Positions 1 to 33,309 of a stretch of DNA of 33,309 nt are shown in pieces. Made by a program: the position numbers and the translations under genes. How positions within the stretch are numbered: the first letter of the stretch is position 1; each line of letters begins with the position of its first letter. The stretch lies in the IMG/VR virus record IMGVR_UViG_3300037963_005570, positions 1 through 33,309 of that record; one strand, 5' to 3'. The notes below the pieces were generated by a model, which did no database searches, was not told where the DNA came from, and was given only the letters and a program-made list of their open reading frames with translations. Source of the stretch: a virus.

Positions 1-12
1 AAGCACATGACC
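1..12. repeat. 12-bp terminal direct repeat (left copy)
   Basis: The first 12 bases, AAGCACATGACC, are identical to the last 12 bases (33298-33309). A 12-bp match exactly at both ends is very unlikely by chance. It indicates a circular molecule with a short assembly overlap, or a genuine short terminal redundancy or cohesive-end sequence. The sequence alone cannot separate these. Confidence 0.85.
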
Positions 13-24
13 CTCGTTTAGTGG

Positions 25-131
25 GGGGGTAGGGGGTACAGGCTCGTGATCGCGCTGTTCATGGGCATTCTCGACGATTGATGAAAGCGTCGACGTGGTG
101 GGCATTCTCGACGACTTGACACCCTACCCCC
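25..131. repeat. Inverted repeat enclosing a 16-bp direct repeat
   Basis: The arm GGGGGTAGGG (25-34) is the reverse complement of CCCTACCCCC (122-131). Between them a perfect 16-bp direct repeat, TGGGCATTCTCGACGA, occurs at 62-77 and 99-114, 37 bp apart. The right arm overlaps the stop codon of the small minus-strand gene at 124-333. The arms contain the GTAGGG word that is clustered at 360-620. A role in replication, packaging or termination is inferred only from position. Confidence 0.7.
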
Positions 132-333
132 AAGCGTCCGGCCGTCCGGCCGCGGTGTTGATGTCCATCCCGTACCCGTCGCACTGGTCTCGCGGTCCAC
201 CTGGTGACGGTGGACGGTAGCGCCCCGAGCATTCCGTGGAGCTGTCCGGTGGTGACCCACAGACCAGACACGCCCCGCGTCCCTGCTCCGCTCGGATGTG
301 ACGGAACGTCGTCCTGATGTTCTTCTTCGCCAT
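124..333 (-). CDS. Small cysteine-containing hypothetical protein (69 aa)
   Basis: This small ORF lies downstream of the VapE gene on the same strand, separated by the repeat-rich segment 334-626. The N-terminus is basic (MAKKNIRTTFRHIR). It is followed by a CLVCG motif near residues 22-26 and further cysteines near 35 and 50, so a small zinc-binding knuckle is possible but incomplete. The ATG at 331-333 has a purine-rich stretch upstream (AAGGACGACAGGAC on the minus strand) that could act as a ribosome-binding site. I do not recognise the family. It is less certain than its neighbours because it is short, proline- and glycine-rich towards the C-terminus, and not translationally coupled to another gene. 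Confidence 0.45.
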   Translation of the reverse strand: MAKKNIRTTFRHIRAEQGRGACLVCGSPPDSSTECSGRYRPPSPGGPRDQCDGYGMDINTAAGRPDAWG

Positions 334-359
334 GTCCTGTCGTCCTTGATTCGTTGTTG

Positions 360-620
360 TGTGTCCCTGCCTGCCCTACCTGTCCCCACCACGTGGCCAG
401 TCGGTAGGGCCGGGTCGTTTTGCCTTGCCCGTGGTGCTTCTCGGTGTCTGTCTGTTCTGGTGGCCCTACTGTCCAGCCGTTTCCTGTCCTCTTCCCTTTT
501 CTTGTTCTCTTCTAAAACTCTTGGAAAAGGTAGGGACAGTGGGGACAGTAGGGAAAAGGGCCATGACCAGCCGATCCCAGCCGGCCCTACCACGGGCCAC
601 AGGTAGGGACAGGTAGGGCC
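360..620. repeat. GTAGGG iteron-like cluster, candidate replication origin
   Basis: The 293-bp non-coding gap 334-626 holds repeated GTAGGG cores in both orientations: near 372, 403, 473, 530, 548, 586, 603 and 613. Several belong to a longer unit resembling AGGTAGGGACAG (529-539, 601-612; inverted near 370-389). An A+T-richer stretch (about 491-530) sits inside and is flanked by a 7-bp inverted repeat, CCTTTTC (495-501) and GAAAAGG (524-530). Iteron arrays with an A+T-rich element beside replication-initiation genes are typical of phage and plasmid origins, and the VapE/primase genes lie immediately next to it. An origin function is inferred. Confidence 0.6.
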
Positions 621-626
621 ACCCGC

Positions 627-1883
627 TCACCTGAACCACCGCCACTCTCGCTTCCCGTTGATGCGCTTCCGACGACGCTCGAAGCCCAGACGCTGGAGAA
701 TGCCTCCGATTCTCATCTCGTGGTGCTTCCCCTGTTTGTCCGCGTCCATGGACAGTGGCCCGTCGAGAATGTCACCGACTCGGATTCCGCCTCCTGGCTG
801 AGTCAGCAGCCAGTCCGTGATCAAGCCTTCCCACGGGTCTTCGTGCCGGTAGCGTTCCTGAGCGTCCCGAAGCTGGGTGTCTTCTTCCGGACTCAGCCAC
901 CAGCGCTCGCCAGCCTTCCAAGCCGCGGCCGCTTCAGCCCAAAGCATTGACCGGTCCCGTTCGATCGCTTCCAATTCGATCGTACCGACTGTCACCGGCC
1001 AAAACCGGCGAGCTCCAGTGGGGTCCGCCAGGAACGACGCTTCATTCGTTGTCCCCACGAAGATGACTTGGCGGTGTGACTCGACGGTGTTCCGGGCGTA
1101 CGGCGGACGGTATCGGTCTGTCTCAGCTGACAGGAAGGCCTTCACAGTCTCAGCGTCCCGCGGTCGCGTGGCGGCCAGCTCGGCCAGCTCGTATAGCCAG
1201 ACGCGGATTGACTGAAACGCGTCCTTGTTCCGGATGTCCAGCGCCGTGTCGCTGAACCAGTCCGCTCCAGCCAGCGTCCGGAACGAAGTCGACTTCCGCG
1301 CTCCCTGTGGTCCCTGGAGGATTAGAACCGTGTCTACTTTGACTGGCTTGAGACCGCGTCCCATCGCTCGAGCGACACACGCCACGAAGAATCGCCGGGA
1401 CATCGCCCGGTGGAGCTCGGTGTCTTCCGCTCCGAGGTAGTCCACCAGGTAGCGGTCGATCCGCTCCACTCCGTCCCACCGGATCCGGTTCAGGTATCTC
1501 GCCACCGGATGGTATGTCCGCTGCCTGGCGATCGCCGAGACCACTTCCTGGACGGTCTGAAAAGCGAACTCGACGCGGTACGCTTGAGCGATCGCGAGCC
1601 GTATCCACGTGATGTGGTCGTCTCGGAGTCGTTCCCCCTGCCATTCCACGGTCTCAGCCAGTCCATTCAGTCGGACTTTCCGACAGAAGAACGGGTCATG
1701 TCGGACTATCCTGTCCAGATTCAAAACCGACTTGATCGGGTCTGTCGGATTCCCTCTCCGGTCGTGCTTCATGTCCAGTCGGGACAGCACCTTCCGAATC
1801 TCTTCCGCTCGCTTGTCCGCGTCCTTGGTGTCCGCCACTTCGACGTCCGCGGGTTGCGCTTGGATCGTCCCGTCCGAGTTCAT
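627..1883 (-). CDS. VapE/D5-like replicative helicase ATPase (PF05272-type)
   Basis: The 418-aa protein has the layout of the virulence-associated E family, P-loop ATPases that act with a separate primase in phage and mobile-element replication. The N-terminal 120 residues resemble the D5-type preceding domain. A family-typical segment (HPVARYLNRIRWDG, about 125-138) leads into Walker A GPQGARKST (191-199) and an acidic YELAEL motif (231-236) in the Walker B position. A sensor/arginine-finger region reads VGTTNEASFL...TGARRFWPV (276-297). The start is the ATG at 1881-1883, which overlaps the primase stop as ATGA, so the two are translationally coupled. Helicase or ATPase activity during replication initiation is expected from the family; DNA unwinding is inferred. 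It is probably expressed from the promoter near 5313-5341. Confidence 0.9.
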   Translation of the reverse strand: MNSDGTIQAQPADVEVADTKDADKRAEEIRKVLSRLDMKHDRRGNPTDPIKSVLNLDRIVRHDPFFCRKVRLNGLAETVEWQGERLRDDHITWIRLAIAQAYRVEFAFQTVQEVVSAIARQRTYHPVARYLNRIRWDGVERIDRYLVDYLGAEDTELHRAMSRRFFVACVARAMGRGLKPVKVDTVLILQGPQGARKSTSFRTLAGADWFSDTALDIRNKDAFQSIRVWLYELAELAATRPRDAETVKAFLSAETDRYRPPYARNTVESHRQVIFVGTTNEASFLADPTGARRFWPVTVGTIELEAIERDRSMLWAEAAAAWKAGERWWLSPEEDTQLRDAQERYRHEDPWEGLITDWLLTQPGGGIRVGDILDGPLSMDADKQGKHHEMRIGGILQRLGFERRRKRINGKREWRWFR

Positions 1884-2854
1884 GCCATCTCCCTGTCCAC
1901 CGGGTACTCCGGGTCGTTGCGTCCGGTGGCATACCCACCGGACAGTGTTCTTCTCGTCTCTTTGACTGTGAGTCCAGCGGCCACCGCGGCCGCGTGGAGC
2001 TCCGCCAGCGCCGATCTCGCGTCCACCGCTCCAGCTGCCTCGAGCTGGGCCACCAGTCGAGCGGCGCCGTAGAGCGAGTTGTTCCGGCCGCCTTGACCAG
2101 CTCGGGACAGCTTGTTGGCCCGGTACGTCACCAGACCATGGCCGAACGCCCGACGCCGTCTCTCCTGTCTCTCGTTGCTGTCGTCCCGACGCCCCGCGGC
2201 CGCATACGGGGGGACCATGTCGAAGTCGTCCAGCTCCGAGTCCGGCTCCGGATACTCAGTCACCAGCCACGCCCATGACAGCCAGCGGCGCTCCCGAGCT
2301 GGCCTCCGAGCGTCGCCGTCTTCGTACGGACCATAGACCCAGCGGACAGCTCCGGACAGCGCTCCAGGTGGCACGTACGGCCCGAAGTAGAGCCGGGACG
2401 GATCCTTCGCTGCAGCGTCCACCGTGACTCCCTGAGCGGCCGCCCAACGGGCAGCGGCGGACCAGACAGCTTCCCACTCGCCAGCGGGACAGAACGACCC
2501 AGCGGCGAACGGGAACACCAGTCGCGCTTTCGGATGTCCGGCGCTGTGTGACCAGCTCGTGTGTCCGATCCGAACGAAGTCGTCCCCGAGCGCTTCGAGC
2601 GCTTCGAGCGATTCGCCCGCGTCGCAGTCGAGGACCAGCATGGAAACCGCTTCCACGTTCTTCTTCGCCCGACGCGCCCCGTCCGGCATGATCACCGGGG
2701 ACCATGCCGGGGCGTCGACTTTCGGACCAGTCCACTCTCGGTGGATAGCCAGCGCCCGAACCAGCGTCCCCGTGTCCCATGTCCGGAGCTTCGGCCGGTT
2801 GTCCCGAGCTCCGCGGAACAGTGCCACCGGCCACCGGTCGTTGTCCTCAGACAT
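1880..2854 (-). CDS. Primase/primase-polymerase of the archaeo-eukaryotic (AEP) type
   Basis: The 324-aa protein shows the three AEP active-site signatures in order: a DxD pair in VLDCDAG (74-80), a histidine-bearing strand in SHSAGHPKARLVFPF (102-116), and a basic motif, KDPSRLYFGP (150-159). The C-terminal part has GGRNNSLYGAARLV (255-268) and GLTVKETRRTLSGG (294-307), which resemble the PriCT-type helical domains that follow many phage AEP domains. It would make primers and perhaps extend them; no separate DNA polymerase is visible in the window. It shares TGATG with the upstream methyltransferase gene and ATGA with the downstream VapE gene, which supports joint synthesis of a primase-helicase pair. 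The residues between the two domains are variable and I cannot assign them. Confidence 0.85.
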   Translation of the reverse strand: MSEDNDRWPVALFRGARDNRPKLRTWDTGTLVRALAIHREWTGPKVDAPAWSPVIMPDGARRAKKNVEAVSMLVLDCDAGESLEALEALGDDFVRIGHTSWSHSAGHPKARLVFPFAAGSFCPAGEWEAVWSAAARWAAAQGVTVDAAAKDPSRLYFGPYVPPGALSGAVRWVYGPYEDGDARRPARERRWLSWAWLVTEYPEPDSELDDFDMVPPYAAAGRRDDSNERQERRRRAFGHGLVTYRANKLSRAGQGGRNNSLYGAARLVAQLEAAGAVDARSALAELHAAAVAAGLTVKETRRTLSGGYATGRNDPEYPVDREMA

Positions 2855-3756
2855 CAGCCGAACATTCCCACCTGGTCGGACATCGACTCGGACTTCAGAT
2901 TCCGAACCGCTTGCCGGTAGTAGGACGGCTTGAGCTCCACCCCAATGAACCGGCGGCCAGCTCGGAGCGCTCCGACGCCTTCCGAACCGACTCCACCGAA
3001 CGGACTCAGGACCACGTCACCGGCATTGCTCCACAGTCGGACACAGCGCTGGATGAGATCAAGCGACAGTGGGCACATGTGCCGCTCGTCCCGGTCGTCC
3101 CGCGCGGCCTTCACGTTCAGGACGTCCGTATGTCGGACATCCATCCACACTGGAGACGCCCATTGTTGCCACCGCTCCAGCGGGAACGTCTCGCGGGTGT
3201 GACCCACTGGCCGAACGTCGTCCACTTCCCTGTCTTCGTCCGCCCACCGTCGAAAGAGTAAAACGTACTCGGGCATTCCGACTCGGCTGAAGCTCGAGTC
3301 CTTCCGGAGCTGTTTGTAGAGCAGTCCGTGGTTCTTCGTCTTCCGCTGTTCTTCGACGGGATCTTTCCAGACCGTGACCCGGCAATGGTACTGGAATCCG
3401 GCCGCTTCCATCTCCCGAGTCAGGTCACCGGGAAGATCGTGCATTCCGGCCCGTCCATGCGCGCCCTTGTAGCGGATCGTGTCCTTGCAGTGGACCGCAC
3501 ACAAGCGCCCCGGACGAAGCGTCCGGTACAACTCTTTGGCCAGGAAGCGGTAGTGCTGCATGAACTCGGCCTCCGAGTCACAGTTCCCCATGTCCCGCGT
3601 CGAGTCGCTGTACAGGTACACGTTCGCGAACGGTGGAGAAAACACCTGGAAGTCCACGGACTTGTCGGGCAGCTGTCGGACTACCTCCACACAGTCGCCG
3701 TTGTACATGGCCCAGTCGTCTGTAGTGTGTGCGTCGAGCGCTTGAATCTGTGTCAT
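2854..3756 (-). CDS. DNA N-4/N-6 methyltransferase, motif order IV then I
   Basis: The 300-aa protein carries the catalytic motif FSPPFAN (39-45; the (D/N/S)PP(Y/F) tetrapeptide of amino-methyltransferases). At the C-terminus it has the AdoMet-binding motif VVLSPFGGVGSEG (248-260) followed by FIGVELKPSYY (270-280). Motif IV therefore precedes motif I, the permuted order of the beta class. The usual DPF of motif I is SPF here. No specificity domain or cognate endonuclease is recognisable, so it is probably an orphan methyltransferase that protects or marks phage DNA; the recognition site is unknown. It lies 14 bp downstream of the SNF2-like helicase and overlaps the primase gene, inside the replication operon. 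The ATG at 3754-3756 has AAGGGAAG upstream. Confidence 0.88.
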   Translation of the reverse strand: MTQIQALDAHTTDDWAMYNGDCVEVVRQLPDKSVDFQVFSPPFANVYLYSDSTRDMGNCDSEAEFMQHYRFLAKELYRTLRPGRLCAVHCKDTIRYKGAHGRAGMHDLPGDLTREMEAAGFQYHCRVTVWKDPVEEQRKTKNHGLLYKQLRKDSSFSRVGMPEYVLLFRRWADEDREVDDVRPVGHTRETFPLERWQQWASPVWMDVRHTDVLNVKAARDDRDERHMCPLSLDLIQRCVRLWSNAGDVVLSPFGGVGSEGVGALRAGRRFIGVELKPSYYRQAVRNLKSESMSDQVGMFG

Positions 3757-3770
3757 TGTGTCTTCCCTTG

Positions 3771-5192
3771 TCAGTCTGTGTGTGTGTGGATCCAGCTCGG
3801 GAGCCGGCTTGTGTGTGTCGCGCGGTAGCCGATGGCGTCCGCTCGCTTGTGCTGTGACCTCCTGGCCGCTTGGAACATTTGCACTTTCATCGCCTCATGA
3901 TCTTGGCGCTTCCGCTCCAGCGTCGCCCACACGGACTGTTCAGTCGCAGCCAGGACAATGTCCGCCGTCACCGGGAGCGCTTGTCCGAACCGCCAGAACC
4001 GACGAATCGCCTGATAGAGCATTTCGTAGCTGTAGCTGGGACCGTTGAAGATCGTCCGTGCGCAGTGTTGCCAGTTCATTCCGAACCCGGCGATCTTGGG
4101 CTTCGTCACCAGGACTCGGAAGTCCCCACGGGAAAAGCCGAGTAGCCGATCCCGCTTGACCTTCGACGTCATCCGTCCGGCCACTTCGAGCGCTTCCGGA
4201 ATCCGACCCATGACCGCGTCCGCGTCGTAGTTGGTCTCGCACCAGACCACAATCGGACCCGTCACGTCCGCGACGAGCTCCGCGACCAAGTCCGCCCGGG
4301 CTTGACACGTGCGACGCCGTTCCCGGTGGAGACCAGTCGCCGACAACGTGGGAGCTCGGAACAGCTCCGTCCGGGTCTGGTCCACAATGTCCACCCGGAC
4401 TGGCTGAAGTCGCACGTGGAGCGGTGGCAACACGTACCCGTCGTCGGAGTAGTCGCCGATGTCACTGGGACGGCCGACACACCTTGCCCAGCTCGTGACC
4501 CAGTCCCAGAACGGCCGGACAGCGTGGCCCTTCAACCGGTAGCTTCCGGCTTCCTTCTGGTCCGAGATGAACCAGCGCGCGATCATCTGGTGGGACGTCA
4601 TCACACCCAGGAACTGAGCGTGGTTCCCGAGCTCCAGGTAGTCGTTCGGCGCTGGTGTCGCGGTGCATGCAAGCCGGTACGGGGTGTCGGCGAAGGCCTC
4701 CAACAGGTAGCGCTTCATCGCTCCCATGTACGACTTCAGAATCGACGACTCGTCGAGGACCACACCCGCGAACAGCTCCGCGGGGAACTTCCGCGCGCGG
4801 TCGTAGTTCGTGACAAGTAGCGGCTTGTCCGAGTCTCCTGGCTCCTGTACCTGTTCGATGATGTCGCCGAGTCCGATGGACCGAGCTTCGTCGATCGTCT
4901 GAGCTCCAACCGCCAACGGCGCCAGGATGAGGACTCGGCCGCCGGTGTGCTTGTGGACTTGGCGCGCCCATTCCAGCTGTTGTCGAGTCTTCCCGAGTCC
5001 GGTGTCTTCGAAGAGAGCAGCCCGTCCGAGCTTGCACGCCCACGCGACACAGTCCCGCTGCCACGGCCACAGGTGATCGCCTTCAATCACCGCGTCGAAG
5101 CCATCCGGCGCGACAGTCGGTGTCTTCAGACTCAGGAAGTCCAGATATGGACGCACTTCTCCGCCCCCGCTTCCGCGGGTGTCGTTTGTCAT
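3771..5192 (-). CDS. SNF2-like superfamily 2 DNA helicase/translocase
   Basis: The 473-aa protein has superfamily 2 motifs: FEDTGLGKTR (Walker A, 61-70), VVLDESS (motif II, 144-150), ACTATPAPND (motif III, 175-184), and the C-terminal helicase motif around IRRFWRFGQ (motif VI). The DESS form and the RRFWRFGQ motif are typical of small SNF2-like helicases of phages, which often sit beside a DNA methyltransferase, as here. The role is presumably DNA translocation or remodelling during replication or repair; the exact substrate is not deducible. The ATG at 5190-5192 follows a good ribosome-binding site (AAGGAGAAACAC). The gene is first behind the internal promoter and structured leader at 5237-5341, so it probably opens a separate transcription unit. 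Confidence 0.88.
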   Translation of the reverse strand: MTNDTRGSGGGEVRPYLDFLSLKTPTVAPDGFDAVIEGDHLWPWQRDCVAWACKLGRAALFEDTGLGKTRQQLEWARQVHKHTGGRVLILAPLAVGAQTIDEARSIGLGDIIEQVQEPGDSDKPLLVTNYDRARKFPAELFAGVVLDESSILKSYMGAMKRYLLEAFADTPYRLACTATPAPNDYLELGNHAQFLGVMTSHQMIARWFISDQKEAGSYRLKGHAVRPFWDWVTSWARCVGRPSDIGDYSDDGYVLPPLHVRLQPVRVDIVDQTRTELFRAPTLSATGLHRERRRTCQARADLVAELVADVTGPIVVWCETNYDADAVMGRIPEALEVAGRMTSKVKRDRLLGFSRGDFRVLVTKPKIAGFGMNWQHCARTIFNGPSYSYEMLYQAIRRFWRFGQALPVTADIVLAATEQSVWATLERKRQDHEAMKVQMFQAARRSQHKRADAIGYRATHTSRLPSWIHTHTD

Positions 5193-5236
5193 GTGTTTCT
5201 CCTTGTTGATGACTTCGGCCAGCTGTCCTTCCCTGA

Positions 5237-5277
5237 CCCGTCCCCGGAGCTACCGGGAACGGGCGGTCTTTCGACCG
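5237..5277 (-). ncRNA. Two abutting hairpins in the 5' leader of the helicase mRNA
   Basis: In the minus-strand transcript a 5-bp stem, CGGUC, closed by a GAAA tetraloop (5264-5277) is followed at once by an 11-bp stem. The second stem pairs CCCGUUCCCGG with CCGGGGACGGG around the loop UAGCU (5263-5237) and includes one G-U wobble. The wobble would be a C-A mismatch in a plus-strand RNA, so the structure favours the minus-strand transcript. It lies between promoter 5313-5341 and the helicase start at 5192. No U-tract follows, which argues against a simple intrinsic terminator. A regulatory leader, RNA-stabilising element or processing site is inferred. Confidence 0.55.
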
Positions 5278-5312
5278 GGACAAGGACACACACAGACTCG
5301 GAAGTCCGCGAC

Positions 5313-5341
5313 AGTCTACCGCGCGCGTCCCATTGGGTCAA
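5313..5341 (-). promoter_or_regulatory. Sigma70-like promoter for the helicase-primase operon
   Basis: On the minus strand there is TTGACC (5341-5336), a 17-bp spacer and TAGACT (5318-5313). The -35 overlaps the stop codon of the nuclease gene (5338-5340). The predicted transcript starts near 5306 and gives a leader of about 115 nt before the helicase ATG, containing two hairpins. Spacing and position in a 145-bp gap support the call. Confidence 0.7.
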
Positions 5342-5922
5342 CGTCCCAGCGTGACAGACACCATGGCCGACTGGCCGTGGTGAACCCAGAAGCGCCAGCT
5401 GTCCGGGTCGCTTTTGTCCTGTCTCAGGAACGACGCCCCGTCTTCCGTCAGCTTCCGGTCCTCGAGCTCCCATAGCTTCGTCGGTAGCGGTCCCGTCTCG
5501 CCCGGTGGAGCGCTCACGTCCGGCCAGTGGCCGCGGTGGAGCTGTCCCGGAGTCAGGACCAGACCGCGCCACGGACGCGATCCTGGCGCTATCGGGACGT
5601 CCTGATGTCGCCAGTCATGGCCGAACATAGCTCCGCGGATCTGACGGGCCGCTTGTCTCAGATATCGAGCGTTGTCGCCGTTCTTCAGCTCCACAATCAA
5701 GAACAGCGAAGTGTCCAACGAGTTCAGCTCTCGCGGCACAATCAAAGCGACATCGGAGCGTCGCCGAGTGATTGTGTTCCCGGTCTCCAGCGAGCTCGGC
5801 TTGTATGTCGGCTGTCGAATGACGGGACATCCGAGCGCGGTCATCCGGTCACAGAACCAGTCCTCGAAGTCGCCTTCCGTCGCGAACGGCGTCCAGCGCT
5901 TCTCGCTCTTCCCGTACGTCAT
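5338..5922 (-). CDS. Putative PD-(D/E)XK-fold nuclease (194 aa)
   Basis: The start is placed at the ATG at 5920-5922, which overlaps the upstream exonuclease stop as ATGA. A longer in-frame start at 6096 would overlap that gene by 178 bp and is rejected. The N-terminal half has conserved-looking acidic residues (E16, E20). RRSDVALI (54-61) and IVELKNG (76-82) then give D57-X20-E78-L-K80, the classical catalytic spacing of restriction-endonuclease-like nucleases, and a following helix contains Q90 and QIRG. Such small phage proteins can be recombination nucleases or resolvases. Substrate and polarity cannot be read from the sequence. The setting downstream of a DnaQ-like exonuclease and a UvsW-like helicase favours DNA recombination or repair. 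Confidence 0.7.
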   Translation of the reverse strand: MTYGKSEKRWTPFATEGDFEDWFCDRMTALGCPVIRQPTYKPSSLETGNTITRRRSDVALIVPRELNSLDTSLFLIVELKNGDNARYLRQAARQIRGAMFGHDWRHQDVPIAPGSRPWRGLVLTPGQLHRGHWPDVSAPPGETGPLPTKLWELEDRKLTEDGASFLRQDKSDPDSWRFWVHHGQSAMVSVTLGR

Positions 5923-6491
5923 CGTCTCCACCAGCGTCCGAGCCGGACACGAAGTCGAGTCCACCACGTGGCCCGGTGGAGCAACAGAAAGAGCTTCGTG
6001 GTGTCTTCCGCGTCCCGCGCTGCAGTGTGCGCCCCTTCGAGAGACCAGCCCAGCCAGCGACGGACAGCGTCCAGTCCGAATCGCTTCAGACCACACGGCG
6101 CCAGGTGTTCGATCGCCAGAGTCATTGTGTCGACTCCGCGGAACGGGACGTAGCCTTTGATCCCGTGCCGTCGGTTCACTTCGCGAATCATTCCGAGATC
6201 GAAGCTCACATTGTGCCCGACGGGCATGGTCCGGGAGAGCTTGTCTGCTACGGCGACGCCGACGACATCCCAGCTTGGGGCGTCATCCCATGCGCTCGGG
6301 TCCGCGGCGTAGCCGTTGATCTCGAGCGCTTTCGGGTCCGCCAGGACCAAGTCCTCGTCGGTCGGCTTGACTTTCGAGGTCCAGCGATCGACTACCCATC
6401 CGTCCTCGACGGTCACGATGGCGATCTCCAGGATCGTAGAGCGTAGCGGGGCGAGTCCCGTGGTCTCGGTGTCTATGACGGTGAATCTCAT
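5919..6491 (-). CDS. DnaQ-like DEDDh 3'-5' exonuclease
   Basis: The 190-aa protein shows the exonuclease motifs in order: IDTETTG (6-12, the DxE of motif I), GHNVSFDLGM (92-101, motif II), and HTAARDAED (155-163, motif III with the catalytic histidine five residues before the aspartate). It resembles stand-alone DnaQ/polymerase III epsilon-type proofreading or trimming exonucleases. The C-terminus ends in a strongly basic, tryptophan-rich tail (TWWTRLRVRLGRWWRR, 175-190), possibly a DNA- or membrane-contacting segment. It overlaps the helicase gene upstream and the nuclease gene downstream by ATGA, so all three are translationally coupled. No phage DNA polymerase is present for it to proofread, so a role in recombination, end processing or work with host polymerase is inferred. 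Confidence 0.88.
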   Translation of the reverse strand: MRFTVIDTETTGLAPLRSTILEIAIVTVEDGWVVDRWTSKVKPTDEDLVLADPKALEINGYAADPSAWDDAPSWDVVGVAVADKLSRTMPVGHNVSFDLGMIREVNRRHGIKGYVPFRGVDTMTLAIEHLAPCGLKRFGLDAVRRWLGWSLEGAHTAARDAEDTTKLFLLLHRATWWTRLRVRLGRWWRR

Positions 6492-8167
6492 GGCATCCCT
6501 TCAATGGGCCAGTTCAGTGATCGGTACAGCGAGCGGCGAGCGCTCCACTTCCGTTGTGCCCATCTCCCAGTGTCCACCATGTCCACCACGAGCGGCGGAC
6601 GTTTTCCGTCCATGGCCCGGCATGCGCGTCCGACCCGTTGACGCGTCGCCGGCTTGTGTGAGCTTGGGGCGGCCAGTACCACCGTGTCCAGTTCGGGAAG
6701 ATCCAGTCCTTCATCGGCCAGCTGGGTGGCCACAACCACAGACAGCGTTCCCGAGCGCATAGCGGCCAGCGTCTCAGCTCTCCGCTTCGACGTGACAGAT
6801 CCCACCAGCGCGCGTCCCCCGAGCTCGTCCGCGGTCGCTTCCGCATGGTCCACGAGAGAAGTCAGGACCAGAACCCTCCGTCCTTCGTTGACCAGGTCTC
6901 GGACAGTCCGACACAGGAGCGCTTGCCGGCCGCCGTCCTCGAGTAGGCCTCTCATCGTGTGCGCTGCATGCTCCGCTTCGACGGGCTCGACTCCGGTGTC
7001 CAGTCGCCGGATTGTGGGTCGCATTGTCCGCCCGGCGCTGTCGAGCGTGGACTGTTCGATCCGGTAAACCGTCGGACCCAATGCCAGATGCATCCACGTG
7101 TGAAGGCCATCCTTCCGCTCGGGTGTCGCTGTCAGTCCCATCCGAGACGCACACGGGAGCGCGGACACGACTCGGATCCACGTGACGGCCGGGACATGGT
7201 GGCATTCGTCACAGACCAGCAAGCCGAAGCCCTTCCCGAACTCGGTGAGCTGTTCCCAGCTCCACCGGGCGAGCGTCGCCAGCGATGCGACCACCATGGA
7301 CTCATCCCCGCTCGGGTTCTTTCCGCCCCCGAGCTGTCCGACAACGGCGCCCGGTATCCAGGTCTCTAGTCGCTCTTTCCACTGTCGGACCAGGTCCAAC
7401 GTGTGGACGACCACCAGCGTCCGACCTTCGACAGACGAAGCAAGGAACGTCCCGATTCCGGTCTTCCCAGCTCCACACGGCGCTTCGACGACTCCGTGTC
7501 CGCGCTGCAGTACCGCGGCCACCGCTTCCGACTGATACCAGTATGGCGCGATCCCATCGGCCAGCTCGAGCGGAGTCGTCCGGAGGACCATCGGCGACGG
7601 GTTCCACTCGACCGTCCCGCGGGGCATCCATTCCAGTTCGGTCCCGTCGACGGTCCCAGCTGGGAAGATCCACCGCTCCGGCTCCTGTCCACGCTGGTGG
7701 AATCGCCAGGACAGCCACTTCGGGTTTTCCGTCCGGTGACGAGCTCGGATGTCATGCCAAGCGGAGTCGTTGACGTTCCCAAGCACGAATCCGAAAGAGC
7801 GAGTGATCGGCCACTTCTTCGTCGTCTTCGTCTTCGGTTCGGACTGAACCGCAGCATCCGTCGACGCGACCACCTTCCAGCCCAGCTTGCGGCACTTGTC
7901 CAGCTGGGCAAGTCGACGAATCCGCCAGTCGCGCCACTCGGCGCCGGTGATCTCTCCAGGGTCCGCGGACTCAGTGATTCGTCCGTCTCGCGTGGCGACG
8001 ATTCGGACTCGAGCTGGGACCAGCTGGTACAGGTTCAGCTCCGCTGTCTGGAGCTCTCGGACCCGGCGCTGGCTGTCAAGGAGCGTCCAGCTGTCGCCGT
8101 CGATCTGCACAACCGGAGTCCGAGTGGAACCCCAGCGCGGGACGCCAACGAAGGCGAGCGGAGTCAT
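6488..8167 (-). CDS. UvsW/XPB-like superfamily 2 helicase with a novel N-terminal region
   Basis: The 559-aa protein has a helicase core in its last 350 residues: a Q-motif-like YWYQSEAV (209-216), Walker A VEAPCGAGKTG (227-237), DECHH (320-324), GLTATPERKDG (344-354) and C-terminal QRVGRACR (motif VI). Order and spacing match the UvsW/XPB/RadD-like group, which unwinds branched DNA such as replication forks and R-loops. The first 200 residues are not obviously homologous to anything I know; this region is basic and contains a lysine-rich stretch near 111-119. ATGA overlaps on both sides couple it to the multi-HTH protein and the exonuclease. It is likely the recombination or fork-processing helicase of the phage. 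Confidence 0.85.
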   Translation of the reverse strand: MTPLAFVGVPRWGSTRTPVVQIDGDSWTLLDSQRRVRELQTAELNLYQLVPARVRIVATRDGRITESADPGEITGAEWRDWRIRRLAQLDKCRKLGWKVVASTDAAVQSEPKTKTTKKWPITRSFGFVLGNVNDSAWHDIRARHRTENPKWLSWRFHQRGQEPERWIFPAGTVDGTELEWMPRGTVEWNPSPMVLRTTPLELADGIAPYWYQSEAVAAVLQRGHGVVEAPCGAGKTGIGTFLASSVEGRTLVVVHTLDLVRQWKERLETWIPGAVVGQLGGGKNPSGDESMVVASLATLARWSWEQLTEFGKGFGLLVCDECHHVPAVTWIRVVSALPCASRMGLTATPERKDGLHTWMHLALGPTVYRIEQSTLDSAGRTMRPTIRRLDTGVEPVEAEHAAHTMRGLLEDGGRQALLCRTVRDLVNEGRRVLVLTSLVDHAEATADELGGRALVGSVTSKRRAETLAAMRSGTLSVVVATQLADEGLDLPELDTVVLAAPSSHKPATRQRVGRACRAMDGKRPPLVVDMVDTGRWAQRKWSARRSLYRSLNWPIEGMP

Positions 8168-8883
8168 GACCGGGACCGGAGTAGCTTCATGTGATGATGC
8201 ACCGCTCTCGCGGTGATGGGATACCCGTCCGCCGTCATCGAGTCAGCGATGTCGCGCGCCTTCATCCATGGATAGTCGCGGAGATGGGCCGCCACTTCGT
8301 CCCGGACGGGGGATCGGTCGCACCATGCCGCGCGGGTGTCATCAGCGAATCCAGACGGCCGACAGTCAATGAGTCCGAGTCGGTGCCATCCGTCGTAGAG
8401 CGTGTTGGTCGCGACACCCAGTGCCGCGGCTACCCTGCGAACGGTCGACTCACGAGCTTCGATCTTGCGTCTCGACTCGCGGAGCTCGTCTTCCGTCAGC
8501 GCTTGTTGTCGCCAGGTCGGGTGTCGCCAGGATGGATCGACGGACTGCATCCGTTCCTGTTGAGTCCCGATCCCGAGTGACACCCGGTGGCCGCGGACAC
8601 TTGATGTGTTGAGCTGGATACCCAACTCGGCAAGTCGCGCCGATATCGCGGAATCGCTGAGCGACGGGTCATCAGCAATCACGGAAGCGACTGCAGCGCG
8701 GCTTTTGTTGTTGTGCCGCGGGACCATGGGGATCTCTTCAACGACGCCGAAGAGACGCCACCGGCTCGCGAGCGTTCCACGTGGAATCCCGACAGACGCG
8801 GCCGCTTGAGCCGATGTCATCTCCCCCGCGACTACCGCGCGTCGCAGTCGGACGAGCGTGTCCCGGCTGGTCGGTGGACTCAT
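8164..8883 (-). CDS. Multi-HTH DNA-binding protein (239 aa, four HTH-like units)
   Basis: The start is set at the ATG at 8881-8883 because it overlaps the stop of the next upstream gene as ATGA; a start 12 bp further out is possible. Four helix-turn-helix-like segments can be seen: TSAQAAASVGIPRGTLASRW (23-42), LSDSAISARLAELG (75-88), STVRRVAAALGVATNTLYDG (146-165) and ARDIADSMTADGYPITARAV (209-228). The repeated pattern of A-rich helix, turn and T/R-rich recognition helix suggests binding to extended or repeated DNA sites. No catalytic motif is visible. Candidate roles are origin- or iteron-binding, transcription regulation or a partition-like function; none is proven by the sequence. Confidence 0.65.
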   Translation of the reverse strand: MSPPTSRDTLVRLRRAVVAGEMTSAQAAASVGIPRGTLASRWRLFGVVEEIPMVPRHNNKSRAAVASVIADDPSLSDSAISARLAELGIQLNTSSVRGHRVSLGIGTQQERMQSVDPSWRHPTWRQQALTEDELRESRRKIEARESTVRRVAAALGVATNTLYDGWHRLGLIDCRPSGFADDTRAAWCDRSPVRDEVAAHLRDYPWMKARDIADSMTADGYPITARAVHHHMKLLRSRS

Positions 8884-9110
8884 GCGACCTCCCACGTGGT
8901 CACCAGGCGGAACCCGAAGGCCTGCTCAAACTGGCGCAGCTTGCGCCGGCTCGGGTGCGCTTGACCGCTTGCCCATTTGGACAAGTTGGAGTGATGACAA
9001 AGGCCAAGCCGGCGACCTTCGTTGACCACATTGGTTAAGGTGCCGCGGGCGTCAGGGTCGAGCCCGAGACGCGCGCAGACGGCGCGGTACATGACTTGTC
9101 CGGGGCTCAT
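8880..9110 (-). CDS. Small HTH regulator, paralogue of the protein at 11768-12031
   Basis: The 76-aa protein starts at the ATG at 9108-9110, which overlaps the stop of a 46-aa membrane protein as ATGA. An HTH-like centre (NLSKWASG, about 42-49) is followed by PSRRKLRQF and a C-terminal strand FGFRLVTTW. It aligns over nearly its whole length with the product of 11768-12031. Shared patterns are GQxM, RLGLxPxAxGT, LSxWxxG, PSxRKL and FGFxLVTxW, with about 30 identities in 70 aligned positions by eye. Size and shape fit a Cro-like DNA-binding regulator. In both places it follows a tiny membrane protein. Function is inferred, because the family is not one I recognise by name. Confidence 0.7.
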   Translation of the reverse strand: MSPGQVMYRAVCARLGLDPDARGTLTNVVNEGRRLGLCHHSNLSKWASGQAHPSRRKLRQFEQAFGFRLVTTWEVA

Positions 9111-9247
9111 GCGACTTCCCCGTGTTCCGCCATACAGGCCCACCAGCCGTCATCAGTCCCGGCAAGGTAGCCGACGCGGTAGCCGACCGCGGCCAGTCCA
9201 GCTCCGAGCAAAAGCCACCATAACCAGCTGTGTTGAATGTCCTTCAT
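9107..9247 (-). CDS. 46-aa single-pass membrane microprotein
   Basis: This short gene begins at the ATG at 9245-9247, overlapping the stop of the 72-aa gene by ATGA, and ends in an ATGA overlap with the HTH gene. Such double coupling supports real translation despite its size. The product has a short polar N-terminus (MKDIQHS), a hydrophobic, tryptophan-rich helix with glycines (LWWLLLGAGLAAVGY, 9-23) and a soluble tail with WWAC. A single transmembrane segment is predicted by eye. It may anchor or sense at the membrane, or modulate the co-translated HTH protein. A comparable tiny membrane protein precedes the paralogous HTH gene at 11768. Confidence 0.65.
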   Translation of the reverse strand: MKDIQHSWLWWLLLGAGLAAVGYRVGYLAGTDDGWWACMAEHGEVA

Positions 9248-9462
9248 GTCTGTCCGTTCCCTTGGAAAAGGTCCATCTGGAGCGGTCCCGTGTCCACCGG
9301 TACTGCCCCGTCCACTACGACTCGGGCGACATGCCCGCGTCCCCTGAGTTCTGCCGCTACAGCTTCCGCGGTCGCGACATCGAAGCGAGATCCAGCGCCG
9401 TAGAATCGCCGTCCCCACCAACGGCGATGTCCTCGCCAGTCGACCAGAACGCGCGCGCTCAT
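9244..9462 (-). CDS. Hypothetical 72-aa protein of the recombination operon
   Basis: The start at 9460-9462 is chosen because its ATG overlaps the resolvase stop as ATGA; the longer frame upstream lies inside the resolvase gene. The protein has a basic, tryptophan-rich N-terminus (WRGHRRWWGRRFYGAGSRF, about 9-27). A predicted helix, TAEAVAAELRGRG, and a strand, ARVVVDG, follow. It could be a small nucleic-acid-binding protein, but no family is recognised. Its place in an unbroken chain of overlapping genes between the RuvC-like resolvase and the 46-aa membrane protein makes it very likely a real gene. Confidence 0.6.
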   Translation of the reverse strand: MSARVLVDWRGHRRWWGRRFYGAGSRFDVATAEAVAAELRGRGHVARVVVDGAVPVDTGPLQMDLFQGNGQT

Positions 9463-9947
9463 CGTTGCGACTCGAGCCACGCGAGGACAGCTCCGAGCGC
9501 TTGCCACGCGTGCGACGACACACCGAAGAGCGGACCCGGACTTGCCTTCCGTCCGACAGCTGGCGGTCCACCTGGTGTCTGATGGTCAGCGATGCATGCC
9601 CGCCGGACGCGACTGTCCGCGGAACCAGTCCCGGACATGACGCCGAGCTCGCGAAGTACTTGTCGACGGGTCAGCTCGTGGGTTGGAATGCCAGCCAGCT
9701 GAAAGTTCGCAACCATGCGTCCGCCTTCCCAGGCCGTATCGAGCATATGACCCACCTTCCCAGTGCCGAGTCCCCCCATGGCCGCGGGTCGTTCGATCAC
9801 GGCACGTTCCACTTCGTGGGCTTCAGACTCGTCCATGATGGACATCCAGTCCGCGGACTTGTCCGACCACAGCACACGGCGAGTCACGCTGTCATAGATG
9901 ACAGCGCCATGGGTCACAGGACCGGGATCGACTCCGACGATCACCAC
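9459..9947 (-). CDS. RuvC-like Holliday junction resolvase with an altered last motif
   Basis: The 162-aa protein has the RNase H-fold layout of RuvC: VIVGVDPG (2-9, with the first catalytic aspartate D7), AVIERPAA (49-56, E52), and a C-terminal SSHAWQALGAVLAW (144-157). In typical RuvC relatives the last motif reads HxxDA; here the aspartate position is Q149. D7 and E52 are intact. Catalysis might use another acidic residue, or the protein may bind junctions with reduced cleavage. The start is GTG. Two tandem GTG codons exist (9945-9947 and 9942-9944); the second gives the GTGA overlap seen elsewhere in this genome. It follows the repressor gene directly. Confidence 0.75.
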   Translation of the reverse strand: MVIVGVDPGPVTHGAVIYDSVTRRVLWSDKSADWMSIMDESEAHEVERAVIERPAAMGGLGTGKVGHMLDTAWEGGRMVANFQLAGIPTHELTRRQVLRELGVMSGTGSADSRVRRACIADHQTPGGPPAVGRKASPGPLFGVSSHAWQALGAVLAWLESQR

Positions 9948-10177
9948 GGGATGTTCCGCAGTTCAGCGAGCGCGCCAATCAGCGCGTCCTTCTCATCCGG
10001 CGTCTCGGCCAAGTAGTACAGGAGAGCGGAGAATGTCCCGGTCGACATGACATCCGCCCCACCGTTTTCGTATCGGGAGACCTGGCGCTCGGAGATTCCA
10101 CACAGCTTGGCCAGATCTGCTTGTGAGAATCCACGGCGACGCCGAAGGACGGCCAGCTGTTCTGAAAGGGTATGCAT
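9941..10177 (-). CDS. XRE-family (lambda cI/Cro-like) transcriptional repressor
   Basis: The 78-aa protein is a compact XRE helix-turn-helix domain: GFSQADLAKLCGISERQVSR (16-35) with ENGGADVMSTGTFSALLYYL, the standard five-helix pattern. No C-terminal dimerisation or protease domain follows, so it is Cro-like in size. The ATG at 10175-10177 was chosen over a longer frame because a strong Shine-Dalgarno (AGGAGG at 10191-10186, minus strand) lies just upstream and the extra residues would fall in the promoter region. It is the first gene of the leftward recombination operon and faces the plus-strand operon across a dyad-symmetric promoter region, so it probably controls both and itself. Confidence 0.85.
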   Translation of the reverse strand: MHTLSEQLAVLRRRRGFSQADLAKLCGISERQVSRYENGGADVMSTGTFSALLYYLAETPDEKDALIGALAELRNIPW

Positions 10178-10197
10178 GCGCGATACCTCCTGGCGGA

Positions 10198-10269
10198 ATG
10201 CTACCGGCTCGGAACCAGACGCGCAAGTCGCCTTCTGTCCTTGCGCGTCCGGAATCAGTCCGGTAGTGT
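10198..10269. promoter_or_regulatory. Divergent back-to-back promoters with a nested dyad operator
   Basis: The outer arms CTACCGG (10201-10207) and CCGGTAG (10260-10266) and the inner arms GACGCGCAAG (10218-10227) and CTTGCGCGTC (10240-10249) are perfect inverted repeats. They share one centre, between 10233 and 10234. Rightward promoter: TTGCGC (10241-10246), 17 bp, TAGTGT (10264-10269). Leftward promoter: TTGCGC (10226-10221), 17 bp, TAGCAT (10203-10198). The inner arms contain both -35 elements and the outer arms overlap both -10 elements. A further direct repeat, CGGAAYCAG, lies at 10210-10218 and 10250-10258. It is probably the operator of the XRE repressor. Confidence 0.75.
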
Positions 10270-10290
10270 CTGGAAAGCCAAGGAGCTGGC

Positions 10291-10953
10291 ATGGATGCAA
10301 ACGACTTGATCGGACTCGCGCAAAAGAGCCGATACCTTCGAGCGGTGGACGTGGACGAGAGCTTCAAAGTGACGATCGCCAACGTCACAGTGGAGACGAT
10401 GAAAGCGAAGGGCGAAGAAGAAAAGGAACGCGGCGTCGTCTGGTTCGAAGAAGACGAACGCGGTCTGGTCGTCAATGTCAGTCTCGGACAGATCCTTCGG
10501 GCCATGTTCGGCGTCCATCTCGCGGACTGGACCGGGAAGAGAATCGAGCTCTACAACGACACCAGCGTCCGCGGCAAGTCCGGGAAGGCCGTCGGTGGCA
10601 TCCGCATCCTGTCCAGTCCAGACATCGACTCGGACGTGGTTGTACTGGCTGGAAAGTCGCCGTTTTCCCGTGGCACACAGTACACCGTGAAGGCCGCGGC
10701 GAGCTCGGGACGCCGGAACGACGAAGACACGGACTCCAGCTCGGACAGTCCCCTGTCAGCCGCGCTTCGAAAAGTGGGACTGTCCGTCTCAGACTTCGAC
10801 GCATGGGCCATGTCGGTAGACAAGCCACAGGCACACCAGCTCCACGAAGCGGGTCTCGCTGCGGCCGCGAACTGGGTTCGCCACGTCGGACACAAGGTGA
10901 TCGGTGACTTCATTTATCGCCAGCACGAAGACTCCGATCCGATGGCGGTCTGA
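10291..10953 (+). CDS. Conserved phage protein of unknown function (220 aa), early rightward gene
   Basis: The ATG at 10291 follows AAGGAG (10280-10285), about 15 nt from the predicted transcription start of the rightward promoter. The N-terminal 130 residues form a strand-rich region with VDESFKVTIANVTVETM, GVVWFEEDERGLVVNVS, DWTGKRIELYND and GGIRIL. This pattern recurs in phage early proteins of unknown function and looks like a small beta-barrel, possibly an OB fold. A Ser/Asp-rich linker (about 143-153, DEDTDSSSDS) precedes a helical C-terminal part (155-220). A nucleic-acid-binding role is possible but not shown. It is the first gene of the only plus-strand block and is directly followed by the next ATG. 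Confidence 0.7.
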   Translation: MDANDLIGLAQKSRYLRAVDVDESFKVTIANVTVETMKAKGEEEKERGVVWFEEDERGLVVNVSLGQILRAMFGVHLADWTGKRIELYNDTSVRGKSGKAVGGIRILSSPDIDSDVVVLAGKSPFSRGTQYTVKAAASSGRRNDEDTDSSSDSPLSAALRKVGLSVSDFDAWAMSVDKPQAHQLHEAGLAAAANWVRHVGHKVIGDFIYRQHEDSDPMAV

Positions 10954-11439
10954 ATGAGTGTCCTCCGCTGGCATGTCTTCGGCCGTGGATCTCAGGCCAC
11001 GATCAAGCGCCCATACCACGATCTTGAAGTCCTTCCGCTGGGTGTCGACCGCTGGCAATGGAGAGCGTCCCGGATGGACTCAGCGAACGGCCGGTTCGAA
11101 CTGGTGGAAGCGGGTGTCGAGGACAGCGTGGAGTCCGCCCGTGCGGCCGCCTTCGACGCGGTCATTCGGAACGTGGACTGGTTCGAGCTCATCCGTCGAG
11201 CGCTCCAGACTCACTGGCTGGACACCAGCCAGCTAAACCAGGCACTACGACGGAACCAGTCGCCACCGCTCGGCGCGATGTCTCATCTGGACGCGTTCCA
11301 CTGCCTGGACTGGCTGGAGAATCACCGCGGAGCCGATGTGATCCGATTGTGCGCGGGACCAGTGCTTCCCCTGTTGTTGTTCCTGCCTGCTCAGTACAGG
11401 CCCGCGCCTTCACATCTACAGAATATTCAAAAAGATTGA
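10954..11439 (+). CDS. Hypothetical 161-aa protein, second gene of the rightward operon
   Basis: The ATG follows the TGA of the preceding gene without a gap, so translation is probably coupled. The N-terminal half (RWHVFGRGSQATIKRP...DRWQWRASRMD) looks like a small beta sheet followed by a helix, DSVESARAAAFDAVIRN. The C-terminal half is helical, with LDAFHCLDWLENHRG and a short hydrophobic stretch, PVLPLLLFL (about 137-145). No family is recognised. It ends just before an A+T-rich tract that serves as the upstream part of the next promoter; no clear terminator is seen after it, so some read-through into the downstream genes is likely. Confidence 0.55.
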   Translation: MSVLRWHVFGRGSQATIKRPYHDLEVLPLGVDRWQWRASRMDSANGRFELVEAGVEDSVESARAAAFDAVIRNVDWFELIRRALQTHWLDTSQLNQALRRNQSPPLGAMSHLDAFHCLDWLENHRGADVIRLCAGPVLPLLLFLPAQYRPAPSHLQNIQKD

Positions 11440-11477
11440 ATCAGACCGTTGACGTGTATCCGATCCAGTTGTATATT
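11422..11477 (+). promoter_or_regulatory. Strong sigma70-like promoter with A+T-rich UP-like tract
   Basis: TTGACG (11449-11454), a 17-bp spacer and TATATT (11472-11477) make the closest match to the sigma70 consensus in the window. Immediately upstream is an A+T-rich tract (11422-11442, GAATATTC and the inverted repeat ATTCAA/TTGAAT), unusual for this G+C-rich sequence and at the correct place for an UP element. It would drive the 55-aa, 26-aa and HTH genes. Confidence 0.75.
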
Positions 11478-11526
11478 GATGGGGCGGGAAGGGAAACCGA
11501 CCGCGCCACACACACCGGAGAACACA

Positions 11527-11694
11527 ATGCAGACCATCGAAGTAGGCGACACAGTCCGAGTCAAGCTGCCAAGCGGCGACATTGTCAGTGCCAAGATCCA
11601 GTCCCATACATTCGTCGGCTTTCTGGCGCTGGTAGAAGGCGAGACCAGCGCCCGTATCGTGACCACCTTCATGATCGTTGGCGGTGGCGAATGA
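11527..11694 (+). CDS. 55-aa small beta-barrel-like protein
   Basis: The ATG at 11527 lies about 45 nt downstream of the strong promoter; an upstream in-frame start at 11449 would fall on the promoter itself and is rejected. The sequence VGDTVRVKLPSGDIVSAKI (6-24) followed by FVGFLALVEGETSARIV resembles the alternating strands of SH3-like or KOW-like small barrels, which bind nucleic acid or proteins. A weak purine-rich site (GGAGAA) precedes the start. Its stop overlaps the start of a 26-aa gene as ATGA. The family is unknown. It forms a three-gene cluster with the microprotein and the HTH paralogue. Confidence 0.6.
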   Translation: MQTIEVGDTVRVKLPSGDIVSAKIQSHTFVGFLALVEGETSARIVTTFMIVGGGE

Positions 11695-11771
11695 CCGCTC
11701 GCGAGCACATCGAAGCGGCCGCCGGACTGGCTGTCATCGTGTCCATTTGGTTCCTTGTGATGTCGTCATGA
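11691..11771 (+). CDS. 26-aa membrane microprotein
   Basis: This is one of the shortest plausible genes in the window. Its ATG overlaps the stop of the 55-aa gene as ATGA (11691-11694), and its TGA overlaps the start of the HTH gene as ATGA (11768-11771). The product has a short N-terminal part (MTAREHIEA) and a hydrophobic helix (AAGLAVIVSIWFLVM, about 10-24), enough for one membrane span. Perfect coupling on both sides supports expression. Alternatively it may serve mainly to couple translation between its neighbours. It occupies the same place relative to an HTH gene as the 46-aa membrane protein at 9107-9247. Confidence 0.6.
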   Translation: MTAREHIEAAAGLAVIVSIWFLVMSS

Positions 11772-12031
11772 GCTCACAACCACAGGACCAGACACGTGGC
11801 CAGGCCATGTTCGCCGCGGCTTGTTGGCGTCTCGGACTGACTCCCGGAGCGCCCGGAACACAGAAAGCCGTCCTGGCTCAATGCTCGGACATCTGCACGC
11901 AAGCCCAGCTCAGCGAGTGGTCCACCGGCAAGCGGGAACCATCCGACCGGAAGCTGGCCGAGCTCGGCAAGCGCTTCGGCTTCGAGCTCGTGACGTACTG
12001 GGTTGCCAGCTCTCGTTGGCTGAAAGACTGA
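11768..12031 (+). CDS. HTH regulator, paralogue of the protein at 8880-9110
   Basis: The 87-aa protein starts at the ATG overlapping the 26-aa gene stop. A longer frame beginning at 11678 is rejected because it would overlap two genes. It shares GQAM, RLGLTPGAPGT, LSEWSTGK, PSDRKL and FGFELVTYW with the minus-strand paralogue and has a slightly longer N-terminus and C-terminus. The LSEWSTGKREPSDRKL segment is the likely HTH turn and following helix. It is last in the rightward block, converging on the lysis genes. It probably acts as a small DNA-binding regulator, perhaps of the opposing operons; the target is unknown. Confidence 0.7.
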   Translation: MSSQPQDQTRGQAMFAAACWRLGLTPGAPGTQKAVLAQCSDICTQAQLSEWSTGKREPSDRKLAELGKRFGFELVTYWVASSRWLKD

Positions 12032-12051
12032 CAGACGAAGTCATCGGCTCC

Positions 12052-12082
12052 GCTCTCGGGTCGGAATGTCCGACTCGGGAGC
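12052..12082 (+). terminator. Hairpin between convergent transcription units
   Basis: GCTCTCGGGTCGGA (12052-12065) and TCCGACTCGGGAGC (12069-12082) can form a 14-bp stem with two G-U wobbles and a 3-nt loop in plus-strand RNA. In minus-strand RNA the two wobbles become mismatches. It lies just after the last plus-strand gene and before the end of the convergent lysis gene. No T-tract follows, so termination efficiency is uncertain. Confidence 0.5.
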
Positions 12083-12149
12083 TGGTAGTGACACCCGAAG
12101 CGCAATCACCAGTAGCAGACAGTGGATCGACAGGAGCTTGGCGGTTCGG

Positions 12150-12479
12150 CTACTTCTGGTGGGCGAGATCGCGAATGAGCTGTCCGAGCGTTTCGGTGAG
12201 CTGGCGTAGATCCCGTTGCGTGTCACGCAATGCCTCCAACTGGAGCTCCAGTCGCGTGATTCGCGTCTGGAAGTCCTGAAGCGTGGACGAGTCGGCCGCC
12301 GCGGCCGGTTCCCGTTCCCGTGACAGTAGCTTATCCTTCACTGTGAGGGCAAGGACAGCCGACACCAGGCCGGCCAGTCCGCCGCCTCCGACGCCCCACA
12401 TGTCATGTGCGGTCTGGACCGGGGCTACCGGCGCCAGTTCCTGAGCCCACGCGACGGCCATCAGTAGCGACCAGATCAC
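12150..12479 (-). CDS. Membrane protein with coiled coil, holin candidate
   Basis: The 109-aa protein begins with GTG (12477-12479), whose GTGA overlaps the stop of the upstream 78-aa gene. The N-terminus is hydrophobic (MIWSLLMAVAWAQE) and could be a signal anchor or a cleavable signal ending AWA. A second hydrophobic segment (MWGVGGGGLAGLVSAVLALTV, 27-47 with its neighbours) is followed by a heptad-like charged helix (LQDFQTRITRLELQLEALRD and onwards, 66-105). One or two membrane spans plus a coiled coil, immediately downstream of the endolysin gene and last in the late operon, fit a holin or other lysis-timing protein. A spanin role is a weaker alternative. Confidence 0.6.
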   Translation of the reverse strand: MIWSLLMAVAWAQELAPVAPVQTAHDMWGVGGGGLAGLVSAVLALTVKDKLLSREREPAAAADSSTLQDFQTRITRLELQLEALRDTQRDLRQLTETLGQLIRDLAHQK

Positions 12480-12712
12480 TTGCTTTTTTCCACCTGGTCA
12501 AGGACACCGGATCCAGCGATGACACCAGCGACGAAGTCTTCACGGACTTCGTCGAGTGCTTCGACGAGTAGTGCTATCGCTTGATCGGACAAGGCTTCGA
12601 CAAGCGCCGAGCGCGGTTCAATCATCCTGTCGAGCGCTCTCCGGAGCACATTCCGTCGCCCTTGAGCGATCGCTTCTCCCGCGTCGTATGCCGGGTTCCC
12701 TGGTCGGCTCAT
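12476..12712 (-). CDS. Hypothetical 78-aa protein in the lysis cluster
   Basis: The ATG at 12710-12712 has a strong ribosome-binding site (AGGAGG) which itself overlaps the end of the endolysin gene. The protein is mostly helical: RRNVLRRALDRM (20-31), a hydrophobic-acidic helix ALSDQAIALLVEALDEV (39-55), and a C-terminal FVAGVIAGSGVLDQ. It has no clear transmembrane span. It stands between the endolysin and the holin-like gene and is coupled to the latter by GTGA. A lysis accessory role is suggested only by position. Confidence 0.5.
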   Translation of the reverse strand: MSRPGNPAYDAGEAIAQGRRNVLRRALDRMIEPRSALVEALSDQAIALLVEALDEVREDFVAGVIAGSGVLDQVEKSK

Positions 12713-12721
12713 TCCGTCCTC

Positions 12722-13129
12722 CTATCGGTCGATCTGGTAGTGTGGACCGTCCGGGAACGACTTCCATTCCGCTCCACAGACGAGATTCCCGGACACGCGC
12801 CCCGCGGCCCGGAGCTGTCGCCACTTCGACTTGACGAAGCGGACGAGCGGCCAGTAGTCGTCCCAGTCCCAGGACACAGCTCCGTTGATGTAGGGCGCTG
12901 CGTCGACGGCCATGGACGGAGTCGAGTTGTGCTTGGAGCGCGGCCACCGGAGCTGGCTTTTCCCAGTCCTGTACATCTCGTCCTGTCGTGCTTCCCCGCG
13001 GTGGCCTTCCAGGATCGTGATGTCCGACGGGCATTCAGGGTCCGCCAGTACTTCCGTGAACAACAGGACCAAGTCCGGGTCGCATGTGTTCAATCGCTGC
13101 AGCGACCGTGAGCTGTAGCGGTAGCCCAT
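12722..13129 (-). CDS. Endolysin: M15-family L-alanoyl-D-glutamate/DD-peptidase
   Basis: The 135-aa protein carries the zinc-peptidase pattern of phage M15 endolysins: SKHNSTPSMAVDAAPY (65-80; H67 and D76 as zinc ligands) and GPHYQI (128-133; H130 as third ligand), with EGHR (41-44) in the position of the substrate-binding motif. It would cut peptide cross-links or stems in peptidoglycan at lysis. The start ATG at 13127-13129 overlaps the upstream stop as TGATG; an in-frame start 15 bp further upstream is less likely. No signal peptide or binding domain is seen, so release through a holin is expected; the next genes encode a small protein and a holin candidate. Confidence 0.88.
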   Translation of the reverse strand: MGYRYSSRSLQRLNTCDPDLVLLFTEVLADPECPSDITILEGHRGEARQDEMYRTGKSQLRWPRSKHNSTPSMAVDAAPYINGAVSWDWDDYWPLVRFVKSKWRQLRAAGRVSGNLVCGAEWKSFPDGPHYQIDR

Positions 13130-13416
13130 CAGTCCGCCGCCCAAGCGGTAACCGCTGCAGTGATTCCCAAGTCATCCAGGTGACTCTTCAGAACTGGCGA
13201 CGAGCTCCCCGCGTCAATCCGAGCTCGTATGTCTTCCCGGACGGATTCGGCCAGCCCGTACGCGACTCCACCGGTGGCGAAGTAGACAGCCAGTCCGTTG
13301 GCGTCTTCAAACTGCATCAGCGGGGCTTCGAGAGCTTGCCACGCGTCAGCGTGGACCACCGGCAAGTCATCGGGTCCATACGCGACTTCGACGACTCGGA
13401 GTGTGGTGTCGCTCAT
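13129..13416 (-). CDS. Hypothetical 95-aa protein after the fibre-like gene
   Basis: The ATG (13414-13416) overlaps the stop of the fibre-like gene as ATGA, and the stop overlaps the endolysin start as TGATG. The sequence begins with predicted strands (TLRVVEVAYG, PVVHAD) and continues with LAVYFATGGVAYGL and a charged helix, ESVREDIRARID. The C-terminal 30 residues include a second helix and TAAVTAWAA. It has no signal peptide or transmembrane span. Position suggests a virion-tip protein or a chaperone for the fibre, but no family is recognised. Confidence 0.6.
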   Translation of the reverse strand: MSDTTLRVVEVAYGPDDLPVVHADAWQALEAPLMQFEDANGLAVYFATGGVAYGLAESVREDIRARIDAGSSSPVLKSHLDDLGITAAVTAWAAD

Positions 13417-14204
13417 TGCTGTTTCCTTTGGACGAGAGTTCGAGTCAACGTGAAGTCGCTGGCGTCGCCCGCGCTGATGAAACAGCGAAGGCCGTTGCCC
13501 TGGTAGTCGGGGGTAGCTTGTGCCAAGCCGACACTGTCCGCACCGATCATCAGCGTCCCAGCGGCCGCGGGCGCCGGTGTCGGTGGTGTTGTTCCACTCG
13601 TGTCCATCACCTGAACAATCTCACCGCCGGTGAGAATCAGCGTAAAGACTCGACTCGTTTTGATGGCTGTGGTTGCCTGAATCGCTGAAGCGCTGGTGTT
13701 CCTGCGGACGCGGATTTTCTCGTTTGTGCTATCGTTAGCGTCTTCGACGAAGATCATCCTCGCTATGCCGCTGTTGTGCGTCGTCGTACTGCCGCGGTTC
13801 AGACCGCAGTACACCGAACTATTGCCCGCGCTCGTGTATACCAAGCTCGTGATCACGATGTGGACAGCGTATTGGTAGCCTCGGACGTCCGCTACGGTAT
13901 AGCTGTCGAACAACGGGTCCAGATCGATCGACAGCGTCAGCGTCCCGCTGGTGTCGGTGCCACCGTCCATCACCATGCCGGTGCCGTTGGTCGGAGTCAC
14001 CGTCCCGTTGGCGCCGGAATAGGTCGACACGTCGACACCGACAGACTTTCCGGACACCGATATGGTGTGACTTCCGTTGGCCAAAGCGCTGGCATTGTCC
14101 ACGCTGGTCCAGTCGAGATCGACCAAGTCGGTCCAAGTTGCACCACCTCCACCGCCACCGCCACCGCTCGCGGGGCTACCTCCGATCGTGTCCAGACTTC
14201 CCAT
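13413..14204 (-). CDS. Putative tail fibre/receptor-binding protein with polyglycine linker
   Basis: The 263-aa protein begins with a short N-terminal segment (MGSLDTIGGSPAS) followed by eight glycines (14-21), a flexible hinge common in phage fibres. The remainder is rich in Thr, Ser, Gly and Asn with alternating strands (GTLTLSIDLDPLFDSYTV, YQYAVHIVITSLVYTS, RVFTLILTGGEIVQV) and looks like a beta-sandwich such as a concanavalin or jelly-roll fold. A C-terminal GNGLRCFISAGDASDFTLTR continues the sheet. A glycan- or receptor-binding role is inferred from composition and from its place between tail-tip and lysis genes. The homologous fold cannot be named. Start ATG at 14202-14204 with GGGGAA upstream. 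Confidence 0.55.
   Translation of the reverse strand: MGSLDTIGGSPASGGGGGGGGATWTDLVDLDWTSVDNASALANGSHTISVSGKSVGVDVSTYSGANGTVTPTNGTGMVMDGGTDTSGTLTLSIDLDPLFDSYTVADVRGYQYAVHIVITSLVYTSAGNSSVYCGLNRGSTTTHNSGIARMIFVEDANDSTNEKIRVRRNTSASAIQATTAIKTSRVFTLILTGGEIVQVMDTSGTTPPTPAPAAAGTLMIGADSVGLAQATPDYQGNGLRCFISAGDASDFTLTRTLVQRKQQ
14148..14170. repeat. Glycine-codon microsatellite in the fibre-like gene
   Basis: On the plus strand CCACCG-type triplets repeat (CACCTCCACCGCCACCGCC and neighbours), encoding the eight-glycine hinge of the fibre-like protein on the minus strand. Near-identical triplets can change in copy number by slippage without shifting the frame, which would alter hinge length only. Confidence 0.6.
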
Positions 14205-14207
14205 GGA

Positions 14208-14510
14208 TCATTCCCCTTGAGCGGAGATGTAGACCACCGAACCAGACGCCGCGCGGACTTCGATGGTGTAGTCCCTCCGGTCCCGGTTTCCGTGTCGCGT
14301 CCACACACGAGTCCATGAGTCCGCGGCCGCTGGCACGAATCCAGCCGCGGCCGTGTTGCTCACGCGCCACTCGAACGCGGCGTTCACCCGGACGTGTAGT
14401 TCGCGGTCCTGTGGCCCGACGGTGATGATCGTGGTGACAGTGCCACCGCCGGAGAGGGTCTCGGAGTCAGTCCACGGTCTGAGCTCCTGAGTCGAGATGT
14501 CAATGGCCAT
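14208..14510 (-). CDS. Hypothetical virion/tail-tip protein (100 aa)
   Basis: The ATG (14508-14510) has AGGTGAG just upstream. The sequence is strand-rich: TVTTIITVGPQ (24-34), ELHVRVNAAFEWRVSN (37-52) and RRDYTIEVRAASGSVVYIS (about 78-96), with WTRVWTRHG in between, as expected for a small beta-sandwich. It lies between the hub-like protein and the fibre-like protein and is three bases from the latter. A tip, decoration or adaptor role in the tail is likely from context. No family is recognised. Confidence 0.6.
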   Translation of the reverse strand: MAIDISTQELRPWTDSETLSGGGTVTTIITVGPQDRELHVRVNAAFEWRVSNTAAAGFVPAAADSWTRVWTRHGNRDRRDYTIEVRAASGSVVYISAQGE

Positions 14511-14565
14511 CGGCTCACCTGGTGTCGGGGGAACGTGTCACGGGCAGATCGTATCACGGCCCGTT

Positions 14566-16092
14566 TCAGTATTCGGGCAGAATGATCACTCGGAGTGTCT
14601 GAGCGACGGGCGACAGGTAGTCGCGGGCAACGAGTCCGAGCCGGTCATCTATGCCAGCTCCGGCGTATGTCACTGTGACCACGTCCCCGTCGTGTAGCTC
14701 ATCATACTCTCCGGTGATGTCCTGGAGCTCCACGTACCGGGTCACCAGTCCTCGGACAGATCGCCAGTGCAGGACCAGGAAAGCGGTGGAGATGTCGCCG
14801 ATCCAGGACTCTTCCATGGTCTCCAGCGCGTCGCCAACGAGTGTCTTCGCCCGGTGGACGACTCGCGAGCTCGTGGACGCGTAGCCGATGGGCTGGTCTG
14901 GTGACACGATGAGAGACACGCGTGAGTCGCCGTCAGACAGCATTGAAGTCGACAGCTGCAGTCTCGAGCGGACCTTGTCGGTCTCATGGACAATCCGCCC
15001 CGGCATGGTCACACCAGGACCAACTTCGATGTGCCGGATCGCGTCCGAGTGTCGAGCGTCATACCGCCACGGAATCAGACGGAGCTTTCCCGCGTCGTTC
15101 TGAACCGACACAGGCAGCATCCCGAGAAGACCGTCCGTAATCAACCGCCACGGACTGGTCGGCTCCACAATGAACCCAGAAACGGCGAACCTGTTCAGCC
15201 AGCTCTTCCACGCGAGTAGCCCGCTGTAGTCGACGGGAATCTGGAATCGCGACAGAATCCACGTCAGGAGATCACCAGCTCCAGCTCGGCTACCGTCCGG
15301 CACGGGGTACGACTGTCCGTCCGTCCACGCGACAGCGAACGAGTCAGCGCCGAGAGTGATCGTGGACGCCCCGCTGACGTCCACCACGGACACGAGCTGT
15401 CCAAGTCCGTCCGCTTGATGACTCACGGTGAATGTCTCGCGGAGCGAACCAGTCACGATTGTGACCTGGGACGCGGACACGGCATGACCAGCAATGAGCA
15501 GTGTGGCGGCGTTCGCTCCGCTCCGCTTCACTACCCGAGCTGGAGATCCCTTCTCGAAGTCGAGGATCCCCGGGAATGTCCGAATGGCCCATGCAGGCCG
15601 TCCCCAGACCACCGGATACCATGGTTCGCCTTCGTGATCCCCCTGCGGCCAGGTGTCGTCCGTGACTCTCCATGTCTGGAGATGAGTCGAGCCGGAGTCC
15701 TCCCATGGAAGACCTTCCACAGTGAACGCCACTGGCTGGTCCGGTGGACCGTACTCGGGTTCAGTCGCCGATCCGGACGCGACCACCTTCCGCTCGGCGT
15801 ACGGGGTGCCACTCGTCCACAGCGATACTTCCGCAGTCGCGTCCTGGAATCGGTGACCAGCTGCCACGATGTCCGCGAGCGGATCGTCCGGTGGCCATGA
15901 GACCTCGAGCGAGACCGAAGCTACCGACGGACGCTGTTTGAACGGGTCAAAGTCGCTCGGAGCTCGTAGCTCGGGCAGTCCTCCGAGATGAGGTAGCGAC
16001 TTCCCGTCCGAGTCCACCGGCGCGACAGGTGTGTCCGACCACCGGAACACACGTCCAGCGAACTCGAGCCGGACCAGCCAGTGAACGGACAT
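14566..16092 (-). CDS. Tail hub/baseplate-like protein (508 aa)
   Basis: The ATG (16090-16092) overlaps the stop of the large tail protein as TGATG. The sequence alternates strand-rich domains. The first 130 residues (HWLVRLEFAGRVFRWSD..., SVASVSLEVSWPPDD) resemble a hub-type beta domain. The middle (about 180-330) contains YPVVWGRPAWAIRTFPG and LLTWILSRFQIPVDYSGL. The last part has SPWRLITDGLLGMLPVSVQ, repeated short strands and VELQDITGEYDELHDGDVVTVTY near the C-terminus. The order of domains is reminiscent of tail hub (gp27-like) proteins that sit below the tape measure. The exact family is inferred from size, order and these patterns. Confidence 0.6.
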   Translation of the reverse strand: MSVHWLVRLEFAGRVFRWSDTPVAPVDSDGKSLPHLGGLPELRAPSDFDPFKQRPSVASVSLEVSWPPDDPLADIVAAGHRFQDATAEVSLWTSGTPYAERKVVASGSATEPEYGPPDQPVAFTVEGLPWEDSGSTHLQTWRVTDDTWPQGDHEGEPWYPVVWGRPAWAIRTFPGILDFEKGSPARVVKRSGANAATLLIAGHAVSASQVTIVTGSLRETFTVSHQADGLGQLVSVVDVSGASTITLGADSFAVAWTDGQSYPVPDGSRAGAGDLLTWILSRFQIPVDYSGLLAWKSWLNRFAVSGFIVEPTSPWRLITDGLLGMLPVSVQNDAGKLRLIPWRYDARHSDAIRHIEVGPGVTMPGRIVHETDKVRSRLQLSTSMLSDGDSRVSLIVSPDQPIGYASTSSRVVHRAKTLVGDALETMEESWIGDISTAFLVLHWRSVRGLVTRYVELQDITGEYDELHDGDVVTVTYAGAGIDDRLGLVARDYLSPVAQTLRVIILPEY

Positions 16093-19000
16093 CAGACGAT
16101 CTCCCGGATACGAAGAGACGCCACGCGAATGAACTCGTCCTCGTTTTCGTCGCCTTGGACCGTGTCCAGTTGAATGTCCGAGTCGATGACACCGACCAGA
16201 AAGTCCCGTCGACGGTTCAGCGTGGTTGCGTCCGGCGGACCTTTTTCCAGTCGCGGAAGGTAGACCACGGGCAAGGCCGGCCCGTTGACCTGTTCAGCCA
16301 GGCCGCGGAGTGTCATCGGGAGATCGAAGCTCGAAGCCACAGGCAGCGCTCCGGAGCTGTCCGACAGCTTGACATAGTCCGGGTCCGGCGACTCCCCCGA
16401 CGCGTTGCACGTGGGTACGCCATCGCTCCAGGAGATCGTGACAGACCGTCTGGACGGTGCGAGAGTCCTTGTCCGGTACGTCCGGTCTTCGGCTTCGACG
16501 ACTTGGACGCCATGTTCCTGTCCGAGAGCTCGGCCGAACGAGTAGGGCGTCCCGAACGCGTGAATGCTTCCCCACACCAGCGTCCCGACTCGGATGTCAC
16601 CGTCGAGCGTGGTCTGAGCTGGAATCCGAAGTCGTAGTCCTTGAGCTGTCTCCCCGAGCATGTTCCACCAGCAGACGAAGTTTGGAGCCCAGAACCGAAC
16701 CGTGGACGTTGACTCGGTGTTGTCCGCGCCTTCAAAAGTGACTGTGGCCTGTCTCCCGGAGAGCGTCCCCCGAGTGTTCCCTTCGGTGTTCGCAGCGATT
16801 CGCCGGAGCTTGGACGAGCTGAACTCGACAGTGCCACCCGCGAGCTCGTTCGGCTCGAGGTACGTCTGAGTCGCAGCCGCTCCCAGTGGACCGTCCGCTC
16901 GGATGGTAGCTCCGGTTCGTGTCCAGTTGTTGGCCAGCCATGACAGTCCTGTCGCTGCGTCGATCGTCACGAGCGTGACCCAGCTCGAAGTCCCGCGGTC
17001 GTATCGTTCGACGAATCCCGTCCGCCAGTTCGCTCCCAGAACAGCCAGGCACATTGCATCCGACAAGGGCGCGGATTCCCATCCGCCGCCGGTGGCTTTT
17101 GTGTCGAAGGCGACGGCGATCTTCGCTTCGGAGTCGTCATCGACAGTCCGTGTCCCGCGTCGTGGACTCGGGAACACCGCGGGAAAGACTCGCGACACCG
17201 GGTAATCGCTGGCCAATGCGATGTGGTGTTCGTCACCTTCGAACGCGGGACCAGAACGCGCGTTCACTGACACACCGTCCGTGATGTACGTCCCCGTTGG
17301 CGAATACCGGACGGCGTTCAGTGCCGACGGGTTGCTCATTCCCGCGAGCGTTTCCAGGTGTTGTCCGGCGTAGTCGCCCGACGTCACGTGGAACTCGTGC
17401 CAGCGGACGGTCGCAGTGTCGGACGACAGGACGCCCCACGCTACCTCATCCGTCGAAGCTCCACCCGAGGTGGCGTTCCCAGTCGGACCAGCGATGTACT
17501 CGAGGTCTTCCGATACTCCACGCGCGCGATACCACAGCGCTGCGACTCCGTCCTGGAGAGACACCACAACGTCGACACCCGCTGTCGTGTCAATGCTCAC
17601 ATCCGATCCGATCGCCGAACCAGCCACCACGTCGTAGAGCTGGATCGCTGACGTGGTGAATCGGACCTCGACTTGTCGGTGAATGACAGCCACGGCCGTC
17701 CGAAGCGAGATTCCGACTCGGGTTGCGGCCATCGCCGAAGTCGAGGCAGTAGTCAGCGACGCTCGGACGATGTAGCCGCTCGCCGAGTCCGTGTTCGCGT
17801 AGCGCTTGAAACCGCTCGAAGCGGTGATTCGCACCGAACCGAGGAACAACAGCTCGGCCGCGCCACCGGAAGCAGTCCACGAAGTCATTCCGCCGGGTAG
17901 TTCAATCGGAAGCCACGTGTTGATCCATCCGGCCAGCGTCGATTCGTTCCGGGCGAGCTCCGTACGCGGGAGATTGACCGTCGCATACCCTCCGAGCCAC
18001 GCGACACACAGTGAGTTGTCCTCGTTTCCGGGATCCGCGGCCCACTGGTGAGCGAGTACAATCTGTCCCTTCCACCACGTCCCAGCGTAGTGTCGCAGAT
18101 AGGCGTCCGTGTCCTGTCCGCGCCAGATCGTAGCAGAACCGGGGAATTTTTCCTGCGGACGACCACTTGGAGCTCGAGACGCCGGGAACTCGTCGGATAT
18201 TCCCATGGTTACCCAGTTCAGTCCACCGTCAGTCGTTCGAACAGCGACCACTTCGTTTGTGGCAAAAGTTGTTTTTGCGACTCCACCGAATTGCACGTAC
18301 GAACTGACGGCGGATGTGATGAGGTAGATAGTCCCATCATCGGCATGCACCAAGCTTAGGTCGTTGTCGGAACTGTAGGTGTACCTGGAGCTTGCGTTCG
18401 TCCCAGTGGCCGGTACGTGCCTGACTTCGCTGTTTCCCAGGTCTCCCATTGCTACCTGTAGATAGCCGACGTTGTTCCCATCGCTGAAGGCGCTCCCCGC
18501 TTGAGCGTTCAGGCCACGGTAAAGCGGCGAAGCTCCGAGCGGTGTGAACGCGTCCGGGATGATTCGCTGTTGAATGTACGGCTCGATTCTGCTTTCGTCC
18601 TGACGAATCGAGACGAAGCACATCAGGAAGCCACTCGGGGTCGCAACGACATCCGGAAAAGCTCCTTCCAGCGTTGTTGTGCCCTGTCCGGACATGACGT
18701 CGAAGAAGGTAGCGCCGTTGTCGTAGCTGGCCCATTGCCGGATGTGATCGTTCGAAGTCGCTGCATCGGATGGATCTTGTCCCACCAGCTGAGCAAACAA
18801 GACCACCTGGCCGTTCCGGTATGCCGGTCGGATCCGGCGACATGCCACTTCTCCGCTGAAGAGCGGATTCTTCAGACACGCGCGTGAACCCACCAGCCAA
18901 GTCGCGCCCTCGTCGTCCGAGTAGGACATCCCGAGCTGGATCGTCTTCGTCGTCGTGTCTTCAATCCAGAAAAAGACCAGGATCCGATCCCCCGTGGACC

Positions 19001-19565
19001 GCGGGACCACACACAGCGCCGGCTCGAAGTCCTGGGTCGGAGCGGGTGTCACAGTCTCCACGTTGACAGTCGACCAGGTCTTCGTCGACTCCACCCAGCG
19101 GGACACCTGTACAGTCTCTCCGACGTTGTACCGGGTGACTTGACTGGTCACCAGGACCGTCCGCTTCGACGTGGTGACAGCGTGCGGTCGCTTGCTGACA
19201 GTGACGTCCCCGGTACTGGTAGAGCTCCCGTCCATGTAGTGGATCGTGTTCCATCCCCAGATCGACGTGGGAGCATTCCGTCCGCGGTACAGCGCGTCCC
19301 CCGTGAACTTCCACGCGAATCCGCTACCGGTGATCGGGTCAATCGCGCCAGCGGACACACACTTCGTCTCGATGGTCTTCGTCCCAGCTCTCGCACCGTA
19401 CGCGGCCAGGACAACGTCCGAGTTCCCCTGGTCGACTGGATCTCCAGCTCGTGGATTCTGTTCGGGCCACGTGGTCTGAGTCGTCCACAGTGAATCGCTC
19501 TCCACCAGTCGCGGATCCGGGACTCCGAGCGCTCGGACAATGGCCGTCGATCTGTCAATGCTCAC
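16092..19565 (-). CDS. Large tail protein with Asp-box (sialidase-like) propeller repeats
   Basis: The 1157-aa protein is the largest in the window. Its N-terminal half contains Asp-box motifs, SDDEGATW (216-223), SYDNGATF (280-287) and TTDGGLNW (444-451), spaced within strand-rich repeats as in six-bladed sialidase-type propellers. The middle (about 540-760) has two lectin-like stretches with LLFLGSVRITAS and ASLTTASTSAMAATRVGISL. The C-terminal 200 residues return to a compact tail-type sheet. I cannot find a full sialidase active site (the arginine triad), so binding or hydrolysis of glycans is a hypothesis. The start is GTG, in a GTGA overlap with the tape measure stop. The position after the tape measure fits a tail-tip or side-fibre protein. 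Confidence 0.7.
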   Translation of the reverse strand: MSIDRSTAIVRALGVPDPRLVESDSLWTTQTTWPEQNPRAGDPVDQGNSDVVLAAYGARAGTKTIETKCVSAGAIDPITGSGFAWKFTGDALYRGRNAPTSIWGWNTIHYMDGSSTSTGDVTVSKRPHAVTTSKRTVLVTSQVTRYNVGETVQVSRWVESTKTWSTVNVETVTPAPTQDFEPALCVVPRSTGDRILVFFWIEDTTTKTIQLGMSYSDDEGATWLVGSRACLKNPLFSGEVACRRIRPAYRNGQVVLFAQLVGQDPSDAATSNDHIRQWASYDNGATFFDVMSGQGTTTLEGAFPDVVATPSGFLMCFVSIRQDESRIEPYIQQRIIPDAFTPLGASPLYRGLNAQAGSAFSDGNNVGYLQVAMGDLGNSEVRHVPATGTNASSRYTYSSDNDLSLVHADDGTIYLITSAVSSYVQFGGVAKTTFATNEVVAVRTTDGGLNWVTMGISDEFPASRAPSGRPQEKFPGSATIWRGQDTDAYLRHYAGTWWKGQIVLAHQWAADPGNEDNSLCVAWLGGYATVNLPRTELARNESTLAGWINTWLPIELPGGMTSWTASGGAAELLFLGSVRITASSGFKRYANTDSASGYIVRASLTTASTSAMAATRVGISLRTAVAVIHRQVEVRFTTSAIQLYDVVAGSAIGSDVSIDTTAGVDVVVSLQDGVAALWYRARGVSEDLEYIAGPTGNATSGGASTDEVAWGVLSSDTATVRWHEFHVTSGDYAGQHLETLAGMSNPSALNAVRYSPTGTYITDGVSVNARSGPAFEGDEHHIALASDYPVSRVFPAVFPSPRRGTRTVDDDSEAKIAVAFDTKATGGGWESAPLSDAMCLAVLGANWRTGFVERYDRGTSSWVTLVTIDAATGLSWLANNWTRTGATIRADGPLGAAATQTYLEPNELAGGTVEFSSSKLRRIAANTEGNTRGTLSGRQATVTFEGADNTESTSTVRFWAPNFVCWWNMLGETAQGLRLRIPAQTTLDGDIRVGTLVWGSIHAFGTPYSFGRALGQEHGVQVVEAEDRTYRTRTLAPSRRSVTISWSDGVPTCNASGESPDPDYVKLSDSSGALPVASSFDLPMTLRGLAEQVNGPALPVVYLPRLEKGPPDATTLNRRRDFLVGVIDSDIQLDTVQGDENEDEFIRVASLRIREIV

Positions 19566-21541
19566 AGCTGCCTCCCGATTCGTGATCCGCTTCTATTCCG
19601 GTCCCCTCGAGTCAGCGATCCGGGGAGCTGTCGGTCGTCCCGGTAGAAGTCGCGGAACTGCCGGTGGTTGAACTGCGAGATAGCCACAACCATTGGGCGT
19701 CGTTCGCCACCGCCAGCGTTCAGCGCGTCAATCTGAGACCGTCCGATAGACTGTGCGGCGCGACGGTTCAGAACTGCCTCGCCCTGGTGCAGTACAGCCG
19801 GGACCGCGTCGCCAGCTCCACCGTCCGCCCGTTGTACCATGGACGTTCCGCGGTAGAACCGGGGCGGCTTTTGCGCTTTGATGGCGGCCACTTGGACCGC
19901 TCCGCTGGCCGCGATGATTGTGGCGGCCGCTGGTCCGAGTACGGCGCCGTATCCGGTAGGCGGTGGGAGAAGGGCGCCGCGGGAAGCTCGGATCGTTTCC
20001 ATGACCACCATGGCGACGTTGAGAGCTTTCGCGACTTTGAACATCTGACGAGCTCGCTTCTTCTGTCCTTGGTCCGCGAGTATCGTGGAGATCGTCGCGG
20101 TCGCTTGTGCTGCGCTGGAGACGGCCAAACTGGCGAAGTTACTTCGAAGCTGTCTTTGTGCCTCTTCCTGAGCTCGGGCAGCGTCGAATCGGGCTTGTCC
20201 CTCAGCTTCCATGATTCGGGAGCGTTCCCGTTCGTAGTGGTCGACAATCGCGGTCTGTGCTTCCTGGAACTCGGTTTCAGCCTGCAGACGTAGGAAGTAA
20301 TCATTCTGGGCGTTTTCCATGCGTTGCTGACGAATCAGCGCCGCTTTCGCCAGCTCGGCGTCGGTCGCTTGGGCGAGCTTGCCCATCTCGGACAGCTCTA
20401 CGGCCGTGGCCTTTTGAATGATCGCCGTGTTCTGCTCTCGTAAAGCCAAGTCCTTGTCGACTTGTTGACTTCTCGCTTTCCCTGCAGCGATCACCGCTTT
20501 GATCTGTTCGGCTTGCCTCTTCGTTGCGTCAGCTGCCTTTTCGCGACTCTTCGTGCTTGCTTCAGTCGCTTCTTTTGTTTCCCGTTCCGCGTCCGCGAGC
20601 TCACGCGACACACCGACCAGCTCTTCCGCTCGGGCCTGGTAGTCCTGTGTCGCGATCGAGAGTTCTTCAAATCCGAACTCGAGCACGTCAATGGGAATGT
20701 CCTCGACAGCTCCAGACACGGAACGGAACTTCGCCGCGAGCTCGTCAAGTCCTGCAGCGCCAGCGATGTTCCCAGCGATGTCCGACAGCTGAAGCAACTT
20801 CCCGAGAGCTGGCGTCATGACTGAGACGATCGTTTTAGCGAGCATTCCAAACGCGGACCCGACGAGCGCCGCACCGCCACCCATGGCGTTTAGGACATCG
20901 CCGGCAGCGAGTCCGAGCTTCACGATCTCCACAGCTGTAGCTTCGACGCTCGGAGCGACTTTGGCAGCGAAGACAACAACCAAGCGCTCCGCGGTCGACT
21001 GTACCGAGTCCAGCGCGGCGTTCGCTTGCCGTATGCTCTCGACGTCCTCTTCTGGAATGTCGAACCCTTCGACGGATGAGAGCTTTTCGAACTTCGTCAG
21101 GAGCTCATCCGACGCGCGGACAGCTGAGACGGAAGCTGTCGCCACAGCTCCGAACGCCACCGCGACTCCACCAACGGCCAGCGCGGCCGCGGTCGCACCG
21201 ATCGCCAGCTGTCCCAGTGGACTACTGAGACCACCGAGGACAGCGCGGAACTTTTCGAACTTGTCGGCCGGGATGCCAGCGAGCTCCACCAGGCCTTTTC
21301 CAGCTTCGATCGCTGAACGCTGACTCTCCTCAGCTGCCCGGGCCGCTTGTCGGCCGGCCTTTTCAGCTGCTCGCGTCGCCGCTTTGGCGGTGTTTGCTGC
21401 GGCCTTCGACATGCGCTTCTCGAGCGCGCTGGCCGCCTTCGCTGCCTGCTTGTCCGTGTAGCCTGGAATCTGGGCGAACTGCTGTTGGTACTTGCTGATG
21501 TCCGCGATGACATTCAGCGAGATGTCCCGACGCGTGGTCAT
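19562..21541 (-). CDS. Tape measure protein (659 aa)
   Basis: The N-terminal 90 residues are an alanine-, lysine- and arginine-rich coiled coil, followed by a hydrophobic segment (about 108-140, QLAIGATAAALAVGGVAVAF). The middle has long charged coiled-coil stretches such as LADAERETKEATEASTKSRE and EFQEAQTAIVDHYERERSR. The C-terminus shows the usual tape measure ending, FYRGTSMVQRADGG and HQGEAVLNRRAAQ. The rule of about 0.15 nm of tail per residue predicts a tail near 100 nm. ATGA and GTGA overlaps join it to both neighbours. It sits directly after the tail chaperone region, as is standard for long-tailed phages. Confidence 0.88.
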   Translation of the reverse strand: MTTRRDISLNVIADISKYQQQFAQIPGYTDKQAAKAASALEKRMSKAAANTAKAATRAAEKAGRQAARAAEESQRSAIEAGKGLVELAGIPADKFEKFRAVLGGLSSPLGQLAIGATAAALAVGGVAVAFGAVATASVSAVRASDELLTKFEKLSSVEGFDIPEEDVESIRQANAALDSVQSTAERLVVVFAAKVAPSVEATAVEIVKLGLAAGDVLNAMGGGAALVGSAFGMLAKTIVSVMTPALGKLLQLSDIAGNIAGAAGLDELAAKFRSVSGAVEDIPIDVLEFGFEELSIATQDYQARAEELVGVSRELADAERETKEATEASTKSREKAADATKRQAEQIKAVIAAGKARSQQVDKDLALREQNTAIIQKATAVELSEMGKLAQATDAELAKAALIRQQRMENAQNDYFLRLQAETEFQEAQTAIVDHYERERSRIMEAEGQARFDAARAQEEAQRQLRSNFASLAVSSAAQATATISTILADQGQKKRARQMFKVAKALNVAMVVMETIRASRGALLPPPTGYGAVLGPAAATIIAASGAVQVAAIKAQKPPRFYRGTSMVQRADGGAGDAVPAVLHQGEAVLNRRAAQSIGRSQIDALNAGGGERRPMVVAISQFNHRQFRDFYRDDRQLPGSLTRGDRNRSGSRIGRQL

Positions 21542-22110
21542 GCGCTTCTCCCATTCAGGTAGTCGTCGATACTATCACCGACTCGTCGAGCGGCTTCAGC
21601 TACGGCGTCCGGAGCTGGGTCGAAGATGAGGACTCGCCACGGCTGCTTTCCACCGAGTCCGTTCTGTCGGGACTTGATATAAAACGAGTACCACGCGTTG
21701 GACCGGAGCTGAGCTGAGAGCGTGTCAGCGCTCGGGACAGTGTACTCCAACGACAGGAAGGCCTTCGAGAAGCCGTGATCGACTGGCCACTTACGCCAGG
21801 CAGCGAACGCCAGCGACGCCATTGTCCGGTCGATCTGCTCAGTCACAATCGGACCAGCCGTCCCGGCTATGTCCAGGATGTTCTTCCGGAAGCTCGGGTC
21901 CGTACGAATCTGGAGCGCCCGTTGCGGCGAGCTCGGGAGACGCGACAGACGACCGGCCATGGTCCGGTAGCGCTTGCTGGCCTTTTCGGGCTGGCGCGAT
22001 GTCTGGACCCAGCTGCGGTACTTCCTGCGAAGATACGGATCGCTCGAGCTGGCCACACGCTGGAAGAATGCGTCCGACGCTCGCCAGAACTTAGCCGACT
22101 GACTGTACAT
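21538..22110 (-). CDS. Tail-associated hypothetical protein (190 aa)
   Basis: The ATG at 22108-22110 is preceded by GGAGGTGATCC, a very strong ribosome-binding site located at the end of the chaperone gene. The protein is basic and helical at the N-terminus (FFQRVASSSDPYLRRKYRSW). It ends with a strand-helix unit, WRVLIFDPAPDAVAEAARRV, that resembles the end of HK97 gp10-type tail-completion proteins, though the similarity is weak. It stands between the tail chaperone and the tape measure, where small accessory tail proteins are frequently found. Assignment remains tentative. Confidence 0.6.
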   Translation of the reverse strand: MYSQSAKFWRASDAFFQRVASSSDPYLRRKYRSWVQTSRQPEKASKRYRTMAGRLSRLPSSPQRALQIRTDPSFRKNILDIAGTAGPIVTEQIDRTMASLAFAAWRKWPVDHGFSKAFLSLEYTVPSADTLSAQLRSNAWYSFYIKSRQNGLGGKQPWRVLIFDPAPDAVAEAARRVGDSIDDYLNGRSA

Positions 22111-22113
22111 GGA

Positions 22114-22338
22114 TCACCTCCGGTCAGATCTCATGGACATCAGCGTGGCCCAAGCTCCAGCGCTAACGCCACTCGGAGCTGTCCTCGACTTGGTCTTCTT
22201 CGGACGAATCCGCTCGGATGCCTCGCGAGCTTCCATGTCTTCAGCCCACAACATGCCGTAGACGGCCCGGAGCTGGTCCGAACTAAGGCTCTCCACCCAG
22301 AATGGATCCCCTGTCGACTCGATTCCGAGTCTGGTCAA
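22114..22338 (-). CDS. Tail assembly chaperone, frameshift extension (T region)
   Basis: This ORF is read in the -1 frame relative to the preceding gene. Its only nominal start is a TTG (22336-22338) without a ribosome-binding site, but the frame is open back to the slippery heptamer at 22374-22368. It therefore probably exists as the C-terminal part of a fusion protein of about 210 aa (22114-22745). The sequence LSSDQLRAVYGMLWAEDMEAREAS is helical and the C-terminus is basic. In long-tailed phages such G-GT fusions chaperone the tape measure and tail tube (established for lambda gpG/gpGT). A separate TTG-initiated product cannot be excluded. Confidence 0.75.
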   Translation of the reverse strand: MTRLGIESTGDPFWVESLSSDQLRAVYGMLWAEDMEAREASERIRPKKTKSRTAPSGVSAGAWATLMSMRSDRR

Positions 22339-22745
22339 TCGCCGGAGCCATGCCCCGGCGCTTCCGCGAAAGGGACAGCTGCCTCCTCCACGGTATCCGG
22401 GACGGGTAGATTCTCAGCGATAGCGCTCCACGCGACTTCACAGGCAGCTTGCCACTTCAGGACGTCGATCCCTTGGCCACCGCGGCCGAACGCCCAACGC
22501 TCTACAGTGTCACCGTAGGCGATCCATTCCGCGGACGTGTTGCACCGCTTCGGGACAGGAGCTTCCAGCTCGAGCGGCAGACACGATCCCAGCGCCGCGG
22601 AGAAGAGACAAGCGAACTCAGCCGAGTCCACCTGGCCGTCTTCGACGATCGCTCCGAGCGCCGAGTGGAGCGCAAAACAGCGACGAAGAAGCGGAGTCCG
22701 ACAGTGTACTGGCTGGTCCGAGAGTTGAACGTGGAACGCTGGCAT
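22335..22745 (-). CDS. Tail assembly chaperone (G-type, 136 aa)
   Basis: The protein has an N-terminal segment with cysteines (VHCRTPLLRRCFALHSAL) and a central aromatic helix (TSAEWIAYGDTVERWAFGRG). A helix with KWQAACEVAWSAIAENLPVP precedes a short acidic tail. It lies between the tail-tube candidate and the tape measure, where the frameshifted chaperone pair of long-tailed phages is found. A slippery heptamer C CCT TTC in codons 124-126 and a downstream hairpin allow a -1 shift into the next ORF. Upstream of the ATG (22743-22745) there is only a weak GGAATGAAAG site. No sequence family is claimed; the call rests on order and on the frameshift signal. Confidence 0.78.
   Translation of the reverse strand: MPAFHVQLSDQPVHCRTPLLRRCFALHSALGAIVEDGQVDSAEFACLFSAALGSCLPLELEAPVPKRCNTSAEWIAYGDTVERWAFGRGGQGIDVLKWQAACEVAWSAIAENLPVPDTVEEAAVPFAEAPGHGSGD
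22340..22374 (-). promoter_or_regulatory. Programmed -1 ribosomal frameshift signal
   Basis: The minus strand reads CCCTTTC (22374-22368), in frame as C CCT TTC, which satisfies X XXY YYZ. After a 7-nt spacer come CGCCGG (22360-22355), a 9-nt loop and CCGGCG (22345-22340), a 6-bp G+C stem. The -1 frame then stays open to the stop at 22114. All three elements sit at the end of the first chaperone ORF, so the fusion is strongly predicted. Confidence 0.85.
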
Positions 22746-22765
22746 CTTTCATTCCGGGTCTGAGT

Positions 22766-23260
22766 TCAGGCAATGACGGGGGATTCGTAGCAAGTGCCGC
22801 TGACAGTGAGACGAAGGCCTTCGTCGCCCATGGACAGGTCGCCGGTGAGACGACACTTCGGGAGCGTGATTGTCGCCGAAGCTCCACACGAGTTGGACAT
22901 AGAGATCACGACTTTGACAGCCCAGACACCACACCCGATCGACTCCACGCTGGTAGCGCTGGCCCAGTCGCCGGTCTTTCGAATGGCGTCGAGGATCCGG
23001 TGAGAGCTTGCGTTCGTCAAGTCGTTGACGTTGGCGACGGTGATCTCAGTACTGAACTCGTACGTCTTCGACTCGCCCTTGAGCAATGCCAAGTGCTGTT
23101 GTCGGTTCTTGACTTCGACGACTTCAAAGTTACCGGCGTCCAGTCCGGGGATGTCGAACTGGCCGGTCCCGTTGCCGAAGCTGGCCGACTTCGGGCTGGC
23201 CGCACCGTCGTAGATCGTGAGAGTGACGTCCCGAGAGACGAATGGAGGAAGACCGGACAT
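22766..23260 (-). CDS. Major tail/tube protein candidate (164 aa)
   Basis: The ATG at 23258-23260 overlaps the preceding stop as TGATG; a start 18 bp further upstream is unlikely. The sequence is rich in strands: RDVTLTIYDGAAS (10-22), GNFEVVEVKNRQQHLALLKG, TYEFSTEITVANVND and GVWAVKVVISMSN, ending in LRLTVSGTCYESPVI. This alternating pattern and the length agree with siphovirus tube proteins. Position directly before the tail chaperone pair is the usual place for the tube gene. There is no direct family match, and the neighbouring 163-aa protein is an alternative tube candidate. Confidence 0.65.
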   Translation of the reverse strand: MSGLPPFVSRDVTLTIYDGAASPKSASFGNGTGQFDIPGLDAGNFEVVEVKNRQQHLALLKGESKTYEFSTEITVANVNDLTNASSHRILDAIRKTGDWASATSVESIGCGVWAVKVVISMSNSCGASATITLPKCRLTGDLSMGDEGLRLTVSGTCYESPVIA

Positions 23261-23751
23261 CAGGAGCTCCGCTGCCAAGTGGTGATTGTGACGTTGACCG
23301 AAGCGGCGCCAGCGTTGGCGACGTTGATCTGTCGCGCGCTAGCGCCGAGAGCTGGTCCGCCGTCTTCTGGGTAGATGAGAATCAGTCGGCCGCCGGCGTT
23401 GAGCTGGATTCCGTCTGTGTTTCCGTTCAGGACTGGAGCGCCGTTCGAAGCGGACTTTTTCACCGTCACAGCTCCGGACGCCGTGACCGGTACTTCGATG
23501 ATGAGCGCGGCGAGCTCGGCGCCGTTGAGCGCGTCGCCGTTGGCGTCAGTCATTGCGCGAATGTCCACGTCGACGTTGGCAGTCGCGCCAACGGCCTGGA
23601 TCACTTGAGCACACTTGTCCGCTTGGTTGTCACCCGTCCCGGACGTCCATTCCGCGGAGTAGGTGACTTCAGATACGCCGTTCCCCGAGTACGGGGCGTC
23701 GATCGCCGTACGGGCGCGCGCGGTGATTGACCAGGTGGTGTTTGTGCTCAT
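23260..23751 (-). CDS. Strand-rich virion protein (163 aa), possible tube or tail protein
   Basis: The ATG at 23749-23751 overlaps the stop of the tail-completion candidate as ATGA; the longer frame upstream would overlap that gene by 140 bp. The protein begins STNTTWSITARARTAIDAP and contains EVTYSAEWTSGTGDNQADKC, ATANVDVDIRAMTDANGD, LAALIIEVPVTASGAVTVKK and, near the end, RLILIYPEDGG and ASVNVTITTWQRSS. This alternation of strands and turns indicates an all-beta protein. It could be a tail-tube, collar or capsid-attached protein. Neighbours favour a tail role. Confidence 0.6.
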   Translation of the reverse strand: MSTNTTWSITARARTAIDAPYSGNGVSEVTYSAEWTSGTGDNQADKCAQVIQAVGATANVDVDIRAMTDANGDALNGAELAALIIEVPVTASGAVTVKKSASNGAPVLNGNTDGIQLNAGGRLILIYPEDGGPALGASARQINVANAGAASVNVTITTWQRSS

Positions 23752-24260
23752 GGGTTGATCCCTTCCAGGTGGCGGACCCGGTATGTCTGGTTGATCAATA
23801 GCCCGGACTCCTGGACAGTCAGAAGAGCGGGATTGAAGGATTCTTGGCAAAAGACGCGGAGCGGGGCGAATCCAACGTCCTTGTGCCACTCACACGATAG
23901 CAGACGATTCCGGACTGTCTGGGCTGCCTGCATGGCGAGCCGGTACGACGTCCACTGGTCGTCATGGTACGCGCGGAAAGCGAATGCCACGTCAATCGAC
24001 GCTTCGAACATGACGCCACGGATTGTGGACTCCGCTTCACCCGTTGGAGCGTGTCCACGAATGGCGAGGTTGTATTCCAGGTGTCCAGTCGGAGTCGAGC
24101 TCGTGGGCGAGAGCGGGAGCGCGGAACGGGTCCACTGGTCATTGGCGAGCGCATTGCGCTGGAACGGGAGCGGATCGGTGCCCGATATCTGCCCGTCCAT
24201 GGCTTCGAGGATCCGCCACAGCCAACAACCGTGCGGCCCGATGTACGCTGGAGCGCTCAT
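23748..24260 (-). CDS. Tail terminator/completion candidate (170 aa)
   Basis: The protein follows the head-tail connector candidate with an ATGA overlap and precedes the beta-rich tail proteins. It has an N-terminal GPHGCWLWRILEAMDG helix and a central stretch with HLEYNLAIRG and GVMFEASIDVAFAFRAYHD. A helix, SYRLAMQAAQTVRNRLLS, precedes a final strand region, LLINQTYRVRHLEG. The alpha-beta layout and length suit tail terminator proteins, which cap the tube and join it to the head. Assignment depends on gene order, not on a recognised signature. Confidence 0.55.
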   Translation of the reverse strand: MSAPAYIGPHGCWLWRILEAMDGQISGTDPLPFQRNALANDQWTRSALPLSPTSSTPTGHLEYNLAIRGHAPTGEAESTIRGVMFEASIDVAFAFRAYHDDQWTSYRLAMQAAQTVRNRLLSCEWHKDVGFAPLRVFCQESFNPALLTVQESGLLINQTYRVRHLEGINP

Positions 24261-25057
24261 CGGATGAGATACCGGCGGCCGCGGAGTCCGCCGTAGTAGC
24301 GCGGGGAGTATGCTGTCGGTGTGTTGATGTTGACGACTCCGTGGCGAGACTCGAGCGCGTCCGGGTCATCTACTCGGCCGTCCTGGTCCCGGTCGTACTG
24401 AGTCGCGATCGTTTGGAACTGGCGATTGTACTCGGCTTGATGCTTCGTCGACAAGTCCACGAAAACCTCGTTTCCGTCGGACTTGCCGATGTATCTCCAC
24501 AGCTTCGACAGCGTCAGCTCTCGGTGAGCTTCGAAAAAGACGTAGGGACTGGCGACTGGCCACCATGCCCCGCCTTCCCGAAGCCAGCGACGAACGATGT
24601 CGTCCCAGCTCGAGTCGATGAACGTCTGAGCATTGGTCCGGCCAGATCCCCAATAGTTCGCCAAGTCCGGGTACTCGGCGAGTAGGTCTGTGTCGGTGAC
24701 GCTCGGGGAGATCGGGCGTTTCGCGAGCGCGGCCGGACGAGTCCACGTGTAGACGACTCCCGAGATAGTGAGTGCCCATTCTTCCAGCCATCCGTCGCCG
24801 TAGTCGACACCAGCGACGGTGGTGTCCAGCGCGGAGCTCGGGATCGTGTAGTGCGAGCGGCCAGCGGAAAAGCTGGTGGCCGCCGCGGTGATCACCGCGG
24901 CGGACCTTTGAGCAAACAGCGTGAACGTACCCGAGCTCGGGTGAACGGTCGCTCCGTCGTGCTGGACTTCCAACGCGACCACGTTGTCACGGCCGGACTG
25001 CAGTACATCCGGGACAGTGACACGAACGGAGTATGACTTTTCACCCGAAATCGGCAT
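24257..25057 (-). CDS. Head-tail connector/neck protein with Ig-like N-terminus (266 aa)
   Basis: The N-terminal 110 residues are strand-rich (KSYSVRVTVPDV, VVALEVQHDGATVHP, GTFTLFAQRS, WALTISGVVYTW), as in an Ig-like domain. From about 115 a helical domain follows with TDTDLLAEYPDLANYWGS, TFIDSSWDDIVRRWLREG and HRELTLSKLWRYIG, typical of head completion or connector (gp6-like) proteins. A DRDQDGRVDDPD stretch (about 226-237) resembles a calcium-binding loop. The fusion of Ig-like and connector-type domains is notable. The ATG (25055-25057) has only a weak upstream site. The gene ends in an ATGA overlap with the tail-completion candidate. Confidence 0.65.
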   Translation of the reverse strand: MPISGEKSYSVRVTVPDVLQSGRDNVVALEVQHDGATVHPSSGTFTLFAQRSAAVITAAATSFSAGRSHYTIPSSALDTTVAGVDYGDGWLEEWALTISGVVYTWTRPAALAKRPISPSVTDTDLLAEYPDLANYWGSGRTNAQTFIDSSWDDIVRRWLREGGAWWPVASPYVFFEAHRELTLSKLWRYIGKSDGNEVFVDLSTKHQAEYNRQFQTIATQYDRDQDGRVDDPDALESRHGVVNINTPTAYSPRYYGGLRGRRYLIR

Positions 25058-25068
25058 GGTTCAGACTC

Positions 25069-25407
25069 TCAAGTATGACCAGGCATGATTACGATCCAGT
25101 TCGTACCATCGCAGCCGAGTAGACACATCTCGCCCTGTCCGACTGTTTCGATGGTTGCGCCAGCGTCGTTTTTACACACCAGGTTCTCCGATGCGTCAGC
25201 GGCGTTGAAGAACTGGAAGAAGAGTCCATCGCTGTCCTCTTCCGCCGGAAGGTTCACGTCCCGAGCGCTGCCGTTCGGATCGATCCGGAGGTAGTTGGCG
25301 CTGGTGTTGTCCAGTGTCAGATCGCCGGTAAGCGTCATCGACTGAAATCCACCGGCGAGACGAAGCTGAGCGGTCAACCGCTTCGTGGCGCTTCCCGAGT
25401 AGGCCAT
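25069..25407 (-). CDS. Capsid decoration-like protein, copy 2 (112 aa)
   Basis: The sequence shares with the upstream 123-aa protein the segments DPNGSARDVNLPAEED, NAADASENLVCKNDAGATI and a late polar-to-hydrophobic end, so the two are paralogues. In phage structural cassettes such repeats (DPxGSxRDVxLPAE and SADASENL-like) occur in small capsid or fibre-associated proteins that form beta-rich trimers. The ATG (25405-25407) has an AGGAGG ribosome-binding site. It is separated from its paralogue by only 28 bp. The predicted role is decorating or stabilising the head; a small fibre is the alternative. Confidence 0.65.
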   Translation of the reverse strand: MAYSGSATKRLTAQLRLAGGFQSMTLTGDLTLDNTSANYLRIDPNGSARDVNLPAEEDSDGLFFQFFNAADASENLVCKNDAGATIETVGQGEMCLLGCDGTNWIVIMPGHT

Positions 25408-25435
25408 AGCGGCCTCCTATCGGTTGAAAGTGGAA

Positions 25436-25807
25436 TCAGGAAAGAGCGATGGCGACGACAGCGACAAGCACCCAGCTCGACTCGACACCGGCAGACTTGC
25501 CAGCGTTGTAGACCAGCGCCGACTCGTTCTGGTTCGCGGTCGCGATGGTCGCTCCGGAGTCGTCCTTGATGACAAGGTTCTCCGACGCGTCCGCGGCGTT
25601 GATGATCCAGTACATACGGCCGCTGGGAGTGACGTCCGCTTCAGCGGGGAGAGTGACGTCCCGGTTGCTGCCACCTGGATCCATCTTCAGAATCATGGCG
25701 TCCGAGTCGGCGATTACCTTGTTTCCGGCGAGCGTTTCGATCGCACCGGAGAAGAAGTCGCCAGCGATGGCGTTGGCCCATCCGGGGAGGTTGAAGACGG
25801 AGGACAT
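25436..25807 (-). CDS. Capsid decoration-like protein, copy 1 (123 aa)
   Basis: This is the paralogue of the downstream 112-aa protein. It contains ADSDAMILKMDPGGSNRDV, TLPAEAD and NAADASENLVIKDDSGATI, then a hydrophobic C-terminus, SSWVLVAVVAIALS (about 109-122), which in its paralogue is the polar-hydrophobic GTNWIVIMPGHT. The N-terminal 35 residues (NLPGWANAIAGDFFSGAIET) are not shared. A good AAGGAG site lies upstream of the ATG (25805-25807). Tandem duplication followed by divergence of the N-terminus and C-terminus is the simplest explanation. Function as decoration or head-fibre protein is inferred. Confidence 0.65.
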   Translation of the reverse strand: MSSVFNLPGWANAIAGDFFSGAIETLAGNKVIADSDAMILKMDPGGSNRDVTLPAEADVTPSGRMYWIINAADASENLVIKDDSGATIATANQNESALVYNAGKSAGVESSWVLVAVVAIALS

Positions 25808-25825
25808 AGTCGGGCTCCTTGTGGC

Positions 25826-25981
25826 CTATCGGCCGTTGTGTTTCTCGTCGTTGCGCACCGCTCGGACGACCCGGGCGCGCGCTTCTTCGTAGGTGATCGT
25901 TTTTCCGCGTCGACGAGCGCTTTCGCGGAGCTGTCGAGCGGTCTTCTCGATGCCTTCTCGACTGTACTCGTCGGAACTCAT
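25826..25981 (-). CDS. 51-aa basic helical protein
   Basis: The ATG at 25979-25981 overlaps the stop of the upstream 241-aa gene as ATGA, and the frame ends with TAG at 25826-25828, 18 bp before the decoration-like gene. The product is highly charged: MSSDEYSREGIEK, TARQLRESARRRGKT and YEEARARVVRAVRNDEK, so two amphipathic helices are likely. The coupling and coding-like composition support a real gene. It could be a small structural adaptor or nucleic-acid-binding head protein; no family is recognised. Confidence 0.65.
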   Translation of the reverse strand: MSSDEYSREGIEKTARQLRESARRRGKTITYEEARARVVRAVRNDEKHNGR

Positions 25982-26703
25982 GCCCGCTTCCGCTTGGTTG
26001 GAGCTGGTTCCGCGTCCGGGTCAATCACCAGCGCGGAGCGGTGGAGCTCCAGACGGGACTCGGTGACTGTGGACTGTTGGGACCGGAGCGCCGAATCTAC
26101 GATTCGAGACTGTGACGCTACCCAGCTCTCCAGCTGGTGGATCACTTCGTCCCGGGTCATGTCGTCCGGCCCGGGGATGTTCCCCTCGGCTACCATGCTG
26201 GCCAGCCAACGATTGAAGCGCTCTCGGTCGAATGTCCAGCGCGGTGGAGCGGATTCCCGGCGCGATGGGAGACGGACAGACCATGCTTCCCGGTAGAACA
26301 GTCCACCGAGTCCCGAGCGCAAGTGGTAGCAGCGCTCCTGGCGCCAATATGGACCGGCTTCGACACCAGGTGGAAGGTGTTCCGCGGAGATGACCGCGGA
26401 CGGATCCAAAACGACCCAGCCTTCCCGGCGCCGCGCTTCGAGCGCCATGGCCCAAGCGCTGGCGCGTGGCTGGCCTTCCTTGATGACTTCGACGCCTTGG
26501 ACGCCCGGCTCAAGTCGGAAGATGGCGAGCTCGGGAAGCCAAGTCGGCTGGTCGAGACCAGCGACCCGGACGGACCCGGACTCAGCGCTGGCCATGTAGA
26601 CGAAAGGAGCGTTCGGAGCGGTGTTGAGTGTCGCGGTTCCCCCGAAAGGGTCCGCGAATGGAGACGCCGGAGCGCTTCCTGCGATGGATTGTGGGACTGG
26701 CAT
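25978..26703 (-). CDS. Head-region hypothetical protein (241 aa)
   Basis: The start is the ATG at 26701-26703, preceded by GAGAGGT; a longer frame from 26766 is disfavoured because its extra residues have no coding character. The N-terminal 60 residues are low in charge and proline-rich (PQSIAGSAPASPFADPFGG). The middle contains PTWLPELAIFRLEPG, WAMALEARRREGWVVLDPS and GGLFYREAWSVRLPSRRES. A helical C-terminal part (FNRWLASMVAEGN, EVIHQLESWVASQSR) ends in a basic tail, PTKRKRA. It lies directly after the major capsid gene and before the decoration-like proteins. A neck, head-completion or minor capsid role is likely, but the family is unknown. Confidence 0.6.
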   Translation of the reverse strand: MPVPQSIAGSAPASPFADPFGGTATLNTAPNAPFVYMASAESGSVRVAGLDQPTWLPELAIFRLEPGVQGVEVIKEGQPRASAWAMALEARRREGWVVLDPSAVISAEHLPPGVEAGPYWRQERCYHLRSGLGGLFYREAWSVRLPSRRESAPPRWTFDRERFNRWLASMVAEGNIPGPDDMTRDEVIHQLESWVASQSRIVDSALRSQQSTVTESRLELHRSALVIDPDAEPAPTKRKRA

Positions 26704-26771
26704 GTGCGTACCTCTCGGCGGCAAGTGAGGAAGCCCGGAGAGCCGGCACGCGATGCCAGTTGCCACCAGCG

Positions 26772-26789
26772 CCCCGGACTCCCTCGGGG
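26772..26789 (-). terminator. Possible weak hairpin after the capsid gene
   Basis: CCCCG (26772-26776) and CGGGG (26785-26789) can form a 5-bp stem with an 8-nt loop, just downstream of the major capsid stop on the minus strand. No T-tract follows. It may attenuate transcription after the capsid gene, but the stem is short. Confidence 0.3.
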
Positions 26790-26796
26790 GGGAACA

Positions 26797-27768
26797 TCAA
26801 GTAGTGGACAGGACTCGGCGCTGGAAGAACACGTCCGTGGATCCGAGAGCGAAGCCCATGAACGCCAGCGCGTTGACTTGGCTGGTCTGCTGGTTCAGGC
26901 CGTTGTTGACGTCGTAGACGACCAGGCCGTATTCGTCGACATAGACCGGGTTCGCTGCTGCGGCGAGCTGAAGTGGGCTGGTCGAAGCGACGCCGTAGCC
27001 GATGCCACCGCGCTGGAAGGCGAATCCCTGGTAAGCTCCACCGGACTGCTGGGTGTCACCAGTGCCAACGACGGTCATCCCGAGACCCAGGAAGTTGTCG
27101 TAGATGCGACCGGCGACGCCTTGGACGCTGGTGAATCCACTCAAGTCGCCCTGGAATGCAGGCTCGGAACGGGCGCTGGCTTTTGCTTCTTCGATCTGCT
27201 GTGGATCCAGCATGACCACAGGACTTCCGCCGTCCTCAGCGCCGTCCGTGGTGTTGAAGGCGGTGGCCAGTGCAATGAGGTTGTCGACGGAAAGCGTGGT
27301 CGCGGCCGAACCCACCGAAGCGGTGATGGTCGCACCGGTGACACAGACGCGCTCGCGGAAGGTAGCGAACCAGGTGTTCGCGGCCTGGCTGCGGAATGCC
27401 TCTCCACCCATGGCCGCGCGGACGTTCGGCTGAGACACGATCCGGTTCTGGAATGTCTCGGAGAAGCCCAGACCGAAGCGGCCGAGAGTCACGCTGGTGT
27501 AGCCCGCGGTCGGGTTCGCCATCGTTGGAGCGCTGGTCTCAGTCGGCATGGACAGCATTTTCGCGTCCCAGCCGATACCGCCCACGTGGGTGACTCGGAT
27601 GGTGGTGGTTCCAGCTCCGGCGAAGTCGCCAATGAGCGGGACGACGCCAAGTTGGTAGACGTTGAGCTTTTCCGCGAGCTCCATACGGATCTCTTCGGCC
27701 ACAATGTGATTCAAGCCGAGTTGAGCGGTGGAGCTGGAGCTGTCGAGAGGCTGAGTCAAAGCGGCCAT
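26797..27768 (-). CDS. HK97-like major capsid protein (323 aa)
   Basis: The position after a scaffold-like gene and before decoration and neck genes, the length, and sequence features all fit an HK97-fold capsid protein. It begins with an N-terminal helical segment (AEEIRMELAEKLNVYQLGVV, about 24-43). The strand-rich core includes GAGTTTIRVTHVGGIGWDA, GGSPVVMLDPQQIEEAKASA (the usual capsid P-domain pattern) and VYVDEYGLVVYDVNNG, and ends with VFFQRRVLSTT. The ATG has GGAGG upstream, and a good promoter (27847-27875) is located immediately before it, as expected for a highly expressed protein. No maturation-protease cleavage site or protease gene is evident. Confidence 0.8.
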   Translation of the reverse strand: MAALTQPLDSSSSTAQLGLNHIVAEEIRMELAEKLNVYQLGVVPLIGDFAGAGTTTIRVTHVGGIGWDAKMLSMPTETSAPTMANPTAGYTSVTLGRFGLGFSETFQNRIVSQPNVRAAMGGEAFRSQAANTWFATFRERVCVTGATITASVGSAATTLSVDNLIALATAFNTTDGAEDGGSPVVMLDPQQIEEAKASARSEPAFQGDLSGFTSVQGVAGRIYDNFLGLGMTVVGTGDTQQSGGAYQGFAFQRGGIGYGVASTSPLQLAAAANPVYVDEYGLVVYDVNNGLNQQTSQVNALAFMGFALGSTDVFFQRRVLSTT

Positions 27769-27846
27769 AGTAGTGGCCTCCGTTGCAATGGTGATCGGTG
27801 GCCGCTACTGCCCGTGACGTGGGAGACCCGTGCGGTATGTCCTCGG

Positions 27847-27875
27847 ATTCTACCGGCTCAGTCCAGATCCGTCAA
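27847..27875 (-). promoter_or_regulatory. Sigma70-like promoter for the major capsid gene
   Basis: On the minus strand TTGACG (27875-27870), a 17-bp spacer and TAGAAT (27852-27847) stand in the 103-bp gap before the capsid gene; the -35 overlaps the scaffold stop codon. The leader is about 70 nt. Extra transcription of the capsid gene above the level of the long late operon is the likely result. Confidence 0.75.
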
Positions 27876-28513
27876 TGCTGGCCAAGCTGGCGAGACCGGA
27901 GCGCCGCAAGCGCTGCCCGAGCTTCCGCGCTGTCTGTCATCCCTCGGATCCGGCCGATCTCCGCTTGTACCTGAGCTTGTGTCAATGGTCCGCCGGACTT
28001 CGGTGGAGTCGGCACGCTGGCGCGACTCACCGGTGGGAGACCCGGAGCGGCTTTCGTTGGCGCTGGCGCTGCCGCCGGAGCGGCCGGGGCCAGTCCGTTG
28101 AACAGATGACCGACGTACGGGTTCGCCCGAGCTCCGTCTTCCGACCCGACCCAGATCCGGAAAGCTCCAGCGCTGTCTTCCGGTTTCTCCTCGAGCGTTG
28201 CCACGTGCTGGTCGAATGCCATCCGCAGGAAACCCACAGCTCCGTCATCGGTCACACCAGCTCGGGCGAGCGCCACCCGATCTTCCGCGGCTTGGATCGC
28301 TGCGTCTCTCTTCCCGAGCTCCGCGGACAGCTCTTCGAGCTTGGCCAGTCGCGGTTGCGCTTCCAGGAGCTGGCGCTGAGCGTCGCCGAGCTTCGTCTCC
28401 AGTTCAGTGATTCGAGCGGACTTCCCCTGAATCCGGTCCTGGAAAACGTCCTTCGATACGAATCGTTCGCGGACGTCCGCTTCGGTGTATGTCTTCGGTG
28501 TTTCTTCTGGCAT
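27872..28513 (-). CDS. Scaffolding protein candidate (213 aa)
   Basis: The start is set at the ATG at 28511-28513, one base after the TGA of the preceding gene (TGAGATG); starts further upstream would overlap that gene by over 70 bp. Residues 30-85 form a strong coiled coil (ARITELETKLGDAQRQLLEA and onwards). A proline- and alanine-rich linker (about 144-170) precedes a C-terminal charged helix (VQAEIGRIRG...AALAALRSRQ). Coiled coil, flexible linker and C-terminal helix just before the major capsid gene are the usual signs of a phage scaffolding protein. No protease domain is fused to it. Confidence 0.75.
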   Translation of the reverse strand: MPEETPKTYTEADVRERFVSKDVFQDRIQGKSARITELETKLGDAQRQLLEAQPRLAKLEELSAELGKRDAAIQAAEDRVALARAGVTDDGAVGFLRMAFDQHVATLEEKPEDSAGAFRIWVGSEDGARANPYVGHLFNGLAPAAPAAAPAPTKAAPGLPPVSRASVPTPPKSGGPLTQAQVQAEIGRIRGMTDSAEARAALAALRSRQLGQH

Positions 28514-28514
28514 C

Positions 28515-28898
28515 TCATCGTCCAACGGCGCGAAGTAGCTTTCGGTTCCGCGGGGCGCGCTTCCACCGCTCGAACCACTCGGAGTCATTGCGTCGAAGTG
28601 TCGTAGCAGCCCAACGGGCGCCAGCGTCACCGCCCCAACCATGCCAGGCCTGGTAGCCCTTCCCCTTGTCGTCCCACGTGGACCCGGACTTGTCTACCAG
28701 GTGGCGAGACAGGTATCCGAGCATGCGACGGAGCGTCCGGATTGAGACGGGTTCACGGTTGGCGAGCTGTGCCGCGCGACGAAGTCCAACGGGAGTCATG
28801 CCACGCTGACTCGGTGGTTTCTCCGCTCGGATGTCGAGGGCTTTCCGGCCAGCTCGGGCAACCGCGGCCGGCGGACGGAATGTGTCATCAAGAGCCAC
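28515..28898 (-). CDS. Head-associated protein with RM-x-YLxRH and GWGGDAGxRW motifs (127 aa)
   Basis: The start is a GTG (28896-28898) behind an AAGGA ribosome-binding site; the ATG at 29001-29003 is disfavoured because it lies 116 bp inside the upstream gene. The protein contains DDTFRPPAAVARAGRKALDI, GMTPVGLRRAAQLANRE, TLRRMLGYLSRH and WHGWGGDAGARWAATTLR. This run of motifs is familiar from structural cassettes of many tailed phages, usually near the portal or scaffold, but I know no experimental function. It may contribute to head assembly or DNA entry. It is followed one base later by the scaffold start. Confidence 0.65.
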   Translation of the reverse strand: MALDDTFRPPAAVARAGRKALDIRAEKPPSQRGMTPVGLRRAAQLANREPVSIRTLRRMLGYLSRHLVDKSGSTWDDKGKGYQAWHGWGGDAGARWAATTLRRNDSEWFERWKRAPRNRKLLRAVGR

Positions 28899-29439
28899 GG
28901 CGCTTCCTTGTCGACCGGGGATGTCCAGCGGGAAGAAGGTCGTTGTCGCCAGTGTACTTGGCGTTCCGCGGCTTCCCGGTCGCGAGGATACGAAGGAACG
29001 CATTCACGCGAGCGATAGCCCACTGGTCCCGAGACTTCACCCGCGGCGAATGAGAGCTGGAAAATGCACCAGCTCCGCGACGGTACACCGCCTTCAGCAT
29101 TCCGAGATCTGCCCGCTTGGACTTGGCGCCGTGTTCTTCGTTGTGCGCGGCTACCTTGTCCCGGAGCGTCTTCGTCGTGGCTTCCGAGATTCGGATACCA
29201 CCGCGAGTCCCGCTCGCGGTCCCGGGCTTGTTTCGCCGGCTACCCCGTCGACGCTCGGACCCACGAGCTGGTGTTCCGGACTTCGGCGCTTTGGACTGCG
29301 CCGCGCGCCCTTGAAGGACTGCCCGAGCTCGAGCGCGGTCCCGCGATCGGTCGTTGCCCTTCCGGTATCGGTACTTCCGGCCACCGCGTCCCCACTGGAA
29401 GAAGGGGCCGTCCGAGTCTGTCCCGCGGCGGACGGGCAT
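28888..29439 (-). CDS. Basic head-associated protein with VYRRGAGAFSSSH motif (183 aa)
   Basis: The ATG (29437-29439) overlaps the portal stop (TAATG), so the frame that extends upstream to 29895 is an artefact. The first 75 residues are highly basic (YRYRKGNDRSRDRARARAVL and a second Arg-rich stretch). The C-terminal domain has MLKAVYRRGAGAFSSSHSP, DQWAIARVNAFLRIL and KYTGDNDLLPAGHPRS, a set also seen in other phage and viral proteins of unknown function. The basic tail might contact DNA in the capsid. It overlaps the next gene's GTG start by 11 bp. Confidence 0.65.
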   Translation of the reverse strand: MPVRRGTDSDGPFFQWGRGGRKYRYRKGNDRSRDRARARAVLQGRAAQSKAPKSGTPARGSERRRGSRRNKPGTASGTRGGIRISEATTKTLRDKVAAHNEEHGAKSKRADLGMLKAVYRRGAGAFSSSHSPRVKSRDQWAIARVNAFLRILATGKPRNAKYTGDNDLLPAGHPRSTRKRRGS

Positions 29440-31130
29440 TACTCTTCCCCCGCTTGGCCGCGGGCCAGTAGATCGATCGCTTCCGAGATTGACTCCAGCG
29501 CGGTCGACATGGCTTCCGCGTCGATCTGTCCCGCTTCGGCCATGTCCTGGAGAGCTTCGGCAGCGTCGGACAGCTCTCCGACGGAGTCCACCAAGTCGTC
29601 CGGGTCGACTCCCACCAGCGCCACTTCTTCTGGTTCCATGGACTGGAGCTCTCGGACGATCTCCCCCTGGTCCATCTGAACCCGTGCGAGATGAGCAATC
29701 GCGTCTTCTCGGGACGTCCCCGGATGCCTCTCCATGTAGACGTCGACAGTCGAGCGGTAGCCGTTCGCGACGTCCCATTCGTCCTGTTCGCGACGAGCTT
29801 GCATCTCCTGTGGCATCGGATCGGGACGCCAGTACTGGACGGTGTACCCGGACTCCGGGACGTTGACGCCATTCGCTCGGAGGCACACCGAACACGCGCG
29901 TAGGAGCGCCAGGTCTCCAGCCCGGAACAGCTCCTCGGACTGTTCGGCCGCTTCGCGGCGGGTCGCGTGACTCAGAAGCATGGACTGAGCAGACATCGGA
30001 TTCGAGCTGTTCGCGACGGCGGACGCGTCACCGATCCCGAAGCGCTCCGCGGCCTGTTGTCGCTTTGCTCGAAGGAACAGGTCCAACGGTTGGAGGTTGG
30101 CGCCCGGTCCCACCGTAGTGACTCCGACGCCCTTGGAACCTTCCCGCTCGGCAAGGAAGAGCATGGAACCAGGAGACAGATGGATCGATCGGGTCTGGTC
30201 TTCGGACCCGATTCGGCGGGCGTTCGTGGAAGGCGGTTCCAGTCCGTGGACAATGACAGTCGACCCGGACGCGTCCCGCGCGGCGTGCATGACATAGGTG
30301 GACAGGACAGCGACACCCAGCGTCGCTTTGAATGCACCGTAGCGGACGGTCGACTGCCACAAGTGGCCGGAGTCCGCGGTGCGATACCATGCCCATGGGA
30401 GAGCGGGATCGCCGTCCTTCGTCCGCCAGCTGTAGTCGTCGCCTTCGAAGGTTTCACCGAACAGTAGTCCGGTGATGTCCTCGCCCTCTTTGATTCCGAC
30501 TGCAGCTTGGTCGTATTTGGCATCCTGAGCGGCCACGACTCGGAAGTGGACGTCGTCCGGGCGAATGCTCCACCGATCCCATGCCCAGACCGTACCACCA
30601 GCGGCCGCCACGTACCTGCGACGGAGCTCCCAGATGACTACCGGTTCGCTCGGATCGTCGTCCGACGCTTCGACATAGACGTCCTGTGGTTGCACCGGTC
30701 GCAAGACCAGCCGCTCCGAGCTCGGCGCGTGGACATGAACCAGCATGTCACCGAGTCCCCACGCGTGGTATTCCACCGACTGGAGCTTGGACGCGTAGCG
30801 AGCTTGGTCCAACAGTCCACCAGGCTTGATCAAGCGGTTCGCGCTGTTGTTCCGGTGGCGGAAGACGGGACGGTGTCCGTAGTGCCCCGGCGTCGCCAGC
30901 TGCCTGCAGATGTCAGCGAAGACGTTGTCTGATGTGTCCGGCGGTCCCCAAGTGGCCAGTCGCTCTTCCGCAATGAACTCGGACATGTAGTCCGCGGCGA
31001 CATCGCTCCAGTCCTCGGCCAGGACGCGAGACATCGGCAACAGCAGTCGCGACCGCTCCGAGTCCTGAGTGGTCGGCATGTCGGGACGCGGGATGATGTC
31101 GACTTCGTACACTGGGACTCCAATGCTCAC
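29439..31130 (-). CDS. Portal protein (563 aa)
   Basis: The protein follows the large terminase and precedes scaffold and capsid genes, the canonical position, and has portal length. The N-terminal third contains a helix-rich region (LLPMSRVLAEDWSDVAADYM) and a core with YHAWGLGDMLVHVHAPSSER, VVIWELRRRYVAAAGG and PALPWAWYRTADSGHLWQS. The later part (MSAQSMLLSHATRREAAEQS, about 390-410) is the helical crown-like segment, and the final 100 residues form an acidic coiled region with ELQSMEPEEVALVGV and repeated EA-rich helices. It starts with GTG (31128-31130) in a GTGA overlap with the terminase stop. No active site is expected. Confidence 0.85.
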   Translation of the reverse strand: MSIGVPVYEVDIIPRPDMPTTQDSERSRLLLPMSRVLAEDWSDVAADYMSEFIAEERLATWGPPDTSDNVFADICRQLATPGHYGHRPVFRHRNNSANRLIKPGGLLDQARYASKLQSVEYHAWGLGDMLVHVHAPSSERLVLRPVQPQDVYVEASDDDPSEPVVIWELRRRYVAAAGGTVWAWDRWSIRPDDVHFRVVAAQDAKYDQAAVGIKEGEDITGLLFGETFEGDDYSWRTKDGDPALPWAWYRTADSGHLWQSTVRYGAFKATLGVAVLSTYVMHAARDASGSTVIVHGLEPPSTNARRIGSEDQTRSIHLSPGSMLFLAEREGSKGVGVTTVGPGANLQPLDLFLRAKRQQAAERFGIGDASAVANSSNPMSAQSMLLSHATRREAAEQSEELFRAGDLALLRACSVCLRANGVNVPESGYTVQYWRPDPMPQEMQARREQDEWDVANGYRSTVDVYMERHPGTSREDAIAHLARVQMDQGEIVRELQSMEPEEVALVGVDPDDLVDSVGELSDAAEALQDMAEAGQIDAEAMSTALESISEAIDLLARGQAGEE

Positions 31131-32620
31131 GCGTATATCGCGGCCGCGCTCAGGTTGCGGGACCAGTCGCCAAGGCGGACAGCGCGCTCGACAGCATACC
31201 GGACGCCGTCGAGTATGTCCTTTTTCGCGTCATCCTTCCGACCGCTCCACTCCTGGCAAGCTGTGGCGAAGACGGCCGCGCGCGGATGGACAACGAAGTG
31301 GCTCAGTTCTTCGTGCTTGTCATCCCGTCGCGCCATGATGGCGTTCAAAAGACGAAAGCCGTGACGGACAGAACCAGACCACTTCCGCGGCGTGTGAATC
31401 CACTTCGTCTTTCCCTTGGGGATTCGGTAGCGAGCGGCCAGAAACGTCCGGAGCTGGGCGTTCCCCTTTTTGATCTCGTAGTGGTTCGCGTTCGTGGACC
31501 GGTCGCCTACCCACTGGTCCACGTCATTGTAAGTCAGATCCCACCGGGTCAACATGTCCGCGATCGCGTCCGCGTCCTGCTCCGGAGTCGTGTACCCGTC
31601 GGCCACATGACAGTCGAGAACCCACACCCGCGGAGCGAGCGTGTCCACCTGGTGGACAGCTACCAGCGCGGCCGCTTGTTTGCCGATTCCAGCTCCGTGG
31701 TCGATCCCCACGAACAGCGACGCCCCAGCTGGTGGACCGGGTACTCGTCCGAGTCTGAATCCGTGCACGCTACAGGCCTTGTCGAAAGCCGACAGCCAAC
31801 GTCCGGACAGTACTGGCTCCCAGTCCCCGCGGACTCTCATCCCGCGCTCGTGCTCGAGGAGCGCCGCGCTGAACTGTTCGATGTCCTCTTCAGTCATCCA
31901 CGGCAAGTCGAGGAGACCGCCCCGCGGGGTAGTCGCCTCGACAGACAACGGGACGTGGTGTTCGAACATGCCACCCGCGCACCCGAGCTCGGGGCGGCCG
32001 GCGTCTTCCCACTTCTGAACCATCGCTCTCATGTAGTCCTGCGGTGGAGCGTCCGGCGTCGGAGTGAATGAGCATCGCAGGTGGCCACCGTAGGCATTCA
32101 GCCGCGGGAGCATTTCACCGAAAAACGAAGCGGGCGGCGGTTCGTCCAAGTACGCCCGGTGGAAAGTCGAGCCGGCCAGTCGCTGAGTCCCAGCGTCATA
32201 CGTGAACAGGTAGATCACCGACCCAGCTCCGGGTCCGTCCACCAGCGGGATCACCGGTTCCTTGTAGCCTTTGATCCCCTGACCGCTGACGAAGCGGATG
32301 TTCGGGTCCACTTCGTGGCGAGGTAGCAAGTCCCAGACCTTCGACAACAGCGGGACCATCTGCTTCCAGCTCTTCGAAGCGACGGCAATCTTCACTGGGA
32401 CGCCGTGTGACTGAGTCGGATGGACTCCTCGAGCGAAGTCGACCACGTCCACCGCTTGAGCGAAGCTCTTTCCGATCTGATTCCCACCGCGGAAGACGGC
32501 CAGCGGAGCTCGGACGTCAAGCCATTCCGACTGTGGTGTGGTCAGTCGCACCGATCGACGCGGATCCCGTCGGCCAGCCTGAATGGACCGGTGAAGAAGT
32601 CCAGCGAGTCCCAGACTCAC
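31127..32620 (-). CDS. terL: Terminase large subunit (497 aa)
   Basis: The ATPase domain has Walker A FRGGNQIGKSF (43-53), a Walker B AYLDE (156-160) and the coupling motif SFTPTP (184-189). The nuclease domain shows the RNase H-like acidic set FVGIDHGAG (303-311, D307), WVGDRSTN (370-377, D373) and KKDILDGVRYA (466-476, D468/D471). Together these cut and translocate DNA into the prohead. The start GTG (32618-32620) overlaps the small-subunit stop as GTGA. The packaging strategy cannot be read from this protein alone. The short terminal repeat at the window ends and the repeat cluster upstream of the small subunit are consistent with site-specific packaging. Confidence 0.93.
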   Translation of the reverse strand: MSLGLAGLLHRSIQAGRRDPRRSVRLTTPQSEWLDVRAPLAVFRGGNQIGKSFAQAVDVVDFARGVHPTQSHGVPVKIAVASKSWKQMVPLLSKVWDLLPRHEVDPNIRFVSGQGIKGYKEPVIPLVDGPGAGSVIYLFTYDAGTQRLAGSTFHRAYLDEPPPASFFGEMLPRLNAYGGHLRCSFTPTPDAPPQDYMRAMVQKWEDAGRPELGCAGGMFEHHVPLSVEATTPRGGLLDLPWMTEEDIEQFSAALLEHERGMRVRGDWEPVLSGRWLSAFDKACSVHGFRLGRVPGPPAGASLFVGIDHGAGIGKQAAALVAVHQVDTLAPRVWVLDCHVADGYTTPEQDADAIADMLTRWDLTYNDVDQWVGDRSTNANHYEIKKGNAQLRTFLAARYRIPKGKTKWIHTPRKWSGSVRHGFRLLNAIMARRDDKHEELSHFVVHPRAAVFATACQEWSGRKDDAKKDILDGVRYAVERAVRLGDWSRNLSAAAIYA

Positions 32621-33231
32621 GCCGAAATCCGCGCTTTCGGGTGTCGTCTCAAGTACTCACCCACGAACAGCTCGAGGACTTCCAGCGGGACCGCGTCCAC
32701 TTGAGCCTTCAACATGTCGACCAGCGCTGACACGTCCAGCTCTTCGTCCGGTCGTTGCGCTCGAAGCTCCGCGAGCTCGGCGTGAGCTTTCACGAGCGTG
32801 TTCAGGTTGCTCGCATACGCCCCGCGATCTGGTGGAGTCTGGTCCACGGCCACCGCTGCCCGATCGACAGCCCACGCGAGTAGCTGTTCCCGTCCCATCT
32901 TCGACGGTGTGACCGGGTCCACCTGAGCGACTTCCACTGTCCGCGGAGCTGGTTCGGGCCGTGGCGGTGGAGCTGGGAGCGCGTGGATCGTCGCCCGCGG
33001 AACGTGGGACGCCCTCGACTCGGAGAAGTCGAGGCCTTCTTCTTCGAGCTTCTTCCGGATCCGCCGGATGCGCTGTTCCAGTCGTCGCCGTTCGCGCCGG
33101 TCGTCCATGCCTGGCCACAGATGGTTGATGCACTCCGCCGGAGTCCCGCGGTTGGCTCTTAGCCATACTTCGACTTCTTCAGGTCTCCACAAGCTGGCAT
33201 CCCGTGGTGTCGTGTTGGTGCACGTTTTCAC
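32617..33231 (-). CDS. terS: Terminase small subunit candidate (204 aa)
   Basis: The position directly upstream of terL with GTGA overlap, the length and the architecture fit a small terminase. The N-terminal region has DASLWRPEEVEVWLRANRGT (about 12-31), a winged or HTH-type DNA-binding pattern. A strongly basic coiled helix follows (RRERRRLEQRIRRIRKKLEE), then a proline-rich linker (ALPAPPPRPEPAP) and a C-terminal helical region (DVSALVDMLKAQVD) likely involved in oligomerisation. The start appears to be GTG (33229-33231), which lies inside a repeated TGCTACG element; no clear ribosome-binding site is seen. It probably recognises the adjacent repeats. Confidence 0.75.
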   Translation of the reverse strand: MKTCTNTTPRDASLWRPEEVEVWLRANRGTPAECINHLWPGMDDRRERRRLEQRIRRIRKKLEEEGLDFSESRASHVPRATIHALPAPPPRPEPAPRTVEVAQVDPVTPSKMGREQLLAWAVDRAAVAVDQTPPDRGAYASNLNTLVKAHAELAELRAQRPDEELDVSALVDMLKAQVDAVPLEVLELFVGEYLRRHPKARISA

Positions 33232-33272
33232 ATGCTACGCGCTCAAGTAGCGACAGCGTAGCACATGCTACG
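33229..33272. repeat. TGCTACG repeat cluster, candidate terminase recognition site
   Basis: CACATGCTACG occurs twice in direct orientation (33229-33239 and 33262-33272), and an inverted CGTAGCA lies at 33257-33263. TGCTACGC (33233-33240) and GCGTAGCA (33256-33263) form an 8-bp perfect inverted repeat; CGTAGCA-CA-TGCTACG forms a second one. The cluster covers the start codon of the small terminase gene and lies within 80 bp of the window end. Repeats of this type next to the terminase genes commonly serve as cos or pac recognition sites; the function here is inferred. Confidence 0.65.
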
Positions 33273-33297
33273 GGTGGGAGCGAGCGCGTAACGGGAG

Positions 33298-33309
33298 AAG
33301 CACATGACC
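33298..33309. repeat. 12-bp terminal direct repeat (right copy)
   Basis: AAGCACATGACC here repeats positions 1-12 exactly. GCACATG also occurs at 33261-33267 within the TGCTACG cluster, so the terminal sequence carries a partial copy of that motif. Confidence 0.85.

Follow-up and report, generated by a model that had tools for sequence, protein, structure and literature searches.

A probable mosaic accessory region in a tailed-phage early operon, with a variable gene slot behind a tiny membrane-protein gene

The part of the window (the whole 33,309-nucleotide stretch of viral DNA analysed here) that carries two small HTH genes behind two microprotein genes is probably a mosaic accessory part of a tailed-phage early operon, and not a duplicated module. 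For the two HTH genes, HTH1 and HTH2, the best interpretation is that of relatives that would have been acquired separately by a mosaic operon. Alignments with related viral records show the microprotein genes TM1 and TM2 persisting while their neighbours are exchanged. They also show HTH1 as the occupant of a variable slot directly behind TM1. Genes of this region appear to be swapped singly between related phages, precisely at overlapping stop and start codons.

The sequence-only reading of this DNA had described a tiny membrane protein overlapping an HTH regulator, once on each strand, and its four ORFs were all found where it placed them. On the minus strand, TM1 (9107..9247), recognised by its ORF and its relatives, encodes a hydrophobic microprotein of 46 aa and is the fixed left neighbour of the slot. 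The slot is occupied by HTH1 (8880..9110), which encodes an XRE-like predicted DNA-binding protein of 76 aa. Its right neighbour (8164..8883, minus) encodes a 239-aa protein with HTH-like segments, 78.6% identical to the homologue in L009, the nearest relative of the window. Upstream of TM1, also on the minus strand, are a 72-aa gene with an ATGA overlap at either side (9244..9462), a RuvC-like Holliday junction resolvase gene starting at 9944 or 9947 (9459..9944; phrog_1770, E 3.9e-6), and the first gene of the minus operon, for a 78-aa Cro/CI-like HTH protein (9941..10177; Pfam HTH_31, 51.3 bits, cut-off 27). On the plus strand, a sigma70-like promoter, TTGACG-17-TATATT (11449..11477), which aligns with L009 and L007, precedes the HTH2 operon. 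The operon comprises a 55-aa gene (11527..11694), in place of which L009 has two other ORFs, then TM2 (11691..11771), a one-span microprotein gene of 26 aa seen in its ORF, relatives and substitution pattern, and as its last gene HTH2 (11768..12031), which encodes an 87-aa relative of HTH1 and is identical to L009 at 256 of 261 nt. The 4-nt ATGA overlap is present in TM1/HTH1 and in TM2/HTH2 alike. It was dropped as a special mark of these pairs, because 9 of the 12 junctions in the minus-strand operon (list of 13 genes) carry one.

On their substitution patterns, TM1 and TM2 are real genes. They are conserved and unrelated to each other. Between the window and L009, pS is 0.33 and pN 0.03 for TM1, which is 96% identical in the two, and TM2 has three synonymous and no non-synonymous differences. 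Relatives of TM1 were found in 12 viral records besides the window. The description of both products as one-span proteins holds clearly for TM2 (Kyte-Doolittle maximum of 2.25 over 17 residues) and moderately only for TM1 (1.42). Comparison of the TM1 and TM2 profiles with hhalign gave no match (probability 0.4%), the profiles being shallow and short. Both microproteins probably act alone, at the membrane. Further hydrophobic micro-ORFs are present nearby.

The homology claimed for the two HTH proteins was borne out, with 31 of 70 positions identical (44% over 70 aa) and E = 6e-20 in a single comparison. The AlphaFold model of HTH1 (pLDDT 90) has a predicted four-helix fold, and XRE/Cro-type phage repressor domains make up most of the structural neighbours listed for it. 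HTH1 stays below the Pfam cut-offs (HTH_31, 19.9 bits against 27), its Foldseek E values are at least 0.24, and its best VIA match is 7t8i at Z 7.4 (rmsd 1.8 over 60 residues), where the safe level of the tool is Z 8. Both HTH proteins are probably small repressors of the XRE/Cro type that differ in their operators, and they would be translated by re-initiation after the microprotein. Among GenBank phages, positions 1-20000 of the window had no near DNA match, the best E values were 0.2 for HTH1 and 0.7 for TM1, and HTH2 had no match. The genome contig search returned nothing for HTH or for TM1, and Rfam nothing at gathering scores. The PDB sequences gave a single match (E 0.012), to a designed component. 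For a toxin-antitoxin reading, the search covered PADLOC and gave E 0.04-0.05.

The gene behind each microprotein varies among the relatives. In each of the 13 viral records with TM1, the window included, TM1 shares 4 nt with the gene that follows. That gene is HTH1 in five of them and belongs to six other kinds in the remaining eight. The gene after TM2 is an HTH gene in three of six records. These counts speak against a dedicated microprotein-HTH unit, as first proposed. A duplicated module was rejected, because the TM1 and TM2 profiles fail to match and HTH1 looks recently acquired; with TM1 and TM2 unrelated, no module was duplicated. On the other hand, the refuting case named in the sequence-only reading, an HTH homologue with no hydrophobic microprotein before it, did not turn up. 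Eight HTH-family genes were counted in seven records including the window, and all eight lie directly behind TM1 (five) or TM2 (three) with a 4-nt overlap. Two further candidates were taken as chance and left out of this count. One, in L008, matches over 34 residues (profile 16.5 bits), and its frame opens directly past a stop, misses the domain's first half and contains the exact search string FEQAFGFR. The other, G010 (the L020 record), has E 0.009 within a 781-aa open frame.

The constant position of the eight HTH genes leaves room for a functional link. The microprotein could tether the regulator, sense for it or antagonise it, with coupled translation setting their ratio, and two unrelated microproteins would then have been recruited to one HTH family. 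TM1 and HTH1 form one 371-nt block common to L003 and L006 amid unlike neighbours, and the distant L007 retains TM2-HTH at low identity, so that the pairs may be functional. We nevertheless consider such a partnership unlikely. The microproteins are often followed by something else, and in L009 this is so even though its TM1 is nearly that of the window. HTH1 reached the lineage of the window without the TM1 body of its donor, the eight HTH genes come from few lineages, and TM1 and TM2 are not the only hydrophobic micro-ORFs of the neighbourhood.

The window and L003, a distant relative, are identical at 225 of 228 nt in HTH1 (98.7%; pS 0.04), whereas pS is 0.77 in the adjoining TM1 and three other aligned segments are 70-75% identical. 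Therefore, HTH1 appears to have moved without the body of TM1. L009 lacks HTH1 and has a 141-aa gene in its place; its alignment with the window stops at 9102 and resumes from 8896. The right flank beside HTH1 is only 82% identical between the window and L009 over 900 nt, which counts against the mosaic reading. The L003/L005 flank identity is 85-88%. Since these are metagenomic virus records, and the nearest relative is without a gene that is nearly identical in L003, the insertion might be an assembly chimera between co-assembled phages. This explanation is judged highly improbable. Both flanks are of the window/L009 type, so that a chimera would have to be joined in frame twice, at repeats some 15 nt long, inside a span of roughly 230 nt, and replacement at the same slot is seen in other contigs.

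The two ends of HTH1 resemble each other. The left junction (9103..9120, minus), a Shine-Dalgarno-like run with the ATGA overlap, is one copy of an 18-nt direct repeat. The right junction (8876..8893, minus) is the second copy, 89% identical to the first, and includes GGGAGGTCGCATGAG (8879-8893). This pair is the most alike among the 55 junction pairs of the window. An exact 15-mer junction lies at each side of the slot gene in both L003 and L009. L021, an empty site without HTH1, aligns with L003 in two parts that have 18 nt in common, which leaves one junction copy. The repeat flanks the exchanged gene on either side and is single in the empty site. Between related genomes, similarity changes abruptly at gene borders. 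Near-identical 15-nt junctions at both ends of HTH1 would allow gain, loss and replacement of the gene with the frames and starts of its neighbours intact. Breakpoints concentrate on the RBS/ATGA junction. Alignment ends in the slots fall within -13 to +10 nt of a gene start in 126 of 186 cases, an interval making up 13.2% of positions; these ends come from ordered pairs and are non-independent, the position used for one L006 start is wrong by 3 nt, and homologous genes stop at gene borders anyway. A scan of IMG/VR for the 15-mer junction gave 83 stretches, many of them maybe due to chance, which were not counted as evidence. Only L059, L079, L111 and L113 were aligned further, and L059 had no match to L003, L006 or the window.

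HTH1 would have entered through recombination at the junction. Short homology and the recombinases of the phages themselves are the plausible means, namely Erf, shown for L003 (88 bits, cut-off 25) and not for the window, and the RuvC-like resolvases of both. HTH2 would be the longer-established relative, in a small operon of its own. A wider proposal is put forward tentatively, and we would sooner bet against it than for it. The RBS/ATGA junction could be a recurrent recombination joint at which single genes are inserted, deleted and swapped after a tiny membrane gene that stays in place. The slot would act as a natural cassette site that leaves no scar, is driven by recombinases of the single-strand annealing kind and supplies accessory regulators and anti-host genes. 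If true, such a joint leaves both frames and the next start site unbroken. The 3' end of TM1 gives two signals on a possible recombination anchor there. Its divergence is lower than in the rest of the gene between window/L009 and the short types of TM1, which counts for a 3' anchor. Within the short types, synonymous divergence is 0.51-0.55 at the 3' end against 0.17 upstream, a poor fit to a conserved 3' recombination anchor.

The HTH2 operon deserves a separate comparison. Like the acr-aca operons in the available text of PMC9410906, it places a small HTH gene downstream of variable small genes within a single operon. It could accordingly be of that type, with variable small genes (the 55-aa gene and TM2) capped by an HTH autorepressor; the strong promoter-like site, the variable first gene and the terminal HTH gene agree with this. 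The assignment is nonetheless very unlikely. Unlike the operons described there, the HTH2 operon has no Aca match, and its promoter showed no inverted repeat at 10 nt in window positions 11400-11540. With 7-nt arms, there were no inverted repeats in the window and one in L009, which is the chance level. HTH2 had no usable match in Pfam, NCBIfam, PHROGs or PADLOC, libraries whose coverage of each Aca family is uncertain.

The preferred reading, a mosaic accessory region, has partial precedents. In the Cluster I mycobacteriophages Island3 and Brujita, as far as the available text of PMC3029335 goes, one small gene is likewise found or missing between repeats in the 3' ends of the genes next to it, and a gene is replaced at gene boundaries. 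The repeat in the one case shown there consists of 3' coding sequence and measures about 50-60 bp, whereas here it is about 15-18 nt, holds an RBS-like run and the ATGA overlap, and flanks a slot with several alternative contents. The Start Associated Sequence (SAS) of Cluster K mycobacteriophages, in the part of PMC3203893 at hand, is a 13-bp sequence with 11-19 copies per genome, proposed for translation. It is similar as a short RBS-like repeat that sits where various non-structural genes begin and that rRNA pairing alone fails to account for. Unlike SAS, two copies here surround one gene and the breakpoints lie on them. In lambdoid phages, mosaic exchange through Rad52-like recombinases, an Erf being among those tested, was measured in E. 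coli (PMC3945230, available text). Short or diverged homology was enough there, as it would be here, where exchange is inferred only. In the accessible texts of the literature searched, which had most subscription journals outside its scope, an RBS/ATGA repeat is nowhere named as a cassette joint.

The region offers a base-resolution view of possible one-gene mosaicism in a dense phage operon with overlapping genes, where some 15 nt serve both as the translation signal and as the putative exchange joint. It also cautions that a compact pair of microprotein and regulator with an ATGA overlap is not necessarily a functional module. For new small accessory genes of phages, the slot after TM1 is a cheap place to search. 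The slot gene of L015 (139 aa), left unnamed because Pfam gave nothing for it at E 0.01, looks HNH-like by eye.

Genes for phage-type helicase, primase, methyltransferase, exonuclease and large terminase are present in the 33,309-base window, an IMG/VR virus record. The four small genes picked out by the sequence-only reading were all found at its positions. They encode two small DNA-binding-type proteins, HTH1 (8880-9110, minus strand, 76 aa) and HTH2 (11768-12031, plus strand, 87 aa), and the microproteins before them, TM1 (9107-9247, minus strand, 46 aa) and TM2 (11691-11771, plus strand, 26 aa). The homology of the two HTH proteins was confirmed in a single comparison (31 of 70 residues identical, E 6e-20), and the 4-base overlap of the microprotein stop with the HTH start was seen in both pairs. 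Such overlaps are routine in the minus operon, at 9 of the 12 junctions in our own list of 13 genes, from a Cro-like gene (start 10177) to a helicase-like gene ending at 627. ATGA overlaps are abundant in prokaryotes, and coupling was strict in 13 of 14 tested pairs, according to PMC6728339. TM1 and TM2 are also present in other phages; their non-synonymous changes per site are fewer than their synonymous ones. Between the window and its nearest relative, L009, TM1 has a pN of 0.03 and a pS of 0.33, and TM2 has 0 non-synonymous versus 3 synonymous changes. The hydrophobicity claimed for both microproteins is clear in TM2 (17-residue maximum 2.25) but only moderate in TM1 (1.42). No match was found between the profiles of TM1 and TM2, both of which are short and shallow. 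Because the microproteins do not match each other, the proposal that a whole microprotein-HTH module was duplicated fails for one half of the module.

The neighbours of the microproteins were compared in related viral records. TM1 relatives occur in 12 other records, and TM1 overlaps the next gene by 4 nt in all 13, the window included. HTH1 is this next gene in five (the window, L004, L005, L018 and L019, the last two being the records of stretches L006 and L003). In the other eight, a non-HTH gene occupies the slot directly behind TM1: a 141-aa gene in L014 (the record of L009), a 139-aa gene in L015, an 89-aa gene in L016 and L017 whose N-terminal residues are similar to those of the 141-aa gene, an 81-aa gene in L021, a 205-aa gene in L022 and L023, and a 149-aa gene in L020 (3915-4364). 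The last is weakly similar to Mom, a DNA-modification protein (E 1.2e-5; 25.5 bits, just under the Pfam cut-off of 27.1). TM2 relatives occur in 5 other records, a TM2-like ORF spotted by eye in L003 being left out of the count. The next gene is an HTH gene in the window, L009 and L007, and another gene in L025, L004 and L005, in the last two without overlap. The HTH family comprises 8 genes in 7 records, stemming from few lineages, and the HTH1 protein is the same in L004, L005 and L006. As the sequence-only reading expected, a microprotein lies upstream of all 8, either TM1 (5) or TM2 (3), each with the 4-nt overlap. The neighbour counts therefore indicate that the microproteins are not dedicated to HTH (next in 5 of 13 for TM1 and 3 of 6 for TM2), yet each HTH gene found stands behind one. 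A functional link is possible, because TM1 and HTH1 are common to L003 and L006 as a single 371-nt block among unlike neighbours, and because TM2-HTH is kept in L007 at low identity. In L004 (4554-4619, cut by the contig end), L005 (3688-3771, assigned from near identity to L006) and L006 (8228-8311, 27 aa), HTH1 is immediately followed by a third tiny hydrophobic ORF, which overlaps it by GTGA.

HTH1 of the window differs from that of L003 at only 3 of 228 bases. The pS between them is 0.77 in the adjoining TM1 and 0.04 in HTH1, and the three other segments aligned between the window and the L003 locus are 70-75% identical. Around HTH1 the similar stretch begins at 9154, within the TM1 tail, and ends at 8873, just beyond the HTH1 stop. 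The alignment of L009 with the window extends up to 9102 and resumes at 8896, with the 141-aa gene in between; identity is 89% and 92% over long stretches and 82% over the 900 nt adjoining HTH1. Since HTH1 differs at 28 of 228 bases between L003 and L004, and the L003 and L005 flanks show 85-88% identity in alignments of more than 27 nt, HTH1 looks inherited in the L003/L004/L005 clade and seems to have entered the window lineage recently, a direction that we infer. HTH1 and HTH2 would thus be best read as relatives acquired separately, with no duplication within this genome.

The ends of HTH1 carry GGGAAGTCGCATGAG and GGGAGGTCGCATGAG, which as an 18-nt direct repeat are 89% identical. In L003 and in L009 the junction 15-mer stands without mismatch on both sides of the slot gene. 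Within this junction lie a GGAGGT of Shine-Dalgarno type and the ATGA overlap, and the neighbour of any gene that it bounds is thereby brought or left a start site. L021 is L003 without HTH1 at the slot: L003 7862-8008 matches L021 5933-6079 and L003 8218-8531 matches L021 6062-6366, and the two alignments share 18 nt in L021, which are one junction copy. In ten contigs, 126 of 186 slot alignment ends, which come from ordered pairs and are hence non-independent, fall within -13 to +10 nt of a gene start, a zone that takes in 13.2% of positions. The pair flanking HTH1 is the most alike among 55 junction pairs in the window (11 of 13 columns, mean 4.4). The 13-mer core, with as many as 3 mismatches allowed, shows no excess across the window (11 matches versus 16 expected), and of these only the two flanking HTH1 are close, with 0 and 1 mismatch. 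The 15-mer occurs in 83 IMG/VR stretches, many of them perhaps by chance, which may tell against the junction as an exchange joint. Synonymous divergence in short-type TM1 genes (e.g. L003 7873-8001) is only 0.17 over codons 2-28 and reaches 0.51-0.55 over codons 29-43, and this excess at the 3' end is a poor fit to a conserved 3' anchor. According to PMC3945230, Rad52-like recombinases, an Erf among them, outperform RecA when homology is short or diverged. An Erf was recognised in L003, and none appeared among the minority of window proteins scanned for it. An 83-aa gene in L017 (2155-2406) seems, by eye, to join the first part of the 141-aa slot gene to the last part of the 81/82-aa gene; exchange could thus fall inside genes too.

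Island3 and Brujita show gain or loss of one gene between repeats that lie at the 3' ends of its neighbours, as well as gene replacement at gene borders (PMC3029335), and Cluster K carries SAS, repeats of ribosome-binding-site character at gene starts (PMC3203893). Set beside these accounts, features of both are combined here; the repeat is a ribosome-binding site plus a stop/start overlap, and the slot behind TM1 has several alternative contents.

The predicted structure of HTH1 is a domain of four helices (mean pLDDT 90), and most of its structural neighbours are XRE-type repressor domains (best VIA Z 7.4, rmsd 1.8, 60 residues, 7t8i); Foldseek E-values are weak (best 0.24) and Pfam scores are under the cut-offs. 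HTH1 would most likely be a small repressor. The residues at positions that we take, by analogy with the 434 repressor, to contact bases are not the same in HTH1 and HTH2, which makes distinct operators likely.

In the HTH2 operon, too, entire genes differ between the window and L009, and a breakpoint at 11690 coincides with the start of TM2. An Aca reading of this operon fails a defining test among the Aca criteria of PMC9410906, an inverted repeat at the promoter; none was found at the promoter-like site 11449-11477. A promoter/leader segment (window 11468-11529) is 85% identical to L007 over 62 nt, and L007 has a second, similar copy, seen by eye, about 470 nt on (1700-1800 and 2180-2280), each before a small gene. 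An inverted repeat at 10201-10266, within the divergent control region, has 27-nt arms matching at 74%, with GACGCGCAAG/CTTGCGCGTC exact. Its arms are conserved in L009 and its spacer differs in part; it is likely an operator, although the number of short inverted repeats in this region is no higher than chance would give. The 161-aa plus-strand protein at 10954-11439 resembles the 82-aa gene that follows HTH1 in L003 (8228-8476; 36% over 67 aa), so that related genes are found in both arms of the control region, one in each.
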